This document shows positions 1 to 56,225 of a DNA stretch of 56,225 nt, piece by piece. The DNA comes from a virus. Below the pieces are notes generated by a model. The model was not told the origin of the DNA, did not search any database, and was given only the letters and a program-made list of their open reading frames with translations. The stretch is from positions 1 through 56,225 of IMG/VR virus record IMGVR_UViG_3300044614_000423, one strand, 5' to 3'. Numbering within the stretch: the first letter of the stretch is position 1; each line of letters begins with the position of its first letter. Made by a program: the position numbers and the translations under genes.

Positions 1-251
1 GCGATACAACGGGTGTAATATACGCTGGCGCGGCGAATCTCGCCGGGTATCAGTTACTTACTGGTGGCACAGCCGGGGAAATCGTATTCCGCGACGGTGG
101 AGCATCCGGTACTGTACTTATGCGGGTTAATATCTCTGCTTCGCCGACCAATCCGTTTTCGACGCTGATTCCCGGCAACGGTATTCGCTTCAACACCAAC
201 ATTCACGTCACGTTGCCCACGGCGGCGGCGGTGACGATTTTCTGCGGCTAA
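1..251 (+). CDS. Partial virion-module protein (C-terminal 82 residues)
   Basis: The reading frame enters at base 3 and stops at TAA 249-251; the start lies outside the window. The visible part is rich in Gly, Ala and Thr with alternating hydrophobic residues and ends VTIFCG. That is the look of a small beta-rich virion surface protein, but I do not recognise a family. It ends two bases before the next structural gene. The partial gene at the other window end is Lys/Met-rich and unlike this one, so the two are probably separate neighbours across the point where a circular genome was opened. Confidence 0.6.
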   Translation, partial: DTTGVIYAGAANLAGYQLLTGGTAGEIVFRDGGASGTVLMRVNISASPTNPFSTLIPGNGIRFNTNIHVTLPTAAAVTIFCG

Positions 252-253
252 TC

Positions 254-781
254 ATGCCGAGCAAATCACCAGCTCAGCATCGATTGATGCAAGCCGCCGC
301 TCACACTAAGGGCGGTTTTGGTGGTGTACCTCAAAAGGTCGGTAAAGAATTCATCCGAGCTGACGAGGGTAAAAAATTCAAAGATGGCGGGCTGTATGAT
401 AACATTAATGCGAAACGTGCTAGAATCGCTGAAGGCTCTGGCGAAAAAATGCGCCGAGTCGGTAGCAAAGGTGCGCCAACGGCCGAAGCCTTCAAACAGT
501 CAGCAAAAACCGTCCGAATGAAGGATGGTGGCCCGAGTCTTGCAATAGGTCGAGGCGAGAAGCTCCCGGTCAGTAAAGGGGCGGGATTGACAGAAAAGGG
601 TCGGGCAAAGTATAATCGGGAGACTGGCAGTAATCTGAAAGCTCCACAGCCCCAAGGGGGACCTCGTCGAGATTCATTTTGTGCTAGGATGGAGGGCAAT
701 CCGGGGCCTCTTAAGGACGATCAAGGTCGCCCAACCCGTAAAGCCGCATCACTTAAACGTTGGAATTGCCCGGGGTGGTAA
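254..781 (+). CDS. DUF6321-type structural-module protein
   Basis: A basic 175-residue protein. The N-terminus (MPSKSPAQHRLMQAAAH) and the C-terminus (TEKGRAKYNRETGSNLKAPQ, then a second block ending LKRWNCPGW) match from memory a pair of short conserved blocks common in podovirus structural modules; the C-terminal one is DUF6321-like. The function is unknown. High Lys/Arg/Gly and lack of hydrophobic segments suggest a nucleic-acid-contacting or virion-internal role (inference). The coding sequence contains a consensus promoter near its 3' half. The next gene starts three bases after its stop. Confidence 0.75.
   Translation: MPSKSPAQHRLMQAAAHTKGGFGGVPQKVGKEFIRADEGKKFKDGGLYDNINAKRARIAEGSGEKMRRVGSKGAPTAEAFKQSAKTVRMKDGGPSLAIGRGEKLPVSKGAGLTEKGRAKYNRETGSNLKAPQPQGGPRRDSFCARMEGNPGPLKDDQGRPTRKAASLKRWNCPGW
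587..616 (+). promoter_or_regulatory. Intragenic sigma70-type promoter
   Basis: TTGACA at 587-592 and TATAAT at 611-616 with an 18-base spacer, both hexamers perfect. It lies inside the DUF6321-like gene (codons for LTEKGRAKYNRE) and would serve the structural genes starting at 785. Two perfect hexamers at proper spacing are unlikely by chance, but the conserved protein motif also constrains these bases. Confidence 0.5.
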
Positions 782-784
782 CAA

Positions 785-1858
785 ATGGCAACATCTGGGA
801 CAGTAGGATTAACGACAATCAGCGTACAGAATCTGATTGACGACGCGGCGCGGGCTTCAGGTAAGCTCGCCGAGGAATTGACTGTCGAGCAAGTACTCTC
901 TTCCAAGCGTAACCTCTTCTACGTTCTCTCGTCCCTGATAAACAAGGGTATCCAGTACTTCGCGATCAAGAAGACTGTGATCGGACTGAATGCGGATCAA
1001 TATATTTACAACATGCCTGTGGGGTCCAACGACGCGCTTAACGTCTTGTACCGACAGATGGAAAGACCCTCCGGGAGTTACACATCTTCAGCGGGGGGAG
1101 TGGTAGCCAATGTATACGATAATGACACTGCGACGTATTGCCAGCAAACATCTGCCAATGGTAATATATCTGTTAACTACGGCGTTAGCAATCCTGTCTA
1201 CATTGGCTCCATTGGCATTTTACCATTCGTCAGTGGCGGTGGTAGTGCCACTTGGACGATAACGTACGAATACTCCGTAGACGGTTCCACGTGGAACACC
1301 CTTGAAAGCCTTGGCGCGATAGTCGTGTCGGACAATGAATGGGTATGGACTGACATCGATCCCGGACAGAATGTGATCGCATACCGCGTCCGGGCCTCCG
1401 GAGGTACTACGCTTGCGCTTCGTGAATTCTACCTTGGTAATAATAGCCGAGAGATTCAGATGGCCCGCCTGAACCGCGATGACTACACGAACCTGCCCAA
1501 TAAGAATTTTACGGCTAACCAACCCTATCAGTTTTGGTTCGACCGTACCATCCCAGTGCCCACGATCTATCTGTGGCCAGTGCCTTCGGACCCGTTCATC
1601 CAGATGACGGTCTGGTACTCGGCACAAGTCGAGGACGTCGGGGCACTCTCGGGCGAACTCGCAATCCCCGATCGCTGGCTCCTCGCGGTGGAGTCGATGT
1701 TGGCCCACCGGATGTCACTTATTCTCCCTGCCGTGCCACTGGACCGTGTGAAGTACCTTGAAGGCCAAGCCGACCGGAATTTCAACGACGCGGAGCAAGA
1801 GGAGCGCGATAAGTCCCCGATCTACTGGGCACCGAATATCTCGGTGTACACGTCGTAA
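785..1858 (+). CDS. Virion structural protein with discoidin-like insert
   Basis: 357 residues. Residues 1-95 and 220-357 look like one virion protein: the C-terminal part (IYLWPVPSD, VESMLAHRMSLILPAVPLDR, DKSPIYWAPNISVYTS) is of the type found in short-tail head-completion or tail-adaptor proteins. Between them, about residues 95-220, is a beta-rich insert (YDNDTATYCQQTSANG ... VDGSTWNTLESLG ... IAYRVRASGG) with the pattern of an F5/8 type C (discoidin, galactose-binding) domain, so it may bind surface carbohydrate. It is preceded by a short gap and ends in a TAATG overlap with the next gene. The adaptor assignment is inference; structural membership is firm from context. Confidence 0.7.
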   Translation: MATSGTVGLTTISVQNLIDDAARASGKLAEELTVEQVLSSKRNLFYVLSSLINKGIQYFAIKKTVIGLNADQYIYNMPVGSNDALNVLYRQMERPSGSYTSSAGGVVANVYDNDTATYCQQTSANGNISVNYGVSNPVYIGSIGILPFVSGGGSATWTITYEYSVDGSTWNTLESLGAIVVSDNEWVWTDIDPGQNVIAYRVRASGGTTLALREFYLGNNSREIQMARLNRDDYTNLPNKNFTANQPYQFWFDRTIPVPTIYLWPVPSDPFIQMTVWYSAQVEDVGALSGELAIPDRWLLAVESMLAHRMSLILPAVPLDRVKYLEGQADRNFNDAEQEERDKSPIYWAPNISVYTS

Positions 1859-2232
1859 TGCCGATATTTCTCGACACCACAGGGCTGACTTCGGTAGCCA
1901 TCGGTGTGTGCGACCGGTGCAAGATGAAATACGCGTTCGTGCGCCTCGGACCCGACCCCAATTTCCCCGGACTCCGGGTATGCGACACGGGATGCCGGGA
2001 CCAGTTTGACCCGTACCGTCTGCCAGCTCGAAAGACTGAGCGCATTAACCTCCGCTTTCCACGCCCCGACGTTAGTGTGGCGGCGAACGATAATTACCTG
2101 ATGACTGGTAGCCAGTCAATGGACGGCTCCAGCCAGTTCCAGATTTCGACGGAGGGGAATACGCAGACGCCGTCGACCAACGGCAACCGGGACACAATCG
2201 CTCCGAGTCCACCCAACAATACGAGTACTTAA
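1858..2232 (+). CDS. Small zinc-binding structural-module protein
   Basis: 124 residues. Cys18-x2-Cys21 and Cys42-x3-Cys46 form a likely treble-clef or ribbon zinc site near the N-terminus, followed by FDPYRLPARKTERINLRFPR and a Ser/Thr/Asn-rich disordered tail. Proteins beginning MPIYLDTRGxxxVAIGICDRC with this same FDPxRLPARxTE block are recurrent next to tail adaptors in podoviruses; no function is known. Its ATG overlaps the previous TAA (TAATG) and the tail fibre gene starts one base after its stop, so the three are probably translationally linked. Confidence 0.75.
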   Translation: MPIFLDTTGLTSVAIGVCDRCKMKYAFVRLGPDPNFPGLRVCDTGCRDQFDPYRLPARKTERINLRFPRPDVSVAANDNYLMTGSQSMDGSSQFQISTEGNTQTPSTNGNRDTIAPSPPNNTST

Positions 2233-4386
2233 ATGTCAGCACAAGTAGCCATTACCCAACTCCCCGCCGCTGGTGCGATAACTGGTACTGAGGCGGTTCC
2301 GATCGTACAAAACGGTGTGACGGTTCAGACGACTACGGGTGCGATCTCGGCGTCACCGTCGCAGACTTACCAGTACCTGACCGCGATCCAAACAGCCGCG
2401 TTACCTAACAGCCGATACTTGTCCAGTAGTACCGGAATCGGGCTGACAAACGGAGGTGCGCAGGGTCCTTTGACTATTTCGCTTAATGGTACATCGGGTA
2501 GCCTTGAAGCCGCGAGCGATGGTATCGTCGTAAAAGCCAGCGGGGTGATTATCCCGCGCACGCTTACTGCTTCCGGCACTGGCATTACTGTGACGAACGG
2601 TAGCGGAGTATCGGGGAACCCTACTGTAGCCCTTTCCGGACTCCCCGCCGCACTTGCTTCGGCCAGCGGTACGGGACTCTTGAATATTGTTAGCGGCACA
2701 TCAATCGGGAGCGTTTCGATTCTTGGCACTGCGAATCAAGTCACCGTGGCCAACGGGAACGCTTCGGCCGGTAGTCCAACGATCTCGATCGCGGACAATG
2801 CTATACTGCCCGGGACTGGGTCGATGACTATCCCGAGGGGGACAACAGCTCAGCAACCCGGGGGTTCGGACGGCCAATTCCGGTTCAACACGACTACTTC
2901 AACCTTCGACGGTTACGCGGCCGGGTCTTGGAGGCAGTTTTCGCTGGCCGGTGGCGTAACATCTTTTAGTGCTGGATCAACGGGCTTGACGCCCTCAACT
3001 GGTACTTCAGGCGCGATAACACTTGGCGGCACACTCAATGTAGCGAGTGGCGGTACTGGGGCAAATACCTTGACCGGATATGTATATGGTAACGGTACGG
3101 GTGCGATGACCGCCAGCACTACGATACCTACGACGAATTTGTCGGGCACTGTTACCAACGCACAGCTCGCCAATAGCGCGATCACGATCAACGGATCCTC
3201 TGTAAGTCTCGGCGGCTCTGTGGCCGTGACTGCCACGGCTACGAATGCATTAACAATCGGTACGGGTCTATCCGGTACGTCCTACAACGGATCGGCTCCA
3301 GTCACGATTGCGATCGATTCGACCGTAGCCACGTTGACTGGCACACAAACGCTGACTAATAAGACTATCAGCGGCTCTACTAACACTCTGTCAAACATCG
3401 CCAACGCTAGCTTGACCAACTCGTCATTGACGATTGGTACGACAGCAATCGCTTTGGGCGCATCTAGCTTGACGCTTGGTGGTCTAACATCTGTCGCTGT
3501 CACGCAAGATCCTACCTCTGCGCTTCAATTGGCGACCAAACAATACGTGGATGCTGTAGCTGAAGGTCTTCATGTCCATGCGGCTTGCGCGGCGGCGACC
3601 ACAGGAACGCTCGCATCAATCACAGGTGGCACAGTAACGTACAATAACGGTACTGCTGGTGTAGGAGCTACCCTAACGCTGTCTGTAGCTTTGACCACGC
3701 TAGATGGTTACACCTTGCTCAATGGCGACCGAGTTCTTGTGAAGAACGAAGCCACACAAGCGAACAATGGTATCTACACATGGGCTACAGGTGGCACGGT
3801 TCTAACTCGTGCTACTGACTTCGACACCGCTGTCGAGATGGCCAGTGGTGACTTCACCTTCATCACTAACGGTACGCTGTACGCAAACACTGGATGGGTT
3901 CAAACTGACCCTGTGACTACGGTAGGCACAAGCCTTGTGGTTTGGGTGCAGTTTTCTGGCGCAGGCGCATACACCGCTGGCACTGGCCTGACGTTGACTG
4001 GTACACAGTTCAGCATCACCAACACTGCCGTTACAGCCACTTCGTATGGCTCTGCTACTCAAGTAGGTACATTTACTGTCAATGCTCAAGGTCAACTGAC
4101 AGCGGCAGGAAACACTACAGTAACACCTGCGGTGGGATCTATTACTGGATTGGGTACTGGTGTAGCATCGGCTCTAGCGGTCAACGTAGGCTCTGCTGGC
4201 GCTTTTGTAACGTTCAATGGCGCGTTGGGTACACCGAGTTCTGGTACAGTTACGAATCTGACTGGTACTGCATCGATTAATATTAACGGAACTGTGGGTG
4301 CGACGACACCTACGACTGGCGCATTTACTACTGTAGCCGCGACAACAGTAACAGCAACAACTGGCATCTTTGGAGGAACATTCTAA
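2233..4386 (+). CDS. Tail fibre, Thr/Ser/Gly-rich (717 aa)
   Basis: A long low-complexity beta-rich protein. The N-terminus (ITQLPAAGAITGTEAVPIVQNG) is the usual virion-anchoring start of phage fibres of this kind. The middle carries fibre-type repeats such as TLTGTQTLTNKTISGSTN and a block LQLATKQYVDAVAEGLHVHA (about residues 425-445), a segment seen in many tail fibres just before receptor-proximal domains. It ends TTGIFGGTF, a terminus resembling that of the protein at 10812-12047. The stop overlaps the next fibre's start (TAATG). Base composition changes about two thirds of the way through, suggesting the distal part was exchanged. Confidence 0.8.
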   Translation: MSAQVAITQLPAAGAITGTEAVPIVQNGVTVQTTTGAISASPSQTYQYLTAIQTAALPNSRYLSSSTGIGLTNGGAQGPLTISLNGTSGSLEAASDGIVVKASGVIIPRTLTASGTGITVTNGSGVSGNPTVALSGLPAALASASGTGLLNIVSGTSIGSVSILGTANQVTVANGNASAGSPTISIADNAILPGTGSMTIPRGTTAQQPGGSDGQFRFNTTTSTFDGYAAGSWRQFSLAGGVTSFSAGSTGLTPSTGTSGAITLGGTLNVASGGTGANTLTGYVYGNGTGAMTASTTIPTTNLSGTVTNAQLANSAITINGSSVSLGGSVAVTATATNALTIGTGLSGTSYNGSAPVTIAIDSTVATLTGTQTLTNKTISGSTNTLSNIANASLTNSSLTIGTTAIALGASSLTLGGLTSVAVTQDPTSALQLATKQYVDAVAEGLHVHAACAAATTGTLASITGGTVTYNNGTAGVGATLTLSVALTTLDGYTLLNGDRVLVKNEATQANNGIYTWATGGTVLTRATDFDTAVEMASGDFTFITNGTLYANTGWVQTDPVTTVGTSLVVWVQFSGAGAYTAGTGLTLTGTQFSITNTAVTATSYGSATQVGTFTVNAQGQLTAAGNTTVTPAVGSITGLGTGVASALAVNVGSAGAFVTFNGALGTPSSGTVTNLTGTASININGTVGATTPTTGAFTTVAATTVTATTGIFGGTF

Positions 4387-7300
4387 TGGCACAAGCAGGC
4401 TACACGCCCATATCTCTCTACTACAGCACGACTGCATCTGCTGTTCCTACTGCTGGTAACCTCGCTTCAGGCGAGTTGGCGATCAACATTACCGACGGTA
4501 AGCTGTACTACAAGAACAACTCTGGTGTAGTGACTCTGCTTGCTGGTGCAACGGCTGGCCCCGCTGGTGGCTCTAACACTCAAGTTCAGTTCAACTCTTC
4601 TGGTGTGTTGGCTGGTGATGCAGACTTCACATTCAACGGCACTTCTGTAACAATGGCTAACGATGCCTTGATTAGTGGAATGACTGTTGGTAAAGGTACG
4701 GGCGCTGTGTCTACCAATACTGTAGTAGGAAATGCGGCTCTTTTTCTAAATACTACTGGAGCAAGTAACGTAGCCGTTGGTATAAACGCACTCCAATCAA
4801 ATAGTAGTGGAAGTAATAACGTTGCTGTTGGTCAAAATTCTCTTATAGGAAACACAACTGGTTCAAGCAATACCGCTATTGGTAGAGATGCTCTTGTGTT
4901 TAACACTACAGCATTTAACAACACCGCTGTTGGCTACCAAGCTGGGTACAGCAACACTACAGGCACAGGACTTGTTGTACTTGGAAAGACTGCTGGTTAC
5001 GGCAACACCACAGGATCATACAATGTGTTCGTTGGTTTGGAGTCTGGATACACCAACAGCACAGGCGCAAGCAATACTGGCGTAGGTACAGCGGCTTTGT
5101 TTGCAAATACTACAGGTGGACAGAATACAGCCCTTGGTAGAGATGCACTTGTTTCTAACACCACAGCATCATCTAACACAGCCGTTGGTTACCAAGCGGC
5201 TTACAGCAACACAACTGGCTCATTTAATACTGCTGTGGGTAATCAAGCCGGGTATTTAAATACGACAGGAGTAGAGAGTGTTTATATTGGTCGGACAGCT
5301 GGATACAGTAACACGACTGGTAACTACAACTCTGCTCTTGGTGCTGGTGCGTTAGCAAATAACACCACAGCATCTAACAACACTGCTGTAGGTTATCAAT
5401 CGCTTTATGCAAATGCAACTGGCGCTCGGTCAACCGCTGTCGGTCATTCCGCTTTGTATAGCTCTACTGTTAGTGATAACACGGGTATTGGATATTTTGC
5501 GGGTTATTCAATAAGCTCTGGTCAATACAACCTTGCAGTTGGCGGCGGTGATGGCGCAACTGGCTCTACCCTTTCCAACAACACTACAGGCTCAAACAAC
5601 ACTGCGCTTGGTTTCCAAGCACTTCGCTCCAACACCACAGCATCTAGCAACACTGCTGTAGGTTATCAGGCGGGGTACAGCAATACCACTGGCGCATCCA
5701 ATACGGTGCTTGGGGGAACTGCGTTTTACTCAAATACTGCGGGGTTTAATAACACTGCCGTGGGTCGCAATGCCATGTATTTAAACACTACAGGCAATTC
5801 AAATGCGGCTTTTGGCATGGGTGCTTTGGGAAATAACACCATAGGTGTAAATAATACCGCTTTAGGCAAAGATGCGCTTAACGCTAACACCACTGAATCT
5901 AGTAATACTGCGGTCGGTTTTCAAGCTGGTTACTCAAATACAACTGGTTTGTATTTAACTGCTGTTGGTTCTTCCGCACTTTTTTCATGCACAACTGGTC
6001 TTCAAAATAATGCCTTTGGCATTAACACTTTGTATAGCACAACCACTGGTAGTTACAACACTGCGTTTGGTAGTCAAGCAATGTTGTTTAATACCACAGG
6101 TTTTAATAACACGGCAATTGGTTATAAAGCTCTTTACAACAACACAACAGCCGCATACAACACTGCCGTAGGATTTGAGGCGGGAATTGTTAACACGACT
6201 GGACTAATTACAGCGTTCGGTTCGCAAGCCTTGTATTCCAATACAACAGGTGTTGGAAACGTGGCGGTTGGTGGTTATACAACTGGAACAAATTATGCGG
6301 CTCTTACATTTAACACCACTGGCTCGTATAACACAGCTATGGGTACAGGCGCACTTCAAGGCAACACCACAGCAATCAACAATACCGCTGTTGGTTATCA
6401 GGCGGGGTATAGCAATACTATAGGCGAAAGCAACGTAGCTTTGGGTTTTCAAGCTGGATATAGCAATACTACTAGTGGTGGAAATACTACAGTTGGCGCT
6501 CAAGCTGGTCTTGGAAATACTGCTGACAACATTGTTGCAATTGGCGGTAGTGCGCTTCGCAACAATACGGGCGCAGGAAACACTGCGGTAGGTTCTACCA
6601 CTCTTCAAATCAACACATCTGGCATTGCGAATACAGCAGTTGGAACTTATCTAGGCGGTTCTTATTTTGGGGCGCTGTATGCAAACACCACTGGTTCATA
6701 CAATAATGCTTTCGGTGTTGGTACACTTGTAAATAACACCACAGCATCAGCAAACAATGCTTTTGGTTATGCGGCTTTAGCTACAAACACTACTGGCCCA
6801 AGCAATTCAGCGTTTGGCCATGCGGCATTGGTAGCCAACACTACTGGTGGAGAAAATGTCGCATTCGGTCATACAGCCCTGCAAGCCAACACTACAGGTT
6901 CTGTTAATTCCGTTTTGGGCTATCAGGCGTTGTATAGCAACCAAGCGAACTCAGGTAATGTTGCGATTGGCGCTCAAGCAGGCTACAGCACAGTACGAGC
7001 AAACAACAACACTTTTGTCGGCTATCAATCGGGTTACTATTTTAACTTCGGGTCTAGCGTAAACGCTTTCAACACATTTATTGGTGCGGGTGCTGGATCA
7101 CAAATAACAACTGGTCTTAAAAATGTCGTCCTTGGTTCCTACAACGGCAACCAAAATGGCGTAGACATTCGCACATCAAGCAACAACATCGTGATATCTG
7201 ATGGGGATGGAAATTTACGGGGTTATCATGTTGGAAACCAATGGCAATGGATTGCGGGAGGTAATGGTTCTACTACTGTAACTTGGGATGGCAGTGAATT

Positions 7301-7745
7301 TTTTCCAACTCCGGATAACACTGTAAAACTTGGATTTCCGTCATATCGTTGGACAACTGTTTATGCAACGACAGGCACAATTAACACATCAGATGTAAAT
7401 CAAAAGCAAGACATTGCTTTGCTTGATGACGCTGAAAAACGTGTTGCCATTGCAATTAAATCACTCATCAAAAAATATCGTTTCAAAGATGCTGTTGCTC
7501 AAAAGGGTGATGCCGCCCGTATTCACGTTGGTGCTATTGCTCAAGATGTACAAGCCGCTTTTGTTGCTGAAGGTTTAGACCCTACTCGATATGCTTTGTT
7601 CTGCTCTGACACTTGGTATGAAGTTGATGGGAAAGCGGGTATGCCCTCTGACCCATACACAGCAGAAACAGAAGGCGCTATTGAAGTCACTAGACTTGGA
7701 TTGCGCTACGAACAACTCTTGGCATTTGTAATTGCCGCACTTTAA
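4386..7745 (+). CDS. Tail fibre with YadA-head-like repeats and S74 chaperone
   Basis: 1119 residues. Residues about 110-900 are dozens of imperfect 14-residue repeats (NTAVGYQAGYSNTTG type), the Hep_Hag/YadA head beta-roll known from trimeric autotransporters, so a trimeric fibre is expected. The C-terminus is a Peptidase_S74 intramolecular chaperone (VNQKQDIALLDDAEKRVAIA ... IHVGAIAQDVQAAFVAEGLD ... YEQLLAFVIAAL). Ser1002 and Lys1007 have the Ser-x4-Lys spacing of the endosialidase self-cleavage dyad, so the last ~118 residues are probably clipped after trimerisation. The gene is AT-richer than the virion genes further along and shares that trait with the small genes after it. Confidence 0.88.
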   Translation: MAQAGYTPISLYYSTTASAVPTAGNLASGELAINITDGKLYYKNNSGVVTLLAGATAGPAGGSNTQVQFNSSGVLAGDADFTFNGTSVTMANDALISGMTVGKGTGAVSTNTVVGNAALFLNTTGASNVAVGINALQSNSSGSNNVAVGQNSLIGNTTGSSNTAIGRDALVFNTTAFNNTAVGYQAGYSNTTGTGLVVLGKTAGYGNTTGSYNVFVGLESGYTNSTGASNTGVGTAALFANTTGGQNTALGRDALVSNTTASSNTAVGYQAAYSNTTGSFNTAVGNQAGYLNTTGVESVYIGRTAGYSNTTGNYNSALGAGALANNTTASNNTAVGYQSLYANATGARSTAVGHSALYSSTVSDNTGIGYFAGYSISSGQYNLAVGGGDGATGSTLSNNTTGSNNTALGFQALRSNTTASSNTAVGYQAGYSNTTGASNTVLGGTAFYSNTAGFNNTAVGRNAMYLNTTGNSNAAFGMGALGNNTIGVNNTALGKDALNANTTESSNTAVGFQAGYSNTTGLYLTAVGSSALFSCTTGLQNNAFGINTLYSTTTGSYNTAFGSQAMLFNTTGFNNTAIGYKALYNNTTAAYNTAVGFEAGIVNTTGLITAFGSQALYSNTTGVGNVAVGGYTTGTNYAALTFNTTGSYNTAMGTGALQGNTTAINNTAVGYQAGYSNTIGESNVALGFQAGYSNTTSGGNTTVGAQAGLGNTADNIVAIGGSALRNNTGAGNTAVGSTTLQINTSGIANTAVGTYLGGSYFGALYANTTGSYNNAFGVGTLVNNTTASANNAFGYAALATNTTGPSNSAFGHAALVANTTGGENVAFGHTALQANTTGSVNSVLGYQALYSNQANSGNVAIGAQAGYSTVRANNNTFVGYQSGYYFNFGSSVNAFNTFIGAGAGSQITTGLKNVVLGSYNGNQNGVDIRTSSNNIVISDGDGNLRGYHVGNQWQWIAGGNGSTTVTWDGSEFFPTPDNTVKLGFPSYRWTTVYATTGTINTSDVNQKQDIALLDDAEKRVAIAIKSLIKKYRFKDAVAQKGDAARIHVGAIAQDVQAAFVAEGLDPTRYALFCSDTWYEVDGKAGMPSDPYTAETEGAIEVTRLGLRYEQLLAFVIAAL
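4719..7085 (+). repeat. Coding tandem repeats of the fibre beta-roll
   Basis: Imperfect 42-base units (and longer higher-order units built on AACAC(T/C)ACAGG and GCTGTTGGTTATCAAGC) encode the 14-residue NTAVGYxA repeats. Such repeats allow length change by slipped pairing or unequal recombination, so the fibre length may vary between isolates. Confidence 0.8.
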
Positions 7746-7762
7746 CCCCTGAAAGGAAAATC

Positions 7763-7984
7763 ATGACTATTGAAACACAAACCCCAACCCCAGAAGAAAT
7801 TGCTCGTCACTACAGTGCCGCAATGGACTCAGTAAACCTGATTAACGGCAACAAGCCCGAGATGATGTCTGACGAAGATTGGGCTGACACTGTTGCTCGT
7901 AACAAAGAGCACCTCAAGATCATGTTGGCTAAAGACTTCTGGACAACAGAAAATCTAGCGCCTCTGCAAGCCGCATCAGCATAA
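7763..7984 (+). CDS. Small acidic protein following the fibre
   Basis: 73 residues, preceded by a good ribosome binding site (GAAAGGA). It begins TIETQTPTPEEIARHY and is helical and acidic (MMSDEDWADTVARNKEHLKIM). I have no function for it. Small proteins of this type recur directly after S74 fibres, so it may be a fibre assembly partner or simply ride with the fibre when it is exchanged. It shares the AT-leaning base use of the fibre. Confidence 0.65.
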   Translation: MTIETQTPTPEEIARHYSAAMDSVNLINGNKPEMMSDEDWADTVARNKEHLKIMLAKDFWTTENLAPLQAASA

Positions 7985-7990
7985 CGGGAA

Positions 7991-8012
7991 GCCACCACCC
8001 GACCTTGGTGGC
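7991..8012 (+). other. Intergenic hairpin
   Basis: GCCACCA (7991-7997) pairs perfectly with TGGTGGC (8006-8012) over an 8-base loop, between two small genes. There is no T-run after it, so it is more likely an mRNA stability or processing element than a full terminator. Confidence 0.45.
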
Positions 8013-8029
8013 GCATTAAAGGAAACATC

Positions 8030-8254
8030 ATGGGAAACGAAAAAAAGACCCCTGTGACAATCGACGGTGTAGAGTACAAGTACGAAGACATGACACAGCA
8101 ACAGCAGATGTTGCTCAACCATGTTGCCGATTTGGATCGTAAACTAGACTCAGCAAGATTTAACGTGGATCAGTTGCAAGTAGGCAGAGACGCCTTCTTC
8201 AGAATGCTGAAGGATGCGTTAGAAGCTAAGCCTGAAGTAGAGGCGATTAATTAA
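8030..8254 (+). CDS. DUF6447-like small protein
   Basis: 74 residues with the pattern VTIDGVEYKYEDMTQQQQML, then a helix ending FRMLKDALEAKPEVEAIN. This resembles DUF6447, small proteins with a short beta hairpin followed by a coiled coil that occur beside fibre and lysis genes of many phages. The function is unknown. AAAGGAAA upstream gives a strong ribosome binding site. Family assignment is from memory of the pattern. Confidence 0.65.
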   Translation: MGNEKKTPVTIDGVEYKYEDMTQQQQMLLNHVADLDRKLDSARFNVDQLQVGRDAFFRMLKDALEAKPEVEAIN

Positions 8255-8263
8255 GGTGCAAAT

Positions 8264-8458
8264 ATGGACTCGGTGGAGACTAAATTGTCGGTACATGAAG
8301 CAATCTGCGCACAGCGTTACGAGCGTATAAACGAATCGCTCGATAGCGGCAAAAAGCGGATGAAAACAATCGAGATATTGCTTTATATCACGATCGCCGC
8401 AGTGCTCCTTGGCCCGGGGGTCGCCGCCGAGTTCGTTAAAAAGTTATTGGGATTGTGA
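8264..8458 (+). CDS. Small single-TM protein of the lysis region
   Basis: 64 residues: a charged, helical N-terminal half (LSVHEAICAQRYERINESLD) and one hydrophobic segment at about residues 37-57 (IEILLYITIAAVLLGPGVAA), ending KKLLGL. The layout suggests an inner-membrane protein with the N-terminus in the cytoplasm. Just upstream of the holin, it could modulate lysis timing (antiholin-like), which is inference from position only. Confidence 0.6.
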   Translation: MDSVETKLSVHEAICAQRYERINESLDSGKKRMKTIEILLYITIAAVLLGPGVAAEFVKKLLGL

Positions 8459-8477
8459 TCGGTGTGCGAGTCAATGT

Positions 8478-8978
8478 ATGATCCCAATCGATCCGATCAC
8501 AGCTCTGGAAGGACTACAGACTGCTATTAGTGTAGTCAAGAAGGCAAGCAAGGTCGCAAGTGATCTGGCGGGATTGGCTCCATCCATTGCGCGGCTTTTT
8601 GATGCAAAGAGTACCGCTACCAAGGCAATGCTTCAGGCCAAGCGTACAGGTGGTAAATCCAACCTTGGTGCGGCGTTACAGATTGAAATGGCCTTGGATG
8701 AGGCCAAGCGGTTTGAGGAACAGCTAAAGATGCTGTTCATGCAGGCGGGACGCATAGACGTATGGAATGCGACCAAGGCTCGGCAAGCTGAGATGGATAG
8801 GGACGACGCCCGAGAGATGGCAGAGCTGAAGGCTGAAGAGAAGAAGCGCAAGGAAGCCGAGCAGGAGCAGATGGAGTGGGCGGTCGGAATTGTGGTGATT
8901 GTGATGCTCTTAGGTGCTATCGGCTGGGGGCTTAACGAAATGGCCGAACTGTGTGCCAAGACAAGGTGTGGTCGGTGA
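8478..8978 (+). CDS. Coiled-coil membrane protein near lysis genes
   Basis: 166 residues from the ATG at 8478. Upstream in-frame codons give an unlikely Cys-rich extension, so that start is preferred although its ribosome binding site is weak. The N-terminal half is helical (ALEGLQTAISVVKKASKVAS). Residues about 85-130 are a charged coiled coil, and a single transmembrane segment follows (WAVGIVVIVMLLGAIGWGL). It resembles a spanin or virion-membrane protein in layout, but the membrane segment is C-terminal rather than N-terminal as in Rz. Its stop overlaps the next gene's GTG start. Confidence 0.65.
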   Translation: MIPIDPITALEGLQTAISVVKKASKVASDLAGLAPSIARLFDAKSTATKAMLQAKRTGGKSNLGAALQIEMALDEAKRFEEQLKMLFMQAGRIDVWNATKARQAEMDRDDAREMAELKAEEKKRKEAEQEQMEWAVGIVVIVMLLGAIGWGLNEMAELCAKTRCGR

Positions 8979-9124
8979 ATGAGTACCAGAAACAGTTTGA
9001 CCTTTTCCTCAAAGTATTCGTCAGGCTGTGTGTGGCTTGGTGGGTGCTTGGACTGTTGCAGTACCTGCCGGATGAGCTAGCGGGAAAGATTGTTGATAAA
9101 CTACTTGGAATGATTGGACTTTAA
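8975..9124 (+). CDS. Tiny membrane protein (49 aa, GTG start)
   Basis: A 50-codon frame starting at a GTG that overlaps the previous stop (GTGA) and ending at TAA immediately before the holin ATG. The product begins VNEYQKQFDLFLKVFVRLCV, has one strongly hydrophobic stretch (VRLCVAWWVLGLLQYL) and ends LAGKIVDKLLGMIGL, echoing the KKLLGL end of the 64-residue protein at 8264. Exact tiling between two genes and the sensible membrane profile support a real gene. A lysis role is inferred only from position. Confidence 0.6.
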   Translation: MNEYQKQFDLFLKVFVRLCVAWWVLGLLQYLPDELAGKIVDKLLGMIGL

Positions 9125-9640
9125 ATGCTGACACTACTTTCTACTTTGATCTCGTTCCTGATGGGTGGCTTGCCCAAACTTTTGGATTTCTTCCAAGACC
9201 GTGCAGATAAGAAGCATGAGCTAAACCTTGCTCAAATGCAGATTACCCGTGAGTTAGAACTGCGTAAAGCGGGTTTTGAAGCCCAAGAGCGGATCGAGCA
9301 CATCAAGTCAGAACAGCTTGAAACAGAGAGCGCGGCTAATACTAAGCAGATTCTGATCGGCGCACAACAGGCTGAGATGCAGGCAATCTACGCCCACGAT
9401 ACAAGTTTGAATGAAGGCACTAGCGAGTGGATGAAGAACCTTCGCGCCAGCGTTCGCCCTGTTATTACTTACGGTTTCTTCTTCTTGTTGCTGTTTGTGG
9501 ATGTTGGATTGTTTGCTTACGGCTGGAGCCGTGATGTGCCATTCACAGAGTTAGCAGAGATGCTGTGGGACTCTGACACCCAAGCCTTGTTTGCTTCCAT
9601 CATTGCTTTCCACTTTGGTGGCCGGGCGTTTGGCAAATGA
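9125..9640 (+). CDS. Holin, 3-TM type (GTA holin-like)
   Basis: 171 residues. Hydrophobic segments lie at the N-terminus (LLSTLISFLMGGLPKLLDFF, probably amphipathic) and at about residues 110-132 (PVITYGFFFLLLFVDVGLFA) and 150-168 (LFASIIAFHFGGRAFG), with a long charged coiled coil between the first and second. That arrangement and the C-terminal FHFGGRAFGK fit the 3TM holin family (GTA_holin_3TM type). It would open the inner membrane for the endolysin. Its last four bases overlap the endolysin start, so the two are co-translated. Confidence 0.8.
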   Translation: MLTLLSTLISFLMGGLPKLLDFFQDRADKKHELNLAQMQITRELELRKAGFEAQERIEHIKSEQLETESAANTKQILIGAQQAEMQAIYAHDTSLNEGTSEWMKNLRASVRPVITYGFFFLLLFVDVGLFAYGWSRDVPFTELAEMLWDSDTQALFASIIAFHFGGRAFGK

Positions 9641-10113
9641 AGATCTCAGCCAAGTGTTTAAACATGATTCGCCATCACGAGGGTGTGAGGCTAAATCCCT
9701 ACAAATGCCCAGCCAAGCTCTGGACTGTAGGCGTGGGGCACGTAATGTTCCCGGAGCAAGGTAAGCTCAAGATAGATCAGCGGGATGCCTTTGTACCCCC
9801 GCCGGAAGCCATGCGTAAACACTCAATGGAGGAAGTCGATGCAATACTTAGGGCAGACCTTGCTCGGTTTGAGAAAGGCGTGGGTACTTATTGTCCTGTG
9901 CCTCTTACTCAAGGACAGTTTGACGCACTGGTATCTTTTGCTTTCAATGTAGGACTAGGCACTCTCCAGCGTTCGACCCTGCGCCAAAAGGTACTACGTG
10001 GCGATATGGCTGGGGCGGCCGAGGAGCTTTTGAAATACTGCATGGCGGGTGGGAAAGTGCTCAGAGGCCTCCAAAACCGCCGGATCGACGAACGGGCACT
10101 ATTCCTCTCCTAG
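9637..10113 (+). CDS. Endolysin, GH24 lysozyme
   Basis: 158 residues. It hydrolyses the N-acetylmuramic acid to N-acetylglucosamine bond of peptidoglycan. The catalytic block is near the N-terminus (MIRHHEGVRLNPYKC ... LWTVGVGH). Glu15, Cys24 and Thr30 form the Glu-8aa-Asp/Cys-5aa-Thr triad of GH24 phage lysozymes, the Cys form being a known variant. Later motifs also fit (LTQGQFDALVSFAFNVGLG, VLRGLQNRRIDERALF). The N-terminus is not hydrophobic, so this is not a SAR endolysin and depends on the holin next to it. The length is normal for the family. Confidence 0.93.
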   Translation: MKISAKCLNMIRHHEGVRLNPYKCPAKLWTVGVGHVMFPEQGKLKIDQRDAFVPPPEAMRKHSMEEVDAILRADLARFEKGVGTYCPVPLTQGQFDALVSFAFNVGLGTLQRSTLRQKVLRGDMAGAAEELLKYCMAGGKVLRGLQNRRIDERALFLS

Positions 10114-10115
10114 GA

Positions 10116-10144
10116 TTGACCAAATGTCAAAGACATGTTATAAT
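10116..10144 (+). promoter_or_regulatory. Sigma70 promoter after the endolysin
   Basis: TTGACC (10116-10121), 17-base spacer, TATAAT (10139-10144), with TG one base before the -10 (extended -10). It starts two bases after the endolysin stop and faces the virion operon beginning at 10180, making it the probable start point for the 10-24 kb late transcript. A GAAGGA ribosome binding site precedes the next ATG. Confidence 0.8.
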
Positions 10145-10179
10145 TTCGTCCAACGTTGCCATTCGTGTGAAGGACTTCT

Positions 10180-10815
10180 ATGACTGCCGCGTCGGTGATG
10201 ACCTACGACTCTCTTGTTGAAAACATCCAGTCCTATCTGGAGCGTAACGACACCTCGACTCTCGACAAGATCCCCCTTTTCATCATGCTCGCCGAGCAGG
10301 TGATCGCATCCAAGATCAAATTCCTCGGAAACCTAACCGTCAACACCAGCACTATGGTGGCCAACAATGCCGTGATCGCGAAACCCGCCCGGTGGCACAA
10401 GACGGTATCGATGAATATTACAGTAGCTGGTCAGCGCGAACCGGTGCTCCTGCGCAAGTACGAATACCTCCGTAACTATGCTCCGGATCCCACTGCTACT
10501 GGTATGCCCAAGTATTACGCGGACTACGACTACTCGAACTGGCTTGTGGCCCCAACGCCTAATGCGGCATATGCTTTCGAAGTACTGTACTACGAACGAG
10601 TACAGCCTTTAGATTCTAGTAACCAGACCAACTGGTTCACTATTTACGCACCACAGGCACTCCTGTACGGCTCGCTCCTGCAAGCGATGCCATTCCTGAA
10701 AAACGACGATCGCGTACCGATGTGGCAATCGCAGTATGAAGCTATTATGGCCACGCTTGCGGAAGAAGATAAACTTCGCCTCGCTGATCGTCAAGCCATT
10801 GCGGTGGATTCATGA
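10180..10815 (+). CDS. Tail adaptor protein, SU10 type
   Basis: 211 residues. The pattern MTYDSLVENIQSYLERND ... IPLFIMLAEQVIASKIKFL ... YADYDYSNWLVAPTPNAAYA ... LLYGSLLQAMPFLKNDDRVP is that of the short-tail phage adaptor joining the portal to the tail nozzle (phage SU10 adaptor family). It would form a ring under the portal. It is the first gene after the late promoter and overlaps the following fibre-like gene by four bases. Confidence 0.8.
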   Translation: MTAASVMTYDSLVENIQSYLERNDTSTLDKIPLFIMLAEQVIASKIKFLGNLTVNTSTMVANNAVIAKPARWHKTVSMNITVAGQREPVLLRKYEYLRNYAPDPTATGMPKYYADYDYSNWLVAPTPNAAYAFEVLYYERVQPLDSSNQTNWFTIYAPQALLYGSLLQAMPFLKNDDRVPMWQSQYEAIMATLAEEDKLRLADRQAIAVDS

Positions 10816-12047
10816 GTTACGTCAGCCCTTTCACCGGCGACGTCATCCAACCAACGGATGTAAGCTATCGCGCCGTTACGCTAACAACAAATACCCAGCT
10901 CAACTGGCCATCGAATAGTACCACCAACACTGACTACGCCGCCCGGATCATGCAAGTGACGGCCAGTGGTGCGGGTTTAAGCATGTTCATGCCTCCGGCG
11001 AACCAAGCCTCGGTCGGCAATGATGCACTCATTCGCAACATAGGCGCGAATACCTTTACGGTCAAAGACTACGCCGGTACTAATACTATTGTATCGGTAG
11101 CGGCTGGTGAGTCGAAATATATATACATTACCTCGAATCCCGACGCTCAGGGCACTTGGGGCGTGATCGCATTCGGTACTGGTACATCGTCAGCTGACGC
11201 CGCGACGCTTGCTGGGTACGGGTTAGTCGCCAGTGGTGCGACGCTTAACCAAAGCCACCCGAGCGCGGCGATCACCACCGGTACGACTTTTGCCGCAACA
11301 GATCGCGCACAGACTAGGGTGTGGTCGAGTGGTTCCGGAACCGCAACGCTCCCGGCCGCCGCGACGCTCGGAAACAACTGGTTCACGCTATTCAAGAATA
11401 ACGGCACAGGATCATTCACGATTTCCTGCTCGGGGGCCGAGCTGATTGACGGGAACAGCACGAAAACGTTTAACCCGACGGAATCCGCGTTTATTGTGTG
11501 TACGGGTACGGCCTACGTCACCGTCGGCTACGGCGTCAGTACTCAATTTGCCTTCACCGCGTTGACTAAGAATGTGACTGGTGGTGCTGTAACGCTTACG
11601 AACAATGAAGCGGCGAATAACATTCAGGAGTACGTGGGGTCTTTAACTAGCAACGTTACGGTCACATTCCCACCAATCGTAAACTTGTATGTCATCTCGA
11701 ACCAAACGACCGATAATGGCTTTAGTCTGACTGTCACGACGGGTTTGGGGTTTAGTGCAACAGTGCCGCCCGGTCAGCAAGCCACATTGATATGCGACGG
11801 GGTTAACTTTCTCAACGCTAACACGACTCAAGCTGGTGCGACTACGGTAAGCTTATTGAACGGTACTGTCGGCACTCCATCGCTGAACTTCGCGGCAGAG
11901 ACTGGTACTGGATTGTACCGCCCCGGTGCGGGAGAACTAGCTATCGCCGTTCTTGGCACGAAACGTGTCGGAGTGACCGCTACGGGTGTGTCTGTTACTG
12001 GGTCCGGTACGTTCACTACGGGCATCGCGGGAGGCACGTTCACATGA
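10812..12047 (+). CDS. Fibre-like virion protein (411 aa)
   Basis: A Thr/Gly/Ala-rich beta protein. The N-terminal third (about 1-120: VIQPTDVSYRAVTLTTNTQL ... GAGLSMFMPPANQASVGNDA) is the kind of domain that anchors fibres or spikes on a short tail. The C-terminal part (TPSLNFAAETGTGLYRPGAG ... GVTATGVSVTGSGTF) matches fibre stems that normally precede a distal domain. It ends GTFTTGIAGGTFT, close to the end of the fibre at 2233-4386. It could be a proximal fibre or nozzle component; no enzyme domain is visible. Confidence 0.65.
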   Translation: MSYVSPFTGDVIQPTDVSYRAVTLTTNTQLNWPSNSTTNTDYAARIMQVTASGAGLSMFMPPANQASVGNDALIRNIGANTFTVKDYAGTNTIVSVAAGESKYIYITSNPDAQGTWGVIAFGTGTSSADAATLAGYGLVASGATLNQSHPSAAITTGTTFAATDRAQTRVWSSGSGTATLPAAATLGNNWFTLFKNNGTGSFTISCSGAELIDGNSTKTFNPTESAFIVCTGTAYVTVGYGVSTQFAFTALTKNVTGGAVTLTNNEAANNIQEYVGSLTSNVTVTFPPIVNLYVISNQTTDNGFSLTVTTGLGFSATVPPGQQATLICDGVNFLNANTTQAGATTVSLLNGTVGTPSLNFAAETGTGLYRPGAGELAIAVLGTKRVGVTATGVSVTGSGTFTTGIAGGTFT

Positions 12048-14026
12048 CCAAAAAGGTCTTCGCCCTCGACACCAAACCCGGCGTTCAACGTGATGGTACG
12101 GTATTCGACAAGCAGTTTTACAACTCCGGCCGTTGGGTACGCTTCCAACGTGGACGCCCCCGCAAGATCGGTGGATTTCGCGAGATCGTGAACGACCTAG
12201 CTGGACCCTCCCGTGGTATCTACCTAAATCCACAGCAGAATTTCAACAACGTTTTTAACGGGTACGCTGGCGGATTGCAATTGCTTCCGATCAACAACGC
12301 GGGTACAGGGTCTGGTATTACCGACATGACTCTCACTGGGTTCACAGCAAATGTGAACAATTTGTGGCAATTCGACGCGTTTTTCGACGTCAGCGGATCT
12401 GGTAACAACCTCCTGCTGGCGCATCCGGGCCAAAATGGGACTTTGATCGACAATAATGTGAACACCCCGGTGTTGGGTGGCAATATTACTGGCACGAGCA
12501 TGGCTCCAATTGGTGTGTTCACCCAAGTCGCGGCCACGATCACTTCGGGTTCCCCGAACATCACGTTAACCGCCGCGAACATCCTGATCGGGGCTGGTCA
12601 GTCAGTATCGGGCACTGGGATTCCGTCCGGCGCGACTGTGGTTTCAATCAGCACCACCGCGCTGGTGATTTCAGCTCCGGCGACTGCTAATGGTTCATCC
12701 ATTACTCTTACATTCGACAACGTCATCTCGGTATCCGGTGGTGTGGTGACGCTACACCCATACGTCTTCGTTTACGGGAATGACGGACTTATTCGCAATT
12801 CCTCGGCTGGCAACGCTAACGATTGGGTCTCCGCTGATGCCAACGAGGTATCTGCGGCCACTGGTAAGATCGTGCAAGGTCTCCCAGTGCGCGGTGGATC
12901 GAATGCCCCGTCTGGCCTCTTTTGGAGCTTGGATTCACTTATTCGTGTGTCCTACATTGGTGGCGTGGGCACTCCACCACAATTCTGGCGTTACGACTTG
13001 ATCTCTTCTCAATCCTCGATCTTGTCTTCGCAGTCCGTAATCGAGTACGACGGCGTGTATTATTGGTGTGGCGTTGATCGATTCCTACTCTACAACGGTG
13101 TTGTTAAAGAGATCCCCAACACGTTCAATCAGAACTATTTCTTCGACAACTTGAACTACGATGCTCGCGAGAAGGTGTGGGTGACTAAGGTCCCACGATT
13201 TGGTGAAATTTGGTGGTTCTACCCACGTGGCAATGCGACCGAATGTACTGACGCGATTATCTACAATGTGCGCGAAAACTGCTGGTACGATGCTGGCGAG
13301 TCCCCCGGTGCACAGCGTTCAGCGGGTTTCTTCTCGCAAGTCTTCCATTATCCGATTACAGCCGATTGGAACACCAATGCATCCGGTGGTATTCTTACCG
13401 CGATTATTACTAACGCGGGTTCGGGGTACACTAATGGCACATTCAACAACACGCCACTCACTGGTGGGGCTGGTACAGGAGCAACGGCCAACATCACGGT
13501 CGCTGGCGGCATCGTCACATCTGTGGTAATTAACGGCCACGGAGTGAACTACGCGGTTGGCAACACATTGTCAGCTTCGTTAGCAGGTGGCGCGGGATTC
13601 GTACTCACCGTATCAACACTGATGAGCTTCGTGTCGCTATTCCAAAACGAGATCGGAACCGACAAAGTGTCGGGTTCTACCGCCTTAGCTATCGAGTCTT
13701 TCTTCGAGACCAACGACCTCGGATGGGTTGCCGGTGGTCCATCCCAACCGGCTCCAGTGGGTGACAATAAGTGGTTGCGGTTAGAACGTGTCGAACCCGA
13801 TTTCGTACAAAGCGGCGTCATGGAGCTGTATGTTACCGGACGATCATTCGCGCAATCCTCCGATGTCACTAGTACGGCCTACACGTTTGGCCCGAACACG
13901 AACAAAATCGATATGCGCGAGCAACGTCGCGAGTTGCGCTTAAAATTCGTGTCCAATGTGGCTGGTGGTGACTACCAACTCGGTAAAGTAATTCTCGATG
14001 CCGACGTCGGCGATGTGAGACCCTGA
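12044..14026 (+). CDS. Tail nozzle / stabilisation-type protein
   Basis: 660 residues. The N-terminal block (LDTKPGVQRDGTVFDKQFYN, RWVRFQRGRPRKIGGFREIV) and the internal repeated beta elements (GVYYWCGVDRFLLYNGVVKE, FGEIWWFYPRGNATECTDAI) are typical of beta-propeller nozzle or packaged-DNA stabilisation proteins (P22 gp10-like role) in short-tailed phages. Two segments look like small beta repeats inserted in the fold: ITSGSPNITLTAANILIG, and a Gly-rich GSGYTNGTFNNTPLTGGAG region. The exact position in the tail is inferred from gene order after the adaptor. Confidence 0.7.
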   Translation: MTKKVFALDTKPGVQRDGTVFDKQFYNSGRWVRFQRGRPRKIGGFREIVNDLAGPSRGIYLNPQQNFNNVFNGYAGGLQLLPINNAGTGSGITDMTLTGFTANVNNLWQFDAFFDVSGSGNNLLLAHPGQNGTLIDNNVNTPVLGGNITGTSMAPIGVFTQVAATITSGSPNITLTAANILIGAGQSVSGTGIPSGATVVSISTTALVISAPATANGSSITLTFDNVISVSGGVVTLHPYVFVYGNDGLIRNSSAGNANDWVSADANEVSAATGKIVQGLPVRGGSNAPSGLFWSLDSLIRVSYIGGVGTPPQFWRYDLISSQSSILSSQSVIEYDGVYYWCGVDRFLLYNGVVKEIPNTFNQNYFFDNLNYDAREKVWVTKVPRFGEIWWFYPRGNATECTDAIIYNVRENCWYDAGESPGAQRSAGFFSQVFHYPITADWNTNASGGILTAIITNAGSGYTNGTFNNTPLTGGAGTGATANITVAGGIVTSVVINGHGVNYAVGNTLSASLAGGAGFVLTVSTLMSFVSLFQNEIGTDKVSGSTALAIESFFETNDLGWVAGGPSQPAPVGDNKWLRLERVEPDFVQSGVMELYVTGRSFAQSSDVTSTAYTFGPNTNKIDMREQRRELRLKFVSNVAGGDYQLGKVILDADVGDVRP

Positions 14027-14286
14027 TGGCTGAAATTCTCAATCCCGCCCAAGTCTATGATCCTCGCTACCACACTTTCGAGTCGTGGGCGAGTCTTATG
14101 TGCGAACTGTATGCACCCCAACAGCTCTCGATTCCTGACGCCAACACTGACTGGAAACAATGGGCGGCGGGCCTCAAAGCTATCGATGTATTTACGAATG
14201 AAGGCATTCCCGGACCCTATCAATTCGATGACTGGATGGAGTGGGCTGAGGAACTCGTCAACGCTGTGAACCCTGCGGTGAACTAA
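14026..14286 (+). CDS. Small Trp-rich protein of the tail module
   Basis: 86 residues with the repeated pattern WASLMCELYAPQQLSIP ... WKQWAAGLKAIDVFTNEGIP ... FDDWMEWAEELVNAVN. Small acidic proteins with this W-x2-WA and FDDWxxWAxxLVxxVN pattern recur between nozzle and large virion proteins in related podoviruses. The function is unknown; given size and position it may be an assembly or virion-accessory protein. Start and stop overlap or abut both neighbours. Confidence 0.7.
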   Translation: MAEILNPAQVYDPRYHTFESWASLMCELYAPQQLSIPDANTDWKQWAAGLKAIDVFTNEGIPGPYQFDDWMEWAEELVNAVNPAVN

Positions 14287-14287
14287 T

Positions 14288-17200
14288 ATGGCACTCAGAG
14301 ATTTTAATATCAGATACGACTTCGAGGACAACGGCGATTTCAACTTTTTCGGCGATGCATACGATCTATTCCCCGGCCTGAATACGTCCCCATTGGCGCA
14401 AGTCGCCCCAGCGCCCGCCGAGACAGATTATTTCGCTAATCAATTTGCGGATGATTTTAAACAGACGCCAGTATCTCCCCTCGCCTCAGTCGCCGCAGAA
14501 TCCGCACCATCCATTCCTCAATCATTCATCGACGCTGAACAACGCGCTTATGAAGATCAACAAATGGTTTTCAGGGATTCGCAAGCAAGGGCACAGGCAC
14601 TCGCCGAACAGCAAGCCGAAGCACAACGTCAGGCGGAAATAGCCGCTGAAGCCGCGAGACGACAAGCAATCGAAGACGCATTTTACGAACAACAGGCAAG
14701 AGCACAAGCTCAACAGCAAGCGGAAGCGCAACGCCAAGCTGAACAACAGGCTGAAGCGCAACGCCAAGCTCAATTAGCTCAACAGGCTGAAGCACAACGC
14801 CAAGCTCTACTAGCTCAACAGCAAGCGGAAGCCGCAAGACAAGCGGAACTTGCAGAGCAAGCTAGACAAGCGCAGTTGGCTGAGCAACGAGCTTATGAAG
14901 ATCAACAAAGAACTTACTTAGAAAATCAAGCTCGCCAAGAAGCCGCACGGGTCGCCGCAGAACAAGAGGCGGCTAGACAAGGTGCACTTCGGCAAGCAGA
15001 AGCTCAACGGCTCGCCGCTGAACAAGAAGCCGCACGGGTCGCCGCAGAACAAGAAGTAGCTAGACAGGGCGCACTCCAACAAGCCGAAGCCGCACGGCAA
15101 GCTGAATTAGCTCAACAGGCTGAAGCGGCGAGGTCGGCCGCCGTCGCTGATGCACCCGCCTCCCGATCACTTTCAGAGTCTGCTGGTGCGTTGGAGCGAG
15201 CCACATCTGAGCTTGGGGATAGTCGAGATGATCCGGTGTCTCGTGTTGATTCTATCGATAGGAGAAATGCAGAATCTGAAGCAAGATTCGAAGCTAATCT
15301 GACATCTGAAGACAGAAAAAACATCGAAACGGCTAATAAATTAGCTACCCAGATTCTTGACCAAAAATTGACCGACAAGTGGACCGGTCAGGGATATGGC
15401 AATGCCGAAGCTAACGCTCGCGACATGGGCAAGATTCTGGCTAGCATTGGTATCACGGACATTAAAGACTTCGGAAAAATCACCAAGACTGTTGATGCCG
15501 AAGTGACTCCACAATATGAGCGTACAATTTCCGGATACGATAACGAGGGAAACCCGATCGTCGATTCAAAAATCGTCGGGTACACGGACCAGTCGGGTAA
15601 CACAGTCGACGCTAGTCTAGTCAAAACCGAATTTGTGAGTGATGGCGAAACCGGGCGAACAGCTTATATGGCTCCCGTAGGCAAGCAAGAAGTGTTCGGT
15701 AATAAGCTCACAGGTCAAGAAGTCCCAAATACTTACAGCGAACGCCAGACTGGTAACTTCTTCGGTGGTACATTCGCCGGTAAAGGTAACACTGGTTACG
15801 GTGTTCAGTTCGATGCCAAAGGAAATCCTTACTTTTACACTGTCGGTGCGTCTTCTAATGATCTAGCGAATTTGATGCAAGATCTTGGTCCACTGGGTCA
15901 GATTGCGATTGCCGTCGCCACTGGTGGATTATCAATCCCACAGCAGATAGCCGCGAACTTAGCAATCAATGTGCTTAGTGGAAAAGATATCGGTGATGCG
16001 ATTAAGGGTGCGGCGATCAGCTATGCGGGAGCGCAGATACCCGGCCTTGAAGCGATTAAAGAGGGTACTAGCTTTCTAAACGGCATCGATTCGACTGGTG
16101 TGCTCGCTAATGCGTTTCAAAACGCCGCAGTATCAGGCGGCACAGCGTTGTTGAGCGGCAGAGACATCGGCGACGCCATGATGAAGGGTGCTATATCCGG
16201 CGGCACTTCGGGTGCGGTAAATGCGCTCATGGGTAACATCGACGGATTTAAAGACCTGACTCCAGCGCAGAAAAATATGGCAATTAATGCCGTCACCGGA
16301 GTGATCTCGGGTCAGCCGTTAGACCAGATCGTCATAAATACTGCGATTGCCGCCGCGAATAATGCGATAGCTCAAGCTAAAAACGAAAACACCGTCATCG
16401 ACCCGTATTTCACACCTTCTACCGATACGACTTCTACTGGTGCGGGGGTGTTCGTACAGGCGAAGCAAGCCGGTGCTACCGACGCGGAAGCTTTGAGTGC
16501 CGCAAATGCTGTCACTGGAGCTAGTACGAACGTCAGTGCTCCGGCGACCACGCCAGACGTGGATACCACTGCCACCAATACTCAGGTCACCAATAACACG
16601 GTGACAGGCGGCACTGGTAGCGATAACGCGACTACTAGCACAATTGGTGGCTTTGATCAAGGTGAATTCGAGGGCGTTGATCGAGCGATTGAACAGCAGT
16701 CTCGTAATACTGAAGTCGAAAGGTTAGTAACCGCCTATGAAAAAACGACTGGAAAATCCTTCGCTAAACTCACCGACAAAGAGGTAGCGGCGTTGGCGTA
16801 TACGGCCAACTCAATGACCGTCGATGAACTCAAGAACGCGTCGATTCAAGACATTTTAAATAAAGTACCCGCTATTGTCGGAAAGGATGATCAAGGCCGA
16901 TGGGTCGATGACAAGGGCTTCGCCTATGATGAACGTGGATTTAGATACGCGCCGGGTAACACGGTCCCGATGTTCGATGTTGTCGGTGTAGGAAATACTG
17001 GTACGCCTACAGCGGCTCAAAATCTAGATACGGCTGGTAACAATTTAGTTAATTGGGCGAACACACTCGAAGGCACTTCTGGTGATGTGGTTCGTCAAAC
17101 TCTGTCGACGCTGATTGGTGCGGGTGGCGAACAAATTGCTGACCTTGGCACTGCACTGGCCAATATGGGAGTGGCCGAACGTTATAACTTGCTTGTGCAA

Positions 17201-19651
17201 CTGGGTCAGGCACTCGAAGGTACTGGGCAAAAGCTCGAGATACCCGGTGTCACTCAAGCCACTGAGAATTTCTGGAACGATATCCAAGGGGCGGATACGT
17301 ACGCTGGAAAGGCGGCCGCCGCGATCAGGTCCGTTCTCAACAACCCATTGGTGCTCACTCAAGTCGCTAAAGAAGGCCTCCAAGAGGTGCTTCCGATCGT
17401 TACCGGTGGTGCGGTATTTAAAATACTAGGTAAAGGCGCAGGTATCGCTACTGACGTTCTAATGAACGCTTCGGAATCCATGGGTTCGCAATCTCGCCAA
17501 AAGTTTAATGAAGAGATCGCCAAGGGCACACCAGTCGATGAGGCTGAGAGGCTGGCCAACGCTGACGGATGGAAGGCGTTTGCTATTACGACTGTTACAG
17601 CGGGACTTGCCGATGCGTCGCTTGTCAAAGGTTACGAAAAAGCGATGGAGAAGTTATTTGGCAAGACTACCACGTCGGTCGGCAAAGAGTGGGCGGAAGA
17701 AGGTTTCGAAGAACTGGCGGTTGCACTTGCTACCGGTGATGACCTTGCGACCGCTATGTCAAAATCTATTGCGGGTAGCACCATAGGCTCTAAAACCTCT
17801 GGTACATTCACTGCTGGTTCTAGCGTCTCCGCAGATATTCAACAAGCATTCGCGTCCGAAGGCCTCACATCCTCCGATGGATCATTCCGTCCCGAAACTA
17901 TTACTAAAATCACCGATGCGAGCACGGCGGGTGCTACTAACACCACTCCCGATGTGGTGACTGGCGGCGCAGATACCGTTGCGGGCACAGATTTCTCGAC
18001 GATCTTCTTGAATACTGGAGATTTAACGCAAGCCATTGATACATCAATTGGCTCCGCGATTAACAGTGGTGTCGATCCAAGCGTCGCGATCACATCAGTC
18101 ATCAACGCCGCGAACAGTGTTGGGGCTGACCCGAACACGGTGGCTGTTGCCGCCGTCAATGCCGCCACAACTGCCACTACTGCACCGTCAACGGCCACTA
18201 CTGCGCCAGCTACGGCCACTACTGCGCCAGCTACAGTGACTACTGCACCGTCAACGGCCACTACTGCGCCAGCTACGGTGACTACTGCACCGTCAACGGC
18301 CACTACTGCGCCAGCTACTGCGACACCGACAACGGCCGGTATTGATACGACTGTGTCGAACACCGTTGCTACTGCCATCAGCTCCGGGACAAATCCGGCC
18401 ACTGCTGTCAATTCCGCTGTTACTACTGCAGTAAGTGCTGGTACTAATCCGGTCGTGGCTATTGGCTCCGCTGTGACCGCGGCAGTAAACGCTGGGACAG
18501 ATCCAACAACTGCTGTGACTGCGGCGGTGACTGCGGCTACAAATTCGGGCGTTGACATGACTGTTGCGACTAATGCCGCGAACAACGCCGCGAACAATGC
18601 CGCGACTGCGGCCGCCGGGATCACTACCAACACTACGGTGGATTCCGGCGCAAATACGACGACGACTACTACGACCAACGCGAATAATAATACAACGACT
18701 ATAGTCAGCACGAACACGAACACGGGCGCAACGACCACTACTAACACTAACAACAACACCGGGATAGACACCAGCATCACCCAAAACCCTGATACCAACA
18801 CTACGAACAAAACGGTAACCAACACTAACACCGATTTGACAGTTAGTGTGAACATTGACGACTCCACCGGCGCAGTCGTAAGTATTAATGGCCCCGGTAC
18901 TGTGATCGACAAAGACACTGTGGTGGTCGATGGTACTCCGATTGACGTGAATACCGGTGAAATTCTGTCACCGGAAGAAGTCGAGAAGCGCAAAAAGGCG
19001 GCAGTCAATAAGACCCCTGTCAGCCCAAGTAGACCCCCCAGCGGAACAGGCAATATAACCATTACTGAACCCACCTACGCCGCCAAAAAGAGTGACATTG
19101 CCGAGACTTGGCTCGGAGGTCGATTCCGTAACATCGCGCCCCTCGCTGGACTCGGCGCATTACTTCCACAAGACTCACCTATGTTTCAAGAAGCACAAGC
19201 AATCTCGGCACTACGCCGCGCCTCTGGGATCGATAACGAGGCCAAGACCCCCGAGGCCGACTATTACGCCTATGGCACTGAACCCTCCTACGCCAAGGTC
19301 CTTGAACCGTTCATGAATGGGGGGACTGTACAGAAATATGCCGAAGGTGGTAAAATAATGGCTTCTCCACTAATGGCGGCGTCGGGCGGCGATGTACCAC
19401 ACAAAGGCTCACACTACGTACAGGGCGCGGGCGGCGGTCAGGACGATCTCATCCCCGCCCAGCTCGCCGACGGCGAGTACGTGTTCGACGCGGATATCGT
19501 GGCGGCACTGGGTGACGGCTCGAACAAAGAGGGTGCCAAAAAGCTGGACGCGATGCGGGAAGCGATCCGCAAGCACAAGCGCGGCGGTTCCATCAAATCA
19601 ATTCCTCCAGCGGCTAAATCGCCCTTGGCATATCTGAAAGGCGTATTATGA
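14288..19651 (+). CDS. Giant virion/ejection protein (1787 aa)
   Basis: Residues about 75-285 are a Gln/Ala/Glu-rich coiled coil (AEAQRQAEQQ repeats). A globular region follows (residues 340-560). About 540-680 has Gly/Ala/Ile-rich amphipathic helices that could insert in membranes (GQIAIAVATGGLSIPQQIAA). About 1295-1345 is a TTAPATA/TTAPSTA tandem repeat, and 1400-1530 is Asn/Thr low complexity. The C-terminus (QAGGGQDDLIPAQLADGEYV-like block, then ALGDGSNKEGAKKLDAMREA) is a motif that ends many virion-interior and tape-measure-like phage proteins. It probably rides in the capsid and is ejected to form a DNA conduit (inference). No lysozyme or transglycosylase motif was found. Confidence 0.7.
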   Translation: MALRDFNIRYDFEDNGDFNFFGDAYDLFPGLNTSPLAQVAPAPAETDYFANQFADDFKQTPVSPLASVAAESAPSIPQSFIDAEQRAYEDQQMVFRDSQARAQALAEQQAEAQRQAEIAAEAARRQAIEDAFYEQQARAQAQQQAEAQRQAEQQAEAQRQAQLAQQAEAQRQALLAQQQAEAARQAELAEQARQAQLAEQRAYEDQQRTYLENQARQEAARVAAEQEAARQGALRQAEAQRLAAEQEAARVAAEQEVARQGALQQAEAARQAELAQQAEAARSAAVADAPASRSLSESAGALERATSELGDSRDDPVSRVDSIDRRNAESEARFEANLTSEDRKNIETANKLATQILDQKLTDKWTGQGYGNAEANARDMGKILASIGITDIKDFGKITKTVDAEVTPQYERTISGYDNEGNPIVDSKIVGYTDQSGNTVDASLVKTEFVSDGETGRTAYMAPVGKQEVFGNKLTGQEVPNTYSERQTGNFFGGTFAGKGNTGYGVQFDAKGNPYFYTVGASSNDLANLMQDLGPLGQIAIAVATGGLSIPQQIAANLAINVLSGKDIGDAIKGAAISYAGAQIPGLEAIKEGTSFLNGIDSTGVLANAFQNAAVSGGTALLSGRDIGDAMMKGAISGGTSGAVNALMGNIDGFKDLTPAQKNMAINAVTGVISGQPLDQIVINTAIAAANNAIAQAKNENTVIDPYFTPSTDTTSTGAGVFVQAKQAGATDAEALSAANAVTGASTNVSAPATTPDVDTTATNTQVTNNTVTGGTGSDNATTSTIGGFDQGEFEGVDRAIEQQSRNTEVERLVTAYEKTTGKSFAKLTDKEVAALAYTANSMTVDELKNASIQDILNKVPAIVGKDDQGRWVDDKGFAYDERGFRYAPGNTVPMFDVVGVGNTGTPTAAQNLDTAGNNLVNWANTLEGTSGDVVRQTLSTLIGAGGEQIADLGTALANMGVAERYNLLVQLGQALEGTGQKLEIPGVTQATENFWNDIQGADTYAGKAAAAIRSVLNNPLVLTQVAKEGLQEVLPIVTGGAVFKILGKGAGIATDVLMNASESMGSQSRQKFNEEIAKGTPVDEAERLANADGWKAFAITTVTAGLADASLVKGYEKAMEKLFGKTTTSVGKEWAEEGFEELAVALATGDDLATAMSKSIAGSTIGSKTSGTFTAGSSVSADIQQAFASEGLTSSDGSFRPETITKITDASTAGATNTTPDVVTGGADTVAGTDFSTIFLNTGDLTQAIDTSIGSAINSGVDPSVAITSVINAANSVGADPNTVAVAAVNAATTATTAPSTATTAPATATTAPATVTTAPSTATTAPATVTTAPSTATTAPATATPTTAGIDTTVSNTVATAISSGTNPATAVNSAVTTAVSAGTNPVVAIGSAVTAAVNAGTDPTTAVTAAVTAATNSGVDMTVATNAANNAANNAATAAAGITTNTTVDSGANTTTTTTTNANNNTTTIVSTNTNTGATTTTNTNNNTGIDTSITQNPDTNTTNKTVTNTNTDLTVSVNIDDSTGAVVSINGPGTVIDKDTVVVDGTPIDVNTGEILSPEEVEKRKKAAVNKTPVSPSRPPSGTGNITITEPTYAAKKSDIAETWLGGRFRNIAPLAGLGALLPQDSPMFQEAQAISALRRASGIDNEAKTPEADYYAYGTEPSYAKVLEPFMNGGTVQKYAEGGKIMASPLMAASGGDVPHKGSHYVQGAGGGQDDLIPAQLADGEYVFDADIVAALGDGSNKEGAKKLDAMREAIRKHKRGGSIKSIPPAAKSPLAYLKGVL
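18176..18322 (+). repeat. Seven 21-base tandem repeats, coding
   Basis: Seven head-to-tail 21-base units alternate between two types, ACTACTGCACCGTCAACGGCC and ACTACTGCGCCAGCTACGGCC with small variants, encoding TTAPSTA and TTAPATA/V. The alternation implies duplication of a 42-base double unit. The encoded Thr/Ala/Pro linker would be flexible and extended. Confidence 0.9.
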
Positions 19652-20649
19652 GTATATTTCAAGGCGATCCCCTACCGAATATTGACACGACCAAGGTAGT
19701 CGATACCACTGGTCCGGATTGGTACACGACATATCTTGAAGGACTTGCGAAGCCCGGCACGGAATTGCTTGGCAAGACCGGCACGGATTTGGTCGCCCCC
19801 ATGTCCGGATTGCAAACGGATGTGCTCGATGTCGCTAAATCTGGCGGCATTGGCGGATACGAGGGCATGCTGGGTGAAGCTAAAGATACGTCGAGACTCG
19901 CCGCCGCTGGCGTTACCCCCGAGATGATTCAGGGCTTCATGAATCCTTACACGTCGAGTGTGGTGGACGAAATGGAGAGACTCCAACAGCAAAGTATGCA
20001 ACGCTCGCTGATTCCGTCTTTGAAAGGCGCGTTCGCTGGCACTGGTGGTATGGGCAGTCAGCGTATGTTCGGCGCGATGGGTCAAATGGGGGCTGACGCT
20101 CAGGCGAATCTGCTTGGGGCGCAGACCAAAGCTCTATCGTCGGGCTACGACAGTGCGTTGAAGGCCGCAATGGACCAATCGGGACTGTACCGTAGTGCCG
20201 CCGAAACCCAACGAGGACTTGCCGGATCGGAACTCGATCTGAAGCTCAAAGAATTAGAGCGCATGTACAATTTGGGTGGCGAAGAGCAGAAGCTGGAGCA
20301 AACCGGAATCATGGCACCACTAGCCGCCGCGACTGGGGCGGCCAACGTGTTCTCGAATGTTAAAGTACCAAGTACTGTATCCGAGAAAGCTAGTGCCCCG
20401 ATCCCCGGAGCATATTCCACATCGCCACTCGCAACAATCGCAGGCCTTGGTTCACTGTTCGCATCAGGTTCCGGTGGTACAAGTGCCGCGACGGGATTTG
20501 GCAATGCGTTTGGTGCGCTGGGTACATCACTTGGTAAACTATTTAGTAGCCCGAGCTTCGACTCATACTTCACGGGTGGTAACAGTGGCTTCACTGGACA
20601 AACCGACGAATTCGGCGGCATGGAAGAACCTCGAGCACCCGGCGGATAA
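19648..20649 (+). CDS. Virion-interior protein (333 aa)
   Basis: Ala/Gly/Ser-rich. It begins MSIFQGDPLPNIDTTKV, has a central helical stretch (SSVVDEMERLQQQSMQRSLI ... GMGSQRMFGAMGQMGADAQA ... LDLKLKELERMYNLGGEEQK) and a Gly/Ser-rich C-terminus. Such proteins lie between the large ejection proteins in podoviruses of this kind, but I cannot name a family. Its ATG overlaps the previous stop. Structural membership is inferred from context. Confidence 0.6.
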   Translation: MSIFQGDPLPNIDTTKVVDTTGPDWYTTYLEGLAKPGTELLGKTGTDLVAPMSGLQTDVLDVAKSGGIGGYEGMLGEAKDTSRLAAAGVTPEMIQGFMNPYTSSVVDEMERLQQQSMQRSLIPSLKGAFAGTGGMGSQRMFGAMGQMGADAQANLLGAQTKALSSGYDSALKAAMDQSGLYRSAAETQRGLAGSELDLKLKELERMYNLGGEEQKLEQTGIMAPLAAATGAANVFSNVKVPSTVSEKASAPIPGAYSTSPLATIAGLGSLFASGSGGTSAATGFGNAFGALGTSLGKLFSSPSFDSYFTGGNSGFTGQTDEFGGMEEPRAPGG

Positions 20650-20657
20650 GGACTATC

Positions 20658-22277
20658 ATGGCAGAACCTACTGAAGACACAAGCGGCTACAGCCCACTGC
20701 TCGCGCAGATGATGAAGATCGACCCCGAGAAGATCGGGAGCGTATCGCTTTCGGCTCTTGGACGACAGGCGATGGGTTCCGAATCGGAGTCCTACAAAGC
20801 CGCGAAAGCGGAAGTGGACGCCGCACGCGAGACTATGAAGCAAGCGTTGCAAGACCGCAAGGGCCGAATCGACCCCACTTTCCTCGCATTGGCCCAAGGC
20901 TTCCTCGCCCCTACTCGTACTGGCTCTTTTGGTGAGTCTCTTGGTACAGCCGCTGGTGCTTTCGGGAAAGCGCAAGAAGCGGAAGCGGATCGGAATGCAC
21001 AACTGGCCAAGATGCGCTACGAACTGTCACTTAAAGCCGTCGAAGAGGAAAAAGAGGCGGCAAAGCTCGGCCTCAATGTAGTGTCGAAGCTTACCCCGCA
21101 GATGACCGCGTACCAGAAGCAAGTGCAATCCGAGGGTATTGATCCACGCTCACCGGCTGGGATACTCCGTGTAAAAGAACTGCTTGCGATCGACAAAGCA
21201 ACGCCTGAGATGAAGGCATTCGCTGGACAATCCGGAATCTCACTCACGGACCCAAGCTTCGCGATGAAATTCAAGATGTTCGAGGACACGAAGGGTCTAC
21301 GCGACATCGCTACTCGTCTGAATCTGAATCTGAACGATCCCGCACAACTCGTCACTGCACAACAAGAAGCCCAACGCGAGAAATTCCGCGCCGAAAACAA
21401 GCTTGTGGCCGACGCGTTGCAGACATTTGGTGGCGATCCGCTCAATCCAAAGGACCTTGCCCGCGCACAGAAGATCGTCGATACGAATGTGGCTTTGGAT
21501 CAGCAGAGCAAACGTACCTCAATCGCGGCACAAATCGCACAGACCACCCGGACTAAGCAAGAGATCGACGACCACATACGCAATGGCGATATCAACGCGA
21601 TCGTTACCAAAGCTATGGACGTTGGTGTGCCGATTGACCCGAAGACCTCCTATCGGGGTCTCAACAAGATCGAGATGGCTAAGAAGCGCGAGAGTGACTT
21701 GAATGAATCAGGCAGGTACATACGCGAAAAAATCTCGCCGTTCACTGCCGGAATCGAAGACGATATTCGCAACCTCGAGCGTGCTCTGAAGCTTAACTCC
21801 GAAATAAGCACCGGGTACACCTACGGTATTGGGTTCGGCGTTGGTGACATCGCGAAGCTCACTTCCGGTGACCGTGCCAAGATTAACGAGTTCGATTCGC
21901 TGTCCGCGCTTGCCGCCAAGCAAAACCGTATCCCCGGCGATTCCAATGTGTCGAACTTGGACGTCAAGATGATGCAACTCGGCACGTTCAGCTCCGACAA
22001 AGAGCCGTCTACCAATAAAACCCTGCTCGAGTTCCAGATCGCGCAACGCCGACGCGACGCTGAGTTTAATAAATACATGGCTGACTACGCCGCCGTGAAC
22101 GGTGCTATCACGCCTTTCGCGGAAGCTCAATGGCGCAGGTATTTAGATGCGAACCCGATCACGGTGCGTGATGACAAAGGCCGAGTATCGATTAATCCGA
22201 ACCGGATGACTTACCAGCAATACTTCAGCATGCCCCGCGTGCGTGTTGACAGCCAAGGACGGGAGACTCAGCAATGA
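20658..22277 (+). CDS. Coiled-coil virion-interior protein (539 aa)
   Basis: Mostly helical. Residues 50-130 and 145-350 are rich in charged heptads (YKAAKAEVDAARETMKQAL, AKMRYELSLKAVEEEKEAAK), with a block GRIDPTFLALAQGFLAPTRTG near the N-terminus that is familiar from large virion proteins of environmental podoviruses. The C-terminal 80 residues (FNKYMADYAAVNGAITPFAE ... MTYQQYFSMPRVRVDSQGRE) look globular. AAGGAC lies upstream as ribosome binding site. It is likely packaged or ejected with the genome; no catalytic motif seen. Confidence 0.6.
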   Translation: MAEPTEDTSGYSPLLAQMMKIDPEKIGSVSLSALGRQAMGSESESYKAAKAEVDAARETMKQALQDRKGRIDPTFLALAQGFLAPTRTGSFGESLGTAAGAFGKAQEAEADRNAQLAKMRYELSLKAVEEEKEAAKLGLNVVSKLTPQMTAYQKQVQSEGIDPRSPAGILRVKELLAIDKATPEMKAFAGQSGISLTDPSFAMKFKMFEDTKGLRDIATRLNLNLNDPAQLVTAQQEAQREKFRAENKLVADALQTFGGDPLNPKDLARAQKIVDTNVALDQQSKRTSIAAQIAQTTRTKQEIDDHIRNGDINAIVTKAMDVGVPIDPKTSYRGLNKIEMAKKRESDLNESGRYIREKISPFTAGIEDDIRNLERALKLNSEISTGYTYGIGFGVGDIAKLTSGDRAKINEFDSLSALAAKQNRIPGDSNVSNLDVKMMQLGTFSSDKEPSTNKTLLEFQIAQRRRDAEFNKYMADYAAVNGAITPFAEAQWRRYLDANPITVRDDKGRVSINPNRMTYQQYFSMPRVRVDSQGRETQQ

Positions 22278-24328
22278 CCATCGAGCGAGTGATTAACGGC
22301 ACGATTTACGAATTCCCCGAGGGTACATCCGAGGCCACAATTCGCAAGTTCACGCTGAACAAAGCGGGAACACCCGATGCCACAGCACCTGCCGCACCTG
22401 TGCGACCACAGGTCCAACGCCCTGAAGCAATGTTGCCCGGTGCGGCGGGTCAGGCACTCCAAGGCCTCTCCATGGGATTTTCGGACGAGGCTATCGCTCG
22501 GTTACGCTCGCTCAAGGGCGACCGGAGCTACGAGGACTTAGTGAAGGCCGAGCGCGAAGGCTTGCGCAAATACGCCGAGGCTAATCCACGCACTGCAATG
22601 GCTTCCGAACTTGGCGGTGCACTCGTCCCCGCCGTCTTTACCGGTGGCGCGGGCGCGATCCCTCAGGTGTCAAAAGCCGTGGGTCCGAAGTTGGCGAATT
22701 TACTGTTCGGTAAGGCTCCAAGTATCCCTCGAATGATGGGCTACGGTGCTGGGTCCGGTGCAGTGACTGCCGTTGGTACATCCGAAAAACCCGTCGACGA
22801 GCTGGGCGGTGAGGCACTCAAAGGTGGTGCCGCTGGCGCAGTTACTACCGGTGCGGCCGGATTGCTGGGTAAATACGTGGCGATGCCCGCGTTCAACAAG
22901 ATCAAGACCTCGCTCGGATTCGGTGACGCGAACAAGGCGGCCGACATTGCGATTGTGAAGGCACTGGAGAAGGACGGGATGACACCCGACCAAGCACTAG
23001 CCAAGATGCAAGCCATGTCCCGTGGCGAGATCACCCTTGCGGACCTCGGCGAGAACACTGCCGCACTCCTGCGCCGTGCTACCGCCGCGCCGTCCCCCGC
23101 ACGTATTTTGGGCAAGTCCGAACTCGCCGGTCGCGAGCTGGAGCGTATCCCTCGTGTGTCCGAGGACCTTCGCACCCTGATGTCCGGCTCCAAGGACTTC
23201 TACACGGACGTGCTCGACCTGATTAAGAAGCGCAGTGACGAAGCCGACCCACTCTACAAAGCGGCTTGGGCGAGTGCACCGACTTTTAACCCCACTACTG
23301 CCCCCGACATCGCTAGGCTCCGGAATCTACCCACATTCAAGGAAGCGATGAAGATCGGCGCGAAACGCATGGCGGACAACGACCTTAGCATCGCCGATCC
23401 GAGAAATACACTGCGTGCTTTGCACGAGACCAAGATCGCGCTGGACGACATGATCGAGAGTGCGATGCGGGAGGGTAAGGGTGGTCAAGCCGGGACATTG
23501 CTAGAAATGAAGCGGCGACTCCTCACCGACATGGAAAAAGCCTCACCCGAATACCGAATCGCACGGCAGACCTTTGCTGGTGATTCCGAGCTGTTGACGG
23601 CGATGAAAGAAGGCCAGCGGATTTACACGCTCCCCGAGCTGGAAATGCGCAAGCTCATCGACCGCTTTAAGGATTCTCCGTCCGAGTACGACGCCTTCCG
23701 GTCCGGCATCTCGCAGGCGATGCTGGAGAAGCTTCGAGTCGCCGGTCCGACCGCTGACCCCATGAAGTCGATCTTGTCTCGTGACGCCGAGCAAAAGCTT
23801 CGCCGAGCTTTCCGTGACGACGCCGCCTTTGATGAATTCAAGGACCGACTGCTTCAGGAGCGCACGATGCTCCAGACCGAAAAAGCCGGGTTCCGTCGTT
23901 CACCACTGGATACCGACCTTGATCAAGGTGCGGGTGGGGTGGGTGCCGCCGCGAACTTGATGGCCGGACGCCCATTTACTGCCGCCGGGGATGCACTCCG
24001 TGCCCAGTTCCCGAACCTGATCGGGATGTCACCCCGGATTGCCCAGCCCACCACTGAGAAGCTTTTGACGCCGACCGCTAAAGTGGACACGGTTATTGAC
24101 AGTATCATGCAGTCGCTCAAACAGCAAGAGCAGTCATTGCTCACTTCAAGTCGTGTTACGAACGCTGGTGCGACACTTGCGGGGGGACTCGCCGCCGCTC
24201 GAGATCCTAAAGACCAGTACCCCGAGGATACCATGGCCCCCACACGGCCACCGAAGATCGAGCTATCTGGCATGGCGACCCCGCCAGCCGGTCCCCCGCC
24301 CTCTCCCTTAAGCTCCATGGGCCAGTAA
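22274..24328 (+). CDS. Large virion-interior protein (684 aa)
   Basis: Starts overlapping the previous stop. The N-terminus (VINGTIYEFPEGTSEATIRK) is a short beta motif followed by a helical Ala/Gly-rich stretch (GALVPAVFTGGAGAIPQVSK ... GGAAGAVTTGAAGLLGKYVA), plausible as membrane-interacting during ejection. Residues about 330-560 are charged helices, and the C-terminal 40 residues are Pro-rich. The IYEFPxGTSExxIxKF start is a recurring hallmark of podovirus ejection-type proteins. It is the last gene of the structural block before the non-coding region R1. Confidence 0.6.
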   Translation: MTIERVINGTIYEFPEGTSEATIRKFTLNKAGTPDATAPAAPVRPQVQRPEAMLPGAAGQALQGLSMGFSDEAIARLRSLKGDRSYEDLVKAEREGLRKYAEANPRTAMASELGGALVPAVFTGGAGAIPQVSKAVGPKLANLLFGKAPSIPRMMGYGAGSGAVTAVGTSEKPVDELGGEALKGGAAGAVTTGAAGLLGKYVAMPAFNKIKTSLGFGDANKAADIAIVKALEKDGMTPDQALAKMQAMSRGEITLADLGENTAALLRRATAAPSPARILGKSELAGRELERIPRVSEDLRTLMSGSKDFYTDVLDLIKKRSDEADPLYKAAWASAPTFNPTTAPDIARLRNLPTFKEAMKIGAKRMADNDLSIADPRNTLRALHETKIALDDMIESAMREGKGGQAGTLLEMKRRLLTDMEKASPEYRIARQTFAGDSELLTAMKEGQRIYTLPELEMRKLIDRFKDSPSEYDAFRSGISQAMLEKLRVAGPTADPMKSILSRDAEQKLRRAFRDDAAFDEFKDRLLQERTMLQTEKAGFRRSPLDTDLDQGAGGVGAAANLMAGRPFTAAGDALRAQFPNLIGMSPRIAQPTTEKLLTPTAKVDTVIDSIMQSLKQQEQSLLTSSRVTNAGATLAGGLAAARDPKDQYPEDTMAPTRPPKIELSGMATPPAGPPPSPLSSMGQ

Positions 24329-24438
24329 GCTACCAATATAGCTCCCCACCCCTTCGATGCGCTCGAAGGGCTTCTCTCACCCCGGCATACACTCAGCTTA
24401 CATGCGCATACACGAGAGAACCCTAGAATCGACTTCCT

Positions 24439-24456
24439 GTTCCATTAAGATGGTAC
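24439..24456 (+). repeat. Imperfect palindrome GTTCCAT-N4-ATGGTAC
   Basis: GTTCCATTAAGATGGTAC, one mismatch from the perfect element found elsewhere in R1 and R2. It may be a decayed operator half-site pair. Confidence 0.55.
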
Positions 24457-24651
24457 GGCGTCTGGAACGCCCCAGTGTCTCGAAGCCCGCGTCCTTCGGG
24501 GCTTGAATGTGCCGTGTTCCGTTGTATCCCCCGTTCCATCATATACCCCCCTATTCGAACCACGTCGTTGACAGAGCATTCCCCCCGCGTGCGCATGGAA
24601 CGGTGGAACAGGAGGCCTGTCTGTCGAATGGGGGAGGGTGTTCCATCATGT

Positions 24652-24669
24652 GTTCCATTGCTATGGAAC
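24652..24669 (+). repeat. Palindrome GTTCCAT-N4-ATGGAAC
   Basis: GTTCCATTGCTATGGAAC has seven-base arms around four bases. It lies about 20 bases upstream of the -35 box of the first early promoter, a place where an activator or repressor dimer would act. Confidence 0.7.
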
Positions 24670-24689
24670 GGTGGAACAAACGGTGAGGA

Positions 24690-24718
24690 TTGATGTTCCG
24701 ATGGCGAGATGTTATAAT
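24690..24718 (+). promoter_or_regulatory. First early promoter (primase-helicase operon)
   Basis: TTGATG (24690-24695), 17-base spacer, TATAAT (24713-24718) with TG before the -10. A 54-base leader ending in ATAGAGAGG, a variant of the early ribosome binding site, leads to the primase ATG at 24773. Confidence 0.85.
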
Positions 24719-24772
24719 TATACCAGCCCACAGAAGTGGTGTCAATATATAGACGCATAGAGAGGTAAAACG

Positions 24773-26335
24773 ATGACTAGTCTAGTTCAAGACTACGCAA
24801 ATCTGTTCGCCGGTAACCTTCGGTCCTTTGGACAGTGGGACCCAGCGACAGGCAAGATGGTGACAGAAAAGAGCGAGGTCACGCTCCAGCATTACGCCGA
24901 CCACTTGGAGGGCCGGATGGGGCTGGGTATAGTCCCAATCACGGACGGCGGCACAGTACTGTTCGGCTGTATCGACGTGGATAACCACGGCAAAGGATCC
25001 GACGGGTCCGACATCGACATTCCGAAGCTTGTGGAAAAGATCGAGCACTATCGGCTCCCGCTAGTGGCTACTCGTAGCAAGTCGGGTGGAGCGCACCTGT
25101 ACCTGTTCGGCGAGGAATACCTCCCGGCCAAGCTTGTGATCCGGCTACTCAATTCGTGGCGCGACATGCTTCAAATCCCGAACCACGTGGATATCTTTCC
25201 GAAGCAGGACTCGCTGACCACGTCCAGTGGTGAGAAGTCGCTGGGGAACTGGATTAACCTACCATTCTTCGACAAAGACCGGACGGTGCGGTACGCGGTG
25301 GATGACAAAGGCCAGAAAATGTCGTTCGAGCTGTTCATCTCGTACGCCCAGTCGCGCCGGGTCACGGTGGCGGCACTGCAGGAGATAGCTCACCGGGAGC
25401 ACTTGGAGGCCCCGCCGTGCATCCAAAAGATGATTCACACGGGCGTCGAATCCGGCTCACGCAATGACTCGATGTACAACGTGGTAGTGTACCTCAAGCG
25501 TGCCCGCCCCGACACATTCTTTGACGATGCGATGGAGCTGAACAAGACCATGTTCGACAAGCCGCTCGGCCCGGCTGAGGCCAAGAAGGTGATCCGCTCC
25601 GCGTCCCGCCGTGACTACCTGTACAAATGTAGCGAGGAGCCGTGCAAGTCGCTCTGCGACCGTAAGGTGTGCGTCACTCGCGAGTTCGGTATCTCGACCG
25701 AGGAGAGCAAGGAGCTGGATGCGCAAGACTCGCTACCCCAGTTCACCGAGCTGATCGAGTACCAGTCCGAACCCCCGCGCTGGGGCATCCACGTCAACGG
25801 GAAGCTCATCGCGAACATACCAACAATTATATTACGTGATCCTGCCGCAATGGGTACGCTGATTTTTGAACAGCTCAAGATCAACATCCCCAAGATCACT
25901 CAAGACTCGTGGCGGCGTCGTATCCTCGATCCGCTCATCCCGACGCTACGGGTGATCGAAGTACCAAAAGAGGCCAGTGCCTCGGGCATCATTGCCGCGA
26001 AGTTCAACGAGTTCGTGCAAAAGGCCGACCTGACCTCCGATGGCACTAATACTGAGGACCGCAAGGCACTGACCCGCAACATCCCGGTGGTGCAAGTCAT
26101 CAACGGCGTGCGGTGCATCGTGTTCCGTGGTACAGCGTTCTCCGAATTCCTTAAGCGCAACAAGGCCGAGGTGATGACGGGCATGGACCTGTGGACGTCA
26201 CTGCGGCGCGACTGCGGCGCGGACCACGACAAGCTCCGAATTCCGGGCGGCAAGCCCATCAACGTTTGGTACGCTCCCATAACTGAAGATCACGAGGTGA
26301 AAGTCGATGAACCCAAGTTCCGATCAGAATTCTAA
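24773..26335 (+). CDS. AEP-superfamily primase (PrimPol-like)
   Basis: 520 residues. The N-terminal domain has the archaeo-eukaryotic primase signature: Asp68 and Asp70 in LFGCIDVDNH (metal ligands), SKSGGAH with His108, and VDIFPKQ with Asp140, the third metal residue. A C-terminal region starts PPCIQKMIHTGVESGSRND and carries four cysteines (286, 291, 295, 300). With Cys216 this recalls the iron-sulphur C-terminal domain of PriL/PriCT primases, an inference. It should lay down primers, possibly also polymerise. It heads the early operon and overlaps the helicase gene by 29 bases. Confidence 0.82.
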   Translation: MTSLVQDYANLFAGNLRSFGQWDPATGKMVTEKSEVTLQHYADHLEGRMGLGIVPITDGGTVLFGCIDVDNHGKGSDGSDIDIPKLVEKIEHYRLPLVATRSKSGGAHLYLFGEEYLPAKLVIRLLNSWRDMLQIPNHVDIFPKQDSLTTSSGEKSLGNWINLPFFDKDRTVRYAVDDKGQKMSFELFISYAQSRRVTVAALQEIAHREHLEAPPCIQKMIHTGVESGSRNDSMYNVVVYLKRARPDTFFDDAMELNKTMFDKPLGPAEAKKVIRSASRRDYLYKCSEEPCKSLCDRKVCVTREFGISTEESKELDAQDSLPQFTELIEYQSEPPRWGIHVNGKLIANIPTIILRDPAAMGTLIFEQLKINIPKITQDSWRRRILDPLIPTLRVIEVPKEASASGIIAAKFNEFVQKADLTSDGTNTEDRKALTRNIPVVQVINGVRCIVFRGTAFSEFLKRNKAEVMTGMDLWTSLRRDCGADHDKLRIPGGKPINVWYAPITEDHEVKVDEPKFRSEF

Positions 26336-28049
26336 AGTGCAGATCGCTTATGATGCAAAGACCAGCCGATTCATCATCCACTCGCCGCCGTGGATGGTGG
26401 ACAAGATTCGCCGCATTCCCAATCGACGTTGGGATTCTCGTCGCCGGGTTTGGACAGCTCCTGCTCTACGGGCTAATAGCGAGTTTCTGCTTGGCAATTT
26501 TGACGCTGACGCATTTACAGATGTTGCTCGGACGGTTGCAAATACGACTATCGAACGCGTACACACGAATCAAGTAGCGGCATTCCCGGCCGTCTACACA
26601 TTCAAGACTACGCCCCGGCCTTACCAGCTCAAGGGACTCGACCATGCGTGGAATAAGAGCACCTTCGCGTTCTACATGGACATGGGTACAGGCAAGACCA
26701 AGACTTCGCTTGACCTCTTTGCCGCGTACTTCATGGACAGTAAAGTGGATCGAGTGCTTATCGTCACCAAGTTCAGCACGCGCAAGAACTGGGAGCGCGA
26801 GGTACTCATTCACTGCCCGATGGAGTGCGACACGCTTATCCTCGACACTAGTAAGCCCAAGGCGTTCGAGCAGTGGAATACCACGACCGATGGCCGCCTG
26901 AAGTTCCTAATCGTCGGCACCGAATCGCTCGCGGCTGGTGGCGCGGTGGGCCTCGCGCAGAAGTTTGTGGATTGCAGTACCCGCGTCGGAATGATCGTGG
27001 ACGAAGCGCATATGATTAAGAATCACTCGGCAGTGCGCAGTAAGAACTGCGTGAAGCTGGGTAAATCCGCGAATTACAAGGTGATCATGACGGGCACGCC
27101 AGTGGCGAACGGCCCGATGGACATCTTCATGCAATTCGAGTTCCTCGACCCGAACATCATCGGAATCGGGGATTTCTACTCTTTCCGCAATCGGTACGCG
27201 ATTATGGGTGGATACGAGGATCGGCAGGTGGTGGGCTACCAGAATATGGAAGAGCTTATCGAGCTGATCTCGCCGTTCATCTACCAAGTGCGCAAGTCCG
27301 AGGTGCTGACGGAGTTACCACCAAAAGTGTACCAGACCCGTGAGGTCCAGCTAACTGATGAACAAAGACGACTATATAAAGACATTGCTAAACGTGACAA
27401 GACGGTATCTGGAGATCAAGGAATCACCGTCAAGACAGTGCTCGAGCGAATGCTCCGGCTCCAAGAAATCGCCGGGGGTATCATCACCTTCGAGCGCAAT
27501 CCCGACCTTTACGACGCGGCGAAGTTCTCACACAATCGCATAGCGGGCAAGAACCCGAAGGTCGAAGAGCTACTCGCTATAGCTGAGGAGAACGACGCCA
27601 GCACGATTGTGTGGTGCCGATTCATTGAGGAAATCCGCATGGTGTGCGAGGCCCTCCGCGAGAAATACGGCCACGACTCTGTGGTAGAGATTCACGGCGG
27701 CATTAGCGAAAACGATCGCGACCACAACGTGCAGAACCTATTCCAGACCGGCAAAGCGCGATTCCTCGTGGGTAACGCGGCCACCGGTGGCGTGGGTCTG
27801 AATATGACCCGTGCGGAGTTGGTGGTGTACTATTCGAACTCGTTCTCTTTTACCGATCGCGAGCAGTCCGAGGACCGTGCGCACCGGATGGGGCAGACGC
27901 GGAGCGTGACCTACATCGACATTATCGCCGAAGGCACAGTGGACGCGGCCGTGACTCAAGCGTTACGAGAGAAAAAGGACGTGAGCGAGTTCGTACGGAC
28001 GAGCATCAATGACCGAAACGATCGTAACTTGCTAGGCTCGCTCGCGTAG
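26307..28049 (+). CDS. SNF2-type helicase with HARP-like N-terminus
   Basis: 580 residues, superfamily 2. Residues 10-60 (FIIHSPPWMVDKIRRIPNRR, RRRVWTAP) resemble the HARP domain of annealing helicases. The ATPase core has Walker A MDMGTGKTKT with Lys130, DEAH at 232-235, MTGTPVANGP (motif III), GGVGLNMTRA (motif V) and the arginine finger motif QSEDRAHRMGQT (VI). Such proteins remodel or reanneal forked DNA and act as the replication helicase in some phages. GAGGTGAAAG precedes the start, inside the primase gene, so translation is coupled. Confidence 0.9.
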   Translation: MNPSSDQNSKVQIAYDAKTSRFIIHSPPWMVDKIRRIPNRRWDSRRRVWTAPALRANSEFLLGNFDADAFTDVARTVANTTIERVHTNQVAAFPAVYTFKTTPRPYQLKGLDHAWNKSTFAFYMDMGTGKTKTSLDLFAAYFMDSKVDRVLIVTKFSTRKNWEREVLIHCPMECDTLILDTSKPKAFEQWNTTTDGRLKFLIVGTESLAAGGAVGLAQKFVDCSTRVGMIVDEAHMIKNHSAVRSKNCVKLGKSANYKVIMTGTPVANGPMDIFMQFEFLDPNIIGIGDFYSFRNRYAIMGGYEDRQVVGYQNMEELIELISPFIYQVRKSEVLTELPPKVYQTREVQLTDEQRRLYKDIAKRDKTVSGDQGITVKTVLERMLRLQEIAGGIITFERNPDLYDAAKFSHNRIAGKNPKVEELLAIAEENDASTIVWCRFIEEIRMVCEALREKYGHDSVVEIHGGISENDRDHNVQNLFQTGKARFLVGNAATGGVGLNMTRAELVVYYSNSFSFTDREQSEDRAHRMGQTRSVTYIDIIAEGTVDAAVTQALREKKDVSEFVRTSINDRNDRNLLGSLA

Positions 28050-28057
28050 TGTATAAT
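28029..28057 (+). promoter_or_regulatory. Early promoter overlapping the helicase 3' end
   Basis: TTGCTA (28029-28034), 17-base spacer, TATAAT (28052-28057); the -10 is three bases past the helicase stop. The 32-base leader contains CACATAGAGA and then CATAGAGGAAG, two versions of the early leader motif. Confidence 0.75.
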
Positions 28058-28089
28058 AGAGCACATAGAGATTAGAACATAGAGGAAGT

Positions 28090-28431
28090 ATGCAAAAACC
28101 CGTAGTATTCGTGACACAAGAGGTCACGACAGCCAATTATCAGGACGTGGAACGCTTCGGCGAACCCGTGTTCCTGTCCACCAGTGAGGTGTCGAATGTC
28201 CCGGATTCCCTCCATAACCAAAAGCTCATCTCCTTCATCCGAAGCAGATTCGACAAATACGACCCCAGCATCGACTTCATTGCCCCCAGTGGAAGTCCTA
28301 TCGTCGCGGGGTTGGTATTTGCGATGGCTCGAGAGAGAGGAGACACCTTCAACATCCTCAAGTGGAACAACCGCGACCGCCAGTACACCGCGATCCGAAT
28401 CGGAGTAAAGGGAGAAAAGAATGTCTACTGA
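28090..28431 (+). CDS. Conserved phage protein, unknown function (113 aa)
   Basis: Begins KPVVFVTQEVTTANYQDVER, then a central Ser/Gly motif DFIAPSGSPIVAGLVFAMAR and an end of the form ILKWNNRDRQYTAIRI. The glycine loop between a strand and a helix recalls a Rossmann-like or phosphoribosyltransferase-like nucleotide-binding fold, but I cannot confirm it. Proteins with the same ILxWxNRDRxYxPI ending occur next to replication genes in other phages. It has its own promoter and overlaps the next gene by 11 bases. Confidence 0.7.
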   Translation: MQKPVVFVTQEVTTANYQDVERFGEPVFLSTSEVSNVPDSLHNQKLISFIRSRFDKYDPSIDFIAPSGSPIVAGLVFAMARERGDTFNILKWNNRDRQYTAIRIGVKGEKNVY

Positions 28432-28858
28432 GATGGAAAATGAGTACTCCAAGTACGACGGTGTGTCGCTCGTGGACTTAGTGCACGCGATGTCTACGAT
28501 GCAAAATCGTAAAGAGGCACTGGAAGATCAGCTCAAGATCATTAACAAGGAATTCGACTTCCTGCGCATCACCAAGATTCCCACCAAGATGGAGGAGGAC
28601 GGAGTGGACCGTATCAACGTGACCGGAATTGGCCGCGTATCACTGACGGCGGATATGCACGTGTCGGTGAAAGCGGACCAGAAGTCCGAATTCTTCACAT
28701 GGCTCCGCGACAACGGGCGCGGCGACCTCTTGCAGGAGAATATTAATCCGTCTACACTCAAGGCGGCCGTGAAGAAGATGTTCCGCGAAGGCGAAGAAGT
28801 GCCGGACCAGCTTCTGAATGTGTCGCCCTTTACGCGTGCCTCAATCACGCGGACCTGA
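28421..28858 (+). CDS. Coiled-coil plus small domain, replication module
   Basis: 145 residues. An N-terminal heptad helix (HAMSTMQNRKEALEDQLKII) is followed by a small beta domain (RINVTGIGRVSLTADMHVSV) and a helical end (FFTWLRDNGRGDLLQENINP ... GEEVPDQLLNVSPFTRASIT). This layout is widespread in phage early regions, usually near recombination or single-strand-binding genes, and has no proven role that I know. It might coat or chaperone a replication protein. Confidence 0.65.
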   Translation: MSTEMENEYSKYDGVSLVDLVHAMSTMQNRKEALEDQLKIINKEFDFLRITKIPTKMEEDGVDRINVTGIGRVSLTADMHVSVKADQKSEFFTWLRDNGRGDLLQENINPSTLKAAVKKMFREGEEVPDQLLNVSPFTRASITRT

Positions 28859-28861
28859 ATT

Positions 28862-28898
28862 CGGCAATGGTGCCGGGTATCCCGCACGCAATGCGTGC
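28862..28898 (+). other. Two adjacent hairpins in an early-gene leader
   Basis: CGGCA (28862-28866)/TGCCG (28871-28875) and GCACGC (28884-28889)/GCGTGC (28893-28898) sit back to back in the 59 bases between genes, just before a TAGGAG ribosome binding site. No T-run follows, so RNA processing or 5'-end stabilisation is more likely than termination. Confidence 0.5.
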
Positions 28899-28917
28899 AT
28901 GTAACTAGGAGCTAGTA

Positions 28918-29661
28918 ATGGCTAAAAATCAAGTAGCAGTGAAAGAAGAATTCGAACTTGTAACTAACGAGATTCCGGATTTCTTGAAGCAAGGTAACCG
29001 GGGCGCGGAGAATGTCGGCACTGACGACATGATCATCCCCCGCATTGAGCTGATCCAAGCACTGTCCCCAGTGCGCAAGAAAAGCGATCCCGCCTATATC
29101 GATGGTGCTGAGGAAGGCATGCTGTACAATAACGTGACTCGTGCGCTGTACGGCACTGAAGTCACTGTGGTGCCAGTGTACTACACGAAGCAGTACCTCG
29201 TGTGGAAAGATCGCAAAGCGGGCGGCGGCGGTAGTAACGGCTTCCGTGGCGCATTCGCGACCAAGGAACTGGCTGACCGCGCAATCGCGGAGTTGGCCGA
29301 AGAAGCGTTGGAAGTCTCCGACACGGCACAGCACTTCGTGCTCGTGCGCAATGGTGACGACTGGCAAGAGGCGGTGATCTCGATGGCCAAGTCCAAGGTC
29401 AAGGTGTCCAAGCGTTGGAACTCGCTAATGCGACTCACCAACACCGATTCGTTCAGCCGCGCCTACAAGCTGTCGGCTACGACTGAGACCAACGCACGGA
29501 ACGAGAGTTACTTCAACTTCAACGTCGCGGCCCTCGGGTTCGTGAACAAAGAGCTGTACGAGCGCGCTGAGAAGCTGTACGAAACGATCCGTTCCGGCGG
29601 CGTCAAGGTCTCGAACGACTACGACGGCGAAGTGAATGAAGTCGCAGAATCCGAGTATTGA
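28918..29661 (+). CDS. Conserved early protein, possible ssDNA-binding role
   Basis: 247 residues. The core pattern MIIPRIELIQALSPVRKKSD, then EEGMLYNNVTRALYGTEVTV and VVPVYYTKQYLVWKDRKAGG with a Gly-rich loop, then QEAVISMAKSKVKVSKRWNS, is shared with abundant uncharacterised proteins in podovirus and siphovirus replication modules. Beta-rich start, basic centre and a C-terminal acidic tail (DYDGEVNEVAESEY) would suit single-stranded DNA binding with an acidic protein-interaction tip. That is inference from layout only. It lies between the two helicase genes. Confidence 0.65.
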   Translation: MAKNQVAVKEEFELVTNEIPDFLKQGNRGAENVGTDDMIIPRIELIQALSPVRKKSDPAYIDGAEEGMLYNNVTRALYGTEVTVVPVYYTKQYLVWKDRKAGGGGSNGFRGAFATKELADRAIAELAEEALEVSDTAQHFVLVRNGDDWQEAVISMAKSKVKVSKRWNSLMRLTNTDSFSRAYKLSATTETNARNESYFNFNVAALGFVNKELYERAEKLYETIRSGGVKVSNDYDGEVNEVAESEY

Positions 29662-29663
29662 TC

Positions 29664-29882
29664 ATGGATCCATGGAAACACCGTAGCGCTGGTATGCAGT
29701 GCAAAACGTGTATGTGGTTCGCCGAAAAAGTGCGCGACCGCATTGGTTCAGCTGACTCTGATACCAACTCGGTTATGACCGTTGGCCGTTGCCGCCGTCA
29801 TGCTCCCACCATGAACGGCTATCCGGTGGTTTACATGACTGACTGGTGCGGCGATCACAAGCTGAACGAGAACGCTGTTTAA
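29664..29882 (+). CDS. Small zinc-finger-like protein (72 aa)
   Basis: Cys13-x2-Cys16 near the start, then Cys43 with His46 and Cys62 near the end (MQCKTCMWF ... VGRCRRHAPTMNGYPVVYMT ... WCGDHK). This is a recurrent small phage protein whose four ligands probably bind zinc. The ATG at 29664 is preferred to an upstream TTG. Its stop shares bases with the next gene's start (TAATG). The role is unknown; the setting suggests a nucleic-acid or helicase accessory. Confidence 0.7.
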   Translation: MDPWKHRSAGMQCKTCMWFAEKVRDRIGSADSDTNSVMTVGRCRRHAPTMNGYPVVYMTDWCGDHKLNENAV

Positions 29883-31297
29883 TGCAAGTTAACGCCATCT
29901 ACGGACCCCCCGGAACTGGCAAGACCACGGAGTTACTCCGGCGTGTGAGAGAGACAAGGGATTCAGGCGTTCAAGCTGAACGTGTGGCCTTTGTATCTTT
30001 CACTCGTGCGGCGGCATCCGAGGCACTCTCCCGGCTGGGCCTTAAGCGATCGGACAATGTGTCCACCATTCATGCGATGGCCTTTCGGCACATGGGCTTG
30101 CGGCAGACGCAAGTCGTGGACCCGATGAAGCTTCGCGAATTTTCAACAGTAATGGGGATACCGATTATTGGTAAGTCCCCGGAAGACGATGAGGAGCGTT
30201 CTGATGGAGACTTCTACCTTGACCTACTCAATTATGCCCGGAACACCTTTTCCAATCCGGCAGAAGTTTACGACATCTCGGACCGGCCGGGTACTCGGGC
30301 CGAGTTCAATGCGTTCATTCGGGCATATGCTGATTGGAAATCTACGTACGGATATTACGATTTCACCGATATGCTTGAACGTGCCGCCCGGGGCGCAGTG
30401 CGATCAGACGCAGAGGTTGTATTTGTCGACGAAGCTCAAGACTTATCACCTCTTCAGTGGGCTGTTATCGAGAAGCTCGTCCGACGTGCTCACGAAGTGC
30501 ATATCGCGGGGGACGACGATCAGGCGATTTATACGTGGGCCGGTGCGGATGTACACGGTATGGGAAGATTTACGGACAAGCACAAGGGTAATAGCCATGT
30601 GCTCTCGTACTCGCATCGACTTCCTGCTTCAGTCCACGCACGATCACAAGAGCTTATCCGTCGAGTCGCATTCCGCGTGGATAAGGAGTTTAGTCCCAAG
30701 CCAGATTTGGGATTGGTCCGAGTACACGGATCGATCAACTCGGTGGAGATCGTCCACGGGGAAGATATATTACTACTGGGACGGACGCATTCAGTCCTCC
30801 GCGAAGTTGAGCAATCGCTCATTGAACGCCGCATCCCGTACACGCGCGAGTCGGGCCGCCCCGGACTGTATCAAAATCGATACGCCGCCGGACTACGAGC
30901 ATTTCGCAAGCTGGGTCGAGGTGAGCGGATTACTGATGGAGAACGAAATGCAATATTCACAATTTCCAGCGCTGAGACAAGGCGGCTACTTGAAGCGGGC
31001 GACCTCGCCACTCTTGGTCGCACCCCATTCTACGTGGCCCTCCAGATTCCCGGCCGAGTCGTGGACTTTTACGCAGACGCTGACCTCGATACTGAGCCGA
31101 CTATCCGACTTTCTACGATCCACGCGGCAAAAGGCCACGAAGCGGATCGGGTTATTCTTCTGACCGACATGACCACGCGGGTTCAGCAGACTGCCGAGAA
31201 GTCACCGGATGACGAGGTCCGAGTGTTCTACGTCGGAATGACCCGCTCCAAGCGTGTGTTAGACATAGTAGAGGGGTACAACGGCTACAAATTGTAG
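29882..31297 (+). CDS. UvrD/PcrA-type superfamily 1 helicase
   Basis: 471 residues from the ATG overlapping the previous stop; an upstream in-frame ATG would put 12 extra residues before a conserved start. Motifs in order: Walker A GPPGTGKTT (Lys14), SFTRAAASEA (Ia), FVDEAQD at 183-187 (II), GDDDQAIYTWAGA at 210-222 (III), LLGRTHSVLREVE (IV), STIHAAKGHEADRVILL (V) and VFYVGMTRSK (VI). It is shorter than cellular UvrD because the 1B and 2B domains are reduced, as in phage forms. It should translocate 3' to 5' on single strands during replication or recombination. Confidence 0.92.
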   Translation: MQVNAIYGPPGTGKTTELLRRVRETRDSGVQAERVAFVSFTRAAASEALSRLGLKRSDNVSTIHAMAFRHMGLRQTQVVDPMKLREFSTVMGIPIIGKSPEDDEERSDGDFYLDLLNYARNTFSNPAEVYDISDRPGTRAEFNAFIRAYADWKSTYGYYDFTDMLERAARGAVRSDAEVVFVDEAQDLSPLQWAVIEKLVRRAHEVHIAGDDDQAIYTWAGADVHGMGRFTDKHKGNSHVLSYSHRLPASVHARSQELIRRVAFRVDKEFSPKPDLGLVRVHGSINSVEIVHGEDILLLGRTHSVLREVEQSLIERRIPYTRESGRPGLYQNRYAAGLRAFRKLGRGERITDGERNAIFTISSAETRRLLEAGDLATLGRTPFYVALQIPGRVVDFYADADLDTEPTIRLSTIHAAKGHEADRVILLTDMTTRVQQTAEKSPDDEVRVFYVGMTRSKRVLDIVEGYNGYKL

Positions 31298-31300
31298 TAA

Positions 31301-31329
31301 TTGACAGACAGTATCGCGGGTGGTATAAT
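31301..31329 (+). promoter_or_regulatory. Early promoter for the polymerase/Z-genome operon
   Basis: Perfect TTGACA (31301-31306), 17-base spacer, perfect TATAAT (31324-31329). The leader ends with the shared CAGATAGAGGACATTC element before the ATG at 31367. It would drive the 88-residue protein, polymerase, purZ, mazZ and probably datZ as one operon, since those genes overlap or nearly touch. Confidence 0.9.
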
Positions 31330-31366
31330 AGCCACTTCAGTAACCAACAGATAGAGGACATTCAAG

Positions 31367-31633
31367 ATGGCAACATACGATAACACCAATTCGGGCATGA
31401 TGGCCCGTAACGAGCGTCGCACCACCGACAAGCACCCCGAATTCTCCGGCTCGATCAACGTCGAGGGCGTGGATTATTGGCTCTCGGCTTGGGTTAATGA
31501 GGGCAAGGCTGGTGGTAAGATGGAAGGCAAAAAGTACTTCTCCATCAAGCTGTCGCGCAAAGAGGGCGGCGTTGGCACTTCCGGCCGATCAGCGAGTGAT
31601 TCGAGCTACGAATCTGACGACATCCCGTTCTGA
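31367..31633 (+). CDS. Small protein with SSB-like acidic tail
   Basis: 88 residues. The body (DKHPEFSGSINVEGVDYWLS, then WVNEGKAGGKMEGKKYFSIK) is a small beta fold of the DUF736-like kind. It ends SYESDDIPF, which copies the C-terminal tip of bacterial SSB (acidic residues then IPF) that recruits replication proteins. It may be a small single-strand-binding protein or a decoy/recruiter using the SSB docking site (inference). The stop overlaps the polymerase start (TGATGA), so expression is matched to the polymerase. Confidence 0.75.
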   Translation: MATYDNTNSGMMARNERRTTDKHPEFSGSINVEGVDYWLSAWVNEGKAGGKMEGKKYFSIKLSRKEGGVGTSGRSASDSSYESDDIPF

Positions 31634-33468
31634 TGACCGAACTCCCACGCATTGACTACGAACCTGTCGTGGTCATAGACACCGAGACCACGGGACTGAA
31701 GTGGTGGGCCGACAAGCTGTTCGGTATCTCCATCGCATTCCCGGGGTACTCGGGCTACTGGGACGTCCGGTCCGACCCCCACATCGTCGCATGGCTCAAC
31801 GATCTCATCAAAGAGAAGCGTGTCGGGCTGTGGGTCGGCCATAACCTTAAATTCGACTTGCACTTCCTGCGCGAAGCCGGAGTCGCACTGCCACTGGACC
31901 GAATCGACTGCACGATGACCCGTGCCGCCTTGATCTCGGAGCATGAACCTACGTATGCCCTCGACTTCCTCGCTCGCAAATACTGCGGGATGAAGAAGGA
32001 CGAGGAGATCTACGAGGAGATGTCGCGCCTGTTCGGTGGCCGCCCGACTCGCAACGCACAGATGCCGAATATTTCCCGCGCCCCCATCAGTCTCGTGTCG
32101 AAATACGCGATCCAAGACGCCGTGGTGACGCTTGCGTTGTACCAGTGGCAAGAGGAGCAGATGCGAACGCAGAATCTCGCCCAAGTGCACAAGCTCGAGC
32201 GCGACCTGATGCCAGTGATTATGGACATGGAGGAGCAAGGCGTGCGGGTGGACGTCGGGTTGGCTGAGAAGGCCGTCCGTGACCTCACCGTTCGCGTTGA
32301 CACCATGCAGAGGGATCTGAATAGCTTGGCTGGCTTCGAGGTTAACCCGAACCCCTCCGGATCGATCGTAGACCTATTCAAGCCAACGCTCGGGGACGAT
32401 AATGAGTGGTATCTGATTGACGGCACGAAAGCAGACAAGACCGACGGCGGTAAGGCCTCGATTAACGCCGACTGCCTACGCCGCATGAAGCACCCCGCCG
32501 CGAAGATGATTCTCGACTTGCGCAAAATGCTCAAGACCCGTGATACTTTCCTGTCGGGCCACATCTTGGGACACGAACACGATGGTATCATTCACTGCAA
32601 CTACAACCAGACTAAAAACGACGCTGAGGCAGGGACTGGAACTGGACGTCTATCAGTTACCAATCCCGCTCTTCAGCAGATACCATCTAGAGACGTTGCC
32701 ATCAAATCGCTTATCCGGCCGATTTTCAAGGCTGATGTGGGTGCTAAGTGGATGGGGCTGGATTGGTCACAATTTGAATTTCGAGTGGCTAACCATTACG
32801 GTCAGGTTCCCACGATTCTTGAGGCCTATCGTGCAAACCCCGATCTCGACTTTCACCAATTGGTGTCTGACCTCACCGGTATCCCCCGAAACGCCCAGTA
32901 CGCTGGTGGCCCGTCTTCGAAAGCGATTAATCTCGGGCTGGCGTTCAATATGGGGTCTGGGCGGCTAGCGCAGGAGTGCGGGCTACCCTACACCGAGGAG
33001 GTAGGACCCAACGGCAACGTGTTTCTAAAGGCCGGACCCGAGGCGATGGCACTGTTCGAGAAGTACCACGCCGCGAACCCCGGAATGCGCAACACCGCGC
33101 AAAAGGCGAGTAATATTGCCAAGGAGCGCGGCTCGGTGCATTCAGTGATGGGCCGTCGGCTTCGGTTCCCGGGTGGACAATTCGTGCACAAGGCGTCAGG
33201 GCTGATTTACCAAGCCACCAGCGCGGACTGCATGAAGCAAAAGCTTATTGAGCTTCACAAGTATTTAACCGCCGAAGGCTGTGGGCGACTACTGCTGACG
33301 GTACACGACGAGGTGGGCATATCGCTCGATAAAGACTCACTCGATAAAGCGAAAGAGGTAGCACGAATCTACACGACCTTTGACGGTGTAGAATGTCCCA
33401 TTCATCTGCGTGTTCCTATCACGTGCGACTGGGGTATAGGCGAGGACTGGTACGAAGCGAAAGGATAG
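31633..33468 (+). CDS. dpoZ: Family A DNA polymerase with 3'-5' exonuclease (DpoZ candidate)
   Basis: 611 residues, Klenow-like with no 5' nuclease domain. The proofreading domain has VIDTETTG (Asp16, Glu18), HNLKFD (Asp75) and SKYAIQD (Tyr158, Asp162). The polymerase domain has motif A GLDWSQFEFR (Asp377), motif B PSSKAINLGLAFNMG (Lys430) and motif C TVHDEV (His558, Asp559). The positions equal to E. coli Phe762 and Tyr766 are Leu434 and Phe438, and the Arg754 position is Gly426. It lies immediately before purZ, as in phages whose PolA-type DpoZ prefers 2-aminoadenine; that preference is inferred here from linkage. Confidence 0.88.
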   Translation: MTELPRIDYEPVVVIDTETTGLKWWADKLFGISIAFPGYSGYWDVRSDPHIVAWLNDLIKEKRVGLWVGHNLKFDLHFLREAGVALPLDRIDCTMTRAALISEHEPTYALDFLARKYCGMKKDEEIYEEMSRLFGGRPTRNAQMPNISRAPISLVSKYAIQDAVVTLALYQWQEEQMRTQNLAQVHKLERDLMPVIMDMEEQGVRVDVGLAEKAVRDLTVRVDTMQRDLNSLAGFEVNPNPSGSIVDLFKPTLGDDNEWYLIDGTKADKTDGGKASINADCLRRMKHPAAKMILDLRKMLKTRDTFLSGHILGHEHDGIIHCNYNQTKNDAEAGTGTGRLSVTNPALQQIPSRDVAIKSLIRPIFKADVGAKWMGLDWSQFEFRVANHYGQVPTILEAYRANPDLDFHQLVSDLTGIPRNAQYAGGPSSKAINLGLAFNMGSGRLAQECGLPYTEEVGPNGNVFLKAGPEAMALFEKYHAANPGMRNTAQKASNIAKERGSVHSVMGRRLRFPGGQFVHKASGLIYQATSADCMKQKLIELHKYLTAEGCGRLLLTVHDEVGISLDKDSLDKAKEVARIYTTFDGVECPIHLRVPITCDWGIGEDWYEAKG

Positions 33469-33473
33469 AGGTA

Positions 33474-34601
33474 ATGGAAAAGATTAGAATCGTAGTCGAT
33501 CTGCAATACGGGAGCACCGGCAAGGGGCTGATCGTAGGCAAGATCGCTGAAGATGAAGCACCTGATACGGTGATCACCGCGTGGGCACCCAATGCGGGGC
33601 ACACGTACATCAGCAAAGATGGGCGCAAGTTTATTCATACACACCTTGCCAACGGCATCGTGTCGCCCAAGCTCCGTCGAGTGCTCCTCGGCCCCGGCTC
33701 GCTGATCAACCCCCGGCAACTGCTGGCAGAGATCGCCGCGTGTTCGGACTTGCTCGGAAAGGTAGAGATTCTGATTCACCCACATGCCGCTGTAGTGACC
33801 GAGCGTCACATTGAGGAAGAAGCGGGACCGATGACCAAGATCGGCTCGACCAAAAAGGGCGTGGGTGCCGCGATGATTCAACGCATCCGACGCAATCCGG
33901 ACGACCTGAACATCGCCGCCGACTGCGAGGAGCTTGCAAAATACATAGTCACAGTGGCTACCTACCGCGCCGCACTGCGTGACGCCAAGAGTGTGCTAGT
34001 AGAGGGCGCACAGGGCTACGGGTTGTCGATGTACCACGGCTTTTACCCCTACACCACTTCGCGTGATGTGAGCCTGTGGCAAATCCTCGCCGATTGCGGC
34101 ATTCCGCACGACCTACTCCCCGAGGTATTCGGCGATCTGATGATGAACGTGATCGGCACATGCCGCACTTATCCGATCCGAGTGGCCAATCGATTCGACA
34201 CCCACGGGACGCAAGTCGGCTACTCTGGACCTTGCTACGGTGACCAGCTGGAAATCACGTTTGAGGAGATCGGACAGAAGACCGAGCTGACCACAGTGAC
34301 CAAGCTCCCGCGCCGCATTTTTACGTTTAGCCGCAAGCAGATTGAAGAGGCGATCGAGTACAATGGTGCTCGGGAGATCTTCCTGAACTTCGTTAATTAT
34401 TGCAGGTCCGAGGACGAGGTGCGGGATATTGTGGAGTCGATTGAGCGCAGTAAAGACACAGTGGTGCGCTGGATTGGACTCGGACCCGCTTATAAGGACG
34501 TGTACTCGATGCCGCAATACGGTCCCGAGGCACGAATGGCACGAATTCTTGAACTTTGGAGAGCATATGCTACAGGTAGAATCAACAGTACACACGGATG
34601 A
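33474..34601 (+). CDS. purZ: PurZ: succino-2-amino-deoxyadenylate synthase
   Basis: 375 residues from the ATG after ATAGAGGTA; longer frames upstream lie inside the polymerase gene. It is an adenylosuccinate synthetase homologue. The P-loop reads YGSTGKG, with Ser14 where PurA has the catalytic Asp of GDEGKGK, the replacement that marks PurZ. PNAGHT (His43), IGSTKKGVGAAMI and VEGAQGYGLSMYHGFYPYTT match other PurA blocks. In the known pathway it joins aspartate to dGMP, giving the precursor that host PurB converts to dZMP. It starts five bases after the polymerase stop and overlaps mazZ by 35 bases. Confidence 0.93.
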   Translation: MEKIRIVVDLQYGSTGKGLIVGKIAEDEAPDTVITAWAPNAGHTYISKDGRKFIHTHLANGIVSPKLRRVLLGPGSLINPRQLLAEIAACSDLLGKVEILIHPHAAVVTERHIEEEAGPMTKIGSTKKGVGAAMIQRIRRNPDDLNIAADCEELAKYIVTVATYRAALRDAKSVLVEGAQGYGLSMYHGFYPYTTSRDVSLWQILADCGIPHDLLPEVFGDLMMNVIGTCRTYPIRVANRFDTHGTQVGYSGPCYGDQLEITFEEIGQKTELTTVTKLPRRIFTFSRKQIEEAIEYNGAREIFLNFVNYCRSEDEVRDIVESIERSKDTVVRWIGLGPAYKDVYSMPQYGPEARMARILELWRAYATGRINSTHG

Positions 34602-35070
34602 AGCCAATGAGACCCCTTGGGCGATACACCCCGAACGGGCGGCTGAAATTGTCGATGCGCACGGCGCAACCGTCGCGACTTTCGAAGTCCGTCACCACCT
34701 CAAAGGTGTTCTCGGCAACTGCGACCGCAATGCGGATCTTGCAGTCCGTGCAGTTAACGCCTACAAAAAGCGCGGGGGTGCGGATATTCGTCAGTTACAG
34801 GATCGGATTACGCGTTGGGCCGATTCTAACTTTCCACAAAGAACGACGCCGGATGTTTTACTCAAGCTCTACGAAGAGGTGGGTGAGTATTGCCGTAACC
34901 CCAAGTCAGCACTCGAAATGGGTGACATCCTTATATTACTCTTTGATGTCGCCCACCTGAACGGTATAGACGTGCATAAGGCGGTAGAGGACAAGATGGA
35001 TATCAACGAAAAACGCGAATGGGAAGTGGACGTCAACACGAGGATCATGCGCCATGTCGAACCGAAATGA
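34567..35070 (+). CDS. mazZ: MazZ: MazG-type nucleotide pyrophosphohydrolase
   Basis: 167 residues. The MazG metal signature is Glu103-Glu104-x2-Glu107 (LYEEVGE), then Glu117-x2-Asp120 (LEMGDILILLFD), followed by KMDINEKREW. In Z-genome phages MazZ turns dGTP (or GTP) into the monophosphate used by PurZ. Residues 1-75 are an extra small domain ending LGNCDRNADLAVRAVNAYKK, of a kind seen as a separate small phage protein. The start at 34567 has TTGGAGAG upstream within the purZ end, giving tight translational coupling to purZ. Confidence 0.85.
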   Translation: MLQVESTVHTDEANETPWAIHPERAAEIVDAHGATVATFEVRHHLKGVLGNCDRNADLAVRAVNAYKKRGGADIRQLQDRITRWADSNFPQRTTPDVLLKLYEEVGEYCRNPKSALEMGDILILLFDVAHLNGIDVHKAVEDKMDINEKREWEVDVNTRIMRHVEPK

Positions 35071-35269
35071 TGAATTCAACAACTGGTACAACGAGACCTT
35101 CGGCCACGTGCTTGGGTCCGAGGACGATGATAACCGCGAAGCGGTAAAAAAGATCTGGAACGGGGCACTGGAGCGGATCGCTCGTAAGTACGAATTCCAG
35201 CTCTTCGACGAGCTTTCAGGCGATCAGATCGCTGACCAAATCAGGCGTCTGCAGGCGGTGAAGTCATGA
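35054..35269 (+). CDS. Small acidic protein in the Z cluster (71 aa)
   Basis: Begins MSNRNDEFNNWYNETFGHVL, then an acidic stretch (GSEDDDNREA) and two helices ending DQIADQIRRLQAVKS. I recognise no family and see no catalytic motif. It overlaps mazZ by 17 bases and the next gene by four, so it belongs to the same transcript and is probably translated by re-initiation. A regulatory or scaffold role for the nucleotide enzymes cannot be excluded. Confidence 0.65.
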   Translation: MSNRNDEFNNWYNETFGHVLGSEDDDNREAVKKIWNGALERIARKYEFQLFDELSGDQIADQIRRLQAVKS

Positions 35270-35898
35270 GTTACATCATCGCTTCTCTCCCGCCCATGAA
35301 GTGCTTTGTGCGGCGCGAGTTCTTGTACAACGATCACAAGGGTCACGGGGAGCTGGAACCCGCGATTTGGGTTAGTATTAAAGCCCTCCGAGGCCAAGTG
35401 TTCCGGATCGAGTCGCTACTCCCCGCGTATGGCGCGCTGTACGACAAGCTACCTATTCACGCCTACGTTTGGCAATCGAACTACACCGGTAATCTGCCGA
35501 TCGACGTTTTGCAACTATGGGACTGCATGGGCTACCGATTTACGATCGTCGAGAAGATCGGCTTGCGCAATCTTGGCGTGAAGTTCCTCGGCAAAGACCG
35601 GGAATGGCATTTCGGCCGATACCTATTCACCGTGGACTTCTGTGCTGACGGCATGGATATAGACACGGGATTCACCGAGCAAGCCGAAGAGCACAAGAGC
35701 TTCAACTTTATTGCGCTGGACAACGGCCAATTTGCTTGCCAGCCGAACAATCGGTGCCTGTGGTACGATCAGAGCCTAATTCCCGCCGAGACTAAATTCC
35801 CCGACTTTCAAGCGGCACAACGTATGTGGACCGTCGATGGTACACGCAAATGGAGTGCCGGGGACGACTGGTTCTACGATATCAAGGAGAGAACATGA
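35266..35898 (+). CDS. Conserved phage protein, unknown function (210 aa)
   Basis: Begins YIIASLPPMKCFVRREFLYN, continues GHGELEPAIWVSIKALRGQV and LPIHAYVWQ, with LPIDVLQLWDCMGYRFTIVE in the middle, and an end rich in Trp and Phe. The pattern recalls an uncharacterised protein family widespread in phage genomes, including several with modified nucleotide pools. There is no obvious active site, although the family-type PPxKCFVRREFLY opening is well kept. It overlaps both neighbours by four bases. Confidence 0.7.
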   Translation: MSYIIASLPPMKCFVRREFLYNDHKGHGELEPAIWVSIKALRGQVFRIESLLPAYGALYDKLPIHAYVWQSNYTGNLPIDVLQLWDCMGYRFTIVEKIGLRNLGVKFLGKDREWHFGRYLFTVDFCADGMDIDTGFTEQAEEHKSFNFIALDNGQFACQPNNRCLWYDQSLIPAETKFPDFQAAQRMWTVDGTRKWSAGDDWFYDIKERT

Positions 35899-36116
35899 CC
35901 CCCGCCGAGCTACTGCATATGGATGCCGCAAGGTATGCTACTAACCGAAAGCTTGCTTATATCGGAGCCATGCATAAAAAAGAAGTCGAACCCATGAGTG
36001 AGCAAGAATTAAACGGCAGATGGCTGGCTCACTACGAAGGCTATCGTGAAGGCTACTGGGTCGCAACAGGTGATAATAAATTTACGACTGACCCGTTCAA
36101 GGAGAAAAACACATGA
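35895..36116 (+). CDS. Small unknown protein (73 aa)
   Basis: The start at 35895 is chosen because AAGGAGAGA precedes it and it overlaps the previous stop (ATGA). It begins TPAELLHMDAARYATNRKLA and contains LNGRWLAHYEGYREGYWVAT, a Trp/Tyr-rich stretch. No family recognised. It is part of the chain of overlapping genes between mazZ and datZ. Confidence 0.6.
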   Translation: MTPAELLHMDAARYATNRKLAYIGAMHKKEVEPMSEQELNGRWLAHYEGYREGYWVATGDNKFTTDPFKEKNT

Positions 36117-36295
36117 AAACCAAGCAAGAGATCAAAGAAGAAATCATTGAGCTATACGGAGCTACCACGGCTTTGAGGGAGGCAATGAACATACTCCACG
36201 CACAAAGCATGGAGAAAAGTAAACAGATGATGGCACTGAATCACATGCTAAAAGAAATGGATGATGACCACGGTATTGAAGGGGCGGGTGTATGA
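36113..36295 (+). CDS. Small helical protein (60 aa)
   Basis: Wholly helical: KTKQEIKEEIIELYGATTAL, then REAMNILHAQSMEKSKQMMA and an acidic end MDDDHGIEGAGV. ATGA overlaps on both sides keep it in the Z operon. No known family; it could be a small coiled-coil partner. Confidence 0.6.
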   Translation: MKTKQEIKEEIIELYGATTALREAMNILHAQSMEKSKQMMALNHMLKEMDDDHGIEGAGV

Positions 36296-36855
36296 GTTTA
36301 ACAGTATACGAACAGCTCCGCGCTTGCCACGTCAAGCGGTGGCACATCGTGCAGACGTCGCGGGAGCAGACGCTGGCCGAGCACTCTTTCGCAGTCGCGG
36401 TGATCGCGGGATCCCTCGCGGCGGCTATGCGATGGAAGGGCCTGTTGCATGATTCGGGTAAATTGAAGCTCCTGCAGTGGGCACTCGCGCACGACGTAAT
36501 CGAGGTGCGCACCGGAGATATGCCGACGCCGTTCAAGCGTGACCTAGAAGCGGTAGGGGGTAAGGGTATCGTGGAAAAGGCTGAAGACCGAGTTGACAGC
36601 GATACAATGGCGGCTTACCGTCAGGTGAAAGGGACAGATATAGAGACCATAGTCAAGCTCGCGGACCAGATCGAGGCGATCTTTTTCCTGCAGGACAACG
36701 GAGTCGGGGCGCACGCCAAGCAAGTGCTCGATGGCCTTCGTGCGATCCTGTCCGACATGGTGAATGAGGCTGAGCGTTTGCACCCAGCGCTAAACGTTCG
36801 CGAATCGGTTCGCCGCGTGTGCAACGATATAGGAATTACAGGGGGATGGTTATGA
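36292..36855 (+). CDS. datZ: DatZ: HD-domain dATP triphosphohydrolase
   Basis: 187 residues. YfbR/DatZ-type HD fold: QTLAEHS with His31, ALAHDVIEVRTGDMPTPFK with His67-Asp68 and Glu71, and KLADQIEA with Asp125, giving the metal-binding H...HD...D set. Arg16 and Trp17 near the start fit the YfbR nucleotide pocket. DatZ in known Z phages removes dATP to dA so that the polymerase meets only dZTP. The size and motif spacing match. It shares an operon with the polymerase, purZ and mazZ, which makes DatZ much more likely than a generic 5'-nucleotidase. Confidence 0.88.
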   Translation: MSLTVYEQLRACHVKRWHIVQTSREQTLAEHSFAVAVIAGSLAAAMRWKGLLHDSGKLKLLQWALAHDVIEVRTGDMPTPFKRDLEAVGGKGIVEKAEDRVDSDTMAAYRQVKGTDIETIVKLADQIEAIFFLQDNGVGAHAKQVLDGLRAILSDMVNEAERLHPALNVRESVRRVCNDIGITGGWL

Positions 36856-37067
36856 ATTGTATTAAGTGCGGCGAGGAGACCCGAGTCACTACCACATACC
36901 AGAACGCGAATGGCGTCACCCGCCGTCGCCGAACTTGCAACCATTGCGAATTTCGATTCACCACACGCGAAAGGGCCGAAATGCCCGAATCGCTCGAGGA
37001 CGAAAAGAAGGGACTTGACAATCTGTCCCACGTGTGGTATAATGGATCCTCGACCAATAAACCATAG
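36852..37067 (+). CDS. NrdR-like zinc-ribbon protein (71 aa)
   Basis: Cys3-x2-Cys6 and Cys29-x2-Cys32 with RRRRTCNHCEFRFTTRERAE copy the N-terminal zinc ribbon of NrdR, the repressor of ribonucleotide reductase genes. The ATP-cone that senses dATP in NrdR is absent, replaced by about 30 unrelated residues. It could bind DNA at NrdR boxes and affect host nucleotide genes (inference), or be a general small zinc protein. The ATG at 36852 overlaps the datZ stop and has AGGGGG upstream. Its 3' end contains the next promoter. Confidence 0.72.
   Translation: MNCIKCGEETRVTTTYQNANGVTRRRRTCNHCEFRFTTRERAEMPESLEDEKKGLDNLSHVWYNGSSTNKP
37015..37043 (+). promoter_or_regulatory. Early promoter for the HDAC-like gene
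   Basis: TTGACA (37015-37020), 17-base spacer carrying CCCACGTGTGG, TATAAT (37038-37043). It lies inside the end of the zinc-ribbon gene. The leader ends CCATAGAGGACACC before the ATG at 37079. Confidence 0.9.
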
Positions 37068-37078
37068 AGGACACCATC

Positions 37079-37948
37079 ATGACGACCAGCACCCCCGTAT
37101 TCTACCACCCGGCCCAAGAGGTCTCCTACGACTTCATCTCGGTAAGGAAGATCCCCGAGTTCATCCACCAGTTGGAGGGTGACGTGCGATCGAACTTCGA
37201 GCCGTACACGGCGGTAGACTTCGAGGAGGCGCACCACCGCGAGTACGTCCGTGGCATCCTGAAGAATGTCGCCCCGAACGGCTTCAACACGATCGATCCC
37301 GAGATCACGAACTCGCTCCTCTACTCGAACGCTGGCCACTGGGCGGCGGCCAAGCACGTGCTCCAGCAAGGCGGCGTGCGTGGTGCCGTGGCGTGCTCCG
37401 CGACTCAGGGCTTCCACCACGCTCACTTCGAGGACGGCTACGGGTTCTGCACGTTCAACGGGCTGATGATCACCGCGATGAAGGCACTCCGGAACGGCGC
37501 GACGAATGTGCTGATTATCGATGGGGATGGACACTACGGCGACGGGACCGAGGACGTACTGGACCACCTGATGGTCCGGGGTCGCGTCACGCACGTCACC
37601 CGCCCCGATATAGGACGCCCTATCCAGTCCGAGTGGAACGCCGCGATGTGGCAGTCGTTTGCTAAGGGATTGATTCGGAACTCGAAGGCGGGTATAATAC
37701 TGTATCAGGCCGGTGCTGACGCTTGGGACCAAGATCCCTACGGAGTCGGATACCTGTCTGTCGAGGGTCTCGCGGCCCGCGATCGTGGCATCTTCACCGC
37801 CGCACGCGAAGCCGGGGTCCCATTAGTCTGGAATCTAGCAGGGGGATACTCGAAGCCGATGCAACACACGATCGACATCCATCTGCAAACGCTGAAGATC
37901 AGCAACGAGGTATACTATGCCACCAGTGAAGAATCTGTCGTTCGCTGA
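37079..37948 (+). CDS. Histone-deacetylase-fold amidohydrolase
   Basis: 289 residues. All HDAC-family landmarks are present: His113-His114 in GFHHAHFEDGYGFCTFNG, metal ligands Asp150 and His152 in LIIDGDGHYGDGT, the third ligand Asp214 in YQAGADAWDQDPYG, and Tyr257 in LAGGY. It is shorter than bacterial AcuC or acetylpolyamine amidohydrolases (about 310-380), mainly at the N-terminus. Such enzymes remove acyl groups from lysine or polyamines using zinc. The phage substrate is unknown: acetylated polyamines, host proteins or a nucleotide-linked amide are options. It has its own promoter, right after datZ. Confidence 0.88.
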   Translation: MTTSTPVFYHPAQEVSYDFISVRKIPEFIHQLEGDVRSNFEPYTAVDFEEAHHREYVRGILKNVAPNGFNTIDPEITNSLLYSNAGHWAAAKHVLQQGGVRGAVACSATQGFHHAHFEDGYGFCTFNGLMITAMKALRNGATNVLIIDGDGHYGDGTEDVLDHLMVRGRVTHVTRPDIGRPIQSEWNAAMWQSFAKGLIRNSKAGIILYQAGADAWDQDPYGVGYLSVEGLAARDRGIFTAAREAGVPLVWNLAGGYSKPMQHTIDIHLQTLKISNEVYYATSEESVVR

Positions 37949-39185
37949 CCTAATGGGCGGAGTAGGCAAGGGCCACCGCGCCATTGCCGCTCTCCCGGGC
38001 GCACAGCGCATTCCGCTGGGTATGCGGCAAGCACAAGCTGGCATGCTCCCGAGTGAAGTGCTTGAGCAGTACAATCAAGCCGGGATCTTTGGCAAGACCG
38101 CCAGTGGCGAGCCGATTCGTGGCACAATGTCCTCGACGAATGAGGGTGCGGTACAGCGTGGGTATATGCCCTCCACCGGCAAAATCCGGCTTGACCCCGA
38201 AAGCAAGGCACCGAAGAGTATAGACGAGGCGCACGCACGAGGTATTCATCCAAACATTTCGTGGTCACCCTCTAGGCTCGACAAGGACAAGACCCCGATG
38301 GGTTTTGAGCTGGAGCGTTACATGGCTGAAGCGGCGATGCGTGATCCTAAGTTCAACGCGGCGCGGGCACAATACGGTATGGATATGCCACACCCGACCA
38401 TGACCGACCTCTACGCGATGGACGTAAAGCCCGGGACGTACGGCTTGAAAGACCCCGATTCCGCGTGGTGGAAGAGCCTTCCTGCAAAAGGCAAAGAGCT
38501 GTACGCGCTCGCGTACGACATGATGCGTGCACAAGGGCACGGGAACTTCGCGTCGCACCTGACCGATGTTAACCAAGCCCGACGACTCGGTAACGTATCG
38601 TCGCACTCGCTCGGACACGGCAACCTTGGGTACATCGCCCCAGTCGAAGAGGTGGCGTATTCGCCCGGGATGTCCGGCCAGCTTTTCTCGATGCCTGTTC
38701 AGGCCAGCCACAAGGAAGACTACTACCTAAAGAAGCTATTTGGTGGTCCGAACTTAGTAACCAATAAGAAGACCGACGAATTGATGGACGCGGCACTCGA
38801 TCTGCGCACGCCGAATTTCCTGAAGATGACGCCCGACGAAACGCTCGGTACACTGCTCACACGCGAAGCGCAGATGGCGGGAGCCTACGGTCCCGGAACT
38901 GGTACAGCGTCACCTTTGCGGGTAAGCCAAGTGCGCCCCTACGAAGACGTATTGCTTAAGAACATTGCCGAGCCTCAAGTGCTAGCGAACCCACAGGACC
39001 TAGCGGGTGCTTTCGGCCCTACGACACTTGGACGACAAGCCACGACCGAAGCCCTTATTCGTGGGATGCTCAAGGGGTACGACCCTGCAGAGATCGTCGA
39101 GCGTCTGGTGAAAGAGGCCCCACAGGGTGCTTACAAGAACCGATACAAAAAAGGAGGGCTGGCTCATGCCGCAGTCATCGCTTGA
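37917..39185 (+). CDS. Unknown protein (422 aa), virion-like ending
   Basis: Begins MPPVKNLSFADLMGGVGKGH. The middle has LYALAYDMMRAQGHGNFASH, DVNQARRLGNVSSHSLGHGN and GYIAPVEEVAYSPG, and the end is VKEAPQGAYKNRYKKGGLAH. The RAQGxGN...LGNVxSHxLxHGxxGxIxP pattern recurs in uncharacterised proteins of podoviruses. The KKGGLA ending is like many virion-packaged proteins, which is odd inside the early module. It overlaps the HDAC-like gene by 32 bases, so the two are co-expressed. Confidence 0.65.
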   Translation: MPPVKNLSFADLMGGVGKGHRAIAALPGAQRIPLGMRQAQAGMLPSEVLEQYNQAGIFGKTASGEPIRGTMSSTNEGAVQRGYMPSTGKIRLDPESKAPKSIDEAHARGIHPNISWSPSRLDKDKTPMGFELERYMAEAAMRDPKFNAARAQYGMDMPHPTMTDLYAMDVKPGTYGLKDPDSAWWKSLPAKGKELYALAYDMMRAQGHGNFASHLTDVNQARRLGNVSSHSLGHGNLGYIAPVEEVAYSPGMSGQLFSMPVQASHKEDYYLKKLFGGPNLVTNKKTDELMDAALDLRTPNFLKMTPDETLGTLLTREAQMAGAYGPGTGTASPLRVSQVRPYEDVLLKNIAEPQVLANPQDLAGAFGPTTLGRQATTEALIRGMLKGYDPAEIVERLVKEAPQGAYKNRYKKGGLAHAAVIA

Positions 39186-39471
39186 TATAGACGGGGTGGT
39201 CGCGGAGCGCGGCGAGTCGTACGGCGACTATACGGTCCAAGCCGAGATCGCACAGACGCTGAAGGACCTCTTTCGCGAGTGCCCGGGCTGGGGGCGGCTG
39301 GAGTACCACCAGCGCGAATCGCTGGACATGATCGCGTGCAAGGCGTCCCGCATTTTGAACGGCGACCCTAATCACCTCGACTCGTGGGTGGACATCGCAG
39401 GGTACGCGACCATCGTGGCGACACGAATACCAAAGGGGGGTATTGACAAGGCTACCCCACCTGTGTTATAA
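39166..39471 (+). CDS. DUF6378-like protein (101 aa)
   Basis: The start after AGGAGG is chosen over an upstream ATG. The pattern DGVVAERGESYGDYTVQAEI, then YHQRESLDMIACKASRILNG and SWVDIAGYATIV fits DUF6378, a common phage domain with no assigned activity; all-helical with conserved Glu, Asp and Lys residues, it may relate to the MazG/nucleotide-hydrolase world (inference). Its TAA stop is the middle of the TATAAT of the following promoter. Confidence 0.78.
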   Translation: MPQSSLDIDGVVAERGESYGDYTVQAEIAQTLKDLFRECPGWGRLEYHQRESLDMIACKASRILNGDPNHLDSWVDIAGYATIVATRIPKGGIDKATPPVL

Positions 39472-39472
39472 T
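39443..39472 (+). promoter_or_regulatory. Early promoter with conserved CACCTGTGTTATAAT
   Basis: TTGACA (39443-39448), 18-base spacer, TATAAT (39467-39472) with extended -10 TGT. The upstream gene's last codons and its stop overlap it completely. Confidence 0.9.
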
Positions 39473-39479
39473 ACAGATT

Positions 39480-39501
39480 CTGGGTTGATAAGACGATCCA
39501 G
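39480..39501 (+). other. 5' leader hairpin
   Basis: CTGGGT pairs with ATCCAG (one G-U) around a GATAAGACG-containing loop directly after the transcription start region. The leader of the promoter at 42938 has a similarly placed hairpin, with the shared surrounding pattern TCTGG...GATAA...GATCC. Confidence 0.5.
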
Positions 39502-39541
39502 TAACCACCCAACCGATAGACACTATAGAGGACACATAATC

Positions 39542-39838
39542 ATGGCAAAGACTACTACTAAACCCGTCGCAATCACCACCGACATGGTGGACGAACTCGC
39601 CAGCGTGCGTGACCAGCTCAAGGCGTTGACTGCTCGCGAGAAGCACCTTAAAGAGATCTTCCGCGCCGGTGGCGACGCGATCTACCGTGGCGACCAGCAC
39701 CAGATCGAGATCAAGTTCACCAAGCGTCCCCAGCTCGATATGGATGCCGTCCGTGCGAAGCTCCCGGCTGAGTGGATCGCCGAGAACACCGGCGAAGTCG
39801 AGGTGATGAACATTCGTCAGATGGAGATCGTAAAATGA
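39542..39838 (+). CDS. Small early protein (98 aa)
   Basis: The start follows the shared TATAGAGGACACA leader. Helical N-terminal half (DELASVRDQLKALTAREKHL), then a beta part (AIYRGDQHQIEIKFTKRPQL) and ALPAEWIAENTGEV-like end. Resembles small phage proteins with a coiled coil plus a compact domain near replication genes; no function known. The stop overlaps the following ATG. Confidence 0.65.
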   Translation: MAKTTTKPVAITTDMVDELASVRDQLKALTAREKHLKEIFRAGGDAIYRGDQHQIEIKFTKRPQLDMDAVRAKLPAEWIAENTGEVEVMNIRQMEIVK

Positions 39839-40053
39839 AGGTAACCCCCTACACCACGAAGTCCGGTATTCAGATCGGGTGCAACTACCAGCCCCCGCAG
39901 AATTGGGAGGCGAGTGCTGACATGGAAAGGCTCCAGTCATCACTGCTCGATCCCGAGTACCGGCCTACGGCTGAACGCTTTTGGGACGCCGTCCTTTGGA
40001 CTGCCAGTGTCGCATTGCTTGCGATGCTCATTATAGGAGTACACTATGCGTGA
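39835..40053 (+). CDS. Small single-TM protein (72 aa)
   Basis: N-terminal half polar (VTPYTTKSGIQIGCNYQPPQ), with a hydrophobic segment at the C-terminus (AVLWTASVALLAMLIIGVHY). One C-terminal membrane anchor is likely, placing the rest in the cytoplasm. The role is unknown; early membrane proteins often act on host defences or the envelope, which is only a guess here. Confidence 0.6.
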   Translation: MKVTPYTTKSGIQIGCNYQPPQNWEASADMERLQSSLLDPEYRPTAERFWDAVLWTASVALLAMLIIGVHYA

Positions 40054-40237
40054 CGACGATATCGAGCTGGAAGAGGACGAGGGCGCGAACACTTGCCCCA
40101 TCTGCAACGCAGGGATGGCCACCAAGTGTCTGCAGTCAAAGACTGACCCCCGGCACGACATCTTTTGGGCGAAATACGGGTACCAGTGCGAAGAGTGTGG
40201 TCACCAAGGCGACACATGGGAAGTACTGGGCGATTAG
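40046..40237 (+). CDS. Zinc-ribbon protein (63 aa)
   Basis: Acidic N-terminus, then Cys17-x2-Cys20 (CPIC) and Cys48-x2-Cys51 (CEEC) with an extra Cys28: a clear zinc ribbon of the kind in transcription and RNA-binding factors. It overlaps the previous gene by eight bases. It could bind nucleic acid or RNA polymerase; no closer assignment possible. Confidence 0.7.
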   Translation: MRDDDIELEEDEGANTCPICNAGMATKCLQSKTDPRHDIFWAKYGYQCEECGHQGDTWEVLGD

Positions 40238-40244
40238 ACGATAC

Positions 40245-40273
40245 TTGACAGGTTATTACACCTGTGTTATAAT
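40245..40273 (+). promoter_or_regulatory. Early promoter for the DUF932 gene
   Basis: TTGACA (40245-40250), 17-base spacer ending CACCTGTGT, TATAAT (40268-40273), leader with CACATAGAGGACATTC. Confidence 0.92.
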
Positions 40274-40308
40274 TCATTCTTCATCAACACATAGAGGACA
40301 TTCAGATC

Positions 40309-41289
40309 ATGGCACACGAACTTAACTTCAATGCGGCAGGTAAAGCATCAATGGCGTACGCTGGAGAGACCCCTTGGCACGGCCTCGGACAGAAGCTCAC
40401 CCCGGACGCCCCCCTCGACGTTTGGACTCGCGAAGCGGGTCTGGACTGGGAGGTCAAAAAGGGCGCGATCGCCTACGAGGTGCGCGACGAGGAGGACAAT
40501 CCGGTTCGTATGCAGACCGTACCCGCACGCTGGGCACTGTACCGCTCCGACACTGGTGCGCCCTTGTCCGTCATGTCGAGCAATTACTACATCACCCAGC
40601 CCCGCGCCGTGATGGAGTTCTTCCGCGACCTGACTGAAGGCGGCGACTTCAAGATGGAGACCGCCGGGGTCCTGCGCAACGGCTCCACCTACTGGGCGTT
40701 GGCCAAGGCCGAAGATTCGTTCGACGTAGGCGGCGGTGACGTGGTCCTACCTTACCTACTGCTCGCGACGTCTTGCGACGGCTCGATGTCGAACACTGCG
40801 CAGTTCACGACCACCCGTGTGGTGTGCAATAACACGCTGTCGCTGGCCGTGGCGAACAAGACTGGCCAAATCCGCGTGCCGCACAGCACCCAGTTCAACG
40901 CCGACAAGTTCAAGGCCGAGTTGGGACTGTGCGCGGACACTTGGAGCCAGTTCAAGACGAACGCGACCACGCTGTCCAAGCGCAAGGTGTCGAAAGAGGA
41001 GGCGGCTCGCTACTTCCTCGACGTGTTCTACGGCGACGAAGCCGAGTCGATCGACGTCGAAGCCAAGCGTCCAATGATCGAGCTGGTGACAAAGATCTAC
41101 CTCGACGGCGTGGGCCAGCGAGCCAAGACCGCGCAAGGCACCGCGTGGGGATTGCTGAACGCCGTCACCCGCTTCGCCGATCACGAGCGTAAGGCCGCGT
41201 CCCGCGACACCCGCTTGCAATCCGCGTGGTTCGGTGCTGGTGCGCGACTGAAACGCGACGCATTGACACAGGCGATGGCTCTGGTATAA
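40309..41289 (+). CDS. DUF932 phage/plasmid-like protein
   Basis: 326 residues. GETPWHGLGQKLTPDAPLDV near the start, DVVLPYLLLATSCDGSMSNT and TTRVVCNNTLSLAV in the centre are the hallmarks of DUF932 (phage/plasmid-like protein family). Members occur in many phages and plasmids; the function is not established, with a DNA-related role suspected because of abundance in early regions. The stop TAA is embedded in the -10 box of the next promoter. Confidence 0.9.
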   Translation: MAHELNFNAAGKASMAYAGETPWHGLGQKLTPDAPLDVWTREAGLDWEVKKGAIAYEVRDEEDNPVRMQTVPARWALYRSDTGAPLSVMSSNYYITQPRAVMEFFRDLTEGGDFKMETAGVLRNGSTYWALAKAEDSFDVGGGDVVLPYLLLATSCDGSMSNTAQFTTTRVVCNNTLSLAVANKTGQIRVPHSTQFNADKFKAELGLCADTWSQFKTNATTLSKRKVSKEEAARYFLDVFYGDEAESIDVEAKRPMIELVTKIYLDGVGQRAKTAQGTAWGLLNAVTRFADHERKAASRDTRLQSAWFGAGARLKRDALTQAMALV

Positions 41290-41290
41290 T
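41263..41290 (+). promoter_or_regulatory. Early promoter ahead of an attenuator-like leader
   Basis: TTGACA (41263-41268), 16-base spacer, TATAAT (41285-41290), inside the end of the DUF932 gene. A strong terminator hairpin lies only about 40-60 bases downstream. Confidence 0.8.
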
Positions 41291-41353
41291 GGGGCCTTCA
41301 TGGAACCCGCAGTTGCCATGGAACTTCAAGGGGGCTTCGGCCCCCTCTTTTTT
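41291..41353 (+). terminator. Rho-independent terminator / possible attenuator
   Basis: GGGGGC (41330-41335), UUCG loop, GCCCCC (41340-41345), then TCTTTTTT: a near-perfect terminator. Upstream in the same leader are a hairpin ATGGAAC-CCGCA-GTTgCCAT (41300-41319) and GGGGCC (41291-41296), which could pair with GGCCCC (41339-41344) and break the terminator. The terminator ends transcripts from the DUF932 operon. It would also stop most transcripts from the 41263 promoter unless antiterminated. Confidence 0.85.
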
Positions 41354-41376
41354 AAACACATAGAGGAAACTGTATT

Positions 41377-42123
41377 ATGGCTCGAATAGTCTGGTCACAC
41401 ATCGAAAAAGGCGCAGTCTTCGCCCGCATGGAGCAAGTCTTTCGCCAGTACCCCAATACCACACGCAAACAGGCATTGCGGGAAGCGCAGTCCGTGCTCA
41501 ATTCCAGCCGCTGGGTGAAGATCACCGATCAGCGCGTGTTCAACTACAAAGACCGCATCGACATTGCCCAGCAACGTGCGTTGCAAGCGTCGAGAAGAAC
41601 GCCCGAGAAGGCCGTCGAAGCCCCCGCCCCTATACTAGCCCCGACCCCTGTACCCGAGCGCAAGGAAGACCCCAAGACGAGGCTCGCGGATATACTCGAG
41701 CTACTACTGGACGTCGTCGCCGAGTCCGTGGCGGCCCGGGTTGCGGCGAAGGTAGCGGATCTCCCCGCCCGGCAATTCCAGCCCGGTATCTCTCTTACCG
41801 AACATCGTCCGAAGCACGACCCCCAGCCGATTCCACATCCCACCGGCGTGGCAAAACCCGGCGTGCTAGTGATCGGACTACTACCGGCACAGGCGTACCA
41901 AATTGTCTCGGCAGTCGGCGATCGGCTGGACCTGACCTTCTACACGGCCGAGGATGCTGTGCACAAGCCCAAGCTCGTCCGAGCGCACACGGTATTGATG
42001 ACCAAGTTCATTTCGCACGCCGTGCAGGACAAATACCGAAAGGCCACCGATCTGCGTTTCTGCAACGGTAGCACGGGCGAACTCGTGAAGATACTTGACA
42101 GCATTGTCCCACCTGTGTTATAA
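41377..42123 (+). CDS. Two-domain protein with DUF2325-like C-terminus
   Basis: 248 residues. An N-terminal helical basic domain (HIEKGAVFARMEQVFRQYPN, KQALREAQSVLNSSRW) could be a DNA-binding unit. A Pro-rich linker (APAPILAPTPVPERKE) follows, then a helical stretch, and a C-terminal Rossmann-like domain (GVLVIGLLPAQAYQIVSAVG ... HTVLMTKFISHAVQDKYRKA ... FCNGSTGELVKILDSI) recalling DUF2325. It could be a regulator; the leader's terminator suggests its level is controlled. The TAA stop lies in the next -10 box. Confidence 0.65.
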   Translation: MARIVWSHIEKGAVFARMEQVFRQYPNTTRKQALREAQSVLNSSRWVKITDQRVFNYKDRIDIAQQRALQASRRTPEKAVEAPAPILAPTPVPERKEDPKTRLADILELLLDVVAESVAARVAAKVADLPARQFQPGISLTEHRPKHDPQPIPHPTGVAKPGVLVIGLLPAQAYQIVSAVGDRLDLTFYTAEDAVHKPKLVRAHTVLMTKFISHAVQDKYRKATDLRFCNGSTGELVKILDSIVPPVL

Positions 42124-42124
42124 T
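42095..42124 (+). promoter_or_regulatory. Early promoter
   Basis: TTGACA (42095-42100), 18-base spacer ending CCACCTGTGT, TATAAT (42119-42124), with leader CACATAGAGGACACCACC. Confidence 0.92.
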
Positions 42125-42158
42125 ATAACCTTTTTAACAACACATAGAGGACACCACC

Positions 42159-42413
42159 ATGCAGACTACCACTACAAGCGTCGAGCAATCCATGTACGGT
42201 TGCGACATTGAAGCGTTCAAGGACTCCGTTCGCCGTTCGATCACTTACCGATTCACCGGCGGCAACATGGTCGTCGCGGGCCTGATGTCCGACGCCCAAG
42301 AGCTGATGGCTATGGGCCAATCCGAGACCGCACGCCAGTACCTGAACCGCGCAAAGGCGATCCTGTTCGACATCATGGACGGCAAAATGTCCGGCGGCGC
42401 GGAGGTGAAGTAA
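42159..42413 (+). CDS. Small early protein (84 aa)
   Basis: Starts after the shared leader. Contains AFKDSVRRSITYRFTGGNMV and SDAQELMAMGQSETARQYLN, a short helical protein often found in podovirus early regions (the MxVAGLxSDAQELxxxG block is familiar); no function known. The stop overlaps the next ATG (TAATG). Confidence 0.68.
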   Translation: MQTTTTSVEQSMYGCDIEAFKDSVRRSITYRFTGGNMVVAGLMSDAQELMAMGQSETARQYLNRAKAILFDIMDGKMSGGAEVK

Positions 42414-42634
42414 TGAACCGCACGATCTCCTACACTGACCTCGCGGCGGTCTTCCGTCGCAAGTTCGCCGAGTACGACGCCCATATGTGCGACAACGCTC
42501 TGCGCGACTGCTACGACGCGATGCTCGCCGTGGGCGAGACAACTGACCCCGAATACGCCCGGAAGTTGTGGTGCGAAATCGACGCCATCCGCGACCGCCA
42601 AATGCTGTTGAAGAAAAAAGGAGCCTATGTATGA
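42413..42634 (+). CDS. Small early protein (73 aa)
   Basis: Helical, with ISYTDLAAVFRRKFAEYDAH, DNALRDCYDAMLAVGETTDP and a basic end MLLKKKGAYV. No known family. It overlaps the neighbours on both sides. Confidence 0.62.
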   Translation: MNRTISYTDLAAVFRRKFAEYDAHMCDNALRDCYDAMLAVGETTDPEYARKLWCEIDAIRDRQMLLKKKGAYV

Positions 42635-42903
42635 TGATTCAAAACGCTACCATGAACCTGATCGACGCGATCGTTAACCGGGACCTGATCCCTTTCGCCT
42701 ACTCGGGCCGCTTCATGTACGGGCAGGACTGCGTCGCGTGCGTCGTGGACGAGGGGTCCGACATGGAAGGACTGCCGAAAGAGGGGGCCACGGTGGACCA
42801 AATGGGCAAAGGCTACGTGGTCTACTGGTCCCGCGTCGAATGGACCGACGGGGTGCAAGAGTACGTCGACACCCTGCTCGATCCCTCGGGAAAGGCCGAA
42901 TGA
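42631..42903 (+). CDS. Small early protein (90 aa)
   Basis: The ATG at 42631 overlaps the previous stop and has AAAGGAG upstream. It contains RDLIPFAYSGRFMYGQDCVA and EGATVDQMGKGYVVYWSRVE, a compact beta protein. Unknown function. Its stop codon forms the first bases of a hairpin. Confidence 0.62.
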   Translation: MMIQNATMNLIDAIVNRDLIPFAYSGRFMYGQDCVACVVDEGSDMEGLPKEGATVDQMGKGYVVYWSRVEWTDGVQEYVDTLLDPSGKAE

Positions 42904-42926
42904 CCCTATTCGCAGTAGGGTCATTT
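42901..42926 (+). terminator. Probable weak terminator
   Basis: TGACCCTA (42901-42908) pairs with TAGGGTCA (42916-42923), loop TTCGCAG, followed by only three T. It separates two promoter-led units. Confidence 0.55.
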
Positions 42927-42937
42927 GAGGGGGGTAC

Positions 42938-42967
42938 TTGACAAACCCATTGCACCCGTGTTATAAT
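42938..42967 (+). promoter_or_regulatory. Early promoter
   Basis: TTGACA (42938-42943), 18-base spacer ending CACCCGTGT, TATAAT (42962-42967). The leader carries a hairpin and ends TTATAGAGGACACACACC. Confidence 0.92.
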
Positions 42968-42974
42968 TCAGTTT

Positions 42975-42996
42975 CTGGATCGATAAAAAGATCCGG
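42975..42996 (+). other. 5' leader hairpin
   Basis: CTGGATC (42975-42981) pairs with GATCCGG (42990-42996) around GATAAAAA. It is related in position and flanks to the hairpin at 39480, so the two leaders may derive from one cassette. Confidence 0.55.
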
Positions 42997-43034
42997 AGAC
43001 CCACAACCCGATAATCTTATAGAGGACACACACC

Positions 43035-43538
43035 ATGAAAATCGCAACACGCACAGCTACTAAGACCCAAGTCGAAATCGTCTCCGTGAACGGCGGCTGG
43101 ACCAAGATCCGCGCAATCGGCCAGCAAAAGATCATCAACGTGCGCAACGGCGAATTGACCGGCCACACCGAGATCACCAAGGCCACGCCCGTGACCGCCG
43201 AACTCGTGATCGAAAAGGCCCGCACCTCCGCTCGCGTCAAGATGGACATCAACGAGCGTAAAAACGGCAAAGTCGATCCGCTCTACTTGCCCCAGTACAC
43301 CGCGTACGCCATCCAGTTGGCCGACGGCACGAAAAAGCGTTCGATCGACAAGGGCGACACCGTGGCCGTGGCACTGCGCAAGCTGACCCTCGACGCCGTG
43401 TACGCGACAGCGTCCAGCGCGACTGGCATCTCCCAAGTCGGCCTCCGCGACCGTTTCGCCCACCTGAACCCCGGCATGCAACGCATGAACCTCGGTAACA
43501 TGATCCGCAAAGCCATGAAGGAAGCCGCAAATGCTTAA
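43035..43538 (+). CDS. Small early protein (167 aa)
   Basis: Basic. The N-terminal part is beta-rich (TQVEIVSVNGGWTKIRAIGQ). The C-terminal half (LPQYTAYAIQLADGTKKRSI, KGDTVAVALRKLTLDAVYAT, LNPGMQRMNLGNMIRKAMKE) resembles a widespread small phage domain ending with N-x-GMxRMNLGNxLR, sometimes fused to other modules. It may bind DNA or a host factor; no activity known. It overlaps the next gene by eight bases. Confidence 0.68.
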   Translation: MKIATRTATKTQVEIVSVNGGWTKIRAIGQQKIINVRNGELTGHTEITKATPVTAELVIEKARTSARVKMDINERKNGKVDPLYLPQYTAYAIQLADGTKKRSIDKGDTVAVALRKLTLDAVYATASSATGISQVGLRDRFAHLNPGMQRMNLGNMIRKAMKEAANA

Positions 43539-43746
43539 TACCAAAAAAGAAGTCCGGGTGCGCTTGCACTCGGCCACCCTCACGGGTGAAATGCTACTGG
43601 ACGGCCAGCGCATCGCCTTCCGCGCCGAAATCGACGGCGGCAAGGTGGATGCGTGGTTCGATCCGGTGAAAGAGGGCCAGCACATCGATCGCTGGCTCGC
43701 TTTCCGCGCCTTGGACCGCTGGATCGACGACAACTTGAGAGGATGA
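43531..43746 (+). CDS. Small early protein (71 aa)
   Basis: Compact beta then helix: KEVRVRLHSATLTGEMLLDG, AFRAEIDGGKVDAWFDP, WLAFRALDRWIDDNLRG. No family recognised. Confidence 0.62.
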   Translation: MLNTKKEVRVRLHSATLTGEMLLDGQRIAFRAEIDGGKVDAWFDPVKEGQHIDRWLAFRALDRWIDDNLRG

Positions 43747-43748
43747 AT

Positions 43749-43961
43749 ATGCAATACGAAAAGATGACCCCTAGGACCGTCGCGCACCTGATCGCGGTGG
43801 GCTGGATTGACGACGCCTTCTACGGCAAGACGGCGGACTTGGACGATCTCTCTCCGGCCCGCCAGCGCGACGTGCGCATCCAGCTGGCCAAAATCCGCCA
43901 GCGGCTCACGGACGACGCTAAGCTCGACGGCTTGCCGCTCGATTTGGAGCGCGTGGCGTGA
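43749..43961 (+). CDS. Small early protein (70 aa)
   Basis: Of two in-frame ATGs (43743, 43749) the second has the better spacing from AGAGGA. Helical: EKMTPRTVAHLIAVGWIDDA, ARQRDVRIQLAKIRQRLTDD. Unknown function; its stop overlaps a GTG start of a 41-residue gene. Confidence 0.6.
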   Translation: MQYEKMTPRTVAHLIAVGWIDDAFYGKTADLDDLSPARQRDVRIQLAKIRQRLTDDAKLDGLPLDLERVA

Positions 43962-44083
43962 CGCAGACTTGTGCGAAATGCAAAGTCGAGCGACTGGCTG
44001 GCGGCGGCGTCGAAACCCGCCCCGGCCGGTGGCTGTGTGCCCGGTGTTGGGTCCAGTTCACCCAACGGCGACTGGGGTATTGA
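43958..44083 (+). CDS. Tiny zinc-ribbon protein (41 aa, GTG start)
   Basis: A GTG overlapping the previous stop (GTGA) opens a frame beginning VTQTCAKCKVERLAGGGVET with a second pair CARC at residues 27-30, so Cys5-x2-Cys8 and Cys27-x2-Cys30 form a complete ribbon. It ends at a TGA lying within the TTGACA of the next promoter, exactly as other genes here end inside promoters. The paired Cys spacing makes a chance frame unlikely. Confidence 0.62.
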   Translation: MTQTCAKCKVERLAGGGVETRPGRWLCARCWVQFTQRRLGY

Positions 44084-44109
44084 CAAAGGTATCGCACCTG
44101 TGTTATAAT
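44080..44109 (+). promoter_or_regulatory. Early promoter
   Basis: TTGACA (44080-44085), 18-base spacer ending GCACCTGTGT, TATAAT (44104-44109), with leader CAGATAGAGGACAACACC. Confidence 0.92.
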
Positions 44110-44144
44110 ACGTCTTTTTTAACCAACAGATAGAGGACAACACC

Positions 44145-44420
44145 ATGAACAAGCAACGCCGCGCCAAAGTAGAAGCCGAAGTACTCGCCGCCCAAACCGC
44201 GATCGAAGCCCTGCGTTTCGCTCTGCAGAACCTGCAAGACCTCGCGAACGAAGAGCAAGAGTGCTTCGACAACATGCCCGAAGGCCTCCAAGCGTCCGAC
44301 AACGGTCAGCGCATCGAAGAGATCGCCCAAGCGTTCGATTCGGCCAATAGCACGTTCGAATCCGCGATCGACGACGTCGAGTCCGCGCTGGAAGAGATCA
44401 CCGAAGCCGTCAACCAGTAA
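44145..44420 (+). CDS. Coiled-coil protein (91 aa)
   Basis: Almost entirely heptad helix: AKVEAEVLAAQTAIEALRFA, LQNLQDLANEEQECFDNMPE and FESAIDDVESALEEITEAVN. Acidic small coiled-coil proteins with the EEQECFDNMPEGLQ block are common in phage early regions and of unknown function. Confidence 0.72.
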   Translation: MNKQRRAKVEAEVLAAQTAIEALRFALQNLQDLANEEQECFDNMPEGLQASDNGQRIEEIAQAFDSANSTFESAIDDVESALEEITEAVNQ

Positions 44421-44433
44421 AAGGAGCCGAACC

Positions 44434-44862
44434 ATGGACTTTGTACCCCTGACCGAACACTCCCCCCGTCCCAGTGGGGACCCCAACTACGTGCCTTGGT
44501 GGGCAAAGGGCGAGTACGCCCGCGCCAACGGCACAAAATACACGACCGAATCGGGCGTCACGATCGTCGGCGGCCGGGCCACCGGAAGGCTTCCCGTGGC
44601 TCCGAGACCCGCCCCGGTACTTACACCCCAACCCCGGGCGGCAAGCGTCCCGGAGACCCCACGGAAGGCCTCGGCGACCCCTCGGGAACCCGATCTGGCC
44701 CAGCGGCTGGTGGCCAAGTGCCCCTTCCCCGTCTTGCGCGTCGCCCTGTGCAACGAGTACGGCATCAATCCGGCGATTCTGGACGCCCCGAACAACGGCG
44801 TCGCGACGATGCGACTGCTCAACGCACTGCGGAAGGCCTTGAAAGATAGGGGGACGGCATGA
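44434..44862 (+). CDS. Small early protein with Pro-rich linker (142 aa)
   Basis: Residues 1-50 (PRPSGDPNYVPWWAKGEYAR, TTESGVTIVGGRATG), then a Pro/Arg-rich linker (PVAPRPAPVLTPQPRA, TPRKASATPREPD), then a helical C-terminal domain (VLRVALCNEYGINPAILDAP, MRLLNALRKALKD). The linker's DNA shares short repeats with the gap downstream. AAAGGAG precedes the start. Unknown function. Confidence 0.65.
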   Translation: MDFVPLTEHSPRPSGDPNYVPWWAKGEYARANGTKYTTESGVTIVGGRATGRLPVAPRPAPVLTPQPRAASVPETPRKASATPREPDLAQRLVAKCPFPVLRVALCNEYGINPAILDAPNNGVATMRLLNALRKALKDRGTA

Positions 44863-44891
44863 CACGGAAGCCCTCCGGAGACGCTTGAGAT

Positions 44892-44990
44892 ATGCCAAGC
44901 TATTACCATACCGGTACTATATCCTCCAGCGCAAGGAAGACCCCAAGGAAGGCCTCGGAGAGGTATTGGAGCGACCATGCGACTACCTGA
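44892..44990 (+). CDS. Possible tiny gene (32 aa)
   Basis: A 33-codon frame in the 114-base gap between two genes; the product starts MPSYYHTGTISSSARKTPRK and is very basic. It has only a distant GGAG upstream and overlaps the nuclease start by 14 bases. Much of it is repeated DNA found also at 41657 and 44654, so it may be a by-product of duplication. Confidence 0.3.
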   Translation: MPSYYHTGTISSSARKTPRKASERYWSDHATT

Positions 44991-45423
44991 ACAGAAGCTC
45001 TACGACTGGCTGGTCCGCAAAATCGGCCACCGGGCACTGCTGGAACGTGTCGAGAACCGGGTGAAAAAAGACACCCCGGACCTGTACTTCGCCACCCACG
45101 CCACCGCCTACGCCGACTACCGCCCGGTATCCGGCTGGATCGAACTCAAGGTACTCGACGCCTTCCCCGTCAAAGCCACCACAACCGTCAAGCTTCCCCA
45201 CTGGACCAACGGCCAACGCTACTGGGCGATTCGGCACCGAAAACACGGCGGCAACACGTGGCTCGTGGTCCAAGTCGGCGACGAAGTCTTCGTGTTCAAC
45301 GCCGTGGAAGTGGCTCACAGCGACTGGACCCAAGCCGAATGGCGTACTTACGCCCAAGTGCTCCACCGCCGTGACTGTAGCACCGAAGCCGTACTTGCGG
45401 CACTGCGCGAATTCGTGGTTTAA
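44977..45423 (+). CDS. PD-(D/E)XK nuclease, resolvase-like
   Basis: 148 residues. KLYDWLVRKIGHRALLERVE, then Asp35 in TPDLYF and Glu56-x-Lys58 in GWIELKV form the PD-(D/E)XK metal site, with LPHWTNGQRYWAIRHRKHGG following as in VRR-NUC or phage Holliday-junction-resolvase-like proteins. It could cut branched replication intermediates before packaging, or degrade host DNA. It is the last gene of the early module, and R2 follows directly. Confidence 0.78.
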   Translation: MRLPEQKLYDWLVRKIGHRALLERVENRVKKDTPDLYFATHATAYADYRPVSGWIELKVLDAFPVKATTTVKLPHWTNGQRYWAIRHRKHGGNTWLVVQVGDEVFVFNAVEVAHSDWTQAEWRTYAQVLHRRDCSTEAVLAALREFVV

Positions 45424-45501
45424 TTCGTTCACGGCGTGCAATGCGCTGTACTCGCGTCGCGCCCCTCGACGCTGGTGGAACAAGAAAAGCAACGTTCCAC
45501 C

Positions 45502-45519
45502 GTTCCATTAAGATGGAAC
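45502..45519 (+). repeat. Palindrome GTTCCAT-N4-ATGGAAC
   Basis: GTTCCATTAAGATGGAAC, perfect seven-base arms; the TTAAGA centre equals that of the imperfect copy at 24439. Confidence 0.75.
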
Positions 45520-45710
45520 GCACAATGGAACGCTCCTCCCATTCGAAAAAAGACCCGGTGTTCCATTGTTACACACGCACGCGGGGGTACTGCCCTGTCA
45601 ACGGCATGGTTTAATATATATGGGTATATGATGGAACGATGGTACACGGGCTGTGTGTCTCGAAACCCGCGTCGGACGGGGCTTGTGAGGCAGTAGTGCG
45701 TTCCATCACC

Positions 45711-45728
45711 GTTCCATCATTATGGAAC
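45711..45728 (+). repeat. Palindrome GTTCCAT-N4-ATGGAAC
   Basis: GTTCCATCATTATGGAAC, perfect seven-base arms, immediately preceded by another GTTCCATCACC half site. Confidence 0.75.
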
Positions 45729-45811
45729 ACGAGGGGATTTCCAGACGTCGAATATTCTTCCACCACCACTTAGGGCTTCTCTCAGGGCTTCTCGTGTACG
45801 CGCATGAAAGC

Positions 45812-45850
45812 GTTATAACTCCGCGTTATGCTCCGGCGATTCGTTATAAC
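45812..45850 (+). repeat. Two GTTATAAC palindromes
   Basis: The eight-base palindrome GTTATAAC occurs at 45812-45819 and 45843-45850, 31 bases (about three helical turns) apart, with a GCGTTATG half copy between. The pair could be an operator; TATAAC could also serve as weak -10 boxes for the terminase operon. Confidence 0.55.
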
Positions 45851-45910
45851 GGTCCGGCAGACAAAGCCGGGTATTGTGTGCCGCGTGGCATTTGTGGTTT
45901 AATTCGCTCC

Positions 45911-46570
45911 ATGGCCTTACCTGACGAACGCAAACTGCTAAAAGACATCGGACCTGAGACGATCGCCGAATACGAGCGTCGTGCCGGGATTTCTGTGCAA
46001 ACACTGCTGGACGCCGTGGTGCGTGACCGCGTGCGACACCCGCCCAGTCCCTCGTGCCTTATGTCCCACTCTCCCACGTGCAACGACCCAAGCATCACGG
46101 CAACGGACGAGCTTGCACTACTTGAGGAGACAAAGGCGTACAAAATGCTACAGATTATCGCCGAATTCCGTGATGGTCCGCCCGAGTCGCGCTTTTCCTT
46201 ACGCCACGCTTACAACACGGCGGGCATCCATCGGCAAACGCTGATCGGCTGGCGCGGTGACCACAAGCTGTTCGACGGCATCATGGACAGCATTCAGGAA
46301 GAAATGGTCGATACGATGCGTGCCGAAGCGTACCGTCGCTCTGTCGTGGGACACGACGAGCCGATCGTGCATCAGGGCGTCAAAACGGGCGACACAGTGA
46401 AAAAGTTTAGTGATTCACTGCTCCAGTTCACGCTCATGGGGTACGACGCGAAATTCCGCTCGAAAGACGTCAACATGAACGTGTCGGGCCAGCTGGACTC
46501 GAACATCAATATTGAGGGTCTCCGTGATCGCCTTGCCCAACGTCTTAACTCGCGCTCAAAGGCGGAGTAA
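45911..46570 (+). CDS. terS: Terminase small subunit
   Basis: 219 residues from the ATG at 45911; an upstream in-frame ATG would add residues encoded by R2 repeats. A helix-turn-helix-like block (SLRHAYNTAGIHRQTLIGWR) recognises DNA. A helical oligomerisation part follows (LFDGIMDSIQEEMVDTMRAE), then KFSDSLLQFTLMGYDAKFRS and the C-terminal beta/helix VNMNVSGQLDSNINIEGLRD, all typical of TerS. No good ribosome site is seen, so the true start could be later (46057). It overlaps the large subunit gene, the usual pair. Confidence 0.85.
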   Translation: MALPDERKLLKDIGPETIAEYERRAGISVQTLLDAVVRDRVRHPPSPSCLMSHSPTCNDPSITATDELALLEETKAYKMLQIIAEFRDGPPESRFSLRHAYNTAGIHRQTLIGWRGDHKLFDGIMDSIQEEMVDTMRAEAYRRSVVGHDEPIVHQGVKTGDTVKKFSDSLLQFTLMGYDAKFRSKDVNMNVSGQLDSNINIEGLRDRLAQRLNSRSKAE

Positions 46571-47960
46571 AAAGTCGACGATTGTCGACTCGGCGAACTG
46601 GCACGAGTTCGTGGACGAACTGTCGGACCGCGAAGCACTCGAACTCTTTTACGACTGGCAAACGTGGGCACGGCCCAACCAGCTTATTCCACCCGGGGAC
46701 GACTGGACCATCTGGATGATCCTCGCCGGACGTGGCTGGGGAAAGACCCGGTGTGGTGCCGAATTCGTGCGCTACCACGCCGAAAACGGACTAGCGGGCC
46801 GCATTGCACTGATCGCCGAGGACGCGGGCGACGCACGTGACGTTATGGTGGAGGGCGAGTCCGGCATTTTGGCCATCTCGCATCCCAAATGCAAGCCGGT
46901 ATTCGTCCCATCGAAGCGGCGACTCGAGTGGCCCAACGGTGCGATCGCCACGATCTATTCGGACAACGACCCCGAGACACTGCGGGGACCACAGCACGAT
47001 TTGGCGTGGGTGGACGAACTGGCGAAATTCCGCAACGCAGAAGATATGTGGTCCAACTTGATGTTCGGCCTGCGACTTGGGCAAAAGCCCCGCGTTTGCA
47101 TCACCACAACACCAAAACCCATCCCGATCGTCCGTCGCTTGATTAACGAGGACCGCGTGTACGTAACCACGGGCACGACACACGAGAATTTTAATAACCT
47201 CGCACCCACGTTTCGCGACGAAATCGTGTCGCAGTACGAGGGCACACGCATTGGGCGGCAAGAGCTGTACGCGGAGGTCATTGACCCCGAAGACTACGGC
47301 ATCGTCAAGCGCGAGTGGTTCAAGCTGTGGGACGCGAACAAGCCACTGCCCGAATTCATTTATGTGCTCCAGTCTTACGACTGCGCGTACACGGAAAAGA
47401 CGCAAAACGATCCGACTGCGTGCTCAGTGTGGGGCATCTTTCGGCCGAATGAGGACACCGGACTTTGCGCGATGCTCATCGACTGCTGGGAGGACTTCCT
47501 CGCATACCCGGACCTGCGGCCCAAGATCATCGACGAGTACGGCTCCATCTACGGCGAACCCGGCAAAAAGGTGGACCTCGTGCTCGTGGAGGACAAAGCC
47601 TCGGGCATTAGCATTTTGCAGGACTTGCAACGTGCTGGTGTGCCTTGCCGCGCCTACAACCCGGGCCGCGCTGACAAAGTACAGCGTTTGCATTTGGTGG
47701 CAAACATCATTGCACATGGCCGCGTTTACATTCCCGAGTCGCTCGTCCACCGGGGCCAGCCACGCGATTGGGCAGAGCCGCTGGTGTCCCAAGTGTGCTC
47801 ATTCCCCGAGGCAGATCGGGACGACTTGACTGACACGCTGTCCCAAGCGTTGCGATTGCTAAAAGACATGTCATTCCTGCAGATCGATCCGATCCCACCG
47901 GACAACGATTACGTGGACGACGAATATCGACCCAACCGAGGCAACCCTTATGCCCAATAA
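46524..47960 (+). CDS. terL: Terminase large subunit
   Basis: 478 residues from a GTG with GAGGGT five bases upstream, inside terS; an alternative TTG lies at 46512. The ATPase has Walker A LAGRGWGKT, Walker B DLAWVDEL, and coupling motif CITTTPKP. The RNase H-like nuclease has SYDCAYTEK, VEDKASG and DRDDLTDT supplying the metal-binding acids. It pumps DNA into the prohead and cuts it. Which packaging type it uses (headful or sequence-specific) cannot be told from sequence alone. Confidence 0.95.
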   Translation: MIALPNVLTRAQRRSKKSTIVDSANWHEFVDELSDREALELFYDWQTWARPNQLIPPGDDWTIWMILAGRGWGKTRCGAEFVRYHAENGLAGRIALIAEDAGDARDVMVEGESGILAISHPKCKPVFVPSKRRLEWPNGAIATIYSDNDPETLRGPQHDLAWVDELAKFRNAEDMWSNLMFGLRLGQKPRVCITTTPKPIPIVRRLINEDRVYVTTGTTHENFNNLAPTFRDEIVSQYEGTRIGRQELYAEVIDPEDYGIVKREWFKLWDANKPLPEFIYVLQSYDCAYTEKTQNDPTACSVWGIFRPNEDTGLCAMLIDCWEDFLAYPDLRPKIIDEYGSIYGEPGKKVDLVLVEDKASGISILQDLQRAGVPCRAYNPGRADKVQRLHLVANIIAHGRVYIPESLVHRGQPRDWAEPLVSQVCSFPEADRDDLTDTLSQALRLLKDMSFLQIDPIPPDNDYVDDEYRPNRGNPYAQ

Positions 47961-49167
47961 CTACGCCGACATACTTGACGATCTCAAAGCGTCACTCCAA
48001 CCCGCCGATGTTCTCACGCTGTTCGCCGGATTGCGCAACGCTATGCCAGTGTACGCCGCACTGGGAGCCACGGGCACGAATGAGGGTCACGATGAGGAGC
48101 TGGCCAGACGCCGTGGACCGCGCACCATGCCAGCACCGCCGCCCATCGACCCTGAGGAGTCCAATCGCCGTGCGAAGATGGACTTCGAGATGCAGTACCC
48201 CGATCCTCGCATTCGCGAACTGTTGATCGCCGAAATGCTCAAGCAGTCACGCGACCCGTACAGCCCGACGACCGCTACACGCCGCCGCGATTTTGAGGTA
48301 GCGCCGATGTCGGCCCCGCAGTTCATGGGTGCCGCACCGAAGAAGAGGAAATTCGCCAATGGTGGCGCGATCGATTTTTCCACGCCCGATATGGCCGACG
48401 GTGGACGATTCATTCCCACCGCACAGCCGTTTAACAAGGGCGGTGCGGCGAAAAAGACGCTGGACCAGATGGCGGCGGAGATGATGCAAAAAGGCGTCAA
48501 GCTCGAATCGCCCGCACGTCGTGGATTTCTCGGCCTTGGTAAGGCGGCGGATTTCCCACTCGCCAAACTGGATACTAAGGCACTGGAGAAGATGCAGTCC
48601 GAGATGAAAGGCGCACCGGCCATCACTGAGAAATCTGTAACCATCGACCCCGGCAAAGGCGCGGCAAAGTCCACGCTAAAGTCGGTGAGCGAAACACCAA
48701 TGACGCGGCGTGAAGTCCTGCAATCGGCGGCGGGTCAGGCGATGCGCGGCATGTTGCCCGATCTCGGTGGTTTGAGTGCTCTTGGTAATGTGGCCAAAGT
48801 CGCAGAGTCTGTGGCCCCACAAGCGTATGAAGCGTCAGCGATCCCGGGCCTCATGGCCGCATTGATGCGTACCGGTATGTCACCCGACGAAGCTGGCGCG
48901 ATGGTAGAAAAGCTCATCCCTAAAGCACCACAGGGTTGGCCGACGATGGTGGGCGATCGGATTAAAGCACCAGCCGAGAATATGCCGCACGTCGGGCAAG
49001 ACACGCCGCTAATGTCGATATTTGGCGAGATGGTGCGCCCCGCGTTCCAGAATGGACCATTCAGCATCCGACCCGAAATGCGTGACCTTCGTCGTCTAAG
49101 TCCTGAGGATTACGCCGCAATAAAAGAAACGGCACGCGACATCAAGCAATATGGTCACGAGAACTAA
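47950..49167 (+). CDS. Unknown structural-module protein (405 aa)
   Basis: Between terminase and portal. Begins MPNNYADILDDLKASLQPAD; has FANGGAIDFSTPDMADGGRF and FNKGGAAKKTLDQMAAEMMQ, Gly-Lys-rich blocks of the kind found in virion-packaged proteins, TPMTRREVLQSAAGQAMRGM (twin-arginine-like pattern but internal, so not a signal), and a helical end. Resemblance to the 422-residue protein at 37917 is limited to an APQG block. Function unknown. Confidence 0.62.
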   Translation: MPNNYADILDDLKASLQPADVLTLFAGLRNAMPVYAALGATGTNEGHDEELARRRGPRTMPAPPPIDPEESNRRAKMDFEMQYPDPRIRELLIAEMLKQSRDPYSPTTATRRRDFEVAPMSAPQFMGAAPKKRKFANGGAIDFSTPDMADGGRFIPTAQPFNKGGAAKKTLDQMAAEMMQKGVKLESPARRGFLGLGKAADFPLAKLDTKALEKMQSEMKGAPAITEKSVTIDPGKGAAKSTLKSVSETPMTRREVLQSAAGQAMRGMLPDLGGLSALGNVAKVAESVAPQAYEASAIPGLMAALMRTGMSPDEAGAMVEKLIPKAPQGWPTMVGDRIKAPAENMPHVGQDTPLMSIFGEMVRPAFQNGPFSIRPEMRDLRRLSPEDYAAIKETARDIKQYGHEN

Positions 49168-49199
49168 GCCGTGTTAAAATCGCATATTAAAGGCTGACT

Positions 49200-51698
49200 A
49201 TGGCAACTGAATTCCCACAACCGCAGATGGAAGCACCCGCAGGTCCTGAGGACACGGCGGGCATGGTGTTCGACCTCGACATGGAGGACCCCTACGCGGA
49301 AGTGGAAGAGCAACCGGACGGGTCCGCTATCGTCCGCATGGACGAATTCAAAGGGCCGAACGAGGACCAAGACTTTTACGCGAATTTGGCCGACGAGCTG
49401 GACCCTTGGAAGCTCGACAAGCTTGCGATGCACTACCTCGACTTGATCGAGAAGGACAAAGAGGCACGCAAAGAGCGCGACAAGCAGTACGAAGAGGGAC
49501 TCAAACGCACGGGCCTTGGGCATGACGCTCCCGGTGGTGCGCAGTTCCAAGGTGCATCGAAAGTCGTGCACCCAGTCATGGCTGAGGCCTGTATTGATTT
49601 TGAGTCGCGTGCTATTAAGGAGCTGTTCCCACCAGACGGCCCAGTGCGTACGAACATTTTGGGCGACGTCACCGAAGAGGAAACGAAACGGGCCGAGCGC
49701 AAACGCGACTTCATGAACTGGCAACTCACCGAGCAGATCGAGGAATTCCGCGACGAGCAGGAGCAGATGTTGACCCAGTTGCCGCTCGGCGGCTCGCAGT
49801 TCATGAAGCTCTGGTACGACGATCGCAAGAAGAGACCTTGCGCGGAGTTTGTGCCGATTGACAACATCCTACTGCCTTTCTCCGCTGGTAATTTTTACAC
49901 TGCACAACGTGTGACTGAGGTGCAAGACATCACCCAGCAGGAATTCGAGTCGCGTATGTCGTCGGGTCTGTATCGCGACGTCACCTTCACTCGCGCCAGC
50001 ATGGAACCCGAGCCAACGTCTCCCGAGAAGGCGAATAACAAGATCGAGGGTAGACAGTGGAGTGACGACACCGATGGACTGCGTCGTGTGTACCACATTT
50101 ACGCGTTTATCGCTGAAGAAGATGATTCGCACTCTAAAGGCGAATTGGCTCCTTACATTTTGATGATCGACGAGAACAACACGGAAGTCGTCGGCATGTA
50201 CCGGAACTGGGAGCAGGGCGATGAAGCTATGGCGAAGCTCGATCATATCATCGAATTCAAGTTCATCCCATGGCGTGGTGCGTACGCTATTGGACTGCCT
50301 CATCTCATTGGTGGTCTTTCTGCCGCTATTACCGGTGGTCTGCGTGCTCTACTGGACACAGCACACATTAACAACGCCGCTACGATGCTCAAGATCAAGG
50401 GCGCAAAGATCTCTGGACAGTCACAGAATGTTGAAGTGACGCAAATCACCGAGATCGAAGGTGCTCCGGGCGTTGACGATATTCGCAAAATCGCAATGCC
50501 AATGCCTTTTAACCCGCCGAGCGAAGTGCTCTTCAAGCTCGTGGGCTTCCTGACGGATGCCGCGAAGGGTGTGGTGACTACTTCCGAGGAGAAAATCGCG
50601 GAGTTGAATGCCAACACGCCAGTCGGCACTACTCAGGCGTTGATCGAACAGGGTTCGAAAGTATTCTCAGCGATTCACGCACGACTTCACGACTCTCAAT
50701 CGCGTGTCTTGAAGGTACTCCAGCGCATCAATCGCTGGTACTTGGAAGAGATGCGAATGGGCGATATAGTCCAAGAGCTGGACATCCGACGCGAAGACTT
50801 CAATCGAAACACCGACGTGATACCGGTGAGCGATCCGCACATATTCTCCGAGACTCAGCGGATGGCGCAAACACAGGCTGTGATGGCCTACATGGACAAG
50901 TACCCCGATCTCTTCGATCGTCGGGCGGTCGTCCAGCGTGCGTTGAAGCAGATGAAAATACCGAACGTGCAGGAATTGATGCCCGCAACGGCCGAGCCGA
51001 TGGAGATTAATGCGGCAGAAGAGAATGCGGCGATGTCGATTGGGCGTGCCGCGTTTGCGTACCCACATCAGAACCAGCTGGCGCATATTCAAAGTCACCT
51101 CGATTTCGCGCTGAACCCGATGCTGGGGTCCAATCCGATTATCGCGCCAGCGTTCTTGCCCGCTTTCCTCGAGCACTTTAAGCAACACTTGATGCTCTGG
51201 TATCTCGGCCACATGAACGGCTATGTCGAGGAATCGCTTGGCCGTCCCGTGAAGGACTACGACATTGCGGGAATAACCGGCGAGATCGACAAGCTGTACG
51301 CGTTGGCCTCTCAGCACACCCAGATGGACGCGAAAGAGGCGTTTGCGAAGGTTATGCCCGCAATGCAACAGATCTTGGAGACTGTGCAAAAGCTCAAACC
51401 ACAGCCACAGATGGATGGATCGGATCAGGTGATCCTCCAGACATCAATGGCCGAGACCAAACGACGTGCAGAGCGCGACGCGAAAGAACTGGCGTTGCAA
51501 GAAGAGCGTCTGAAAAACGACGCACTGAGCAAAAACCGCGAACAGCAGATCAAGATCGCGCTGAACGCATCGGACAACTTGACCGAAGAACGGATCAAGA
51601 CTGCAGAATTGACGCAAGACGCGGCAGTTCTGAAGAGCGAGCAGGAGCAAACTGCATTGGCCGCGCAAGAGAGCGCACAACGAACTTTAGGAGTGTAA
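49200..51698 (+). CDS. Portal protein
   Basis: 832 residues, the size of P22/SU10-type portals with a C-terminal barrel. Characteristic parts are YEEGLKRTGLGHDAPGGAQF, FPPDGPVRTNILGDVTEEET, the wing/stem region FIPWRGAYAIGLPHLIGGLS, ITGGLRALLDTAHINNAATM and PFNPPSEVLFKLVGFLTDAA, and a long helical C-terminus (AERDAKELALQEERLKNDAL). It forms the dodecameric ring for DNA passage. TTAAAGG serves as ribosome binding site. Confidence 0.92.
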   Translation: MATEFPQPQMEAPAGPEDTAGMVFDLDMEDPYAEVEEQPDGSAIVRMDEFKGPNEDQDFYANLADELDPWKLDKLAMHYLDLIEKDKEARKERDKQYEEGLKRTGLGHDAPGGAQFQGASKVVHPVMAEACIDFESRAIKELFPPDGPVRTNILGDVTEEETKRAERKRDFMNWQLTEQIEEFRDEQEQMLTQLPLGGSQFMKLWYDDRKKRPCAEFVPIDNILLPFSAGNFYTAQRVTEVQDITQQEFESRMSSGLYRDVTFTRASMEPEPTSPEKANNKIEGRQWSDDTDGLRRVYHIYAFIAEEDDSHSKGELAPYILMIDENNTEVVGMYRNWEQGDEAMAKLDHIIEFKFIPWRGAYAIGLPHLIGGLSAAITGGLRALLDTAHINNAATMLKIKGAKISGQSQNVEVTQITEIEGAPGVDDIRKIAMPMPFNPPSEVLFKLVGFLTDAAKGVVTTSEEKIAELNANTPVGTTQALIEQGSKVFSAIHARLHDSQSRVLKVLQRINRWYLEEMRMGDIVQELDIRREDFNRNTDVIPVSDPHIFSETQRMAQTQAVMAYMDKYPDLFDRRAVVQRALKQMKIPNVQELMPATAEPMEINAAEENAAMSIGRAAFAYPHQNQLAHIQSHLDFALNPMLGSNPIIAPAFLPAFLEHFKQHLMLWYLGHMNGYVEESLGRPVKDYDIAGITGEIDKLYALASQHTQMDAKEAFAKVMPAMQQILETVQKLKPQPQMDGSDQVILQTSMAETKRRAERDAKELALQEERLKNDALSKNREQQIKIALNASDNLTEERIKTAELTQDAAVLKSEQEQTALAAQESAQRTLGV

Positions 51699-51699
51699 C

Positions 51700-51867
51700 A
51701 TGGCTACTAGTGATCAAGAACAGATGGGCATCAACGTACCTTACCACAAGCGAATGGCCATGGGCGCGAAGCTCGACGGTTCCTCGCTTGGTGCAAAAGA
51801 ACCCGCGAAGACGCCCAGTGCGCCCAAGCGTGGCGGCGGTGCATTAGCGCAAGCTAAAAAGAAATAA
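51700..51867 (+). CDS. Tiny basic protein (55 aa)
   Basis: Right after the portal, with TAGGAG six bases before the ATG. Product MATSDQEQMGINVPYHKRMA, then a Lys/Gly/Ala-rich end (APKRGGGALAQAKKK). Its TAA overlaps the next gene's ATG. Composition and position suggest a minor virion or assembly protein; such small basic genes recur after portals in these phages. Confidence 0.65.
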   Translation: MATSDQEQMGINVPYHKRMAMGAKLDGSSLGAKEPAKTPSAPKRGGGALAQAKKK

Positions 51868-52052
51868 TGCGATACGTCAGTGACCTCATTGGTGCTATTG
51901 AGGTCCGCAAATCGGCGATCGCGCAGTCATTGGTGAACGGCAATGCCGTCACTTTTGAGGCCTACCAACGCTTAGTTGGCCAGCACCAAGGGCTTGAAGA
52001 AGCTCTGGTAATTTTAAACGACCTTTTAAATGAGGAAGATGATAATGAGTGA
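51867..52052 (+). CDS. Small helical protein (61 aa)
   Basis: Two helices: DLIGAIEVRKSAIAQSLVNG and YQRLVGQHQGLEEALVILND, ending LLNEEDDNE. Proteins of this type (recurring block RLVGxxxGLxxALxIxxxLL) follow portals in many phages; function unknown. It overlaps the co-chaperonin gene by eight bases. Confidence 0.68.
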   Translation: MRYVSDLIGAIEVRKSAIAQSLVNGNAVTFEAYQRLVGQHQGLEEALVILNDLLNEEDDNE

Positions 52053-52479
52053 CACACAACCGGAAGCTTCGAATGAAGCCGCGTTGCGGGAAGCATTTCC
52101 AGCAGTTGATCCCGGTGCTTTGCCTGTAGGTGGACGTATTCTCGTGCAATGGAGAGCCGTTGCAGAGAAACTGACGAAATCAGGCTTAATACTACCAGAA
52201 GAAACGAAGGAAACAGAGAAGTGGAACACGCAAGTCGCGAAAGTGATTATGCTTGGCCCACTGGCTTTCAAGAAGCGCGACACGATGGAGCCATGGCCCG
52301 AGGGCAACTGGATATCCGTCGGAGACTATGTTCGCATGCCAAAATGGGGCGGAGACCGTTGGGAAGTACCTTTCACAATCGACGGACTCGAAGGAAAAGC
52401 CCTTTTTAGTATTTTTAATGATCACGAAGTAATTGCCAAAGTTACGTGTGACCCCTTGAAAGTGAAAGCCTTCTTATGA
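52045..52479 (+). CDS. GroES-like co-chaperonin
   Basis: 144 residues from the ATG after GAGGAAGAT. The body ALPVGGRILVQWRAVAEKLT, KSGLILPEETKETEKWNTQV, AKVIMLGPLAF and WISVGDYVRMPKWGGDRW follows the Cpn10 barrel: start strand, mobile loop region (SGLILPE), then GDYV. It would cap host GroEL, as T4 gp31 does, to fold the capsid protein. Location between portal and scaffold fits. It is longer than GroES (about 97) owing to N-terminal and C-terminal extensions. Confidence 0.78.
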   Translation: MSDTQPEASNEAALREAFPAVDPGALPVGGRILVQWRAVAEKLTKSGLILPEETKETEKWNTQVAKVIMLGPLAFKKRDTMEPWPEGNWISVGDYVRMPKWGGDRWEVPFTIDGLEGKALFSIFNDHEVIAKVTCDPLKVKAFL

Positions 52480-53471
52480 CCCCTAATGATAAACTCGATT
52501 TGCAACTTGCGGAAGAACCCGATGGGTCCGCAACGGTGTCTTTGCCCGATGGCGAAGCACCGAATACCGCCGACAATGGCGACGAAGGTCTTCGGACCGG
52601 TGGTCGCGTTGACGCGGATGACGGCGACGATGATGATAATCCCGCCGATAATATACCTCACGCCGATCCCGAGCGCGAAGCTATTCGACTGGCCCGTCGC
52701 GAAGAGCGACAGCTCAAGAAGAAGCTTCAGAAGGCCAAGGCGAATGAGTCGAACCATCTGATCACATCGCTGAAACGTCAGAATGACCACATGGCTGAAC
52801 GCCTTGCGGTTCTGGAAAAGCGCACGGCCGGTTCGGACCTTGCTCGACTGGACAAAGCGATCGAAGACGGTAATTTGCGACTTCAGTACGCCAAGATGAA
52901 GGTGAAAGAGGCCACCGAGATGGCTGACGGCACTTCCGTCGTCGAGGCGCAAGAGGCGTGGTATGAAGCCCGCCGCCAAGTGGAGGCACTCGAAGCACTC
53001 AAGAAGCGTGCTGTAGCCTCCGAACCCTCCCGTAATTCTGTACCCCAAGCTCCGGACCCTCTCCTGAAGCGTCACGCTTCGGACTGGATGGCTCGAAACG
53101 ATTGGTACGACCCGAACGGCAAGGACATGGACTCTCAAGTCGCCACTAAGGTGGACGAGGCACTCGTGGCCGACGGCTGGGATCCGAAGACTGCCGAGTA
53201 CTGGGAAGAATTAGATAATAGATTGACAAAATACCTGCCGCACCGTTATAATAGCGGCAACGACAATCAGTCGTCAAATCGGAGACCTCGCACCGTGGTA
53301 ACAAGTTCAGGCCGTGAATCACAATCGACAGCTCGTGGAAACGAGTTCCGGTTGTCTCCTGAGCGAGTCCGCGCCATCAAGGAAGCCGGTAGATGGGACA
53401 ACATCACCGAGCGTAACAAGATGATTCGTAAATACGCGGAATATGACCGCATGAATGTGAACAAGGGGTAA
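52476..53471 (+). CDS. Scaffold protein
   Basis: 331 residues, highly charged. Acidic, disordered N-terminus (RVDADDGDDDDNPADN), long coiled coil about residues 68-175 (LARREERQLKKKLQKAKANE, DLARLDKAIEDGNLRLQYAK), and a basic C-terminus (LSPERVRAIKEAGRWDNITE) as coat-binding end, all typical of capsid scaffolds. It stands upstream of the capsid gene and overlaps the GroES-like gene. A consensus promoter sits inside its 3' part. Confidence 0.8.
   Translation: MTPNDKLDLQLAEEPDGSATVSLPDGEAPNTADNGDEGLRTGGRVDADDGDDDDNPADNIPHADPEREAIRLARREERQLKKKLQKAKANESNHLITSLKRQNDHMAERLAVLEKRTAGSDLARLDKAIEDGNLRLQYAKMKVKEATEMADGTSVVEAQEAWYEARRQVEALEALKKRAVASEPSRNSVPQAPDPLLKRHASDWMARNDWYDPNGKDMDSQVATKVDEALVADGWDPKTAEYWEELDNRLTKYLPHRYNSGNDNQSSNRRPRTVVTSSGRESQSTARGNEFRLSPERVRAIKEAGRWDNITERNKMIRKYAEYDRMNVNKG
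53223..53252 (+). promoter_or_regulatory. Intragenic promoter ahead of the capsid genes
   Basis: Perfect TTGACA (53223-53228), 18-base spacer, perfect TATAAT (53247-53252), inside the scaffold gene (codons for RLTKYLPHRYNSGN). It would raise capsid-protein output relative to scaffold and portal. Confidence 0.7.
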
Positions 53472-53476
53472 AGATT

Positions 53477-54016
53477 ATGAGAGATGACCGATTGAAAAAA
53501 GACCTTTCAGGTGGTGGCCGTGAATCCCGCGCACAGCAGGATAGTGAACGCGGTTCAGCAACTGAGAAACTGGCGAGCGCGCAAGAACGTCGTAGGATGT
53601 TCAGTTCGGAATGGATTCAAGAGTCCCTTCCAAAACCTCCGGATATTCCGGGATTTCACGTATGTTGGCTTTCAACGACCAATGGGTACGACCCTATCCA
53701 CAAGCGAATTCGCATGGGTTACGAACCAGTAAGGATTGAAGAGGTTCCGGGCTTTGAGAACTACAAAGTTAAAGCCGGTGAGCACACTGGATTCGTTGCT
53801 TGCAATGAAATGTTGCTCTACAAGTTGCCTGAGGAAGTTTATCAGGACATCATGGCAGAGTTGCATCATCATGCTCCTCAGGATGAAGCGGACAAAATTC
53901 GCGTTCAGGCTGAGCAGACGATGGGGCGAGACAGTAATGGCAGGCGTCTTGGTCAGATTGAAGGTGAAGGCATCAGTGAACTTGATAAACCTATGCCCAT
54001 CCCCGTGTTCCGGTGA
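53477..54016 (+). CDS. Structural-module protein (179 aa)
   Basis: Charged N-terminus, then PGFHVCWLSTTNGYDPIHKR, RMGYEPVRIEEVPGFENYKV and HTGFVACNEMLLYKLPEEVY. This block order is shared by many proteins located between scaffold and capsid genes in podoviruses and is of unknown role, perhaps a minor head protein. Confidence 0.7.
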   Translation: MRDDRLKKDLSGGGRESRAQQDSERGSATEKLASAQERRRMFSSEWIQESLPKPPDIPGFHVCWLSTTNGYDPIHKRIRMGYEPVRIEEVPGFENYKVKAGEHTGFVACNEMLLYKLPEEVYQDIMAELHHHAPQDEADKIRVQAEQTMGRDSNGRRLGQIEGEGISELDKPMPIPVFR

Positions 54017-54048
54017 TGGATTCTGAACCATGATTTGGAGTGACTAAT

Positions 54049-54621
54049 ATGTCTTCAACAAATGCACCGTTCGGTTTGCGCCCCTCGTTCCATCCTTCCG
54101 GTTTGGACCGTGCGGTCGCTTTGACTGACGGTATTCTGTCTGGCTACACCAGCGACATCTTGAAGGGCCAGCCCGTCAAGTTAGCTACCACTGGCCTTTT
54201 GCAAGTCGCCGCCGCTGGCGACGCGTTCTTGGGTGCCTTTGCGGGTGCTCAATGGACCGACACCACCGGCCGTCCTCGTATCAGCAACTATTGGCCCGCC
54301 AATACTGCCTACGTGACTGGCTCGCTTGTGGCTTATTACTACCAAGATCCCGCGATCGTTTATGACATTCAGGCCGACGGCCCATTGGCACAAACTACGT
54401 TGGGTGCACAGTCAGATTTTAGTAATGTGACTGCAGGTTCCACGACCACTGGATTGTCTCAGTGCACAATTAGCACCTCGGTTGTTGCCGCTGGTTCTTC
54501 TGCGCAATTGAAGATTATTGGTTTGACCCCCGGCGTTGATAACGCATGGGGAGATGCATTCACTGTAGTGCAAGTTCAAGTTAATGAGTCGCAGTTCAAT
54601 GCGTCCGTTAACGCTATTTAA
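54049..54621 (+). CDS. Head decoration-like protein (190 aa)
   Basis: The ATG follows TTGGAG; a GTG three codons earlier is part of that ribosome site. Sequence begins SSTNAPFGLRPSFHPSGLDR, then YTSDILKGQPVKLATTGLLQ and FLGAFAGAQWTDTTGRPRIS. Beta-rich with Gly/Thr, in the position of a capsid decoration protein just before the major capsid gene; proteins starting NAPFGLRPxxHxSG are usual there. Confidence 0.72.
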   Translation: MSSTNAPFGLRPSFHPSGLDRAVALTDGILSGYTSDILKGQPVKLATTGLLQVAAAGDAFLGAFAGAQWTDTTGRPRISNYWPANTAYVTGSLVAYYYQDPAIVYDIQADGPLAQTTLGAQSDFSNVTAGSTTTGLSQCTISTSVVAAGSSAQLKIIGLTPGVDNAWGDAFTVVQVQVNESQFNASVNAI

Positions 54622-54634
54622 GGAGGACTAAAAA

Positions 54635-55549
54635 ATGGCCGCTCCAATGCGCAGTACCGACTTTCGTAGTATCGTCGAGCCAATTCTGAACGAATGCTTC
54701 GACGGTATCTACGAACAGCGTAAAGATGAATGGTCCCGTGTCTTCCGCGAAGAACAGGGCATTCCCCGTAACTACCATGAAGAACCCGTCTTGTACGGAT
54801 TTGGTGCCGCTCCCCAGTTGCCTGATGGTACTCCCGTCAGCTACCAACAGGGTGGTGTGCTCTTCTTGCAACGCTATGTGTACAATGTGTATGGCCTCGC
54901 TTTCGCATTGACCAAAGTGTTGGTGGAAGACGGCGACCACATTCGTATCGGTCAGGTGTACGCTAAGCATTTGGCTCAATCATTGATTGAGACTAAAGAG
55001 ACTCTGTCCGCAAACGTTTTGAACCGCGCTTTCAACGGTTCTTACGTTGGTGGTGACGGCGTGTCGCTTATCAACACCTCACACCCAATCGTGAATGGTA
55101 CATTCTCTAACCAACTGTCTACAGCCGCAAATCTGTCGCAAACATCGCTTGAGCAGATGTTGATTCAGATTCGCCAAGCAGTGGACAACAACGGCAAGAA
55201 GATCCGTTTGGTGCCCCGCCAGTTGGTGGTCGCCCCCGGCAACATCTTCCAAGCTGAAGTTCTGTTGAAGTCAGTGCTCCGCGCTGGTACAACGAACAAC
55301 GACATCAACCCCGTCAAGTCTATCGGCTTGTTGGACGAAGGTGCCGCAGTCTTGAGCCGTTTGACCAATGCTAACGCATGGTGGGTCCAGACCGATGCTC
55401 CCGAGGGCTTGAAGCTCTTGATGCGTCGTGCATTGGAGAAGACCATGGAAGGTGATTTCGAGACCGACTCGATGCGCTACAAGGCAACTGAGCGTTATCA
55501 AGTGGGCTGGACTGATCCCCGTAGCCTCTACGGTACAGCTGGCGTCTAA
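54635..55549 (+). CDS. Major capsid protein, HK97 fold
   Basis: 304 residues, with AAGGAGGA upstream. N-terminal helix FRSIVEPILNECFDGIYEQR, E-loop region, spine helix (RIGQVYAKHLAQSLIETKET), P-domain NTSHPIVNGTF and QMLIQIRQAV, then PRQLVVAPGNIFQAEVLLKS (A-domain strand), and NAWWVQTDAPEGLKLLMRRA, ending MRYKATERYQVGWTDPRSLY. This pattern is that of SU10-like and Mu-type major heads. No cleavage-protease gene was found upstream, so maturation may be without proteolysis. Confidence 0.92.
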   Translation: MAAPMRSTDFRSIVEPILNECFDGIYEQRKDEWSRVFREEQGIPRNYHEEPVLYGFGAAPQLPDGTPVSYQQGGVLFLQRYVYNVYGLAFALTKVLVEDGDHIRIGQVYAKHLAQSLIETKETLSANVLNRAFNGSYVGGDGVSLINTSHPIVNGTFSNQLSTAANLSQTSLEQMLIQIRQAVDNNGKKIRLVPRQLVVAPGNIFQAEVLLKSVLRAGTTNNDINPVKSIGLLDEGAAVLSRLTNANAWWVQTDAPEGLKLLMRRALEKTMEGDFETDSMRYKATERYQVGWTDPRSLYGTAGV

Positions 55550-55557
55550 ACCAATGT

Positions 55558-55572
55558 GGGGGGTTCGCCCCC
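55558..55572 (+). terminator. GC hairpin after the capsid gene
   Basis: GGGGG-TTCG-CCCCC (55559-55572) with UUCG loop directly after the capsid stop; only a broken T-run (TGCTTCATT) follows, so it may be a leaky terminator or protect the capsid mRNA 3' end. Confidence 0.6.
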
Positions 55573-55594
55573 TGCTTCATTAAGGAGAAAGACA

Positions 55595-56044
55595 ATGGCA
55601 CAAACCTATATTGGTTCTACCCTGCGTGCAGGTTCTACAGCGTTGACTGACACAGTAGATGGCGGTTTCGTCGTCATGATGCAGACAGCTACTGTTACTA
55701 CAGCCTCTGCAGGTACTGCTACTAGCGTTACTGAAGTCCTTCCCGCAGGTTCACAAATCATCAACATCTTTATTGATACGATGGTTGACGAAGTCGTGGG
55801 TGGCGGTACAGCTACAGCAATTGCGGCAACGGTGGGTACAGCGGCGGCGGGCACTCAATATGTGTCTTCTACCGACGTCTTCGCTGGTGGTCGTTTTGTT
55901 CCGTCATTTACCACAGCCCAACTCGCGGCGATGGCGGATATCGGCACGAACATCAACGTCGTCCTCACGGTTGACCCTAACGGCACGATCAGCACTACTC
56001 AAGGCGTTTACCGCTTGACGGTTGTGTATGCTCAGAAACTCTAA
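55595..56044 (+). CDS. Small virion protein after capsid (149 aa)
   Basis: Start chosen after TTAAGGAGAAAGAC. Thr/Ala/Val-rich beta protein: TLRAGSTALTDTVDGGFVVM, TASAGTATSVTEVLPAGSQI, VVLTVDPNGTISTTQGVYRL. Likely a head surface or decoration protein given its position between capsid and the next small gene; family unknown. Confidence 0.65.
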   Translation: MAQTYIGSTLRAGSTALTDTVDGGFVVMMQTATVTTASAGTATSVTEVLPAGSQIINIFIDTMVDEVVGGGTATAIAATVGTAAAGTQYVSSTDVFAGGRFVPSFTTAQLAAMADIGTNINVVLTVDPNGTISTTQGVYRLTVVYAQKL

Positions 56045-56055
56045 GGAGCACAATC

Positions 56056-56225
56056 ATGGGTGAATTCAAGCCGATGGTAAAAATGATGACCACTGAGCCT
56101 TCAGTTACTCTGAAGCTTAAAAAAGGTGGTTCTGCTACTCACAAGCGTATGCACGCTGAGGGTGCTAAAGAGGGCTTCAAACCCGTCAAGAAGATGGACG
56201 GTGGGATGATGGGCAGTATGGCGGG
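56056..56225 (+). CDS. Partial small Lys/Met-rich protein (first 56 residues)
   Basis: After TAAGGAG; begins MGEFKPMVKMMTTEPSVTLK and is rich in Lys, Met and Gly (KKMDGGMMGSMA) when the window ends. Small proteins with EFKPMVKMxTTEPSVxLKLKKGG occur right after capsid genes in related phages. The rest lies outside the window, before the partial gene found at base 1 if the genome is circular. Confidence 0.7.
   Translation, partial: MGEFKPMVKMMTTEPSVTLKLKKGGSATHKRMHAEGAKEGFKPVKKMDGGMMGSMA

Follow-up and report, generated by a model that had tools for sequence, protein, structure and literature searches.

An environmental phage lineage predicted to package Z-DNA, with a probable 2-aminoadenine synthesis operon joined to replication genes

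INTRODUCTION

Seven groups of Z-genome phages, named for 2-aminoadenine (Z) in place of adenine, have been described from NCBI genomes (PMC12884076). Podoviridae are listed among the carriers of Z genes (PMC8342488), and podovirus ZP6 has the Z gene set (PMC8515928). Enzyme activities and DNA chemistry can be predicted for a new carrier by analogy with work on Vibrio phage phiVC8, Acinetobacter phage SH-Ab 15497 and cyanophage S-2L. MazZ would convert dGTP to dGMP (PMC12884076, PMC8342488, PMC8065100), PurZ would combine dGMP and aspartate into a succino precursor of dZMP and host enzymes would carry this precursor on to dZTP, while DatZ would destroy dATP and DpoZ would copy the genome with Z replacing A. 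In DatZ, Ile22 excludes the 2-amino group and Trp20 selects deoxyribose (PMC8065100).

Here we describe an IMG/VR virus record of 56,225 bases (the window), which carries a Z operon on its + strand. Gene identity, gene order, active-site residues, PurZ phylogeny, the promoter and conservation were obtained. A purZ-type 2-aminoadenine synthesis operon appears to be fused to a replication module, and the phage is predicted, with a probability of about 0.9, to package Z-DNA.

RESULTS

The features of the replication module, the operon and the adjoining region are as follows.

24773-31297, +, upstream replication module (profile families; relatives in PMBT28 and/or SH-Ab 15497)
24773-26335, +, AEP-type primase
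26307-28049, +, SNF2-type helicase
between the SNF2-type helicase and the Pam3 gp34-like gene, +, two small genes
28918-29661, +, Pam3 gp34-like gene
29846-31297, +, UvrD-type helicase
31301-31329, +, Z-operon promoter, TTGACA-17-TATAAT with TG before the -10 (12/12 sigma-70 consensus)
31367-31633, +, SSB-like gene that opens the operon (phrog_7364, 55.9 bits)
31633-33468, +, dpoZ, phiVC8-like family A DNA polymerase with 3'-5' exonuclease (NF038380)
33474-34601, +, purZ, 2-amino-succinodeoxyadenylate synthetase (NF038379)
34567-35070, +, mazZ, MazZ-1 type, extended N-terminally by ~70 aa (Pfam PF04447)
35054-35269, +, s1, conserved 71-aa gene, predicted three helices (mazZ-datZ position, dN/dS)
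35266-35898, +, s2, variable cargo slot
35895-36116, +, s3, variable cargo slot
36113-36295, +, s4, variable cargo slot
36292-36855, +, datZ, HD-domain dATP triphosphohydrolase (phrog_7076)
36852-37067, +, stand-alone NrdR-type zinc ribbon that closes the operon (PF22811, 34.6 bits, cut-off 27.2)
37015-37043, +, second promoter, 12/12, before the HDAC-like gene (matching positions in relatives)
37079-37948, +, HDAC-like deacylase, outside the operon (PF00850, 93.5 bits, cut-off 27.9)

Every gene of the upstream module, from the primase to the UvrD-type helicase, has a relative in PMBT28, in SH-Ab 15497 or in both. The original prediction described a single chain of touching genes behind one consensus promoter. 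The promoter was found as described, with a 12/12 match, but it precedes the SSB-like gene and not the polymerase directly; the chain was also confirmed, but its first gene (SSB-like) and its last (zinc ribbon) had been missed. A match of 11-12/12, located 66-74 nt before the SSB start, was present in 18 of the 19 loci compared, the window included. The SSB-like gene has relatives in PMBT28, SH-Ab 15497 and phiVC8 and exhibited a dN/dS of 0.10-0.19. According to the ORF coordinates, dpoZ and purZ are separated by a 5-nt gap, purZ overlaps mazZ by 35 nt and mazZ overlaps s1 by 17 nt. All of the subsequent junctions (s1/s2, s2/s3, s3/s4, s4/datZ and datZ/zinc ribbon) are 4-nt ATGA overlaps, which suggests translational coupling from s1/s2 onward. 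A scan of IMG/VR with PurZ detected 26 relatives of 68-100% identity whose gene order was identical as far as the contigs reach, and dN/dS was low for ssb, purZ, mazZ and datZ.

Profiles, best structures and signature residues bore out the coordinates and identities previously given to dpoZ, purZ, mazZ and datZ. DatZ, MazZ and DpoZ were compared by profile scores, best structures and residues, and a tree was constructed for PurZ alone. The dpoZ product scored 772 bits against NCBIfam NF038380 (cut-off 500) and its best PDB match was phiVC8 DpoZ (7pbk, 455 bits, versus 141 for Klenow), while the PolA model and the second DpoZ family, NF038381 (27.8 bits versus 350), were below their cut-offs for this protein. 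In the alignment, DpoZ keeps counterparts of L455, F459, G548 and R161/M165 together with the helix-O insertion (residues from PMC8599892); a Glu is located at the position of phiVC8 Ser583, as it is in SH-Ab 15497 and PMBT28. MazZ scored 28.2 bits against PF04447 (cut-off 23), with S-2L MazZ (7ody) as its best PDB match. The metal ligands and guanine-pocket residues are present, the residues kept being E35, E38, E50, D53, I56, D60, K76, N80, R83 and W85 (residues from PMC8342488), and the gene lies between purZ and datZ. The N-terminal extension of MazZ is kept across the lineage and is unlike the N-terminal fusion of PMBT28 and SH-Ab 15497; a predicted structure of the full protein was of low confidence (pLDDT 62) and was left out of the analysis. 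DatZ scored 110 bits against phrog_7076, "dATP triphosphohydrolase", and had S-2L DatZ (6zpa) as its best PDB match. All 15 of the compared residues were identical to those of S-2L DatZ, including W20, I22, P79, K81, K116 and the metal ligands. By similarity, S-2L DatZ was a better match to DatZ than YfbR was, and the NCBI YfbR-type model was far below its cut-off.

PurZ scored 348 bits against NF038379 (cut-off 300), while PurA models reached at most 164 bits and were all below cut-off. Its best PDB match was S-2L PurZ (7odx), and a Ser, within GSTGKG, replaces the catalytic Asp of PurA. A grouping with PurA, raised beforehand as an outcome that would tell against the prediction, was not observed; a 21-row maximum-likelihood tree placed the PurZ of the window inside the phage purZ clade (support 97/99), separate from PurZ0 and PurA. 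This tree is a rebuild. The first version contained a very divergent mycobacteriophage PurA-like row, with a branch length of 10 and an implausible placement, and the rebuild dropped this row plus several long-branched or bacterial rows picked after the first tree. Membership of the PurZ0, or Wayne-like, group was rejected on the basis of the separate PurZ0 clade and the NF038381 score given above. No close PurZ relatives were detected in a scan of bacterial genomes. The phages collection, in a search that may pass over the records closest to the window, held no close relative of this PurZ, the best match having ~50% identity.

All four enzymes thus carry the published residues and have Z-enzyme structures as best matches, in agreement with the complete Z pathway proposed in the original prediction. 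As Z is called as A in metagenomic sequencing, the base itself is invisible in the sequence. The observed/expected ratio of six-base palindromes containing A/T was 0.78 both for the window and for a pool of eight lineage loci, as compared to 0.77-0.91 for PMBT28, SH-Ab 15497 and phiVC8 and 0.51-0.86 for four phages presumed to be ordinary. For GC-only palindromes, the ratios were 0.19-0.39 versus 0.03-0.42. As these ranges overlap, palindrome statistics are compatible with Z-DNA but fail to separate Z from ordinary phages.

A complete pathway of the phiVC8/S-2L type, with the published active-site residues and a PurZ inside the phage clade, makes Z-DNA the best prediction for this phage. Partial substitution, in which a functioning operon would still yield virion DNA of mixed A and Z content owing to residual dATP or a host polymerase, is improbable. 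In E. coli, conversion of adenine by the S-2L triad was significant but incomplete (PMC8342488), whereas the window appears to encode both a DpoZ of the Z-preferring type and an intact DatZ pocket, and this combination is that of phages reported with complete A replacement (PMC12884076). Even less probable is a cassette that no longer serves Z-DNA, with PurZ and the hydrolases adjusting nucleotide pools and the DNA being ordinary: phage phiJL001 has a related polymerase and no Z genes (PMC8599892), but nothing in this analysis favours such a cassette, all four Z genes are intact, show purifying selection and stay together throughout the lineage, and the base-selective residues of the Z enzymes are unchanged.

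A wider scan of IMG/VR with PurZ found 481 stretches encoding a relative. The best 80 were read and, hence, the tallies describe the nearest relatives of the query. Among purZ loci in these 80 with both flanks long enough, 48 of 51 had all four Z genes and the remaining three had no match to the MazZ profile. The four-gene set is therefore usual, in line with surveys of sequenced phages (PMC8342488, PMC12884076). The original prediction had presented the joint occurrence of the four genes as remarkable, but these 48 loci, PMBT28 and SH-Ab 15497 have the same set; nor is it notable for a short-tailed phage, as podovirus ZP6 has the set (PMC8515928) and Podoviridae are listed among the carriers (PMC8342488).

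The two halves of the window have different relatives. Genes within 24773-36855 that have any reference-phage relative match PMBT28, SH-Ab 15497 and phiVC8, while MW202545 (Caudoviricetes sp.) and Caulobacter phage RW are matched by the other half, which runs from the large terminase gene (46512) across the virion genes as far as 20649. Between the halves there was a single cross-match, in which the SNF2-type helicase weakly matched RW. Relative to the window, the major capsid and portal proteins are 88% and 59% identical in MW202545 and 80% and 46% identical in RW, with the surrounding virion genes also matching. The complete records of MW202545 and RW yielded no Z-gene match at E 1e-4. As these are the nearest annotated virion relatives, the two halves have separate histories. 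Structural genes like those of SU10 had been claimed, but positions 1-50000 of this Kuravirus, which hold its terminase, portal and capsid genes, gave no match to these at E 1e-3 and otherwise matched the window only at an endolysin and in one 27% partial match. The description as short-tailed was likewise not established. The window gave no recognisable tail tube, sheath or tape measure, which would fit a short tail, but the MW202545 record is titled "Siphoviridae sp." and the proteins listed for the RW group include a tape measure (PMC11053796).

The four small genes between mazZ and datZ had been put forward as candidate helpers of Z synthesis. One of these, s1, was retained as a candidate: each of the 26 contigs that its own profile detected carries it between mazZ and datZ, and dN/dS values of 0.07-0.25 in four comparisons are indicative of purifying selection. 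Its predicted structure has three helices (pLDDT 78, pTM 0.53), while sequence and fold searches found no credible PDB match and the phages collection contained no relative. The other three occupy a slot between s1 and datZ (35266-36295 in the window) which ranges from 0 to 1023 nt, with small ORFs that differ among near relatives; s2 is related to a family common in T4-like cyanophages. A required helper function for s2, s3 and s4 was refuted by the hypervariability of this slot. That all four genes at 35054-36295 are helpers can scarcely be credited, since for all the constancy of s1, the other three are replaced or missing in near relatives, datZ follows s1 directly with no gap in L006, L010 and L026, and s1-s4 have no match in PMBT28, SH-Ab 15497 or phiVC8.

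The search for helpers narrows from four candidates to s1, plus a zinc ribbon absent from the earlier list. The best PDB matches of the zinc ribbon were NrdR chains, in their N-terminal part only. An assignment of 36852-37067 as an NrdR repressor was rejected, as the protein stops after 71 aa and so has the zinc ribbon without the ATP-cone. Within the best 80 of 481 stretches, 69 purZ loci had enough downstream sequence, and 43 of these belonged to the lineage. The zinc ribbon was present in 43/43 lineage loci, s1 in 42/43 (with weak matches of 19-20 bits in L133 and L152) and the HDAC-like gene in 41/43; none of the three was detected at E 1e-3 in loci outside the lineage in the same 80 stretches. 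Nine of 20 Z records tested carry the zinc ribbon, and these have capsid and portal proteins 91-94% and 74-82% identical to those of the window. Ten of the 11 records without the zinc ribbon had neither a capsid nor a portal match; the other, L126, had more distant ones (capsid 80%, portal 46%). As all three of these genes also track one virion lineage, their link to Z synthesis is an association only. It is conceivable, though unlikely, that the Z operon of this lineage gained dedicated parts in the form of s1 and an NrdR zinc ribbon. The latter, translated with datZ, could then rival host NrdR for the promoters of ribonucleotide reductase genes, so that more deoxynucleotides, and hence more dGTP for MazZ and PurZ, would be available during dATP destruction. 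A limited literature search found no paper connecting phage NrdR zinc ribbons with dATP.

DISCUSSION

The Z-gene set is already known and, judging by the genes predicted in IMG/VR, is common in environmental phages. What is new here is the lineage with its virion setting, the MazZ extension and the lineage-specific genes. With 43 of 69 purZ loci in the best 80 of 481 stretches, a well-populated environmental lineage is added to the Z-genome phages; nine long records of it, of 53-59 kb, were checked.

On protein similarity, the Z/replication module is related to those of PMBT28/SH-Ab-type phages and resides in a virion lineage related to RW. The joining of this module to a virion lineage whose nearest annotated relatives lack Z genes fits the published view of a horizontal spread of Z synthesis. 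Either half may have moved, on this comparison.

The closest described systems share different portions of the locus. PMBT28 (Salmonella) and SH-Ab 15497 (Acinetobacter) have, in the same order as the window, the SNF2, gp34-like, UvrD, dpoZ, purZ, mazZ and datZ genes, with DpoZ 46-48% and PurZ 49-50% identical. Unlike the window, they have an SSB between dpoZ and purZ, datZ directly after mazZ and another MazZ N-terminal fusion, with no match to s1, the zinc ribbon or the HDAC-like gene. Vibrio phage phiVC8, for which DpoZ and PurZ structures are solved, has the same DpoZ clade and signature residues, PurZ and DatZ, but differs in having a primase between dpoZ and purZ, a promoter annotated at purZ and a MazZ of the MazZ-2 instead of the MazZ-1 type (PMC8342488). 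Cyanophage S-2L, in which PrimPol is present and DpoZ absent (PMC8065100), has the purZ-mazZ-datZ order and the MazZ-1 and DatZ pockets in common with the window.

Promoters and accessory genes of the Z-operon region

Perfect TTGACA/TATAAT promoters were located in the window as follows, and the interval 31301-44109 holds 8 of the 10 found on the + strand.

Window 587, 31301, 37015, 39443, 40245, 41263, 42095, 42938, 44080 and 53223, + strand: ten perfect TTGACA/TATAAT promoters

Several of these promoters are present at similar places in relatives. One gene that has a perfect promoter of its own lies downstream of the Z operon.

Window 37079-37948: HDAC-like gene (acetylpolyamine amidohydrolase/histone deacetylase fold family)

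This gene was detected in 41 of the 43 loci of the lineage, being absent from L022 and L026, and its dN/dS of 0.30 to 0.51 indicated a weaker constraint than that on the Z genes. Carriage of such a gene is rare among sequenced phages (six records matched). Within the operon, s2 (35266-35898), the first gene of the variable cargo slot, belongs to a T4-like cyanophage family whose records are labeled either "ferredoxin" or "PurM"; s2 had no match in Pfam, and both labels look wrong.

Searches of PHROGs and Pfam produced no match for two proteins of the window:

14288-19651: 1787-aa protein in the virion block
47950-49167: 405-aa protein between terminase and portal

PurZ and PurZ-like genes outside the lineage

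The virion module of L126 (IMGVR_UViG_3300046010_009690) is related to that of the window, with identities of 80% for the capsid and 46% for the portal, but its Z cassette differs (PurZ, 59%) and is devoid of s1, the zinc ribbon and the HDAC-like gene. In L126, Z genes may have become joined to this type of virion on a second occasion.

PurZ-like genes were also present in two alphaproteobacterial MAG contigs, one of them 994 kb in length.

L062, 4941-6645: PurZ-like gene region
L061, 4977-6622: PurZ-like gene region

Both contigs have the chromosomal order cmk, PurZ-like gene, RdgB/HAM1-like NTP pyrophosphatase, rpsA. The catalytic position is Ser, and scores against the PurZ model were 207 to 210 bits, below the cut-off of 300. 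In either genome, of unstated completeness, this gene was the sole adenylosuccinate synthetase homologue found. The gene could encode an atypical PurA or else a cellular PurZ-like enzyme.

Comparison with known Z phages

GATC is almost absent from the genomes of the Z phages PMBT28 (observed/expected ratio, 0.01) and phiVC8 (0.03); no depletion was detected in the window (1.05) or in SH-Ab 15497 (0.95).
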